Below the pieces are notes generated by a model, which did no database searches, was not told the DNA's origin, and saw nothing but the letters and a program-made list of their open reading frames with translations. A DNA stretch of 35,688 bases, taken from the NCBI GenBank assembly GCA_017616855.1, contig JAFZXI010000016.1, positions 1-35,688 of the forward strand, written 5' to 3'. This DNA is from Clostridia bacterium. GTDB lineage: Bacteria > Bacillota > Clostridia > Oscillospirales > RGIG8002. The translations under genes and the position numbers were made by a program. Every line of letters starts with the position of its first letter. The stretch's first letter is position 1. Below are positions 1 to 35,688 of this stretch, one piece after another.

Positions 1-163
1 CGCAGCCGCCGAGCGTCCTGCACTCCGCGAGCAGCGACGGACCGGCGGCGCGGTGGATCGCGCCGTCAACGCCTCCGCCGCCGAGCAGGGAGGAGTTCGC
101 GGCGTTCACGATCGCGTCGCATCGCATCTTCGTTATGTCGTTTTCGACGATAAATAAAGGCAT
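1..163 (-). CDS. Macro-domain protein (ADP-ribose/O-acetyl-ADP-ribose hydrolase type), partial
   Basis: Only the first 54 codons lie in the window; the gene runs off the left edge. The start is the ATG at 163-161. The translation carries the N-terminal macro-domain signature: VENDITKM, then [11 protein letters not shown], then the glycine-rich loop [15 protein letters not shown], which in the family contacts ADP-ribose. In known members (E. coli YmdB type) the asparagine of NAAN and the GGVD loop are central to removing acetyl or ADP-ribosyl groups from O-acetyl-ADP-ribose or modified proteins. It is a cytoplasmic protein with no signal peptide. An overlapping ATG eight bases upstream is out of frame. 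No strong ribosome binding site is visible upstream. The family call is secure; the exact substrate is not. Confidence 0.88.
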
Positions 164-189
164 ATTGTCATATTAACGCTGAAGCGTTG

Positions 190-275
190 AGAACCTCCCT
201 CAGACGAGGGAGGTGGCGCTCACGGGCTTCAGCCCGCGAGTGACGGAGGGAGTGATGCCGCCGAAGGCGGCTGTA
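190..275. repeat. Hairpin-rich intergenic repeat element
   Basis: Three consecutive stem-loops are visible. CCTCCCT (194-200) pairs with AGGGAGG (207-213). CGGGCT (223-228) pairs with AGCCCG (231-236), extended by CTC/GAG outside a single mismatch. GCCGCC (257-262) pairs with GGCGGC (266-271). The GGAGGTGG and GACGGAGGG segments give the element a folded, cloverleaf-like look. It resembles the short palindromic elements scattered between genes in many gut Clostridia, but only one copy is in this window, so repetition is inferred. The stretch 164-362 holds no convincing gene. Confidence 0.5.
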
Positions 276-333
276 TATTCAAACTGCGCCGGCGGCGCGG
301 TTTGTTCGATAACATTCGCGCGGCGATATCATT

Positions 334-368
334 GTGTAAACCAACGCGCAAAGCGCGGCGGTTTACAC
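334..368 (-). terminator. Long hairpin overlapping the end of the histidine phosphatase gene
   Basis: GTGTAAACC (334-342) is perfectly complementary to GGTTTACAC (360-368), and CGCGC (345-349) pairs with GCGCG (353-357) around an AAA loop. The stem includes the TAA stop codon of the minus-strand phosphatase (363-365). Read on the minus strand there is no U-tract after the stem, so it is not a classical intrinsic terminator. It may instead stabilise the 3' end of the message. Confidence 0.4.
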
Positions 369-1121
369 CTGCGGCGCGTCCTTTTCGTCTCTCGGCAGAT
401 ACCAGCCCTCGCGCGGAGCGCCGGTGTATTCGTTGCCGCTGCCGTAGAAATGCGAAACGTCGTTGAGCCGTATGCAGCGCATGATGAAGCGCTCGGCGTC
501 GACCTTGTCGGGCATGAACTCCGTCACGCCTGTCGGGTCGATGTTAAAACCGTTCCAGAGCGTGACCGCGGAGAGCGGGAGCAGCGCCGCGAGTATGCCC
601 ATCGCGGCTCCGTAATGGCAGAAGATCAGTATGACGTCGTCCTTGTGCGCCTCGTATTCCGGCGTTTTGCGGTAGAAGTTTCCTTCGCGCACCAGGCCCT
701 TGGTCGCGAATATCTCGTCGAGGTGGGTGGTGATGTTTTTCTGATGCTCGGGGAACTTCTTGCCGATGCAGCGGTCGCATTCGAGCCACTGAGTCGGGCT
801 GATGGACTTCTCGTCGGCGAACCATTCGTCGTGGCCTATCGCCCAGGGGCAGAGCCAGCTCATGTCGCCGTCTTTTTCGGGGAAGACGTTGGCGGAGACG
901 GGGTATTCCTGCAGCCAGTCGCAGATGACGGGCTCGACGCCGGTCTTCTCGACCGTCGGTTTAGCGGTGAGCTTCGCTCTGCCGAGAATCGAGCAGTATA
1001 TATCGGTCGGCTTCAGCGGCGCGAGGCGCTGTGAAAGCAGCTCCGCCTCCATGACTCCGCGTTCCGTAAGCGAGTCGTTCGAGTAGTCGGGATAGCCGTG
1101 ACGGCAAACAAGTATTCTCAT
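363..1121 (-). CDS. Histidine phosphatase family protein (phosphoglycerate mutase-like)
   Basis: This 252-residue soluble protein belongs to the histidine phosphatase superfamily, which transfers or hydrolyses phosphate through a phosphohistidine. The catalytic RHG motif is at residues 7-9 (MRILVCRHG), so His8 would be the phospho-acceptor. The block SILGRAKLTA at about residue 44 corresponds to the usual S-x-x-x-RA-x-x-TA helix. FCHYGAA, with His169, matches the second catalytic histidine. The middle (about residues 70-135) is longer and richer in Trp and Cys than in small phosphatases, so the substrate cannot be guessed. The ATG start is preceded by GGAGGT at good spacing. The gene stands alone on the minus strand, divergent from the large transport locus. 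Confidence 0.85.
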   Translation of the reverse strand: MRILVCRHGYPDYSNDSLTERGVMEAELLSQRLAPLKPTDIYCSILGRAKLTAKPTVEKTGVEPVICDWLQEYPVSANVFPEKDGDMSWLCPWAIGHDEWFADEKSISPTQWLECDRCIGKKFPEHQKNITTHLDEIFATKGLVREGNFYRKTPEYEAHKDDVILIFCHYGAAMGILAALLPLSAVTLWNGFNIDPTGVTEFMPDKVDAERFIMRCIRLNDVSHFYGSGNEYTGAPREGWYLPRDEKDAPQV

Positions 1122-1206
1122 AATGACCTCCGGATTGTTATTTGGTGATGCGGCTGATTCTTTGTCTTTGGCGACTGAGAAAAATACGATACACCCGTTT
1201 GCTTAA

Positions 1207-1235
1207 ATGATACCATATTTTCGAAAGATAATAAA
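1207..1235 (-). promoter_or_regulatory. Possible promoter of the histidine phosphatase gene
   Basis: On the minus strand, TATCAT (plus 1207-1212) is preceded by a TGn extension, giving an extended -10, with TTTATT 17 bases further upstream (plus 1230-1235). The -35 is poor, so this is a weak call. It lies about 90 bases upstream of the ATG in an AT-rich stretch. Confidence 0.3.
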
Positions 1236-1250
1236 GATAAAACGACAAAA

Positions 1251-1267
1251 TATGAATAATATTCATA
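1251..1267. promoter_or_regulatory. 17-bp dyad in the divergent intergenic region
   Basis: TATGAAT (1251-1257) and ATTCATA (1261-1267) form a perfect inverted repeat with a 3-base centre. It lies about 80 bases upstream of the -35 of the transport locus and just upstream of the possible minus-strand promoter. That suits an activator or repressor site, but AT-rich dyads also arise by chance. The 409-base gap 1122-1530 holds this site, the promoters and a leader, and no credible gene. Confidence 0.3.
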
Positions 1268-1347
1268 TAAAATCGGCGATAATATCCCCAAAATGTGAAA
1301 AAACGTCGAAAATTATTCAAAACTTGTATCACTATTGAATATTTCTA

Positions 1348-1376
1348 TTGCCATTTCCGGAAAAAAGGTTTATAAT
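1348..1376 (+). promoter_or_regulatory. Sigma-A-type promoter of the transport locus
   Basis: TTGCCA at 1348-1353 and a consensus TATAAT at 1371-1376 are separated by exactly 17 bases. Transcription would begin near 1383, leaving a leader of about 148 bases before the TTG start at 1531. The leader contains the palindrome at 1395-1407 and a GC hairpin (GGCGG 1470-1474 with CCGCC 1480-1484). Confidence 0.8.
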
Positions 1377-1394
1377 CTACCATAGATATATTAT

Positions 1395-1407
1395 AGGATA
1401 GTATCCT
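1395..1407. promoter_or_regulatory. Possible operator palindrome just downstream of the start site
   Basis: AGGATA-G-TATCCT is a perfect 13-base palindrome centred at 1401, about 18 bases downstream of the predicted transcription start. Repressor sites of sugar operons often sit there. No regulator gene is adjacent, so the cognate protein is unknown. Confidence 0.4.
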
Positions 1408-1530
1408 CGTCTCCGTATCGAATCGTGTCCGGCAGGTCCGCGCGGGAAGCGGAAACGGACGCGGCGGAGGGCGGAAAAACCGCCTTCGCGGGAGCGGGAT
1501 ACAAACCCTTACTGACGGGAGGCATACACT

Positions 1531-4500
1531 TTGAAGACCAAGATCCTAAAGCGGATATTATCGGCGCTGCTGCTCGCGGCGATGGTGATGTCGCTCTGCG
1601 CCTGCAACCCCACGGAGGGCACGGGCACGGGGAGCGGTTCCGCCGGTGAATCCGCAACGGAGCGCGAGGCAAGCGCCGCGGCTGCAAGCAACAGCAGCAA
1701 CGACCTGCGAATGGTCGGCACCGCACGCACGACCTACGACGATTACCTCAAAGCTCATCCCGAATCCAAGCTCGTCTACGCCGATCCCATCGCCGCGGAC
1801 CTTTCGGCTGCCGAGTTCACCATGGATATCGATTTCGAGCCCGAGGACGACGAGGCGATAACCGGCAAGACGACCGAGCCGGCCGATCTTGACGCGGATG
1901 CAGACGCCGAAGCCGACGCCGAAGCCGACGCCGAAGCCGACGCCGAAGCGGAAACCGAAGCGCCCGCCGAGCCGGAAACGACCGAGCCGGAGCCCGACGC
2001 CGAGCCCGAACCCGACGCCGGCGCGTACACCGCCGAAGACTTCGAGGTCGTCGACAGCTACGAGGGCAAGACCGGCACCATCCTGGTGTGGAAAAACGCC
2101 GAGGGCCGCCTTGACGTCAAGTTCAACGTCGAAAAGGCGGGGCGCTACGCCGTCTGGTTCGACTACTTCGCGCTGTCCGACGAGGCGCGCAACATAGAGC
2201 TCGAACTTTACGTCAACGGCAAAAAGACCTTCTCCCAGGCGGAGCGTATCAATATGAGCCGCCTCTGGCATAACGAAAACGACTCCATCGAGCAGGACGT
2301 CCGCGGCAACGACCTGAACCCGTCACAGGTCGCCTACAACGCGTGGATCCACGGTCCCGTCCGCGATAACGAAGGACTTTACGACGCCCCCTTCACCTTC
2401 TGCTTCAACGAAGGCGAGAACGTGATAACGATAATCGGCGCGAGAGCGCAGTTCGCGATAGCGGGCATCGAGCTTTACAACACCCCGGCTTACAAGACCT
2501 ACGAGGAGTACCGCGGCGGAAACCTCATAACCGAAAACGGCTACTACGAGCTGATCCAGGGCGAAACGCCGACCTATACCTGCGATCCGGCGCTCCACCC
2601 GATTTACGACCGCTCGAGCGTCAATACCATCCCCGCCGACCCGATCCTGCTGAAGCGCAACACGATGGGCGGAGGCAACTGGGCGTCGCAGGGCCAGTAC
2701 GCGGTATACACCTTCAACGTCCCCGCAGAGGGCTGGTACAAGATCGCGGTACGTTACCGTCAGAACGTCGCCCGCGGTCTGAGAACCTACCGCCGTCTCT
2801 ACGTGAACGGCGAGGTACCCTTCGCGGAGGCCGATTGCCTCACGTTTGAATATTCCGACTACTGGCAGAAGACAGTGCTCGGCGAGATCGACAACGACGG
2901 CGAGCCCTACCTCTTCCACCTGAAATCCGGCAAGAACGAGATCCGCATCGAAGCGATAACCGGCCCGACCGGCGTCATCATCGCGGAGCTCGACGACATG
3001 GTCTACGAGTTCAACTACATATACAGAAAGATCATCATGATCACCGGACTCGATCCGGACCCCTACCGCGACTATCACCTCGAATCCGATATCCCGACGC
3101 TGCTTCCGACCTTCAAACGCCTGAAGGAGCAGTGCGAGAGCATCAAGGAACGCCTGATAGAGATACGCGGCGGCTCGTCTTCGTCCGAGGTCGCGTCGCT
3201 GACAAACATGAGCGTCCAGCTCAAGAGCTTGCTGAAGGACCCCGAAACGATTCCCGTCAGACTCTCGATGTTCAAGGATAACATCTCCGCGCTCGCGGCG
3301 CTCTCCGTCAAGCTGAAGGAGCAGCCGCTCGAGCTCGACTACATCACCGCGACGGCGAAGGACGTCGAGGAGTTCGTCGAGGACAAGGGCTTCTTCAAGA
3401 ACCTCAGCTACAAGATCAAGGCGTACTTCGCCACCTATATCGAGGACTATAACTCCGTCGGCTCCAACGCCGAAGGCGAGGACGTCCTCAGAGTCTGGGT
3501 CAACCTCGGCCGCGACCAGGCGAACCTCATCAAGGAAATGAGCGACTCCGACTTCACCTCCCAGACGGGAATCAGAGTCAAGGTCAGTCTCGTCCAGCAG
3601 AACCTGATTCAGGCGAACATAGCGAACGACGGACCTGACGTAGTTCTCTTCGTCGGCGGCGGCGACGTCGTCAACCTGTCCGCCCGTGAAGCGTTGGTTG
3701 ATATGTCGCAGTTCACCGGTTGGGACCTGACGAACAGCACCGGCGGCGCCTATCACGTCAACGACTACGAAACGGTCATGACGCGCTTCTCCAAATACGC
3801 CGGCGAGCCGTACCGTTTCACCGACTACACGGGGCATACCGGACACTATTCGATACCGATAACCGAAAACTTCAATATGCTCTTCTACCGCACCGACATC
3901 TTCGATGAGCTCGGGCTTGAGCCGCCCAAAACGTGGGACGATTTCTACAAGGTGCTGACCGTGCTGCAGAACAACAACATGCAGGTCGGTATCCCGAACG
4001 GCAGCGACAGCGCCGTCGACAGCGGAATCTTCCTTACGCTGCTGAAGCAGCACGGCTTGAGTCTTTACAGCGACGACCTCAAGAAGACCAACCTTGACAC
4101 GACCACCGCGCTGGCGGCGTTCAAGCAGTGGACCGGCTTCTATTCGCAGTACAGTATGCCGCAGCGCTACGACCTGTACACGCGTTTCAGAACGGGCGAA
4201 ATGCCGATGGGCTTCGCGGGCTACACCTTCGTCAACCAGCTCAACTACGCGGCGCCCGAACTCAAGGGCCTCTGGGAAATGACCACCATTCCCGGCACGG
4301 TGCAGGAAGACGGCAGCGTCAATAACATCGTTTCCGGCGGCGGCGCCGGCGCGATAATCTACAAGCGCGCGGTCAAGCGCGGCGTCGAAAAAGCGGCGTG
4401 GGCGTATATCGACTGGTTCACCAGCGAGGACGCGCAGGCGAAATACGGCTTCGATATCGAGACGTTGCTCGGAGCCGCCGGCCGTTACGACACCGCGAAC

Positions 4501-4752
4501 ATCTCCGCCGCGGAGCGCCTCCCCTGGAGCGCAAAGGAGTGGAAGGTGCTGAAAGCGCAGTGGGATAACATGTTCATCAATCCCGTTGTCATCGGCGACT
4601 ACTACTACTCGAGAAACATTACCTTCGCGTTCAGAAACGTCGTTATCTACTCCAAGAACCCGAGAGAAATGCTCCTCAGCTACAACAAGGAGATAAACGC
4701 GGAGATAACGACCAAACGCAAAGAGTTTAACCTGGAGGTGGATGAAAAATGA
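1531..4752 (+). CDS. Large lipoprotein with a C-terminal extracellular solute-binding domain and N-terminal beta-sandwich modules
   Basis: At 1073 residues this is more than twice the usual size of a family 1 sugar-binding protein. The start is a TTG preceded by GGGAGG with 8-base spacing. A lipoprotein signal peptide ends in the lipobox LCAC, with Cys25 as anchor. Residues 120-165 are an acidic Asp/Ala/Glu/Pro spacer built on a DAEA tandem repeat. Two beta-sandwich-like modules follow (about 167-330 and 340-497), each with a phrase such as AGRYAVWFDY or EGWYKIAVRYRQN typical of carbohydrate-binding or jelly-roll domains. A helical region spans about 500-645. The binding domain covers about 650-1065, with GPDVVLFVGGG, NMLFYRTDIFDELGLEPPK and TWDDFYKVL. 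It should hold the ligand at the outer membrane face and deliver it to the permeases encoded directly downstream. The substrate is unknown. Its stop overlaps the next start by four bases. Confidence 0.85.
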   Translation: MKTKILKRILSALLLAAMVMSLCACNPTEGTGTGSGSAGESATEREASAAAASNSSNDLRMVGTARTTYDDYLKAHPESKLVYADPIAADLSAAEFTMDIDFEPEDDEAITGKTTEPADLDADADAEADAEADAEADAEAETEAPAEPETTEPEPDAEPEPDAGAYTAEDFEVVDSYEGKTGTILVWKNAEGRLDVKFNVEKAGRYAVWFDYFALSDEARNIELELYVNGKKTFSQAERINMSRLWHNENDSIEQDVRGNDLNPSQVAYNAWIHGPVRDNEGLYDAPFTFCFNEGENVITIIGARAQFAIAGIELYNTPAYKTYEEYRGGNLITENGYYELIQGETPTYTCDPALHPIYDRSSVNTIPADPILLKRNTMGGGNWASQGQYAVYTFNVPAEGWYKIAVRYRQNVARGLRTYRRLYVNGEVPFAEADCLTFEYSDYWQKTVLGEIDNDGEPYLFHLKSGKNEIRIEAITGPTGVIIAELDDMVYEFNYIYRKIIMITGLDPDPYRDYHLESDIPTLLPTFKRLKEQCESIKERLIEIRGGSSSSEVASLTNMSVQLKSLLKDPETIPVRLSMFKDNISALAALSVKLKEQPLELDYITATAKDVEEFVEDKGFFKNLSYKIKAYFATYIEDYNSVGSNAEGEDVLRVWVNLGRDQANLIKEMSDSDFTSQTGIRVKVSLVQQNLIQANIANDGPDVVLFVGGGDVVNLSAREALVDMSQFTGWDLTNSTGGAYHVNDYETVMTRFSKYAGEPYRFTDYTGHTGHYSIPITENFNMLFYRTDIFDELGLEPPKTWDDFYKVLTVLQNNNMQVGIPNGSDSAVDSGIFLTLLKQHGLSLYSDDLKKTNLDTTTALAAFKQWTGFYSQYSMPQRYDLYTRFRTGEMPMGFAGYTFVNQLNYAAPELKGLWEMTTIPGTVQEDGSVNNIVSGGGAGAIIYKRAVKRGVEKAAWAYIDWFTSEDAQAKYGFDIETLLGAAGRYDTANISAAERLPWSAKEWKVLKAQWDNMFINPVVIGDYYYSRNITFAFRNVVIYSKNPREMLLSYNKEINAEITTKRKEFNLEVDEK
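1903..1950 (+). repeat. 12-bp tandem repeat encoding the DAEA acidic spacer
   Basis: GACGCCGAAGCC occurs four times head to tail, the last copy ending in G instead of C. It keeps frame and encodes Asp-Ala-Glu-Ala four times inside the lipoprotein spacer. The near-perfect copies suggest recent slippage, so spacer length may vary between strains. Confidence 0.9.
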
Positions 4753-5690
4753 CGACTGAAGTCAAAATGCCCGTCAAGCGCAAGCTGACGCCTAAAGAAT
4801 ACGTCAAACTCCAGGGTACGCTCATCGGGCGCAACTGGGATAAGTACGTCATGCTTGCGCCGTTCTTCATTATCTTCACCATCTTCACCGTCATCCCCGT
4901 CGCCGCGGCGATTGTGCTGAGTTTCACGAACTACAACATGGTCCAGACGCCCGGCTTCGTCGGATTTGACAACTACATCCGCCTGCTGCTTTCGGATACG
5001 ATATTCCCGAAAGCGATAAAGAACACCCTCGTCTTCGCGGTCATCACCGGCCCGCTCAGCTACTTCGCCTGCCTGATGCTCGCGTGGTTCGTCAACGAGC
5101 TCGGCCCGAAGCTCCGTACGCTGATGACTCTGATGTTCTACGCGCCGAGTATCAGCGGCTCGCTGTATATGATCTGGAGCTTGATATTCTCCGGCGATAT
5201 GTACGGCTGGGCGAACGGCTTACTGATGAGCTGGGGGTTGATCGACGAACCGATACTGTGGTTGAGCGACCCGCAATACAACCTGACGATTATAATGGTC
5301 GTTCAGGTCTGGGCGAGCTTGGGCACGGGCTTCCTCGCGTTCGTCGCGGGCTTCCAGAACGTCGACACCTCACTTTATGAGGCCGGCGCCGTCGACGGCG
5401 TCAGCAACCGCTGGCAGGAGTTGCTGCATATAACCCTTCCTTCGATGGGACCGCAGCTTCTGTTCGGCGCCGTCATGCAGATCGCCTCCTCCTTCGCGGC
5501 GGGCGATATCTGCGTCGCGTTCGCCGGCAACCCGTCGACCGACTATTCGGCGGCGACGATCCTGACGCATATTTACGACGTCAGCGGACGATACGAAATG
5601 GGCTACGCCTGCGCGATATCGACCGTGTTGTTTGTGCTGATGATCTTCGCCAACGTCGGAGTACGTAAGGTACTCCAGAAATACTTGTAA
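4749..5690 (+). CDS. Sugar ABC transporter permease, MalF/UgpA-like (pair 1)
   Basis: This 313-residue integral membrane protein has a first helix at about residues 36-60 (MLAPFFIIFTIFTVIPVAA) and roughly six helices in all. The cytoplasmic EAA loop, which docks on the transporter ATPase, is clear at about residue 210: YEAGAVDGVSNRWQELLHIT. FTNYNMV followed by GFDNYIRLL after the first helix is typical of MalF-type permeases of the carbohydrate CUT1 family. Its ATG overlaps the stop of the solute-binding gene, which suggests translational coupling. It should pair with the product of the next gene. No ATPase is encoded in the locus. Confidence 0.92.
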   Translation: MTTEVKMPVKRKLTPKEYVKLQGTLIGRNWDKYVMLAPFFIIFTIFTVIPVAAAIVLSFTNYNMVQTPGFVGFDNYIRLLLSDTIFPKAIKNTLVFAVITGPLSYFACLMLAWFVNELGPKLRTLMTLMFYAPSISGSLYMIWSLIFSGDMYGWANGLLMSWGLIDEPILWLSDPQYNLTIIMVVQVWASLGTGFLAFVAGFQNVDTSLYEAGAVDGVSNRWQELLHITLPSMGPQLLFGAVMQIASSFAAGDICVAFAGNPSTDYSAATILTHIYDVSGRYEMGYACAISTVLFVLMIFANVGVRKVLQKYL

Positions 5691-5708
5691 GGGGGGCGAA
5701 GCTGATTT

Positions 5709-6692
5709 ATGAAGAAAAAACTCGCTTCCCAGGTCACCGCAACGGGTGAAAAACGTTTGCTCACCGCCGAGGACTTTATGTCCAAGGAGGAGATGAAGGC
5801 GCGCAAGAAGGCGATAAAGGCGAGAAACCGCCGGGTCCGCGCAAAGAGAGCGGGCCGCCACGCGCGCAGCCGCGCGGGCAACATCGCGATCTTCGTGCTG
5901 CTGCTTGCGTTCGCCGCGTTCTTTATGCTCCCCTTCGTCTTCACGCTGATGCAGGCGTTCAAGCCCGCCGAGGAGCTGTTCCGTTATCCGCCGCGGCTTA
6001 TCCCGAGAAACCCGACGATCGATAACTTCATAGTCCTCGGACAGCTCACCAATTCGCTGTGGGTCCCGCTTTCCAGATACATAACCAACAGCGTCATGGT
6101 CTCCGTCACGGGTACTTTGCTGCACGTTATCGTCGCCTCGATGGGCGCTTTCGTGCTCGCGAAGTATAAGTTCCCGGGCTCCAAGACCTTCTTCACCATC
6201 ATAGTTTATTCACTGCTTTTCACCGGCTCCGTCACCGCGATGCCGTCGTTCATAGTAATGAATAAGCTGAACTTGATTAACACACCGTTGGCGATCATCA
6301 TACCTGCCATCGGCGGCTCCTTCGGACTCTTCCTTATGAAGCAGTTCATGGAGCAGATACATCCGTCCATTATCGAATCGGCGACGATCGACGGCGCGGG
6401 GACGTTCAAGATCTTCACGAGGATCGTAATGCCCTCCGTCAAGCCGGCGTGGCTGACGCTGATAATCTTCACCTTCCAGGGCCTCTGGAACAACTCGGGC
6501 GGAACGTATATCTACGATGAAGCGTGGAAGATGCTCCCGACGGTGCTCTCCCAGATAACCGCGTCCGGTATCGCGAGATCCGGCGCCGCGGCGGCCGCCT
6601 CGGTCATAATGATAATCCCTCCGCTGCTCGTCTTTATCCTGACGCAGTCGAACGTTATCGAGACCATGGCGTATTCGGGCATAAAGGAGTAA
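5709..6692 (+). CDS. Sugar ABC transporter permease, MalG/UgpE-like (pair 1)
   Basis: This 327-residue protein has a strongly basic cytoplasmic N-terminus (about residues 1-55, many Lys and Arg) that is longer than in usual MalG-type permeases. Six predicted helices follow. The EAA loop lies at about residue 222: IESATIDGAGTFKIFTRIV. FKPAEELFRYPPRLIPRNPT after the first helix is the standard MalG-type segment. It forms the second half of the first permease pair. GGGGGG lies 12 bases before the ATG, a rather long spacing. Confidence 0.92.
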   Translation: MKKKLASQVTATGEKRLLTAEDFMSKEEMKARKKAIKARNRRVRAKRAGRHARSRAGNIAIFVLLLAFAAFFMLPFVFTLMQAFKPAEELFRYPPRLIPRNPTIDNFIVLGQLTNSLWVPLSRYITNSVMVSVTGTLLHVIVASMGAFVLAKYKFPGSKTFFTIIVYSLLFTGSVTAMPSFIVMNKLNLINTPLAIIIPAIGGSFGLFLMKQFMEQIHPSIIESATIDGAGTFKIFTRIVMPSVKPAWLTLIIFTFQGLWNNSGGTYIYDEAWKMLPTVLSQITASGIARSGAAAAASVIMIIPPLLVFILTQSNVIETMAYSGIKE

Positions 6693-6696
6693 CGGC

Positions 6697-8892
6697 ATGA
6701 AGAAAAGCAGCAGAATGATGATAAGGTTCGTAACGCTGTCGCTCGTATTCGTGCTCGCGTTCTCCGCGTATGCGATGCCCGCCTCCGCAGCGGTTTCCTA
6801 CGACACCTACACCTACGATACCTACAGCACCGCCCGCGTTTCGCCGGACGGCTACCAGGTCACGAAGGTCATCAACGGCGTCGACATCGGCGTCGGCAAT
6901 ATGAGCAGCCCGAAGGACATCTTCGTGCGCAACGACCACATCTATATCCTCGATTCCGGCAACGGCAGGATAATCGTGACCGATTTCGACTTCAACCTCG
7001 TCAAGACGATAGATCATTTCTACGAGGCGGACGGCACGGAGTATACGCTCCACGATCCGAACGGCTTCTTCATCGACACCGATGAAAAGCATATCTACAT
7101 CGCGGATACGAATAACGAAACGCTGACCGTCTATGACGACGAGGGCAACATCGTATTCAATCCCGACGGAACGAAGCAGGAGATCACCGTCGGCAACAAG
7201 GTCATCTGCGTCGACGAGGCGGGCGTGATCGTTTCCGAGTTCAACAAGCCGGAAAGCGACATCTTCCGCCAGGATATCAAGATGAAGCCCACCGCGGTCC
7301 TGAAGGACGGGCTCGGCCAGATATACATACTGTCCGAGGGCTTCTACTACGGCGCGATAGTCTACCGCGAGGACGGGACCTTCGTCGGTTTCTACGGCGC
7401 GAACAAGGTCGCCGTCACCGCGAGTCTGCTGATCGAGCGCGCCTGGCGTAAGATCATGACGAAGAAGGCGACGAGCTACACCGCCAACTACGTCCCGACC
7501 GCGTACAACGGCTTCGACGTCGACGACGAAAACTTCATCTACACCATCTCCGATAACGGAGCCAACGCCATCAAGAAGCTGAACGCCGTCGGCGATAACG
7601 TCCTCCAGACCGAGACCGTCCGCGTCGGCAGAAACAAGGCGGTATTCGGCGACCTCGAACAGTCCTGGGACCTCGGCGTTTCGAAGGAGACGCGCTTCAA
7701 GGACATCGACATTTCGCCCAACGGCTTCATCAACGTCATCGACTACACCCGCGGCAGACTCTTCCAGTACGATCAGGACGGCGAACTGCTCTTCATCTTC
7801 AGCGGTTTGGGCGATCAGTCCGGTACCTCCAGCCAGCCGATCGCCATCGAGAGTTTGCCGGACGACAGCATCCTCGTGCTCGATATGCACAAGGGCTACG
7901 TCACCAAGTGGTCCCCGACTGAATACGGCGAACTCGTTCACAAGGGCACGCTGCTCTTCAACGAGGGCAAATACGCCGAGGCGAAAGAGATCTGGCAGGA
8001 CGTCATTCTCCGCAACTCCAACTTCGAGCTCGCCTATACCGGTATCGGCAAGGCGTACTACGAAGAGGAGCAGTACGAGGAAGCGCTCGAGTACCTCAAG
8101 CTCGGGTTCGACCGCGAGACCTATTCGCAGGCGTATAAGTATTACCGCGCCGACCTGATCCGCAAAAACTTCGTTTGGGTCATCGTCGGTCTGGTGGTGC
8201 TGATCGTCCTGCTCTCGCAGATAGGGCGCTTCAAGCGCTGGTTCAACCGCAAGCGCGGCAAGCCCGAGAACTATAAGGACATCTTCGGTCCGTTCTACAT
8301 CGCCCGCCACCCAATCGACGGCTTTGAGGACCTGCGTTTCCAGTGGCGCAACAGGCAGATATATTATTCTATAGGAATACTTTTCCTGTTCTTCATCTCC
8401 CGCGTCATCGAGCGCCAGTCCACCGGATTCATACTGAACACGAACAAGCCGGAGGACCTGAATATCGGCATGGTCCTGCTGCAGACGGTTGTCATCGCGC
8501 TGCTGTTCGTGGCGTCCAACTGGGCGGTCACGACCTTCACCAACGGCGAAGGCAGTCTCCGCAAGATATTCTACGGCACCTGCTATTCGCTCCTGCCTTA
8601 CAGCGTTTCGATCATAATCAAGGCGCTCGCGAGCAACTTCATCACCTACGATGAGACCGCGCTGCTGAACGTCATCACCTATATCGGAACGCTCTGGAGC
8701 ATCTGGCTGCTGATGAACATGGTCAAGGGCGTCCACCAGTTCCGAATGCTCGGCTCTGTGCTGACGATAGTGTGCACCGTCGCGTTCATGGTCGTCGTGG
8801 CGGTCCTCGTCGCGCTGTCGATCAGTCTTATCCAGCAGTTCTACGTTTTCCTGCTCTCGGTCTACAACGAGATAGCTTACAGGATATCTTAA
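6697..8892 (+). CDS. NHL beta-propeller, TPR and Yip1-domain membrane protein
   Basis: This 731-residue protein has four parts. A signal peptide (hydrophobic SLVFVLAFSAYAMPASAA) ends near residue 30. About residues 45-400 form repeated blades of the NHL type, with phrases such as PKDIFVRNDHIYILDSGNGR and KHIYIADTNNETLTVYDDEG. About 409-475 is a TPR pair (FNEGKYAEAKEIW, YEEEQYEEALEYLKLGF). A helix at about 491-510 is followed by a basic loop (RFKRWFNRKRGK) and a multi-helix Yip1-type domain from about 532 to the end. The propeller and TPR should face outside and the Yip1 part sits in the membrane. It could be a scaffold or sensor for the transport complex, but no function is proven. AAGGAG lies 7 bases before the ATG, four bases after the permease stop. 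Confidence 0.8.
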   Translation: MKKSSRMMIRFVTLSLVFVLAFSAYAMPASAAVSYDTYTYDTYSTARVSPDGYQVTKVINGVDIGVGNMSSPKDIFVRNDHIYILDSGNGRIIVTDFDFNLVKTIDHFYEADGTEYTLHDPNGFFIDTDEKHIYIADTNNETLTVYDDEGNIVFNPDGTKQEITVGNKVICVDEAGVIVSEFNKPESDIFRQDIKMKPTAVLKDGLGQIYILSEGFYYGAIVYREDGTFVGFYGANKVAVTASLLIERAWRKIMTKKATSYTANYVPTAYNGFDVDDENFIYTISDNGANAIKKLNAVGDNVLQTETVRVGRNKAVFGDLEQSWDLGVSKETRFKDIDISPNGFINVIDYTRGRLFQYDQDGELLFIFSGLGDQSGTSSQPIAIESLPDDSILVLDMHKGYVTKWSPTEYGELVHKGTLLFNEGKYAEAKEIWQDVILRNSNFELAYTGIGKAYYEEEQYEEALEYLKLGFDRETYSQAYKYYRADLIRKNFVWVIVGLVVLIVLLSQIGRFKRWFNRKRGKPENYKDIFGPFYIARHPIDGFEDLRFQWRNRQIYYSIGILFLFFISRVIERQSTGFILNTNKPEDLNIGMVLLQTVVIALLFVASNWAVTTFTNGEGSLRKIFYGTCYSLLPYSVSIIIKALASNFITYDETALLNVITYIGTLWSIWLLMNMVKGVHQFRMLGSVLTIVCTVAFMVVVAVLVALSISLIQQFYVFLLSVYNEIAYRIS

Positions 8893-8911
8893 AGGAAGGG
8901 GGAGCAGATAT

Positions 8912-11389
8912 ATGAAATTCGGAAAGAAAAAACAGCCCGAACAGACGGAAGAAGTCGAGTTCGATAAGGCCTCGCTCGTGCTGACCAAGGACGAGACGAA
9001 GTGGGGCAGAACCAAAAAATGGCTCAAGCCCGTGCTTATCGTCGCGATAATTCTGTTCATTCTCTGGGAGCTTTTCGCATCGCTCGTGCTTCCCGTTCTG
9101 GGGCGCAGGGACATCATTTCGCTTCCCAAGCGCAAGGTCGAAGCGACCGACTTCACTCCGCTCGCCGGCGTAAGTTTGCCCGCGGGAGTTCCGGAGTATA
9201 TGGTCGTAGCGGCGAAGAAGGGCGACCTTACCCTCTGCGTCTGCGCCGAGGGCGGCGCCGACCAGTACGGTAACCGCGGCGAGTTCTGCGTCGTCAAGGG
9301 CGACGGCGAGCAGATATGGTTCTCCAACCCGCAGGACAGAAACAGCGAAGCGGAGGAAGCCACCGGCAAGTTCAGGTGGGAGATGTATTCCCAGCTGCTC
9401 ATCACGACCTACGATAACACGACAAGCACCGCCGAGGGTTATAACTCCTACTGGCACGCATCAAGCGACCGCGCGGATAACGCCGACTGCTTCTCGATAC
9501 AGAGCATCGAGGACGGCTTCGTCTGCAAATACACCTTCTCCACCCCGAACGTGACCGTTCCGCTTTACGTCCAGCTGACCGACACCGGCTTCAAGGCGTT
9601 CACGCTCGAGAATCAGATAAAGGAGAAGACGAAGAAGGACGGCACAAAGCCGATAGTCGTCAGCAACGTCGTCGTCCTGCCGTACTTCAACTCCGGCTCC
9701 GTTGAGGACGAGGGCTATATGCTCGTTCCGGACGGCAGCGGCGCGATAATCGAGTTCAACAACGGCAAGAACGAAGGGCTCGTTTCCAACGTCGCGCATT
9801 ACTCCGCCGCCGTTTACGGCAATGACACCGCCCTGCGCTACGACTACCGTTCGTCCGGCATTTACATTCCGGCGCTGCCCGTCTTCGGCGTGAAGAACAA
9901 CGACACCTCCTTCGTGGCGGTGATAACCGAAGGCGACTCCGCGGCGACGGTGGTTTCCTACACCTCCGGCTCCAAGAACCTGCAGAACCAGGTCTACGCC
10001 AACTTCGAGCGTTACACCCACGGCGCCGTCACGATAGGCGAGCGCGGCGACTGGACCGCCCGCGAGGTCGAGAAGTACTACACGAGAGGCGCGCAGTACT
10101 CCATCGCGGAGGTCAACTACCTGCTGCTCGACAAGGACGCCGGCTACGTCGAAATGGCGGCGGCGGTCCGCAAGTACATGATCGATAACGCGCTGCTCGT
10201 CGATCGCATGCAGGACAGCGTATCCGATATGCCGATCTTCATGAACTTCATCGGCGGCCAGTATAAGAAGGAGAGCGTGATGGGTATCCCCGTCAATCGC
10301 CTCAAGGTCTTCACGAGCGTCGATAACATCAACGAGATACTCGACGATTTCGACGGCGAGGGCATAAAGAATGTCGTCGCGACCTACGCCGGCTACAACA
10401 CGACGGATATCAAGAGCGGCAAGTTCGTCACGGGCATAAAGATACCGTCCGGACTCGGCTCAGTCAAGAAGCTGAAGGACCTCTACTCGCGTCTGAACGG
10501 CAAGCTCTACCTGTGCTACAACCCGATAAACCTGAACTCCAACGGCAGCGGGCTCACCAAGAACTCCGACACCGCCAAAGGCCTCAGCGGCAGTCCCGTC
10601 GCGCTTTACACCTACTCCGTCGCGACCGGCTACGCCGGCGCCTACAGCCGCGGAGCCAGCGCGCTCTCGCCGATCAAGTTCGAGGAGCTCATCACCCGCT
10701 ACGTCGAGAACTCCAACGATACCGGCACGAACTTCGGTATCTACATGAATAACGAGCAGACGCACTACTCGAATTTCTCCCGCACCGGCTTCATCTCCAG
10801 AGAGGCGTACAGCATCTACCAGGAGAACATGTTCACGAAGGCGACGGAAGAAAACTCCGTTATGACGAAGTTCCCGACCTACTATCAGCTTAAGTACGTC
10901 GATTACGCCACCGAGGTCCCGACGGCCTCCTCTGCGTATGACATGACGGACTACAGCGTGCCTTTCTATCAGATGGTCGTCAGCGGCAGCGTTACCTACA
11001 CCTCACCCGCGCTGAACTTCGAGGGCGATATCCACGACGCGCTGATGCGCACGATGGAAACGGGCAGCGTGCTGTATTACACCTTCATTTATAAGGATCC
11101 GTACGAGCTTAAGGATACCTGGTACGAGTTCCTTTACGGCGCGAGCTACGAGAACGGATTTGAGAGCGCCGTCTCCGCTTACAGAGAGCTGACCAAGGTC
11201 TACGAAAAGCTCGGGACCAACGTCCTGCGCGGCCATGAGCGCCTCGCCGAAGGCGTTACCGTCAGCACCTTTGAAAGCGGAAAGAAGATTATCTTCAACT
11301 ACACGGAGCGTGAATACGTCACCGAGCAGGGCGTCACGGTACCTGCCGACAGTTACGTTCTCGTATCGGAGGAGGGAAGCCAGTTATGA
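8912..11389 (+). CDS. Membrane-anchored DUF5696-type protein
   Basis: This 825-residue protein has a short basic and acidic cytoplasmic tail, one transmembrane helix at about residues 38-60 (VLIVAIILFILWELFASLVL) and a very large extracellular part. It resembles the DUF5696 proteins encoded beside CUT1-type permeases and Yip1 proteins in Firmicutes; that match is from memory of the family, not a search. Segments such as GYMLVPDGSGAIIEFNNG in the first half and FVTGIKIPSGLGSVKKLKDL in the second would fit a beta-sandwich followed by a TIM-barrel-like region, as in glycoside hydrolases. No recognised hydrolase catalytic motif was identified. It could trim or present the ligand before uptake. 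GGGGGAG precedes the ATG, and the stop overlaps the next start by four bases. Confidence 0.72.
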   Translation: MKFGKKKQPEQTEEVEFDKASLVLTKDETKWGRTKKWLKPVLIVAIILFILWELFASLVLPVLGRRDIISLPKRKVEATDFTPLAGVSLPAGVPEYMVVAAKKGDLTLCVCAEGGADQYGNRGEFCVVKGDGEQIWFSNPQDRNSEAEEATGKFRWEMYSQLLITTYDNTTSTAEGYNSYWHASSDRADNADCFSIQSIEDGFVCKYTFSTPNVTVPLYVQLTDTGFKAFTLENQIKEKTKKDGTKPIVVSNVVVLPYFNSGSVEDEGYMLVPDGSGAIIEFNNGKNEGLVSNVAHYSAAVYGNDTALRYDYRSSGIYIPALPVFGVKNNDTSFVAVITEGDSAATVVSYTSGSKNLQNQVYANFERYTHGAVTIGERGDWTAREVEKYYTRGAQYSIAEVNYLLLDKDAGYVEMAAAVRKYMIDNALLVDRMQDSVSDMPIFMNFIGGQYKKESVMGIPVNRLKVFTSVDNINEILDDFDGEGIKNVVATYAGYNTTDIKSGKFVTGIKIPSGLGSVKKLKDLYSRLNGKLYLCYNPINLNSNGSGLTKNSDTAKGLSGSPVALYTYSVATGYAGAYSRGASALSPIKFEELITRYVENSNDTGTNFGIYMNNEQTHYSNFSRTGFISREAYSIYQENMFTKATEENSVMTKFPTYYQLKYVDYATEVPTASSAYDMTDYSVPFYQMVVSGSVTYTSPALNFEGDIHDALMRTMETGSVLYYTFIYKDPYELKDTWYEFLYGASYENGFESAVSAYRELTKVYEKLGTNVLRGHERLAEGVTVSTFESGKKIIFNYTEREYVTEQGVTVPADSYVLVSEEGSQL

Positions 11390-12564
11390 TTTTCAACGAA
11401 AACACCCCTCATGATGAAAACGCCGAAGAAATGATATCCGAAGCCGTTGAAGAAACGGAGGCCGTCGAAGCGTCCGCCGAGGAAGCCGCCGCGGAAGCGG
11501 AAGAAGCGATAGCGGAAGCGGAGGCCGAGGCCGCCGAAACAGAGGCGGAAGCGGAGATCATCGCCGCCGAAGCGGAAGCCGAGGCGGAAGAGGCGGCGGA
11601 AGGCATAACCGTTCTTGAACCGGCTTACGCCGGCATGGACGGCGCTTCGCGCAGCCCGCTTCGCCGCAGGCACAAGCTTTCTTACGAGCGCAAGAAGGGG
11701 CTTTACGGCTACGGCTTCATCGCCATCTGGCTCGTCGGCGTGCTGACCTTCTTCATCCGCCCGCTGATAGGCGTTTTCGAGTTCGCCTTCTGCGATATCA
11801 ACATCAATCAGCAGGTCGGCGGCTACACTCTGAGCTGGAACAACTTCGAGTGGATCAAATACGCCTTCCAGACCGACCCGTCCTTCCTCAGAAGCATGGT
11901 GACGTCCTTCCTGAGCATGTTCTACTCGGTGCCGGGCATAGTCATCTTCAGCTTGACCATCGCGGTCATACTGAATCAGAAGTTCCGCGGCAGAACCTTC
12001 GCGAGAGCGGTCTTCTTCCTGCCCGTCATCGTCACCAGCGGCGTCGTCATCTCGATAATCCAGGGCGACTCGATGTCGACGGTCATTCTGAGCGGCTCGA
12101 AGGGCGGCTCGATGGTTCAGGCGTTCGGACTCAGCAACTTCCTGTATTCGCTGAATCTGCCCTCCGACGTCGTCAACTTCATATCGAACTTCACCAACCA
12201 GATGTTCAACTTCGCCTGGAAGTCCGGCGTGCAGATACTCCTGTTCATAGCCGCGCTGCAAACGATTTCGCCGGACCTATACGAAGCGTCCTCGATTGAG
12301 GGCGCGACGGCGTGGGAGGACTTCTGGAAGATAACGATCCCGATGATTTCGCCCATGATCCTGCTGGCCTCGGTCTATACGATAGTCGACTCCTTCACCG
12401 ACTACTCCAGCAGCACCATGACCTACATCACCGACCAGGTCAAGAATAACGGCCGTATCGAATACGGCTCGGTCCTCGCGATAATCTATTCGCTGCTGGC
12501 GCTCGCCGTCATCGGAATAGTTTACGTGATAATCGACCGCCTGGTCTTCTATTCGGTGGACTAA
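11386..12564 (+). CDS. Sugar ABC transporter permease, MalF-like, with acidic N-terminal extension (pair 2)
   Basis: This 392-residue protein begins with an unusual extension: about residues 8-85 are almost only Glu and Ala, with a few Thr, Val and Ile, likely a highly acidic helix in the cytoplasm. The permease core starts at about residue 105 (GLYGYGFIAIWLVGVLTFF). The EAA loop is at about 299: YEASSIEGATAWEDFWKIT. Length without the extension is normal for a MalF-type permease. Its ATG overlaps the stop of the DUF5696 gene in TTATGA, a coupling arrangement, and it should pair with the next gene product. The extension has the same acidic character as the spacer of the solute-binding lipoprotein, on the opposite side of the membrane. 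Confidence 0.92.
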   Translation: MIFNENTPHDENAEEMISEAVEETEAVEASAEEAAAEAEEAIAEAEAEAAETEAEAEIIAAEAEAEAEEAAEGITVLEPAYAGMDGASRSPLRRRHKLSYERKKGLYGYGFIAIWLVGVLTFFIRPLIGVFEFAFCDININQQVGGYTLSWNNFEWIKYAFQTDPSFLRSMVTSFLSMFYSVPGIVIFSLTIAVILNQKFRGRTFARAVFFLPVIVTSGVVISIIQGDSMSTVILSGSKGGSMVQAFGLSNFLYSLNLPSDVVNFISNFTNQMFNFAWKSGVQILLFIAALQTISPDLYEASSIEGATAWEDFWKITIPMISPMILLASVYTIVDSFTDYSSSTMTYITDQVKNNGRIEYGSVLAIIYSLLALAVIGIVYVIIDRLVFYSVD

Positions 12565-12576
12565 GGGGGTGCGGAT

Positions 12577-13599
12577 ATGGATTTGAAAAAGATTACCGGA
12601 TTCCCCGGAAAAGTGAAGGACTACGTCAGGGAAAAGCACGAAAAGAACCCCTACCTCGCCAAGAAGGCGACAAGCAAGGCCGCCCACATCGCGTGGACGA
12701 TATTCCGCACGCTGTTGCTCATCGGTCTGAGCTTCATCATCATCTACCCCGTCATCTACATGTTCTCGATGGGCTTCCGCGTTTCCGAGGAGGTCATGGA
12801 CCCCGCGGTCGTCTGGATCCCCAGAACGCTGACGCTCGATAACTTCAAGATGACGATAGACCTGATGAAGTATTGGGACGCGCTCAAGCAGACGGTGCTG
12901 TTCAGTATCCTCAGCTCGCTGCTCGCGGTCGCCTCCTGCGCGATAACCGGCTACGGTTTCGCCCGCTTCAAGTTCAAGGGCAAGAAGTTCCTGTTCGTGC
13001 TGGTTCTGCTGATGGTCATCATTCCGTCGCAGACGACGATAATCCCGCAGTTCATACAGTTCAGGTACTTCGACTTCTTCGGCATCGGCAAGATCGTCCA
13101 GCTCTTCTCCGGAAAGCTTTGGTCGACTAACATTCTCGATACCGGCTGGTCGCTCTACCTGCCCGCAATCTTCGCCAACGGCATACGCGCGGGCATAATG
13201 ATCTATATCTTCCGCCAGTTCTTCCGCGGACTGCCGAAGGAGCTCGAGGACGCGGCGTATATCGACGGCTGCGGACCGATAAGGACGTTTATCCAGATAA
13301 TGATCCCGCTGTCCTCGGCGGCGTTCATCACCGTCTTCCTGTTCTCGTTCGTCTGGTACTGGAACGACTACTACGTGTCCGGCATGTTCTTCTCGAACAT
13401 AGGCACCGTATCCGTCCGACTGTCCGGACTGCGAAGTCTGCTCAGCATGAGCCAGGCGAGCGTCAGCTTCGACCCGTACTCGATAATCACCTATATGCAG
13501 GCGGGCTGCTTGCTGACTATCGCGCCGCCGCTGATCGTTTACATCATCTTCCAGCGGTTCTTCACGCAGAGCATCGAGAAGACCGGCATCGTCGGCTGA
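12577..13599 (+). CDS. Sugar ABC transporter permease, MalG-like (pair 2)
   Basis: This 340-residue protein has a basic N-terminus, a first helix near residues 46-68 (TLLLIGLSFIIIYPVIYMFS) and the MalG-type segment GFRVSEEVMDPAVVWIPRTL. The EAA loop is at about residue 222: LEDAAYIDGCGPIRTFIQIM. It lies 12 bases after its partner, with GGGGGTG before the ATG. It completes a second CUT1-type pair in a locus that has only one solute-binding protein. Confidence 0.92.
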   Translation: MDLKKITGFPGKVKDYVREKHEKNPYLAKKATSKAAHIAWTIFRTLLLIGLSFIIIYPVIYMFSMGFRVSEEVMDPAVVWIPRTLTLDNFKMTIDLMKYWDALKQTVLFSILSSLLAVASCAITGYGFARFKFKGKKFLFVLVLLMVIIPSQTTIIPQFIQFRYFDFFGIGKIVQLFSGKLWSTNILDTGWSLYLPAIFANGIRAGIMIYIFRQFFRGLPKELEDAAYIDGCGPIRTFIQIMIPLSSAAFITVFLFSFVWYWNDYYVSGMFFSNIGTVSVRLSGLRSLLSMSQASVSFDPYSIITYMQAGCLLTIAPPLIVYIIFQRFFTQSIEKTGIVG

Positions 13600-13606
13600 T
13601 ACCGAT

Positions 13607-15925
13607 ATGAAGATAACGGAAAAGATAAGGAATAAGTTTTCACAAGGCTTCGGGCCCGCGTGGGCGGGCTCGAAGCTTCTTTTCTTGCCCGTTATCGCGC
13701 TCGCGCTGATAGTCGCGCTGCTCGTCGTGCTGATGGTGATGGGGAAGAAAGCCCCCTATCAGTTCGACTCCGCGAGCTACAGCGAGCACCGATACAACTA
13801 CGGTTGGTCCGAGTTCTCGCAGGACGACGTTTCCGAATCAAGCAGCGATTCCGGCTCGAACGGCGAGGAAACGGACGAGGAATACTTCGCCCGCATTTCG
13901 CAGCTTCTGAAGGACTCCGTCGCCTGCAATATCGCGACGGAAAACTACTCCGAAACGTCGGCGAAGAACATAAAATCGAGCTGCTTCTACAAGCTCGTCT
14001 ACGGCGCCGACGACATGGCGATACGCGTCGCGCCGGACATTACCGACGCGCGTTACACGCGCACCTCGGACGGCTTCAACACCGTCACGACGCCCGATAT
14101 GACGCTCTACCGCGAGGAGCGGCGGGACTCGAACTCGCAGGAGTTCCTGCTGACTCCGGCGGCGGAGGGCGGTTATTATATCATCTCGAAATCCTCCGGC
14201 AGAATGCTCGCCGAGGTCGGCGGCTACCCGATGCTGCGCGACGCGGACCTCTCCCCGAACAAGCGCTGGGACGTCAGAAAAGCGGAGAGCGGACGCTACG
14301 TCATAACCTCGCTTTCGGACGGCGGCGTGCTGAATATCTACCGCGGCTCGCTCGCGCTCGAGAAGGAAGCGGATATGCTCGACGACGCCTGGTTCATCTA
14401 CGAGATCGACGCGGCGCCCTGGCAGAGCGTATTCGTCGATAACTTCGAGCCGGGCTACATCTCCGCGATGTGGACGCGCAAGGGGAACGACCTGACGACC
14501 GACGGGAGCTGGGTCTTCGACGGCGGCAGGATAGAGATAAAAGCGAAGCTGAAGGAAGGCGCGAAAGCGTACATGACCGCGCTGACCGCTACCGGCGAGG
14601 AAGCCCGCGTCGACATCTTCGACGCCGACCTCGCGGGCGGAACTCTCCGCTGCGGCGTCTCCTTCATGGACGGGCGCAAGACTGTCAAGCACGGGCAGAT
14701 CGGTATCGGCGCGGGACTTTCCGACTGGCACGAATACGCGGTCGAGTGGGATTCCGAGCAGGTGCGTTTCTATTTCGACGGCGTGATGTACTCCGTCTTC
14801 AACGTGACGACGGACGCGGCGCGCGCGTCCTTCAACGGCACACTGATGACGCTTTCGATAGAGGGTTTCGCGCCCCCGTATTCCGAGAATATCGACTGTG
14901 TCAAGTTCCGCAAGCGCAGGGGAGAGACCCTCTCCGCCGCCGGCGGCGGAACGCCGCTCGAGCCGTTCTTTACCGCTTCCGCGGCGGGTGAGTGCCACTG
15001 CGTGACCGCGATCAACGGCGGCTTCGCCGTCGCGGTCGAAAACGGAGTGGAGTTCTATTCCGAAAAGGGCGTCAAATACAAGATGTCGGTCGCCGGACTT
15101 GACGGCGCCGTGACCTCGCTGATAACGTCGCGGGACGGAAAGACGCTTCTCGTGCTCTGCCGCGGCTCGAATAACGCCTACGTCGTCGACTGCGCTTCCG
15201 GCGACGTGCTGACGCTTTCCGGCCATACCGACAGCGTAACCTGCGGCGCGCTCGCGGAGTCCGGCGTCTGCGTGACAGGCGCCCGCGACGGAACCATACG
15301 CGTATGGAGCGCCGGCAGCGGAGAGCTGCGCGGCGTGATAAACGCCGAATCGACCCCGCGTTCAGCGGCGATACTGTCGGTGGGCGAACGCTTCGCCGTC
15401 GGCTTCAACGACGGCTACGTCCGCGTTTACAACACGACCTCGCGCAAGATGTACACCTACTTCAACGCGCATGAAAGCGCCGTTACAGCTGTCGTATTCT
15501 GCGGCAACGATAAGCTCGCGACGGGCGACGCCTCCGGCAAGCTGATGCTCTGGGACCTCGGCGTGAACATCAGATATTACACCTCCGCCCACTGCCTGAG
15601 CGCGATAAACGACCTCGCCGTTTACTACGGCGGCCTCGTCTCCGCGGGAGGCGACGGCGCCCTCCGCCTGTACACGACGGAGAAGCCCGCGGAGATAACC
15701 GCGATACGAGCGCTTCACGGCGCCTCGGTCTGCGCGGTTGACTTCGTCGGCGGCGTGCTGAGCGTCGGCTACGACGGCAAGGCGTTCTACTGCGACTCCG
15801 GGCTGAACGTGAAATACGAGCTGAAAGGGCTTTCCGGCTTCGCCGCCGGCTGCGCGCTTTCCTCGGACGGCAAGACGGCTATCGTCTGCTCCGAAAGCGG
15901 ACAGCTGTGTCTGTATAATCTGTAA
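13607..15925 (+). CDS. Membrane-anchored protein: ricin-like lectin, GH16-like non-catalytic domain and WD40 propeller
   Basis: This 772-residue protein has a transmembrane helix at about residues 24-46, so nearly all of it is outside the cell. About 165-270 looks like a ricin-type beta-trefoil (GGYYIISKSSGRMLAEVGG, then NKRWDVRKAESGRYVITS). About 272-438 has the shape of a GH16/LamG sandwich, with GGRIEIKAKL and the late strand WHEYAVEWDSEQVRFYFDG. The GH16 catalytic motif, normally ExDxxE, here reads as RVDIFD, so both catalytic glutamates are replaced. About 450-772 carries WD40 repeats, for example LSGHTDSVTCGAL, GTIRVWSAGSG, and SGKLMLWDLG. A binding or sensing role for a glucan-like ligand is inferred. 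No good ribosome binding site precedes the ATG. A strong terminator follows. Confidence 0.78.
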   Translation: MKITEKIRNKFSQGFGPAWAGSKLLFLPVIALALIVALLVVLMVMGKKAPYQFDSASYSEHRYNYGWSEFSQDDVSESSSDSGSNGEETDEEYFARISQLLKDSVACNIATENYSETSAKNIKSSCFYKLVYGADDMAIRVAPDITDARYTRTSDGFNTVTTPDMTLYREERRDSNSQEFLLTPAAEGGYYIISKSSGRMLAEVGGYPMLRDADLSPNKRWDVRKAESGRYVITSLSDGGVLNIYRGSLALEKEADMLDDAWFIYEIDAAPWQSVFVDNFEPGYISAMWTRKGNDLTTDGSWVFDGGRIEIKAKLKEGAKAYMTALTATGEEARVDIFDADLAGGTLRCGVSFMDGRKTVKHGQIGIGAGLSDWHEYAVEWDSEQVRFYFDGVMYSVFNVTTDAARASFNGTLMTLSIEGFAPPYSENIDCVKFRKRRGETLSAAGGGTPLEPFFTASAAGECHCVTAINGGFAVAVENGVEFYSEKGVKYKMSVAGLDGAVTSLITSRDGKTLLVLCRGSNNAYVVDCASGDVLTLSGHTDSVTCGALAESGVCVTGARDGTIRVWSAGSGELRGVINAESTPRSAAILSVGERFAVGFNDGYVRVYNTTSRKMYTYFNAHESAVTAVVFCGNDKLATGDASGKLMLWDLGVNIRYYTSAHCLSAINDLAVYYGGLVSAGGDGALRLYTTEKPAEITAIRALHGASVCAVDFVGGVLSVGYDGKAFYCDSGLNVKYELKGLSGFAAGCALSSDGKTAIVCSESGQLCLYNL

Positions 15926-15933
15926 AAAACGGT

Positions 15934-15966
15934 AAATACGGCCGCGCTTTTTACGCGGCCGTATTT
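15934..15966 (+). terminator. Intrinsic terminator of the transport locus
   Basis: AAATACGGCCGCG (15934-15946) pairs over 13 bases with CGCGGCCGTATTT (15954-15966) around a 7-base loop, and the stem runs into five T residues (15964-15968). It begins nine bases after the last stop codon and closes the unit that starts at 1348. Confidence 0.92.
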
Positions 15967-15971
15967 TTCAC

Positions 15972-16000
15972 TTGACAAAACAGCATATATATAGTATTAT
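15972..16000 (+). promoter_or_regulatory. Sigma-A-type promoter of the CNNM/CBS gene
   Basis: A consensus TTGACA (15972-15977) and TATTAT (15995-16000) are separated by exactly 17 bases, placed directly after the terminator of the upstream locus. Transcription would start near 16007, leaving a leader of about 70 bases. Confidence 0.85.
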
Positions 16001-16079
16001 GATAGTTTGTTAAAGGGCGTATTTTGTGCCTGAAGCGACATTTTTCTTATTCTGAAAGGAGAAAACATAAGTAACCCAT

Positions 16080-17486
16080 ATGGACGGTGGAAGTATAATG
16101 CCGGTTTTGGCCGGCGAATTGGGAAAAGAGACGATTGCCTCCGACGGAGGCACGACAACCACGGGCATATTGCTCAGGATCCTTTTGCTGATAGTGCTGA
16201 TAGCGATAAACGCCTTCTTCGCGGCGAGCGAGATCGCGGTCATATCCGTCAGCGAAGGCAAGGTGCGCAAGCAGGCGGAAGAGGGCAGCAAAAAGGCGAA
16301 GCGCCTCGTGAAGTTCCTCGATAACCCCGCGAAGTTCCTTGCGACTATCCAGGTCGGCGTAACGCTGGCGGGATTGATGGCTTCGGCGAGCGCGGCGAAA
16401 AGCTTCGTGACGCCGGTCAGCAATCTTTTCTGCGAGCCGTCGAGCGCTTCGCGCGGAGCGGTCGAGGTCATCGTGCTGATCGCGCTGACGCTTATCCTTT
16501 CGTTCATGATGCTCGTCTTCGGCGAGCTGGTGCCGAAGCGCATCGCGATGCAGAAGGCGGAGAAGATGGCGCTTGCCGTTACCGGCGTGGTGACGGGCAT
16601 TTCAAAGATTTTCGCGCCCTTCGTCTGGCTGCTGACGAAGACGACTAACGGCGTGCTGCGCCTCTGCGGAATCGACCCGACGCGCAACTCCGAGGAAGTC
16701 ACCGAGGAGGAGATACGCATCATGGTCGAGGAGGGCGAGGAGGCCGGAGTCGTCGATCAGTCGGAAAAAGAGATGATTGATAACGTCTTCGAGCTCAACG
16801 ACATCCGCGTCAGCGAGATTATGACTCACCGCACGGAGATCGAGGCGATCTCCGTCGAGGACGGCATCGATGAAGCCGTCGAGATAGCGATAAAAGAGGG
16901 ATATTCCCGCATCCCCGTCTATGAGGATACGATAGACGATATAATCGGCGTGCTGAACGTCAAGGATTTGCTCAAGTTCGTGACGAAGAACGCGCCCAAG
17001 AACTTCAATATCAAGACGATTCTGCGTCCGGTCTACTTCGTGCCGGATACCAACACCGCGGACGAAGTGCTCCGCGAGCTGCAGGCGCGCAGACAGCACA
17101 TCGCCGTCGTGCTCGACGAATACGGCGGCACCGCCGGCATCGTCACGATGGAAGACCTGCTCGAAGCGATCGTCGGCAACATTCAGGACGAATACGACCA
17201 CGAGGACGAGGAGATCGTCAAGGTGGACGAAAGCGTCTTCGTCATCGACGGCGCGTCCGATCTCGAGGAGGTCTCCGAGAGCATCGGCGTCAACCTGCCC
17301 GAAGGCGAGTACTCCACCGTCGGCGGCATGATAATCGACCGGCTCGACCGCGTCCCCGAGGACGGCGAAACGCCCGTCGTGGAGTTCGACGGCCTGCGCT
17401 TCGAGGTGCTGAAGGTCGAGGACCACCGCATTCAGAGCGTGCGCATAACGAAGCTTCCTCCCGAAGAGGAAAGCGAAGAAGAGTGA
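16080..17486 (+). CDS. HlyC/CorC family membrane protein (CNNM plus CBS domains)
   Basis: This 468-residue protein has the family order. A CNNM (DUF21) membrane domain of about four helices is recognisable by [18 protein letters not shown] and [16 protein letters not shown] pair of CBS domains follows ([36 protein letters not shown], then [20 protein letters not shown]). A C-terminal CorC_HlyC domain contains [20 protein letters not shown], and the end is acidic. Relatives handle divalent cations, mainly magnesium efflux or magnesium and cobalt resistance, with CBS domains that bind ATP and magnesium. The start is uncertain. An AAAGGAG lies 18 bases before the ATG at 16080, and the in-frame ATG at 16098 is an alternative with only GGTGGA before it. 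Confidence 0.9.
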
Positions 17487-17518
17487 ATAAACGGCGCAAG
17501 CCGGAAGGGAATAAAGCT

Positions 17519-18697
17519 ATGAGATACACAGGAGTTACTTCAAGAGGTATAATCACCCCCATTTTCCAGCAGGGCGACGACCTTATCGCAGGCGTGACCT
17601 CCAGCATCGTCAAGGCGTCCGCCGAAGAGGGCTTCGAGCTGCACGACGGCGACGTCGTCGGCGTCACCGAAGCTGTCGTCGCGAGAACGCAGGGCAACTA
17701 CGCGACCTGCGACCAGATCGTTACCGACGTCCGCGCCAAGCTCGGCGACGGCGTCATCGGACTGGTTTTCCCGATCCTCAGCAGAAACAGATTCGCTATC
17801 ATGCTCCGCGCCTTCGCGCGCGCGGCGGGCAAGCTGGTCGTTCAGCTTTCCTACCCCTCCGACGAGGTCGGCAACCCGCTGCTTTCCTGGGATCAGGTGG
17901 ACGCCGCCGGCGTCGACCCCTTCAAAGACAGCTTCACGCTCGAGCAGTTCCGCGCGAAGTTCGGCAACGACACGGTGCATAAGTTCACCGGCGTCGACTA
18001 TATCGAGTATTACCGCTCGCTCGGCGATAACGTCGAGATAATCTTCTCCAACGACCCGCGCTATATCCTGAATTACACTAAGAACGTCATCAACAGCGAT
18101 ATCCATACCCGCCGCCGCACCGAGCGTATACTCAAGGAAGCGGGCGCGAACGTCTACGCGATGGACGAACTGATGACCGCCCCCGTCGACGGCAGCGGCT
18201 TCAACCCGAAGTACGGCCTGCTCGGCAGCAACAAGGCGACCGAGGAGAAGGTAAAGCTCTTCCCGCGCGACGCCGACAAGTTCGTCGCGTCGCTCGCCGC
18301 GGCGCTCTATGAGGCGACCGGCAAGCATATCGAAGTCATGGTTTACGGCGACGGCGGCTTCAAGGATCCCGTCGGCGGCATCTGGGAGCTCGCGGACCCG
18401 GTCGTTTCCCCGGCCTACACCGCCGGCCTCGAGGGCACGCCCAACGAGCTGAAGATGAAGTATTTCGCCGATAACGAGTTTGCGTCGCTTTCCGGCGAGG
18501 CGCTCGCCGAGGCGATGCGCTCCCGCATTCGCGAGAAGGATAAGAGTTTGGTCGGCAACATGCAGTCGCAGGGCACGACTCCGCGCCGCCTGACCGACCT
18601 GCTCGGCAGTCTTTGCGACCTGACCAGCGGCAGCGGCGACCGCGGCACCCCCGTCGTGCTTATCCAGGGCTACTTCACCAACTTCGCGACCGAATGA
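17519..18697 (+). CDS. CofE-like protein (coenzyme F420-0:L-glutamate ligase family)
   Basis: This 392-residue cytoplasmic protein has the N-terminal pattern of the F420-0 gamma-glutamyl ligase family: YTGVTSRGIITPIFQQGDDL, then ELHDGDVVGVTEAVVARTQG, and later VMVYGDGGFKDPVGGIWELA. True CofE adds glutamates to F420 with GTP. Clostridia of this kind are not known for F420, and no other F420 gene is visible here, so the actual reaction is probably a different glutamate or acid ligation. The ATG at 17519 is chosen because AAGGGA lies 9 bases upstream; a GTG at 17483 is in frame but overlaps the upstream gene without a binding site. The gene is 32 bases after the CNNM/CBS gene and likely shares its promoter. 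Confidence 0.78.
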   Translation: MRYTGVTSRGIITPIFQQGDDLIAGVTSSIVKASAEEGFELHDGDVVGVTEAVVARTQGNYATCDQIVTDVRAKLGDGVIGLVFPILSRNRFAIMLRAFARAAGKLVVQLSYPSDEVGNPLLSWDQVDAAGVDPFKDSFTLEQFRAKFGNDTVHKFTGVDYIEYYRSLGDNVEIIFSNDPRYILNYTKNVINSDIHTRRRTERILKEAGANVYAMDELMTAPVDGSGFNPKYGLLGSNKATEEKVKLFPRDADKFVASLAAALYEATGKHIEVMVYGDGGFKDPVGGIWELADPVVSPAYTAGLEGTPNELKMKYFADNEFASLSGEALAEAMRSRIREKDKSLVGNMQSQGTTPRRLTDLLGSLCDLTSGSGDRGTPVVLIQGYFTNFATE

Positions 18698-18726
18698 TGC
18701 GCCGCACGATGCGCGGCTAAATGAAT

Positions 18727-18757
18727 ACTGAAGACTGAAGATTTAATAATTAATAAT
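18727..18757. repeat. Heptamer tandem repeats on the left of the convergent terminator
   Basis: ACTGAAG occurs twice in tandem (18727-18740) and TAATAAT occurs twice in tandem (18744-18757), with three bases between the pairs. Both have a 7-base period, the same as the TTTGCAA array on the other side of the terminator. Confidence 0.6.
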
Positions 18758-18765
18758 GAATGAAC

Positions 18766-18792
18766 AAAACCGCACCCGTCGGGTGCGGTTTT
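18766..18792. terminator. Bidirectional intrinsic terminator between convergent genes
   Basis: AAAACCGCACCC (18766-18777) pairs over 12 bases with GGGTGCGGTTTT (18781-18792) around a 3-base loop. T-rich ends lie on both strands, so it can serve the CofE-like gene on plus and the glycosyltransferase on minus. A second small hairpin, CAAATCGG with CCGATTTG, follows at 18801-18821. Confidence 0.88.
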
Positions 18793-18829
18793 GATTTATT
18801 CAAATCGGCTCCGCCGATTTGTTCCTTAA

Positions 18830-18857
18830 TTTGCAATTTGCAATTTTCAATTTGCAA
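18830..18857. repeat. Heptamer tandem array TTTGCAA x4
   Basis: Four heptamers run head to tail: TTTGCAA, TTTGCAA, TTTTCAA, TTTGCAA, one carrying a single change. The array ends exactly at the stop codon of the minus-strand glycosyltransferase (18858-18860). It is noncoding microsatellite-like DNA. Confidence 0.75.
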
Positions 18858-19808
18858 TTACTTGAAGTAATCTTCAACTATATATCTCGGTCTCGCCTTC
18901 GTCTCGAGATAGACCTTGCCGACGTATTCGCCGACTATGCCTATCGCGGTGAGGTTCAGTCCGCAGGCGGCGGCGATCGCGGCGAGGATTATCGTCCATT
19001 GCCATTCGGGGTGTCCGCAGGCGCAGATTATCGCGAAGGCGATAATCGCGGCAATCCCGAGCGTCAGCAGGATAAGCCCGAGCGAAAGTATCAGCCGTAT
19101 CGGGCGGACCGACATCGAGGTAATCCCCTGCCAGGCGAGCGCGAGCATCTTCTTCAGCGGATACTTCGATTCGCCCGCCTTGCGCTCCTGACGCGCGTAC
19201 TCCACCGTCGCGGAGGGGAAGCCGACGAGCGGCACCAGCCCGCGCAGGAAGAGATTGACCTCTTTGAACTCCGCGAGGGCGTTCAGCGCGCGCCTGCTCA
19301 TAAGGCGGCAGTCGGCGTGGTCGGGCACGATCTCGACGCCCATCTTCAGCAGCGTTTTGTAGTATCTGCGCGCCGTGCGGCGCTTGAAGGCGGAGTCGCT
19401 TCTGCGGTCGTTCCTTACGCCGTAGACGACGTCCGCGCCGTCGTAGTATTTATCGAGGAAGCCGTCTATGACGGCGACGTCGTCCTGCAGGTCGGCGTCG
19501 ATGGAGATAGCCATGTCGGCGTCGTCCTTCGCGGCGAGCAGGCCGGCGAGCAGCGCGTTTTGGTGCCCGCGGTTGCGCGAAAGCTTCAGCCCCGCGGCGT
19601 AACCGCTGACCTCGCGCAGTCCGGATATAAACTCCCAGGTCCCGTCCGTCGAGCCGTCGTCGACGAAAAGGACGCGGCTTTCGGGCGAAACGCGTCCGCT
19701 TTCGACGAGCTCCGCGACGCGTCCGAGCAGTACGCGCGAGGTTTCGGGCAGCGCCTCCTCCTCGTTATAGCAGGGCACAACGATAAACAGCGTGCCGGTA
19801 TTTCTCAC
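18858..19808 (-). CDS. Family 2 glycosyltransferase (GtrB/DPM1-like)
   Basis: This 316-residue protein has the GT2 order. The N-terminal nucleotide-binding part reads VVPCYNEEEALPETSRVL, then VLFVDDGSTDGTWEF. SIDADLQDD carries the DxD-type metal site. LMSRRALNAL and LFLRGLVPLVGFP follow, and at about residue 205 RKAGESKYPLKKM is typical of the polyisoprenyl-phosphate glycosyltransferases. Two helices near the C-terminus (about 235-258 and 268-292) anchor it to the membrane. In the family it makes a lipid-phosphate-linked sugar used to decorate surface polymers. The start is a GTG (19808-19806) with AGGGAG 9 bases upstream. It has its own promoter and faces the ruv-side unit divergently. Confidence 0.9.
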   Translation of the reverse strand: MRNTGTLFIVVPCYNEEEALPETSRVLLGRVAELVESGRVSPESRVLFVDDGSTDGTWEFISGLREVSGYAAGLKLSRNRGHQNALLAGLLAAKDDADMAISIDADLQDDVAVIDGFLDKYYDGADVVYGVRNDRRSDSAFKRRTARRYYKTLLKMGVEIVPDHADCRLMSRRALNALAEFKEVNLFLRGLVPLVGFPSATVEYARQERKAGESKYPLKKMLALAWQGITSMSVRPIRLILSLGLILLTLGIAAIIAFAIICACGHPEWQWTIILAAIAAACGLNLTAIGIVGEYVGKVYLETKARPRYIVEDYFK

Positions 19809-19832
19809 GGGCGATCACTCCCTTCGCTTTTT

Positions 19833-19861
19833 ATAATATCACAAAAGAAAAAATAATACAA
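19833..19861 (-). promoter_or_regulatory. Promoter of the glycosyltransferase gene
   Basis: On the minus strand, TTGTAT (plus 19856-19861) and TATTAT (plus 19833-19838) are 17 bases apart, and a TGA before the -10 provides the extended TGn element. The start codon lies about 25 bases downstream of the -10, so the leader is very short. Confidence 0.65.
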
Positions 19862-19877
19862 CCCCGCGCCGCAAATT

Positions 19878-19899
19878 GTTAATTTCACTTGAAATTAAC
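19878..19899. promoter_or_regulatory. Perfect 10-bp inverted repeat over the -35 of the rightward promoter
   Basis: GTTAATTTCA (19878-19887) and TGAAATTAAC (19890-19899) are exact reverse complements with a 2-base centre. The repeat covers the TTGAAA -35 hexamer at 19889-19894 and lies upstream of the divergent leftward promoter, so a protein bound here could control both. Confidence 0.5.
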
Positions 19900-19917
19900 G
19901 GACTTTTCTATTATAAT
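19889..19917 (+). promoter_or_regulatory. Sigma-A-type promoter of the rightward run beginning at 19973
   Basis: TTGAAA (19889-19894) and consensus TATAAT (19912-19917) are separated by 17 bases. No equally strong promoter was seen further right, so it may drive the secreted-protein gene, the ruv genes and possibly more. Confidence 0.8.
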
Positions 19918-19972
19918 AAACTATGTATATTAGGATAATATGGGCAAATTGCAGGAAAGGGGCGTGAGGCGC

Positions 19973-21079
19973 GTGAAAAAAACGGTCGCGATACTGCTTG
20001 CGGCGCTGCTGCTGACGGCGCTTGCCGCGCCCGCGTACGCGCTTTCGATGCCGGAAACGCTGAACGTTCCCACCGGCGTCGCCGCCGAAAACTTCCTCGC
20101 CGAGGAATACCAGTACCGCACGCTGATATACTTCACCCTCGCGGACGACATAATCGAGGTCATGTCCACCGAGCCGTCGCGCTATAAAGCGCTGACGCTC
20201 GAAGGCAAGCTCTACCTGCAGTTTTCGATAGACGGCGGAAGCTGGGTCAGCTTCTACTTCACCGGCGCCGACGACGAGGGCAACGAGGTGCAGCGCGTCT
20301 ACAAAAAGCTCACGCTGACGCGCAAAAACTCCGTCTCCGTGCTGAACCTCGTGCGCGAGCAGGACCGCGCGCAGCTTCCCGAGGACGTCTACTTCTACGA
20401 TCCCGAATATCCGCAGAACAGCTACCTGAAAACCGACGCCCACGAGTTCCGTTTCCGCGTCCGCGTGGAGCTTGAATATATCGACAAGGCGGATCTGAAG
20501 ACGAAAAGCGTGACTTCGCCGTGGTCGAAGGCGGCGACGGCGTCCACCGTCGTGACGGAGGAGACGCTTCCGTCCGTCCTTCGCCTGCCGGTCATCGCTT
20601 CCGCGGAGCCGCGCGACGGCGCGTCCGGCGCCGAGCTCGCGGTGAGCGTGAAGCCGCCGATGCAGGTCACGCTGGTCGATAATTTCCTGCGCGAAAACGG
20701 CGGCGCCGTTGAGCTTCAGGCGCAGGCGAGCGTAAACGAGGGCGAGTGGGTGGATATGCCCGCTTCCGAAAGCGCCGTCGGCGCCGCGGTCTTCAACGTG
20801 CCGCAGTCGCTCGGGCCGGAGACCGCCTCCGCGGTCAAAACCAGCAACTTCCGCGTCCGCTTCCGCTACGCCGCGAAGGGCAGGGAGCTTGCGTCCGACT
20901 GGACGGAGGCGACCGCGGTCGGCGAATATATCGAACAGAGCAGGAATCCGGAGTTTTCCGCCCCGTCCTTCCTTATGAACGAGTTTCTGGGGCTGAAGGT
21001 CTGGATATGGATGCTCGCGGGGATCGTGATACTGCTCGCGGTCATCTCCGCGGCGATAGTACGGGGGAGAAGATATTGA
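19973..21079 (+). CDS. Secreted, C-terminally membrane-anchored protein of unknown function
   Basis: The protein is 368 residues from the GTG at 19973, chosen because AAAGGGG lies upstream at usable spacing and a clean signal peptide (MKKTVAILLAALLLTAL, then APAYA) follows at once. An in-frame ATG at 19940 would add 11 residues in front. The middle has no recognised family. Two stretches (HEFRFRVRVELEYID with SPWSKAAT, and NFRVRFRYAAKG with SDWTEATAVG) look like the end strands of fibronectin type III-like sandwiches, so two such modules are possible. A helix near residues 342-362 (VWIWMLAGIVILLAVISAA) ends in a basic RGRRY, so the body should sit outside with a short tail inside. Its stop overlaps the ruvC start. 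Confidence 0.75.
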   Translation: MKKTVAILLAALLLTALAAPAYALSMPETLNVPTGVAAENFLAEEYQYRTLIYFTLADDIIEVMSTEPSRYKALTLEGKLYLQFSIDGGSWVSFYFTGADDEGNEVQRVYKKLTLTRKNSVSVLNLVREQDRAQLPEDVYFYDPEYPQNSYLKTDAHEFRFRVRVELEYIDKADLKTKSVTSPWSKAATASTVVTEETLPSVLRLPVIASAEPRDGASGAELAVSVKPPMQVTLVDNFLRENGGAVELQAQASVNEGEWVDMPASESAVGAAVFNVPQSLGPETASAVKTSNFRVRFRYAAKGRELASDWTEATAVGEYIEQSRNPEFSAPSFLMNEFLGLKVWIWMLAGIVILLAVISAAIVRGRRY

Positions 21080-21597
21080 TTATCATCGGCATCGACCCGG
21101 GGCTCGCGACCATCGGCTTCGGCGTCATCGACTATACGGGTGGCAGGTTCAGGACGCTCGACTACGGCGTGCTGACGACGCCGGCGCATACGCCCGTGCC
21201 GGAGCGGCTCGAAAAGATTTTCTCCGACGCGACCGCGCTTTTCGCGAAGTACCGCCCCGACGCCATCTCGATGGAGGAGCTTTATTTCAGCAAGAACATA
21301 ACCACCGGCATACCGGTCGCGGAGGCGCGCGGAGTGCTGCTGCTCGCGGCGCAGAAGACCGGCGTCGGCGTCTACGAATACAACCCCGCCGAAGTCAAGC
21401 AGGCGATCGTCGGCTACGGCAAGGCGGAGAAAAAGCAGGTCATGGAGATGACCCGCATGCTGCTGCGGCTCAACGAAATGCCGCGTCCCGACGACGCCGC
21501 CGACGCGCTCGCCGTCGCCGTCTGCCACGCGCACTGCTCCGGTTCGCTGAACGTGTTTGAAATGAACCGCGGCGCCGCCCGCAGAAATATAAGATAG
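21076..21597 (+). CDS. ruvC: Holliday junction endodeoxyribonuclease RuvC
   Basis: This 173-residue protein has the RNase H-like fold residues in place: Asp7 in GIDPGLATIGFG, Glu67/Glu68 in SMEELYFSKN, and Asp140 and Asp143 in RPDDAADALA. RuvC cuts four-way recombination junctions after RuvAB has moved them. The start is a TTG (21076-21078) overlapping the previous stop by four bases, with GGGGGAG upstream. A TTG is needed because the conserved IIGIDPG begins immediately after it. It leads the ruvC-ruvA-ruvB run. Confidence 0.95.
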   Translation: MIIIGIDPGLATIGFGVIDYTGGRFRTLDYGVLTTPAHTPVPERLEKIFSDATALFAKYRPDAISMEELYFSKNITTGIPVAEARGVLLLAAQKTGVGVYEYNPAEVKQAIVGYGKAEKKQVMEMTRMLLRLNEMPRPDDAADALAVAVCHAHCSGSLNVFEMNRGAARRNIR

Positions 21598-21635
21598 CTT
21601 ACCGGACTCCGAAAGACGACAAAGGAGATAACGCC

Positions 21636-22211
21636 ATGTATTACCATATCAGAGGAACGCTTGCCTGCACCGGCCCCGGCTTCGCGGTCGTGGACTGCGG
21701 CGGCGTCGGCTACAAGGCCGGCGTGTCGCGCAACACCTTCAAGGACCTGCCCGGCATAGGCGAATACGTCAAGCTGCTGACGCACTACGTCGTTCGCGAG
21801 GATGCCGCCGAGCTTTACGGCTTTCTGACGCAGGAGGAGCTCGATTGCTTCCGCAGCATGCTCACCGTCAGCGGCGTCGGGCCGAAGGCGGCTCTGGCGA
21901 TCCTTTCGGAGCTGACTCCCGACCGCTTCGCTGCGGCGGTGTCGGCGGGGGACTACAAGCTGCTGACGCTCGCCAGCGGCGTCGGGCCGAAGCTCGCGCA
22001 GCGCATCGTGCTCGAGCTGAAGGGGAAGCTCGGCGATATTTCCGAGCTGACCGGCGCCGACGTTCCGCAGGTGCGCGGCAATAAGGCGGAAGCCGCCGCG
22101 GCGCTCGAAGCGCTCGGCATGAAGCCGCGTGAAGCCGCCGCCGCGGTCGCTTCGCTCGACGGCGACATGTCCGTCGAACAGCTTATCGCCGCGGCGCTCG
22201 GCAAGCGCTGA
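21636..22211 (+). CDS. ruvA: Holliday junction DNA-binding subunit RuvA
   Basis: This 191-residue protein has the three RuvA regions: an N-terminal OB-fold ([20 protein letters not shown]), two helix-hairpin-helix motifs ([16 protein letters not shown] and [20 protein letters not shown]), and a C-terminal domain III ([20 protein letters not shown]) joined by a linker, which regulates RuvB. Tetramers clamp the Holliday junction. AAAGGAG lies before the ATG, and the gene is followed 17 bases later by ruvB. Confidence 0.96.
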
Positions 22212-22228
22212 ACGGGGGAGGTAACGTG

Positions 22229-23269
22229 ATGAACTACGACGATTTTGACGAAGGACGCTTCGTAGCGCCCGAAGAGAATATTTACGACAGGGATATCGAA
22301 AACACCCTGCGCCCGCGCACGCTCGACGAGTACGTCGGGCAGGACAAGGTCAAAGAGAACCTCCGCATCTTCATCGAGGCGGCGAAAAAGCGCGGCGAAC
22401 CGATTGACCACTGCCTGCTTTACGGGCCTCCCGGCCTCGGCAAAACGACCCTCGCCGGCGTCATCGCCAACGAGATGAACAGCAATATCCGCATCACGAG
22501 CGGCCCCGCCATCGAGAAGCCGGCGGACCTCGCGGCGCTGCTGACCAACCTCGCGGACGGCGACGTGCTCTTTATCGACGAGATACACCGCCTTTCCACC
22601 GCCGTCGAGGAAGTGCTCTATCCCGCGATGGAGGATTACGCCATCGACATCATCATCGGCAAGGGCCCGTCCGCGCGCTCGATACGTCTCGACCTGCGGA
22701 AGTTCACCCTGATAGGTGCGACGACGAAGCCGGGCTCGATTTCCAACCCGCTCCGCGACCGCTTCGGCGTGCTGTTCCGGCTTGAAATGTACTCGCTCGA
22801 GGAGCTCGCGGCGATAGTTTCGCGCAGCGCCGGCATCCTCGGCATCAACTGCGCTCCGGACGGCGCGATGCAGATCGCGCGCTGCAGCCGAGGCACTCCG
22901 CGCGTCGCCAACCGCCTGCTCAAGCGCGTCCGCGACTACGCCGAGGTCAAGGCCGACGGCGTCATCACCGCCGCGGCGACTTCGGAGGCGCTGAAGCTGA
23001 TGGAGATCGACTCGCTCGGACTCGACACCGTCGACCGCCGTCTGCTTGAAACGATAGCCGTGACCTTCTCCGGCGGCCCCGTCGGCGTGGAAACGCTCGC
23101 GGCGGCGACCGGCGAGGAGGCGGCGAGCATAGAGGACGTCTACGAGCCGTATCTTATGCAGCTCGGATTCATAAACCGCACGCCCCGCGGCAGGTGCCTG
23201 ACGAAGGCGGCTTACGACTACCTCGGCATGCCCGTCAAGACCGACGGACAGATGAGCTTCGATATGTGA
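22229..23269 (+). CDS. ruvB: Holliday junction branch migration ATPase RuvB
   Basis: This 346-residue AAA+ motor has Walker [10 protein letters not shown] near residue 67, Walker [10 protein letters not shown], sensor 1 GATTKPGSI and the arginine-rich [22 protein letters not shown]-terminal winged helix ends at [20 protein letters not shown]. It pumps DNA through the RuvA-junction complex. The ATG at 22229 has GGGGGAGG seven bases upstream; the GTG directly before it (22226) is too close to that site. Confidence 0.97.
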
Positions 23270-23278
23270 GGATAGATT

Positions 23279-24139
23279 ATGAGGATTGCAAACGGCTGGC
23301 GCGATTACGAGCTGCTCGACGCTTCGGACGGCGAACGCCTGGAGCGCTGGGGCGACTTCTGCGTCGTGCGCCCCGATCCGCAGGTGATATGGACGACGGA
23401 TAAAAGGGACCGCCGCTGGCGCGAGTTCGCGGGCCGCTACCACCGCTCCGAGACCGGAGGCGGCAGGTGGGAGGACCGCGGAATGCCCGCGCAGTCGCAG
23501 ATATCTTACGGCGGATACAGATTCGTCATCAAGCCGATGGGCTTCAAGCACATGGGCATCTTCCCCGAGCAGGCGGTCAATTGGGACTACGCCGCGGCGA
23601 AGCTGAAAAACCGCCCCGGCGCGCGCGTGCTGAATCTTTTCGCCTACACCGGCGGCGCCACCGTGGCGTGTCTCGCCGCGGGCGCGCAGGTCACGCACGT
23701 TGACGCCTCGAAGGGCATGATTGCGATGGCGAAGGAGAACGCCGCGCTTTCCGGCGTCGCCGAAGCGCCCGTCCGCTGGATCGCGGACGACTGCCTCGCC
23801 TTCGTCCGCCGCGAACAGCGGCGCGGCAAGCGCTACGACGCGATAATCTGCGACCCGCCGTCTTACGGCAGGGGCAGCGGCGCGCAGGTCTGGAAGCTCG
23901 AGGACGACCTTTTCACCTTCTGCGCCGAGTGCGCGAAGCTGCTTTCCGACGAGCCGCTGTTCTTCATTCTCAATATGTACACCACCGCGCTCGCGCCCTC
24001 CGTCGGCGGACAGATCCTTTCGCTTACCGCCGGAGCCGCCGCGAAAAGCCGCACTTCGAGCGACGAGATAGGGCTTCCCATCGTCAGCGGCGGGGTGCTG
24101 CCCTGCGGAAATACCACCATAACGGAGTTCATACGATAA
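23279..24139 (+). CDS. Class I SAM-dependent methyltransferase (RlmI-like)
   Basis: This 286-residue cytoplasmic protein binds S-adenosylmethionine through VLNLFAYTGGATVACLAAG (motif I), followed by VTHVDASKGMIAMAKENA and the catalytic-side motif DPPSYGRG. These match the family of 23S rRNA base methyltransferases such as RlmI and RlmK. The PUA RNA-binding domain of RlmI is absent; a shorter N-terminus (about 90 residues, many Trp and Arg) takes its place. The RNA target is unknown. GAGG precedes the ATG, nine bases after ruvB, and the stop abuts the next gene. Confidence 0.85.
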   Translation: MRIANGWRDYELLDASDGERLERWGDFCVVRPDPQVIWTTDKRDRRWREFAGRYHRSETGGGRWEDRGMPAQSQISYGGYRFVIKPMGFKHMGIFPEQAVNWDYAAAKLKNRPGARVLNLFAYTGGATVACLAAGAQVTHVDASKGMIAMAKENAALSGVAEAPVRWIADDCLAFVRREQRRGKRYDAIICDPPSYGRGSGAQVWKLEDDLFTFCAECAKLLSDEPLFFILNMYTTALAPSVGGQILSLTAGAAAKSRTSSDEIGLPIVSGGVLPCGNTTITEFIR

Positions 24140-24976
24140 ATGGACGAGATTATTCGCTTTGACGGCGTCAGCTTCTTCTACGGAAAGAGTGAAACGCCCG
24201 CGCTGAAAAATATAAATATGACCATCGGCAGGGGAGAGTTCGTCGCCGTCCTCGGACATAACGGCAGCGGCAAATCGACGCTCGGCAAGCTGATGAACTG
24301 CGTGCTTACGCCGACGGAAGGCAAGGTCTACACCGCCGGCATGGACACCTCCGACGAGGCGAACGTCTACGAGATACGCCGCCGCGCGGGAATGATATTC
24401 CAGAACCCCGATAACCAGCTCGTCGCCACCGTCGTTGAGGACGACGTCGCCTTCGCGCCGGAAAACCTCGGGCTTCCGCGCGAGGAGATACGCCGCCGCG
24501 TCGACGAATCGCTGAAAGCCGTCGGCATGTACGACTACCGCGACCATACGCCCGCGAACCTTTCCGGCGGACAGAAGCAGCGCGTCGCCATCGCCGGTGT
24601 GCTCGCGATGGAGCCGGAGTGTCTGATAATGGACGAGGCGACCTCGATGCTCGACCCGGTCGGCAGGCGCGAGGTTACGGCTATCGCCCACCGGCTCAAC
24701 GAGGAGCGCGGCATGACCGTCATATGCATAACCCACCACATGAGCGAGGCGGTCTCCGCCGACCGCGTCATCGTGCTGAAATCGGGCGAGATCCTGCTCG
24801 ACGGAACGCCGAAGGAGGTCTTCGCTCAGCGCGAAAGGATAGAAGAAAGCGGGCTTATACCGCCGCAGCCGTCGCAGCTCGCGAACGCCCTGCGCGACGA
24901 GGGCTTCGACATTCCCGCCGGAGTTCTCACCGCCGAGGAGTGCATCGACGCCGTAAAAGCCCTTTTGAAAGGATAA
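24140..24976 (+). CDS. ecfA1: Energy-coupling factor transporter ATPase EcfA1
   Basis: This 278-residue ABC ATPase has Walker A GHNGSGKST at residues 39-47, the Q-loop FQNPDNQLVATVVEDDVAF (its PDNQ is typical of EcfA1), signature LSGGQKQR and Walker B LIMDEATSMLDP, with a switch His in ITHHMSE. It powers vitamin and metal uptake by the ECF module together with EcfA2 and EcfT. The ATG follows directly on the previous stop; the only ribosome binding site candidate, GGAG, is rather far upstream. Confidence 0.93.
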   Translation: MDEIIRFDGVSFFYGKSETPALKNINMTIGRGEFVAVLGHNGSGKSTLGKLMNCVLTPTEGKVYTAGMDTSDEANVYEIRRRAGMIFQNPDNQLVATVVEDDVAFAPENLGLPREEIRRRVDESLKAVGMYDYRDHTPANLSGGQKQRVAIAGVLAMEPECLIMDEATSMLDPVGRREVTAIAHRLNEERGMTVICITHHMSEAVSADRVIVLKSGEILLDGTPKEVFAQRERIEESGLIPPQPSQLANALRDEGFDIPAGVLTAEECIDAVKALLKG

Positions 24977-24982
24977 CCCGAA

Positions 24983-25828
24983 TTGATAACCATTTCCACG
25001 GAAAACCTGATACACACCTATTCGCCCGGCAGTCCGTTTGAAAAGACCGCCGTCGACGGCGTGTCGTTCACGCTGACCAGCGGCGAAGTCATGGGCGTAA
25101 TCGGGCATACCGGCAGCGGCAAATCCACACTTATCCGCCACCTCAACGGCCTGCTGAAACCCACCTCCGGCACAGTTAAGGTGGACGGCGAAGACATCTT
25201 CGCCAAGGGCTACAAGCGGGGTAAGCTCCGCAGCCGCGTCGGGCTCGTGTTTCAGTATCCGGAATATCAGCTTTTCGACGAGACGGTCGAGAAGGATATA
25301 GCGTTCGGGCCGCGCAACATGGACTGCGACGACGAGGAGATAAAACGCCGCGTCGTGAAGGCAGCGGAGTTCGCGGGTCTGACCGAAGCGGAGCTGAAGG
25401 CGTCGCCCTTCGAGCTTTCGGGCGGACAGAAGCGCCGCGCGGCGCTCGCGGGCGTGCTCGCGATGGAGCCGGAGGCGCTGATTCTCGACGAACCCGCGGC
25501 GGGACTCGACCCCGTTTCGCGCCGCCGCATAATGCTCGATATCCTCGCCTTCGCGAAGGAGACGAACGCCGCGATCCTGCTCGTCAGCCATTCGATGGAA
25601 GACATCGCCGCTTATACGAACAAGGTCGCCGTCATGCGCGACGGAAAGTTCGTCATGCAGGGCGAAACGCGCGAGATCTTCTCCCGCGTCGGGGAGCTCG
25701 CGGAACACGGGCTTTCCGTACCGCAGGTGACGCGCATCTGCACCGAATGCGGCTGCGAAGGCACCGTCCTTACCGTTGAGGAGGGCGCGAAGGCGCTCTC
25801 GGATATGCTGAGGGGGTGCGCGGAATGA
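24983..25828 (+). CDS. ecfA2: Energy-coupling factor transporter ATPase EcfA2
   Basis: This 281-residue ABC ATPase has Walker A GHTGSGKST, the EcfA2-type Q-loop FQYPEYQLFDETVEKDIAFG, signature LSGGQKRR and Walker B LILDEPAAGLDP, with VSHSMED after it. Start is a TTG at 24983 with AAAGGA 9 bases upstream. It pairs with EcfA1 and its stop overlaps the start of ecfT. Confidence 0.93.
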   Translation: MITISTENLIHTYSPGSPFEKTAVDGVSFTLTSGEVMGVIGHTGSGKSTLIRHLNGLLKPTSGTVKVDGEDIFAKGYKRGKLRSRVGLVFQYPEYQLFDETVEKDIAFGPRNMDCDDEEIKRRVVKAAEFAGLTEAELKASPFELSGGQKRRAALAGVLAMEPEALILDEPAAGLDPVSRRRIMLDILAFAKETNAAILLVSHSMEDIAAYTNKVAVMRDGKFVMQGETREIFSRVGELAEHGLSVPQVTRICTECGCEGTVLTVEEGAKALSDMLRGCAE

Positions 25829-26664
25829 GAGATATAACCCTCGGCAGCTACTACCGCGCCGATTCCGTTATCCACCGCATGGACGCCCGCGTGAAGATAC
25901 TGCTTATGATTGTCCTCATGGGCGCGATATTCACGGCGCGCGGGACGGTTTCCTTCGCGGCGGTGTTCCTTTTCAGCGTCGCGGTGATGATAATGACGCG
26001 CGTGCCGCTGAAGCTTTATCTAAAGAGTCTTCGCCCGCTGCTGATACTCGTGATATTCACCTCGCTGCTGAATATGTTTTACACCTCCGGCGAGATATAC
26101 CTTTTCCGGTGGTGGATATTCCACCCGACGTTCGAGGGCGTGCTGTTTTCGCTGAAAATGATCGTCCGCATCGTCAGTTTGATAATAATCAGTTCCGCGC
26201 TGATGTACACGACGACGCCCGTCGCGCTGACCGACGCGCTCGAAAGCATCTTCAAGCCGCTGAAGCTCGTGCGCTTCCCGGTCCACGAGGCGGCGCTGAT
26301 GATGACGCTCGCGCTCCGCTTCATTCCGACGCTGCTCGAGGAAGCGGATAAGATAATGGCGGCGCAGAAGGCGAGGGGCGCGGATTTCGAGAGCGGAGGC
26401 CTGCTCCGCAGGGCGAAGGCGCTGATTCCCGTGCTCGTGCCGCTGCTCGTGTCGGCGTTCCGGCGCGCGCCGGAGCTCGCCACGGCGATGGAGTGCCGCT
26501 GCTACAAGGGCGGCGAGGGGAGAACGAAGCTCCGCGTGATGAAGGCGGGATACCGCGACGCGCTCGCGGCGGCGATAGTCCTGCTCCTGCTCGGCGCGGT
26601 GATATTCGCAAGGGTGAAAGGATTTGACATACCCCCATGGAGCGTAATATTAAACTTGACATAA
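25825..26664 (+). CDS. ecfT: Energy-coupling factor transporter transmembrane protein EcfT
   Basis: This 279-residue membrane protein has about five helices and the two coupling-helix motifs. The first, QKARGADF, is the usual Ala-Arg-Gly. The second reads MECRCYKGGEGRT, with the Arg kept but flanked by Cys; this variant is known in Clostridia. EcfT joins the two ATPases to exchangeable substrate-binding S components, none of which is encoded here. The ATG at 25825 is used because AGGGGG lies 8 bases upstream; an in-frame GTG at 25816 overlaps that site. Confidence 0.92.
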   Translation: MRDITLGSYYRADSVIHRMDARVKILLMIVLMGAIFTARGTVSFAAVFLFSVAVMIMTRVPLKLYLKSLRPLLILVIFTSLLNMFYTSGEIYLFRWWIFHPTFEGVLFSLKMIVRIVSLIIISSALMYTTTPVALTDALESIFKPLKLVRFPVHEAALMMTLALRFIPTLLEEADKIMAAQKARGADFESGGLLRRAKALIPVLVPLLVSAFRRAPELATAMECRCYKGGEGRTKLRVMKAGYRDALAAAIVLLLLGAVIFARVKGFDIPPWSVILNLT

Positions 26665-27377
26665 CCTATATCGGCAGCGCCTACTGCGGCTGGCAGTCGC
26701 AGCGCAACGGCAGGACTGTGCAGGAAACGCTCGCCGCCGCCATCGAGAAGCTGACCGGCGCGTACCCGAAGCTTCACGGCTGCGGCAGGACCGACGCCGG
26801 CGTCCACGCGAAAAACTACTGCTGCTCCTTCAAGACGCCGTCGAAGGCGTCGCCGGAGACCTTCGTGCGCGGGCTGAACGCCCTGCTCCCGCGGGACATC
26901 GCGGTCAAGTCCGCTTCCGAAGCGGCGCCGGACTTTCACGCGCGCTTCAGCGTGACGGGGAAGAAATACGAATATTACATACTCAACTCGAAAACGCGCG
27001 ATCCCTTCCGGGAAGGCCGCGCCCTCCACTATCCCCATCCGCTCGACGAAAAGCAGCTCGACCGCGCCGCGAAGGCGTACCTCGGCGAGCACGATTTCTC
27101 GGCGTTCTGCGCCGCGGGCGGCTCGGTGAAGGATAAGGTCAGAACGATAACCGAAGCGTCCGTCCGGCGCGAAGGCGACGTCGTCGTCTTTTCGGTCGCC
27201 GGCAACGGTTTCCTTTACAACATGGTGCGCATAATGGTCGGCACGCTGCTCGCCGTCGCGCAGGGCAAGATCGCGCCCGACGCGATTCCCGCGATCATCG
27301 CTTCCGGCGACAGGGACGCCGCCGGCGCCACCGCCAAGCCGCAGGGCTTGTATCTGAGCGAAGTATATTACGACTGA
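26637..27377 (+). CDS. truA: tRNA pseudouridine(38-40) synthase TruA
   Basis: This 246-residue enzyme isomerises uridines in the anticodon arm of many tRNAs. The catalytic Asp53 is in GCGRTDAGVHA, and NIKLDITYIGSAYCGWQ at the start, KKYEYYILN and VAGNGFLYNMVRIMVGTLL are family blocks. The ATG at 26637 overlaps the end of ecfT by 28 bases, and the conserved N-terminus supports it. In many Firmicutes truA follows the ecf genes before rplM and rpsI; here those ribosomal genes are missing downstream. Confidence 0.95.
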   Translation: MERNIKLDITYIGSAYCGWQSQRNGRTVQETLAAAIEKLTGAYPKLHGCGRTDAGVHAKNYCCSFKTPSKASPETFVRGLNALLPRDIAVKSASEAAPDFHARFSVTGKKYEYYILNSKTRDPFREGRALHYPHPLDEKQLDRAAKAYLGEHDFSAFCAAGGSVKDKVRTITEASVRREGDVVVFSVAGNGFLYNMVRIMVGTLLAVAQGKIAPDAIPAIIASGDRDAAGATAKPQGLYLSEVYYD

Positions 27378-27387
27378 CGGAGATATT

Positions 27388-28593
27388 ATGGAAGAGAAGT
27401 ACCTGAACGCCCCCGCGGAAGAACCGGAAGAGCCGGAAACCCCGCAAAGACGGGAGCCCACCCGCGAGGAAAAAGCGAAAAAGCGCCGCCGCAAGCGGAT
27501 ACTGAAGGCCGTGTTCTGGATTGCGGTCCTCGGCGTTGCCGCGTGGTTTTTCCTTTTCGGCAACGACGTTATCTCCTTCCGCGGCATAAAGAACTTCTTT
27601 ATCGAGACCTTCACGACGACGAAGGACGACCAGGTCGCGACGCTGAACGGCACCTCCGTCATCGACGTGCGGCTGATGGGCTCGGACGTGCTCGTGCTCA
27701 GCGACATCGGCGTTATGCTTATGAGCGGCAGCGGCAGGGAACTGCTGACGGCGCAGCACGGCTGCGCTTCGCCCGCCGTCGTGTCGTGCGGAGACAGGTT
27801 CCTCGTCTTTGACCGCGGCGGAGCGCGCTGGGAGCTTTACTCGAAGGACGGCCTGATGCGCGAGGGCGCCGCCGAATACGACATAATCGACGCCGCCGTC
27901 GCCTCAAACGGCGCGATGGCGCTCGTTACCTCCTCGAAGAGCTATCACAACGAGGTGCATTACTACGATTCCGACGGCGCGGAGACTTACGTCTGGTACT
28001 CCGCCGATAACTATATCTACAAGGTCGGCATGCGCTATAACGGCAAGGCGTTCACCGCGCTCGGCATGAGCTCCGACGGCGGCGAAAGCGCGGTCATCGC
28101 GTTCATGTTCGACCCGCGCAGCAAGAACGAGCCGTTCAGGGCGCAGCTCGGCGGTAATATTTTCTATTACGTTTCATATAAAGGTAGTAACGTCACGCTT
28201 ATCGGCGCGGAAAGCGCCGTGACGCTTAACGACGAAGGTGAAACCGAAAACACCTACGACTACGAGGGCATGGCGCTTAAGGGCTACTCCGCTACGGACG
28301 ACCGCACGGTGCTGGTGTTCAGCAAATACGGCGTCGGCAGGGACCACACCGTCGTCTCGCTCGATTCCGACGGCGAGCTTTACGCGAGCGCGGACGTTTC
28401 GGTCGACTTCCGCTCGGTGTCGGCGGGCAAGAGCGGCGTGACTCTGCTCGGCTCGCACGAGGTCTTCGTTTTCTCGAAGAAGCTCGAGCAGGAGAGCGAG
28501 TCCGAAACCTCCGCCGACGGCAGCTTCGCCTGCATTTCGGGCGATAACGTCTTCGTCTTCGGCGTCGGCAGTATAACCAAGATTGCCGTCTGA
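27388..28593 (+). CDS. DUF5711-type membrane-anchored beta-repeat protein
   Basis: This 401-residue protein has an acidic and basic cytoplasmic head (residues 1-38), one transmembrane helix at about 39-56 (LKAVFWIAVLGVAAWFFLF) and an outer body of repeated short beta segments that resembles a propeller, for example GSDVLVLSDIGVMLMSGSG and DRFLVFDRGGARWELYSKDG. This pattern matches DUF5711 proteins of Clostridia, identified from memory. Function is unknown. GGAG precedes the ATG, ten bases after truA, and the gene is followed by the CvpA-like gene 17 bases on. Confidence 0.75.
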   Translation: MEEKYLNAPAEEPEEPETPQRREPTREEKAKKRRRKRILKAVFWIAVLGVAAWFFLFGNDVISFRGIKNFFIETFTTTKDDQVATLNGTSVIDVRLMGSDVLVLSDIGVMLMSGSGRELLTAQHGCASPAVVSCGDRFLVFDRGGARWELYSKDGLMREGAAEYDIIDAAVASNGAMALVTSSKSYHNEVHYYDSDGAETYVWYSADNYIYKVGMRYNGKAFTALGMSSDGGESAVIAFMFDPRSKNEPFRAQLGGNIFYYVSYKGSNVTLIGAESAVTLNDEGETENTYDYEGMALKGYSATDDRTVLVFSKYGVGRDHTVVSLDSDGELYASADVSVDFRSVSAGKSGVTLLGSHEVFVFSKKLEQESESETSADGSFACISGDNVFVFGVGSITKIAV

Positions 28594-28610
28594 CGCGAAA
28601 GGAGCGTAAA

Positions 28611-29315
28611 ATGAAGCTTGCACTTGACATAGGCGTCGCGGTCATAATCGCGCTGTTCGTATTCCTCGGGGTGAAGAAGGGCTTTCTCCGGACGGTCATA
28701 GGCCTTGCCGGAATGGTTGCCGTATTCCTGCTCGCGTATTACCTTTCGGCGCCGCTCGGCAACGCGCTCGATAAAGGGTTCATCAACTCCGCCTTCCGCA
28801 ACACCGCCGCGAACCGCATAGCGAAAAACGTCGGCGTGGAGCTTCAGACGGGCGATAAAGAGGAACAGCTCGAGGGCTTCGAGACCGAGATAGAGCAGTA
28901 TAACGAAACCAACGAGGACGGCGTCCTTACCATCCTCGGCTTTGGCAGGGAAAAGATAAAGCAGGCGGCGGCGGAAGCGTCCGGCAGCTTTGTCAAAGGG
29001 ATATTCTCCCTCGTCGACAAGGCGTCCGCCGCGACCTCGAAGGTGCTCGCGGTGATATTGCTTATCATCGGCGGCTTCCTGCTTGTCGCGCTGGTGAAGA
29101 TGCTCATCAGGCCGCTGCTTAAAGCGCTGCATCTCGGCGCTTTCGACTCTGTGCTCGGAGGAGTGCTCGGCGCCGCGCGCGGAATCATAATCGTGCTGCT
29201 GGTCGCTTTCGTCGTGCGGCTCGCGCTCCCCGCTATAGGCGGAACGCTCACCCGCGACGATATCGAAAGCACGATATTCTTCAAGCACGCCTACCACCTC
29301 GTCGACGGCGAGTGA
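28611..29315 (+). CDS. CvpA family membrane protein
   Basis: This 234-residue protein has an N-terminal helix pair (IGVAVIIALFVFLGVKKGFL, then VIGLAGMVAVFLLAYYLSA) and two further helices at about 140-165 and 182-205. The G-x-x-K-G-F-x-R start is typical of the CvpA family, named for colicin V production but widespread in bacteria that lack it. The 40-120 segment is a charged loop outside the usual core. AAAGGAG lies before the ATG. A 67-base AT-rich gap follows, with a TATAAT at 29327-29332 but no good -35, so a weak promoter for pgsA is possible. Confidence 0.82.
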   Translation: MKLALDIGVAVIIALFVFLGVKKGFLRTVIGLAGMVAVFLLAYYLSAPLGNALDKGFINSAFRNTAANRIAKNVGVELQTGDKEEQLEGFETEIEQYNETNEDGVLTILGFGREKIKQAAAEASGSFVKGIFSLVDKASAATSKVLAVILLIIGGFLLVALVKMLIRPLLKALHLGAFDSVLGGVLGAARGIIIVLLVAFVVRLALPAIGGTLTRDDIESTIFFKHAYHLVDGE

Positions 29316-29382
29316 TTTCACGAAAATATAATTTATAACTCATAGAATCGTTAAAACCATACTTCATTATAGGAGTGATGAC

Positions 29383-30165
29383 ATGAATATCCCGAATATT
29401 CTGACGACCTTCCGCTTCATTCTGATACCCTTCTTTTTCTGGGCGTACACGTCCGATCATTTTCTCGCCGCGGCGATAATCTTCTTTGTCGCGGGCGTGA
29501 CCGACGTGCTCGACGGCATGATCGCGAGGAAGTTTAATATGACGACCGACCTCGGCAAGATCATCGATCCCCTCGCGGACAAGCTGATGCAGATGTGCGC
29601 CGTCGTGCTGCTCGCGATAGAGTTCAAGCCGCTGCTCTGGCTCCTCGCGGTGCTCTGCGCCAAGGAGGTCCTGCAGATCATCGGCGGCTTCAAGCTGATA
29701 AAGGATAAAAAGGAGATAATGCCTTCCAAGTGGTACGGCAAGCTTAACACGGCGATAATCTTCGTCTTCCTGAGCTTGCTCATCTGGCGCGGCTACGGCG
29801 TCGAGGGACACCTCGACGACGCGGGCGTTTCGCTCGGCTGGGGCATTCCGGAATGGATATGCTACATAGTCTTCGGCGTCGTCGGCGTGCTGCTCGTGTA
29901 TTCGTTCATCAGGTACTACATCGAGGGCTTCAAGGGCGCGTACAAGCGCGCCGCGGTGCAGGCGGAGCGCCACGCCGAAAAGGCGGAGAAGCTCGCCGAG
30001 CGCGCCGAGAAACACGCCGAGAAGGCGAAGGAACGCGCGGACGTCGCCGTCAAGAACGCCGAGCAGGCGGTCGAAAAGGCGAACTCCAAAGCGGAGAAGG
30101 CCGCGTCCAAAGCGGAGGAAGCCGCGAAAATAGTTTCCGAAAAGGGATCAAACCCCGAAGAATAG
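29383..30165 (+). CDS. pgsA: CDP-diacylglycerol--glycerol-3-phosphate 3-phosphatidyltransferase with charged C-terminal tail
   Basis: This 260-residue membrane enzyme makes phosphatidylglycerol phosphate. The CDP-alcohol phosphotransferase motif is complete: Asp41, Asp44, Gly45, Ala48, Arg49, Gly58, Asp62 and Asp66, with the standard spacing. The catalytic part ends near residue 185, the normal family length. From about 187 to 260 it carries an extra tail of Ala, Glu and Lys in a heptad-like rhythm (AERHAEKAEKLAERAEKHAE), likely a long cytoplasmic helix or coiled coil. AGGAG precedes the ATG. The enzyme call is firm, although relatives with other acceptor alcohols share the motif. The tail function is unknown. 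Confidence 0.88.
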   Translation: MNIPNILTTFRFILIPFFFWAYTSDHFLAAAIIFFVAGVTDVLDGMIARKFNMTTDLGKIIDPLADKLMQMCAVVLLAIEFKPLLWLLAVLCAKEVLQIIGGFKLIKDKKEIMPSKWYGKLNTAIIFVFLSLLIWRGYGVEGHLDDAGVSLGWGIPEWICYIVFGVVGVLLVYSFIRYYIEGFKGAYKRAAVQAERHAEKAEKLAERAEKHAEKAKERADVAVKNAEQAVEKANSKAEKAASKAEEAAKIVSEKGSNPEE

Positions 30166-30175
30166 GAGAACTGAA

Positions 30176-32452
30176 ATGCTTTGCAGCAGATGTAAAAAAC
30201 GCGTAGCCGTCGTTTTCGTCACCAAGATGGAAAACGGCAACCAGACCAACGAGGGCTACTGCATTCCGTGCGCAAGGGAGCTTAACCTCCCGAATATCCG
30301 CGGCCTTATCGACAAGCTCGGCATGACCGAGGAGGATATGGAAGCGGTCAACGAGAGCATGGCGCAGATAATCGGCGACGGCGATATGTTCGAGCCGGGC
30401 GGCACCGCGCCGATGCCTTTCTTTCAGCTTTCCGGCGACAAGGACGGCAAGGACGATGGCAAAAAGGGCAAAGCCAAGGGCAAAAAGGGCGCCGAACAGC
30501 CCGAGAAGGAGCAGAAGCGCAAGTTCCTCGATAACTTCTGCATCAACCTTTCCGAGCGCGTCCGCCAGGGCAAAGTCGACCGCATCATCGGACGCGACAA
30601 GGAGATCTACCGCGCCGTCCAGATCCTCAACCGCCGCATAAAGAACAACCCCTGCCTCATCGGCGAAGCCGGCGTCGGCAAGACCGCCATCGCCGAGGGG
30701 CTCGCATACGCGCTGCAGAACGCGGACTATATCCCTCCGCGCCTGCGCAAAAAGGAGATCCACCTGCTCGATCTGACCGCGCTTGTCGCGGGCACGCAGT
30801 TCCGCGGGCAGTTCGAGAGCCGCGTCAAGGGGCTCGTCGACGAGGTCAAGCGCGAGGGGAATATCATTCTTTTCATCGACGAGGTGCATAACCTCATCGG
30901 CACGGGCGAGAGCGAGGGCGGCATGAACGCCGCGAATATCCTCAAGCCCGCCCTTTCCCGCGGTGAGATACAGGTCATCGGCGCGACCACCTTCGGCGAA
31001 TACCGCAAGTATATCGAGAAGGACGCCGCGCTCGAGCGCCGCTTCCAGTCGATAAACGTCGACGAACCCTCCGTCGCCGAGACCGCCGCCATCCTCGAGG
31101 GGATAAAGGGCTATTACGAAGAACACCACGGCGTCAAGCTGGACGAGGGACTTTGCTACAAAGCCGCCGTCCTCGCCGCGAAATACATCACCGACCGCTT
31201 CATGCCGGATAAGGCGATAGACCTTATCGACGAGGCGTGCTCCACCGCGAGCATAAAGAACAAGGAAGCGGCGAAGTTGGCGGAACTTGAGGAGAAGATC
31301 GCCGACCTCTCCGCGCGCGAGGAGGAGCTGACGAATAACGAGGCCTCCGAGGGCGTTGAGGACAATAAGGACGAGGTCTTCAAGGAGATCGCCGACCTGC
31401 GCGTCGAGCGCTGCCGTCTCGAAGAGGACGCCGAGAAGCTCCGCAAAAAGAACCTGATAATGCCCGTCACGATAGCGGAGCTTGCCTCCGTCATCGAGAT
31501 GTGGACAGGCATCTCCGCCGACCGCATCAAGGAGCAGGAGTTCGATAAGCTCTCGCTGCTTGAGCAGCGCATAAAGCAGCGCGTCATCGGGCAGGACGAG
31601 GCGGTCGAGGCCGTCGTCCGCGCGGTCAAGCGCGCCCGCGCGGGACTTACGACGAGGCGCAGGCCCGCGTCCTTCGTCTTCATGGGTCCGACCGGCGTCG
31701 GCAAGACCGAGCTCGTGCGCGTCATGGCGGAGGAGCTGTTCGATACAAAAGAGAACTTCATCCGCCTCGATATGTCTGAGTATATGGAGAAGCATTCCGT
31801 CTCCAAGCTCGTCGGCTCGCCTCCCGGCTACATCGGCTACGACGAGCAGGGGCAGCTTACAGAGCGCGTCCGCCGCAAGCCGAACTCGATAATCCTCTTC
31901 GACGAGATCGAGAAGGCGCACGCCGACGTGCTGAACATACTGCTTCAGATACTCGACGAGGGCCGCCTGACCGACGCACACGGCAGGCGCGTCAACTTCG
32001 AGAATACCATCGTCGTAATGACCTCCAACGCGGGCAGCGGCACCGGCGTTTCGACGCTCGGCTTCACCGGCGGCGGGGGCGGCAGCTTCGATAAGACGAA
32101 GGCGGAGAAGGCGCTGAAAGAGATAATGCGCCCCGAGCTGCTCAGCCGTATCGACGACGTCATCTATTTCAACAAGCTGACGCTCGATAATTACAAAGCC
32201 ATCGCCGGTCTGATGCTCGACGAGCTCGCCGCCGGCATGAAGGAGAAGGGGCTTTCCCTCGAATACGGCGACGACGTCCGCGCCTGGCTCGCGGAGCGCG
32301 CCGAAGGCAGTCAGCAGTCCGCGCGCGAGCTGCGCCGGCTGATACGCCGCAACGTCGAGGATGAGGTCGCCGAGTTGATGGTGACGGGGAAGATAACCTC
32401 CGGCGTTTCCATCGCCGCCGACGGCGACAACCTCAAGATCACCGCGAAGTAA
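30176..32452 (+). CDS. Clp ATPase with N-terminal zinc finger (ClpE/ClpC type)
   Basis: This 758-residue double AAA+ unfoldase starts with a four-cysteine zinc-binding segment (CSRCKKR, then CIPC), as in ClpE, in place of the usual Clp N-repeat domain. Residues 85-115 are a charged Lys/Gly linker. The first ATPase has Walker [14 protein letters not shown] and Walker [17 protein letters not shown] coiled M-like segment lies at about 360-425. The second ATPase has [13 protein letters not shown] and [12 protein letters not shown]. An LGF tripeptide after the second ATPase sensor region is at the place of the loop that docks ClpP. It should feed unfolded substrates to ClpP; no clpP gene is nearby. 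AGGAG lies before the ATG. Confidence 0.92.
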
Positions 32453-32485
32453 AAAAACAAATATATATCGAAAGGACAGAAAACC

Positions 32486-34822
32486 ATGGATTACAAGTAC
32501 GGACATTTTAACAACGACGGCACGGAGTTCATCATCACGCGCCCCGACTGCCCGCGCGCGTTCGATAACTTTCTCTTTAACGAATGCTCGCAGGCGAACG
32601 TCGAGCAGACCGGCGTGGGCTGGTTCGACTACCAGGTCGACGAAAAGGAAGCGATCCAGCTCTATACCGGCATCGGCCGCATCTGCGACTTCGACGTTTT
32701 CGGCAGAGACCACCTTATGAGCCGCCTCATCTACGTCCGCGATAACGAAACGGGCGAGTTCTGGACGGTCAACTGGGAACCGGTCAAGGCGAAGTACGAG
32801 AAGTTCGAGTGCGTCCAGGGCCTCGGCTATTCGATAATCCGCAATCAGACCAACGGCATCGCCGCCGAAATGACCGTTTTCCTGCCCGCCGGCCCCGTCG
32901 CCGCGGAACTTTGGCAGCTTTCCTTCGAGAACGTTTCCGGACGTCCGCGCGACATTTCGGTTTTCTGCTATAACCAGTATCAGTTCTCATTCAAATGGGG
33001 CTTCGACAGCTACGGCGACATGATCTACCGCAGCGTTTCCTTCGATAAGGAGAACAACGCCATCGTCGCGACGAAGCACCCCTTCATAAAGCCGCATAAC
33101 CACCTGACCGCGTTCTTCGCCTCCGACGAGCCCATCGCCGCGTTCGACGGAAGCCGCGCCGCCTTCGTCGGCAGATACGGCTCCCTCGCCGCGCCTGACG
33201 CCGTCATCGCCGGCGGATGCACGAACACCGAGGGCTCCGCGGAAGCGACCATAGGTGCCGCGCAGTATAACTTCAAGTTCGCCGCGGGCGATAAGAAGCG
33301 CATCGAAGTCGTTGTCGGCGTCGTGGACGACGCCTCCGAGGTCGGCGCGTTCAAGGCGAAGTTCATCGGCAGGACCGACGCCATGCTCGCCGAAGTAAAG
33401 GCGCATTTCGCCGCCCTCATCGGCAAGAACAAGGCGACGACGCCGGACGAGCAGTTCGACCGCCTGATCAACGTCTGGGCGAAGCAGGCGAACCTTTACG
33501 GCGCCGCCTGGGGACGCTGGGGCTATAACGGCTACCGCGACATCGTCCAGCAGGGGCTCGGCTGCGCCGCGCAGATCCCCGCCCGCACCCGCGAGATCCT
33601 CGTCGAAGCGCTGAAGCGCCAGTATTCGAGCGGCCTCGCCGTCCGCGGCTGGAACCCGATAGACGAAAAGGCGTATTCCGACAGCGCGATGTGGCTCGTC
33701 TTCACGCTGATAGCGTACCTGCGCGAGACCGGCGACTTCGACCTGCTGAAGCAGGAGGTCCCGTTCTACGACGGCGGCAGCGCCACCGTCCGCGAGCATA
33801 TCGACCGCGCGCTGACCTTCCTCGAGAACAACAAGGGCGCCGACCGCCTGCTCCTTATCAAGTTCGGCGACTGGAACGACTCCCTGACCGGCACCGGCAA
33901 AGAGGGCAGAGGCGAGAGCGTCTGGCTCAGCATCGCCTACGTCGAGGCGCTGACCGAAATGGCGGCGCTCGCGCACTACCTCGGCGAAGCGGACGCGGAA
34001 GCGGATTACCTCGCTCGCATGGAAGACATCAAGGCCGTCATCAACGATAAAGCGTGGGACGGCGACAGATACATCCGCTGTATCGACGACTACGGCAAGA
34101 AGGTCGGCGCCGCGGGCGCGAAAGCGGCTGAGATCTTCATGGAGCCGCAGTGCTGGAGCTTGATTTCCGGCGTCGCGACCGGCGAACGCGCCGAGCAGGT
34201 CATCAGGACCTGCGACCGTCTGCTCGGCAGCAAATACGGCTACCTGCTGCTCGCGCCCTGCTTCCGCGAGTTCGATCCCGGCATCGGCAGGATAAGCAGC
34301 ATGGAGCCCGGCATCGCCGAGAACGGCACCATCTATTCGCACCTGAATATATGGATGATCCTCGGCCTGCTCCGCATCGGCAAGGGCAACCTCGCCTATG
34401 AGCTTTTCAAGAAGGTATCCCCCGGCTACCTCGTCTCCGAGGACGACAACAAGGATAACAACCCGCCCTTCATGTACGCCAACTGCTACTTCGGGCCCGA
34501 CCACAAGAACAGCGCCTACATCACCGAGTTCAGCTGGATAACCGGCTCGGTCGCGTGGTTCACCACCGTCCTGCTGAACGAAATGCTCGGCGTCAAGCCC
34601 GACTTCGGCGGCATCGTCATCGATCCCTGCCTGCCGAGCGAGTTCAAGTCCTGCACCGTCAAGCGCGTTTTCCGCGGCGCTGAGTATAACATCTCCATCG
34701 AGAACCCGAAGGGGCTCGAGAAGGGCGCGGTCTCCATCGTCGTCGACGGCGAAGCTATCTACGATAACCGCCTGCCGCTGTTCGAGGACGGCAAGCACGA
34801 AGTCAAGGTAACTATTTCGTAA
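32486..34822 (+). CDS. GH94 family glycoside phosphorylase
   Basis: This 778-residue cytoplasmic enzyme has no signal peptide and begins like family members: YGHFNNDGTEFIITRPDCPR. The (alpha/alpha)6 core carries the WGYNGYRD block near residue 345, FGDWNDSLTGTGKEGRGESV at 460-479 whose aspartates include the catalytic acid, EPQCWSLISGVATGERAEQV, and GIAENGTIYSHLNIWMILGL, whose His is the phosphate-side position in cellobiose phosphorylase-type enzymes. GH94 enzymes split beta-glucosides with phosphate to give a sugar 1-phosphate; members act on cellobiose, chitobiose, laminaribiose and glucuronate-linked sugars, and the sequence does not say which. AAAGGA precedes the ATG. Confidence 0.9.
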   Translation: MDYKYGHFNNDGTEFIITRPDCPRAFDNFLFNECSQANVEQTGVGWFDYQVDEKEAIQLYTGIGRICDFDVFGRDHLMSRLIYVRDNETGEFWTVNWEPVKAKYEKFECVQGLGYSIIRNQTNGIAAEMTVFLPAGPVAAELWQLSFENVSGRPRDISVFCYNQYQFSFKWGFDSYGDMIYRSVSFDKENNAIVATKHPFIKPHNHLTAFFASDEPIAAFDGSRAAFVGRYGSLAAPDAVIAGGCTNTEGSAEATIGAAQYNFKFAAGDKKRIEVVVGVVDDASEVGAFKAKFIGRTDAMLAEVKAHFAALIGKNKATTPDEQFDRLINVWAKQANLYGAAWGRWGYNGYRDIVQQGLGCAAQIPARTREILVEALKRQYSSGLAVRGWNPIDEKAYSDSAMWLVFTLIAYLRETGDFDLLKQEVPFYDGGSATVREHIDRALTFLENNKGADRLLLIKFGDWNDSLTGTGKEGRGESVWLSIAYVEALTEMAALAHYLGEADAEADYLARMEDIKAVINDKAWDGDRYIRCIDDYGKKVGAAGAKAAEIFMEPQCWSLISGVATGERAEQVIRTCDRLLGSKYGYLLLAPCFREFDPGIGRISSMEPGIAENGTIYSHLNIWMILGLLRIGKGNLAYELFKKVSPGYLVSEDDNKDNNPPFMYANCYFGPDHKNSAYITEFSWITGSVAWFTTVLLNEMLGVKPDFGGIVIDPCLPSEFKSCTVKRVFRGAEYNISIENPKGLEKGAVSIVVDGEAIYDNRLPLFEDGKHEVKVTIS

Positions 34823-34860
34823 TCCGCGAATAGAATAAAGGGTAAAATGGATTTACGGGA

Positions 34861-35538
34861 GTGATATTTACGAAAACCGTTAAGACAAAAGAGCTTTTTG
34901 ACCTGACGAAATCGCGCGCGGGCGAGTGGCTCGCGCAGTTCGAGCACCCGTGGGAAGCGCTCGCCGGCATAAAGGAGTTTCTGCTCGCGCTCGGCCCGAC
35001 GCTGCCCGTCGATGAGTTTGACAACCCCGCCGAGGGCGTGTGGATACATAAGACCGCTAAGGTCGCCCCCACCGCGTTCATCGGCGCGCCCTGCGTCATC
35101 GACGAGGGCGCGGAGATACGCCATTGCGCGTTCATCCGCGGCTCCGCGCTGATAGGCAAGGACGCCGTCGTCGGCAACTCCGTTGAGGTCAAGAACGCGA
35201 TACTCTTCGAGAAGGCGACGGTGCCGCACTTCAACTACGTCGGCGACAGCGTCATGGGCTGGAAGGCGCATATGGGCGCCGGCGCCGTGACCTCCAACGT
35301 CAAGAGCGACAAGACGCTCGTCGTGCTTCACGGCTCGGACGAGGGCGATATCGAGACCGGACTCAAGAAGTTCGGCGCGATGGTCGGCGACGGCACCGAG
35401 GTCGGCTGCAACAGCGTGCTGAATCCCGGCTCCGTGCTCGGCAAAAACTGCATCGTTTATCCGACCTCCTGCTTCCGCGGAGTGCTCGCGGAAAACAGCA
35501 TATACAAGGGCAAAGGCGACGTAGCCGAAAGGAGATAA
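34861..35538 (+). CDS. Left-handed beta-helix acyltransferase, GlmU C-terminal-like
   Basis: This 225-residue protein has an N-terminal helical lead (about 1-55), then hexapeptide repeats typical of a left-handed beta-helix ([36 protein letters not shown]). His123 sits in [13 protein letters not shown], followed by [13 protein letters not shown], matching the catalytic histidine region of the GlmU acetyltransferase domain. The uridyltransferase domain of GlmU is absent. Position just before glmM suggests a role in making UDP-GlcNAc or a related sugar nucleotide. The start is uncertain. The GTG at 34861 is the only usable in-frame codon, but its only nearby GGGAG overlaps it. A five-codon frame ATG...TGA at 34847-34864 ends on the GTG and might couple translation. 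Confidence 0.72.
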
Positions 35539-35540
35539 TC

Positions 35541-35688
35541 ATGGGCAGACTTTTCGGAACGGACGGCGTCAGAGGCGTCGTCAACAAGGAACTGACCGCC
35601 GACCTCGCGATGAAGGTGGGCAACGCCGCGGCGCGCGTGCTGACCGAAGCGGACGGCAAGCGTCCGGTCATCGCGCTCGGCATGGATA
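35541..35688 (+). CDS. glmM: Phosphoglucosamine mutase GlmM, partial
   Basis: Only the first 49 codons are in the window; the gene runs off the right edge. [20 protein letters not shown] is the conserved N-terminus of GlmM, with the substrate-contacting GTDGVRG. GlmM converts glucosamine 6-phosphate to glucosamine 1-phosphate for the cell wall precursor pathway. The active-site phosphoserine loop (near residue 100) lies beyond the edge. AAAGGAG lies 8 bases before the ATG, two bases after the beta-helix gene. Confidence 0.95.

What the first reader, a model, noticed from the sequence alone, without database searches (positions are those of the whole stretch)
1348..15966. Eight-gene surface locus with two permease pairs, one giant binding lipoprotein and three large extracellular modular proteins, without ATPase or regulator
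Seen directly: one promoter, one terminator, gaps of at most 19 bases and two four-base overlaps, so the eight genes form one unit. CUT1 systems normally need one pair of permeases per binding protein. Here two complete pairs (4749-6692 and 11386-13599) bracket an NHL-TPR-Yip1 protein and a DUF5696 protein, and a lectin/GH16-like/WD40 protein closes the unit. The inference is a dedicated membrane assembly that captures, senses and imports a complex glycan, with two channels sharing one receptor or with the second pair doing something other than import. The missing ATPase is presumably a shared MsmK-like one.
Basis: partly seen in the sequence, partly recalled or inferred. Interest (0 to 1): 0.72.

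Follow-up and report, generated by a model that had tools for sequence, protein, structure and literature searches.

The report
Two-channel sugar importer with scattered receptors
This is the only sugar-type ABC permease set found in a small bacterial genome, an old seven-gene two-channel unit shared by many Clostridia and Bacilli whose second channel appears to be fed by receptor proteins encoded elsewhere in the genome, which would make one import hub serve many different glycans.

Summary
The eight genes are real. Seven form an old unit: giant binding lipoprotein, permeases A1-A2, NHL-TPR-Yip1, DUF5696, permeases B1-B2. Of 100 DUF5696 loci, 86 carry all eight domains on one strand and the other 14 are cut by a sequence end. 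Gene 8 was seen only in the genus.

'Two channels sharing one receptor' is not supported. A second binding-protein family (SBP2) flanks the unit in 35 of 100 loci and diverges with pair B rather than A. The window's genome has four SBP2 genes away from any permease, no CUT1 permease found besides the window's four, and one MsmK/UgpC-type ATPase elsewhere. A relative has one unit and 24 SBP2 matches.

Best reading: a two-channel CUT1 hub on a shared ATPase, channel B fed by interchangeable dispersed receptors. DUF5696 has the GH129 fold without an evident GH129 catalytic pair. A hairpin inside gene 8, conserved at synonymous sites, may set gene 8 apart. Pairing and ligands are inferred. A published C. 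bescii operon has a matching layout (PMC8579813, passages).

The parts
1348..1376 (+). sigma-70-type promoter TTGCCA-17-TATAAT
   Evidence: 11 of 12 matches; both hexamers kept in G002 and G003. Leader 1377-1530: no Rfam match in the window at gathering threshold.
1531..4752 (+). giant binding lipoprotein (SBP1): lipobox LCAC, acidic linker, two beta-sandwich domains (about 166-316 and 339-476), helical linker, CUT1 SBP domain 648-1067
   Evidence: Pfam SBP_bac_8 2.4e-24; AlphaFold2 mean pLDDT 84.2; 33-40% identity to 53 relatives; best structure 5ysb Z 37.0, 371 residues, 2.7 A
4749..5690 (+). permease A1
   Evidence: BPD_transp_1 8.5e-11; EAA motif intact
5709..6692 (+). permease A2
   Evidence: BPD_transp_1 5.5e-8; EAA motif intact
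6697..8892 (+). NHL propeller - TPR - membrane Yip1 protein
   Evidence: NHL 5.9e-9, Yip1 3e-13; one gene in 29 loci, two genes in 67 of the 96 loci scored for both
8912..11389 (+). DUF5696, membrane-anchored (helix 38-64) ectoprotein with GH129 fold
   Evidence: PF18952 9.4e-130; model pLDDT 86.5; Z 27.9 to DagB 8rzk/5opq, 27.2 to NagBb 5wzr
11386..12564 (+). permease B1 with an acidic, low-complexity N-terminal extension
   Evidence: BPD_transp_1 2.4e-7; EAA motif with EG for DG, G 100/100
12577..13599 (+). permease B2
   Evidence: BPD_transp_1 6.5e-13; EAA motif intact
13607..15925 (+). gene 8: membrane anchor, ricin-type lectin, GH16-like domain without the catalytic motif, WD40 propeller
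   Evidence: Pfam; found in congeners L032 and L033, in none of the other 18 relatives' loci; RVDIFD motif
13645..13678 (+). conserved terminator/attenuator-like hairpin inside the 5' end of gene 8
   Evidence: MFE -30.3 kcal/mol for 13635-13690, z -4.6, 0 of 200 shuffles as low; 21 successive degenerate codons identical in three congeners, 2 of 5000 permutations reach that run
15934..15966 (+). terminal hairpin of the unit
   Evidence: listed on the - strand by the scan; + strand T-run read by eye
15972..16000 (+). promoter of the next gene, bounding the unit
   Evidence: TTGACA-17-TATTAT, kept in both congeners

Best explanation
A two-channel CUT1 import hub. Channel A = permeases A1/A2 with the giant receptor. 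Channel B = permeases B1/B2, served by receptors of a second family (SBP2), which in this lineage have left the locus and multiplied as stand-alone genes. Both channels are driven by one shared MsmK/UgpC-type ATPase encoded elsewhere. DUF5696, a membrane-tethered GH129-fold protein that co-evolves with channel B, most likely captures, trims or presents the glycan at channel B; NHL-TPR-Yip1 is a membrane partner of unknown role (sensor or scaffold). Gene 8 is a genus-level surface lectin-like add-on, probably expressed at a different level because of the hairpin in its 5' end. Shown: gene content, conservation, genome inventory, SBP2 family membership, co-divergence, fold. Inferred: physical pairing of SBP2 with B, sharing of the ATPase, sugar import, and the roles of DUF5696, Yip1 and gene 8.
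For: All eight domains together in 86 of 100 loci, the other 14 truncated. EAA coupling motifs intact in all four permeases over 86-100 sequences each. Own genome: 11 BPD_transp_1 matches = the window's 4, 4 Opp-type (OppC_N or BPD_transp_1_N domains), a Pot pair beside PotA-type ATPase, and one weakly Ssu/Tau-like; one OB_MalK ATPase, 500.5 bits against the UgpC cut-off 432; four SBP2 genes with no permease match on their contigs. A profile made only from 40 unit-adjacent SBP2s scores the four at 158-177 bits, against at most 67 for control SBPs and 44 for giant SBPs; one SBP2 clade, support 92/88. SBP2 follows B given A (partial r 0.66) but hardly A given B (0.14); giant SBP 0.50 and 0.54; DUF5696 0.57 and 0.27; SBP2 difference above 0 in 996 of 1000 subsamples, giant SBP in 419. 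Rearranged copy in G012: SBP2-x-x-B1-B2 lies upstream of giantSBP-A1-A2-NHL-Yip1-DUF5696 (L181). 24 SBP2 matches with one unit in G023; genes near G023's SBP2s include GH20, GH78, GH32, CBM-SLH, where a MalK-type ATPase also lies on the same stretch as an SBP2 (L166). Shared MsmK in C. bescii shown by deletion in PMC8579813 (passages).
Against: Orphan SBPs are not exclusive to this unit: G005 and G029 have them without DUF5696, of another family. Orphan SBP counts alone do not separate the groups well (12 of 13 unit genomes against 2 of 5). No SBP2 among the orphans tested in G018, G020, G026 and G039. G023 has a second CUT1 system with its own ATPase (L174), which its SBP2s could also feed. 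65 of 100 loci show no SBP2 within the fetched flanks. Drafts are 75-100% complete. No substrate evidence here. Co-divergence rests on 30 loci, 22 of them Bacilli.
Confidence: 0.62

Rival explanations
1. Two ordinary, independent CUT1 transporters for related oligosaccharides, kept together for co-regulation, with an exo-acting GH129-like hydrolase between them (the C. bescii reading XloEFG and AxoFGE).
For: The C. bescii locus is described as two CUT1 systems with a gene labelled GH129, in a xylan regulon and up on xylan (PMC8579813 passages). Neighbouring GHs are diverse: GH38, GH43, GH32, GH10, GH26. SBP2 pairs with B by co-divergence.
Against: Independent transporters should separate; none of 86 untruncated loci lacks a part. 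Yip1 and DUF5696 are always present there. SBP2, the one dispensable part, leaves while B stays.
Confidence: 0.25
2. One receptor (giant SBP) feeding both channels.
For: Only one SBP in the window; giant SBP divergence follows A and B about equally (partial r 0.54 and 0.50).
Against: SBP2 beside the unit in 35 of 100 loci, four SBP2 genes in this genome, SBP2 follows B.
Confidence: 0.07
3. Not primarily nutrient import: a surface glycan sensing or remodelling machine that uses ABC permeases for force or signalling.
For: Very conserved giant receptor and A pair (window to others: A1 median 51.5%, A2 47.6%; giant SBP 33-40%), no GH in the window's unit with an intact known catalytic motif, NHL-TPR-Yip1, and GDPD genes next to some units.
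Against: CUT1 SBP folds, glycoside hydrolase neighbours, xylan induction of the C. bescii operon.
Confidence: 0.06

Closest known systems
Caldicellulosiruptor bescii xylan degradation locus, xloEFG-X-GH129-axoFGE (Athe_0174-Athe_0185), PMC8579813 (passages seen)
   Same: SBP-permease-permease-X-'GH129'-permease-permease-SBP matches the unit plus SBP2 downstream, as in Caldicoprobacter oshimai L060; shared MsmK
   Different: No C. bescii sequence was available here, so homology is inferred from layout. The passages treat it as two transporters; X is unnamed. In the window SBP2 is away from the locus and no GH genes follow it in the operon.
MsmK/MsmX-type shared-ATPase CUT1 systems (S. pneumoniae, B. 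subtilis, C. bescii; PMC8579813 passages)
   Same: SBP + two permeases without an ATPase; one OB_MalK ATPase elsewhere
   Different: Two permease pairs, a giant CBM-like receptor, Yip1 and DUF5696 as fixed parts, many receptors for one unit
[quoted passage not shown]
   Same: Several substrate-binding proteins serve one permease
   Different: Opp family and peptides; three receptors, against 24 SBP2 matches in one genome here
GH129 and GH129-like glycosidases NagBb (5wzr) and DagB (5opq, 8rzk; PMC5698469 passages)
   Same: Fold over 572-583 residues, Z 27-28
   Different: 10-15% identity in the structure matches; PF11308 not matched; GH129 catalytic pair not evident; tethered, in a transporter operon
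Lin1841 beta-1,2-glucooligosaccharide-binding protein (5ysb)
   Same: Closest solved SBP to the giant receptor's SBP domain, Z 37.0, 24% identity
   Different: A plain SBP without the N-terminal 640 residues; ligand not transferable at this identity

Membership tests
CUT1 carbohydrate ABC importer | family 1/8 solute-binding protein | tested here: met
   SBP_bac_8 2.4e-24, SBP_bac_1 3.8e-21; CUT1 SBP fold
CUT1 carbohydrate ABC importer | two BPD_transp_1 permeases with EAA coupling motif | tested here: met
   Met twice: pairs A and B
CUT1 carbohydrate ABC importer | MalK/UgpC/MsmK-type ATPase | tested here: met
   Not in the locus; one OB_MalK ATPase found in the genome, C107, 500.5 bits against cut-off 432. 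Interaction not tested.
CUT1 carbohydrate ABC importer | transports a carbohydrate | not testable with these tools
   Only context: GH neighbours in relatives
Glycoside hydrolase family 129 | fold: beta-sandwich + TIM barrel + C-terminal sandwich | tested here: met
   Z 26.0-27.9 for the GH129 and GH129-like entries, next entry 18.0
Glycoside hydrolase family 129 | Pfam PF11308 | tested here: not met
   The only Pfam match of P0005 at E <= 1 is DUF5696
Glycoside hydrolase family 129 | catalytic Asp nucleophile (NagBb D435, DagB D486) and acid/base Glu | tested here: inconclusive
   hhalign Prob 97, 14% identity: the Asp is printed against 603 with a gap to 612, the Glu against 654; acids there in at most 12 of 69 and 7 of 21 rows, in about half of the 69 rows at 613 and 653
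C. bescii XDL-type locus | sequence homology of each component | not tested
   No Caldicellulosiruptor sequence obtained; only layout compared

The most novel reading that the evidence does not exclude
The seven proteins form one obligate four-permease machine, and channel B is a universal docking hub: a Gram-positive cell adds new glycan specificities by scattering SBP2 receptor genes, up to about two dozen in one genome, instead of acquiring new transporters. DUF5696 would be a GH129-derived protein serving as the fixed glycan-handling part of that hub.
Probability: 0.28. Interest if true: 0.82.

Novelty: new variant of a known kind. Interest (0 to 1): 0.6.

Why it matters
If right, a gut-type bacterium with a 1.8-Mb genome routes its CUT1 sugar import through one unit, so that unit is a single point of control. 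Dispersed receptors would explain orphan sugar-binding proteins in Clostridia, and any prediction of substrates from gene neighbourhood (PUL-style) would miss them. It also gives two unexplained bacterial families, DUF5696 and Yip1, a fixed and testable setting. The full-text searches for DUF5696, Yip1 with ABC/SBP/Clostridium terms, Yip1 with xylan and solute-binding and orphan solute-binding with permease and carbohydrate found no paper on this in the library searched.

Tried and rejected
Viral contigs: a scan with P0005 gave 26 pattern hits, none a relative by tblastn. Rfam: no match in the window at gathering threshold. DUF5696 as a plain GH129 enzyme: weakened. My notebook first placed the nucleophile beside residues 610-611; the printed alignment puts it against 603 with a gap, and the report follows the printed alignment. 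Asp621 looked catalytic at first (66 of 69 in A5), but is D in only 11 of 21 in A1 and N in the window, so no claim is made. The acids near-invariant in both alignments are D274 (20 of 21, 69 of 69) and D305 (18 of 21, 69 of 69); E716 is 20 of 21 but 38 of 69. GH16-like domain as an enzyme: rejected on its motif.

Orphan SBP presence as a proof of partnership: rejected as not decisive (12 of 13 against 2 of 5 genomes). A further 18 genomes searched for PF00528 could not be tabulated, because the list of matches was cut. G024 counts as lacking an orphan, but A7 finds one and it scores 134 bits. One G021 orphan (59 bits) lies below the best control (67 bits) and is not counted as SBP2. L203 proved to lie beside other CUT1 permeases and is not an orphan. 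The MAG/record titled Bacteroides (L073) carries the unit and may be misbinned.

Rows dropped: 14 truncated loci are told apart from the 86. L049 and L052 are one contig, so 99 distinct loci. Of the 80 named loci, the search kept the best 80 of 548 relatives, and 20 more came from 19 relatives plus a second chosen set, all selected by DUF5696; the survey cannot show double permease pairs that lack DUF5696. In one search three weak SBP hits (20-25 bits) were left out. In one search, 8 of 38 loci lacked a called component and were dropped. 18 of the 35 SBP2-flanked loci were in the profile that found them. The permutation tests overall correlation only; the A-versus-B contrast rests on the subsampling. 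A reading of an ATPase C-terminus next to a unit in G022 (L184:18687-19001) is by eye only. In the own genome ATPases were sought only by OB_MalK, and the second Pot permease was placed by adjacency.
Full report
Anatomy. The window is the whole of contig C80 of a draft genome of 1,805,569 bases, 97% complete. Eight + strand ORFs run from 1531 to 15925 with gaps of at most 19 bases and two 4-base overlaps. The promoter at 1348-1376 and the next one at 15972-16000 are kept in two congeners.

A seven-gene unit. Relatives were searched with PF18952: 23 of 40 genomes match. Stretches around 20 of these matches, and 80 named loci out of 548 relatives found by a profile of five DUF5696 proteins, were scored in six frames. 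Of the 100 loci, 84 have all eight domains in the order SBP-A1-A2-NHL-Yip1-DUF5696-B1-B2 on one strand, 2 more have all eight with the NHL and Yip1 positions read the other way round (a fused gene in L131; L037 has them in one gene), and 14 are cut by a sequence end with the remaining order kept. One contig is present twice (L049 = L052). The named loci are Ruminococcus, Ruminiclostridium and other Clostridia, Caldicoprobacter, Paenibacillus, Cohnella, Lederbergia, Gracilibacillus and Bacillus. NHL-TPR and Yip1 are one gene in 29 loci and two genes in 67. One copy outside this set, L181 in G012, is rearranged: SBP2-x-x-B1-B2 precedes giantSBP-A1-A2-NHL-Yip1-DUF5696. Gene 8 (lectin, GH16-like, WD40) was found in 2 of 20 relatives' loci, both congeners.

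Conservation. The giant receptor is 33-40% identical between the window and 53 relatives, with 48 invariant columns; A1 and A2 have median identities of 51.5% and 47.6%, B1 and B2 36.9% and 42.8%; DUF5696 is 22-27% identical. So the giant receptor and pair A look tied to a constant task, and DUF5696 and pair B to a more variable one. All four permeases keep the EAA motif: its glycine in 86 of 86 (A1), 89 of 89 (A2), 100 of 100 (B1) and 96 of 97 (B2, one gap) sequences. Both pairs can thus be expected to engage an ATPase.

The second receptor. Upstream of the giant receptor 21 of 46 examined genes, and downstream of B2 7 of 49, are SBP_bac_8 proteins. A profile search places such an SBP2 beside the unit in 35 of 100 loci at 119 bits or more, other CUT1 SBPs scoring 59 or less; 18 of the 35 were in the profile. 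Two loci outside that set also carry one on the stretch (L182, L183). In a tree of 86 rows the SBP2s form one clade (92/88, not a starred branch) without the giant receptors and the control SBPs, some of which are long branches.

Own genome. Eleven BPD_transp_1 matches: four in the window, four Opp-type by Pfam, two in a Pot cluster with PotD- and PotA-type proteins, and one weakly Ssu/Tau-like. Six SBP_bac_8 matches: Pot, the window, and four on contigs C25, C54 and C79 (two) with no permease match on those contigs. The four are 52-71% identical to each other by the alignment's first row and nest in the SBP2 clade. A profile from 40 unit-adjacent SBP2s, none from this genome or G023, gives them 158-177 bits against at most 67 for control SBPs, 44 for giant SBPs and no match for PotD. 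Their best solved relative is the arabino-oligosaccharide-binding protein 6rjy (E 3.5e-19). One OB_MalK ATPase (C107) passes the UgpC cut-off. So the window's four permeases are the only CUT1-type ones found, with five candidate receptors and one candidate ATPase.

Relatives. With the SBP2 alignment A7 at E <= 1e-20, congeners G001, G002 and G003 have 3, 4 and 4 matches, G012 4, G032 3, G024 1 and G023 24; 8 of 40 genomes match. In G012 the four SBP2s lie on the contigs of four of its six units, roughly 8-17 kb away. G023 has one DUF5696 unit. Of 12 further unit genomes whose orphan candidates were scored, 8 have at least one at 94 bits or more (G011, G013, G021, G022, G024, G030, G032, G035) and 4 do not (G018, G020, G026, G039). 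Genes beside SBP2s in G023 include GH20, GH78, GH32, CBM4_9-SLH, GDPD and Gfo/Idh/MocA proteins, and a MalK-type ATPase lies on one of these stretches (ten genes chosen by me). Against exclusivity: G005 and G029 lack PF18952 but have orphan SBPs of another family, and G023 has a second CUT1 system with its own ATPase.

Co-divergence. In 30 loci with SBP2 beside the unit and every component called, SBP2 distances correlate with B given A at 0.66 and with A given B at 0.14; the giant receptor at 0.50 and 0.54; DUF5696 at 0.57 and 0.27. The difference is above zero for SBP2 in 996 of 1000 subsamples, for the giant receptor in 419, for DUF5696 in 1000; with 23 dereplicated loci it is 0.52, -0.02 and 0.28. 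This is the main evidence that SBP2 belongs to channel B and that DUF5696 stands nearer to B. 22 of the 30 loci are Bacilli.

DUF5696. The model (pLDDT 86.5) has a membrane helix at 38-64 and then the GH129 fold: Z 27.9 to DagB and 27.2 to NagBb, next entry 18.0; the profile also finds these chains by sequence. PMC5698469 (passages) names DagB Asp486, equal to NagBb Asp435, among its catalytic residues and says that NagBb's second catalytic residue is not kept in DagB. Against two clostridial GH129 proteins the Asp is printed opposite residue 603 with a gap up to 612, and the Glu of GTE opposite 654 (which residues are catalytic in these two is inferred from the literature by motif). Acids at those positions occur in at most 12 of 69 and 7 of 21 rows; at 613 and 653 about half of the 69 rows have one. 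So hydrolysis is not excluded, but the GH129 pair is not evident.

Giant receptor. SBP domain 648-1067, best 5ysb (Lin1841, beta-1,2-glucooligosaccharides), Z 37.0, 24% identity. A GH94 protein lies at 32486-34822 in the window. Together these hint at a beta-glucoside ligand, no more.

Internal hairpin. 13645-13678 is the top-ranked terminator-like site of the scan. In three congeners, codons 9-32 of gene 8 hold a run of 21 degenerate codons identical in all three, while 282 of 522 such codons are identical over the whole gene; 2 of 5000 permutations reach that run. The RNA folds at -30.3 kcal/mol, z -4.6. It was found in no other locus fetched apart from the window's and the congeners' own copies. 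I read it as an attenuator between the core unit and gene 8, or a former unit terminator now inside the coding region; expression data are lacking.

What is known. PMC8579813 (passages) lists xloEFG-X-GH129-axoFGE in the C. bescii xylan degradation locus, describes two CUT1 transporters there, and shows by deletion that MsmK is shared. The layout fits the unit plus SBP2 downstream, as found by sequence in Caldicoprobacter oshimai (L060). Sequence identity with C. bescii was not tested. The wide conservation, the fixed DUF5696 and Yip1, and the scattered SBP2s were not found in the papers searched.

Verdict. An ordinary transporter class in an unusual, strongly conserved form. The eight-gene observation holds with one exception (the internal hairpin), the shared-receptor inference does not, and the shared-ATPase inference is supported by the inventory.

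Noticed in passing
window 32486-34822 (+): GH94-type glycoside phosphorylase (PF17167 4.5e-81) on the same contig, which fits intracellular phosphorolysis of an imported beta-linked disaccharide.
   Followed up: partly
L126:1022-1969, L065:1196-2152, L090:1899-2840 and others: In 12 of 46 loci examined the gene upstream of the giant receptor is an ABC_tran ATPase; the three scanned singly show no OB_MalK domain. Not the MsmK expected; role unknown.
   Followed up: partly
L081:14410-16242, with like genes after B2 in two other examined loci: GDPD with GPDPase membrane domain directly after the unit (3 of 49 downstream genes).
   Followed up: no
L178:8592-10490, L179:2975-4857 (G005, G029): Genomes without DUF5696 but with one CUT1 permease pair and several orphan SBPs of another family: scattered receptors may be more general.
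   Followed up: partly
L181:13021-14550 and L181:14552-17992: Two proteins of 509 and 1146 aa between SBP2 and B1B2 in a rearranged G012 unit, without a Pfam match at 1e-5.
   Followed up: no
window 24140-26664 (+): Two ABC_tran ATPases and a CbiQ protein in a row: an ECF-type transporter core; unrelated to the unit.
   Followed up: no
window 27388-28593 (+): DUF5711 protein (PF18975) of unknown function between tRNA pseudouridine synthase and colicin V-type genes.
   Followed up: no
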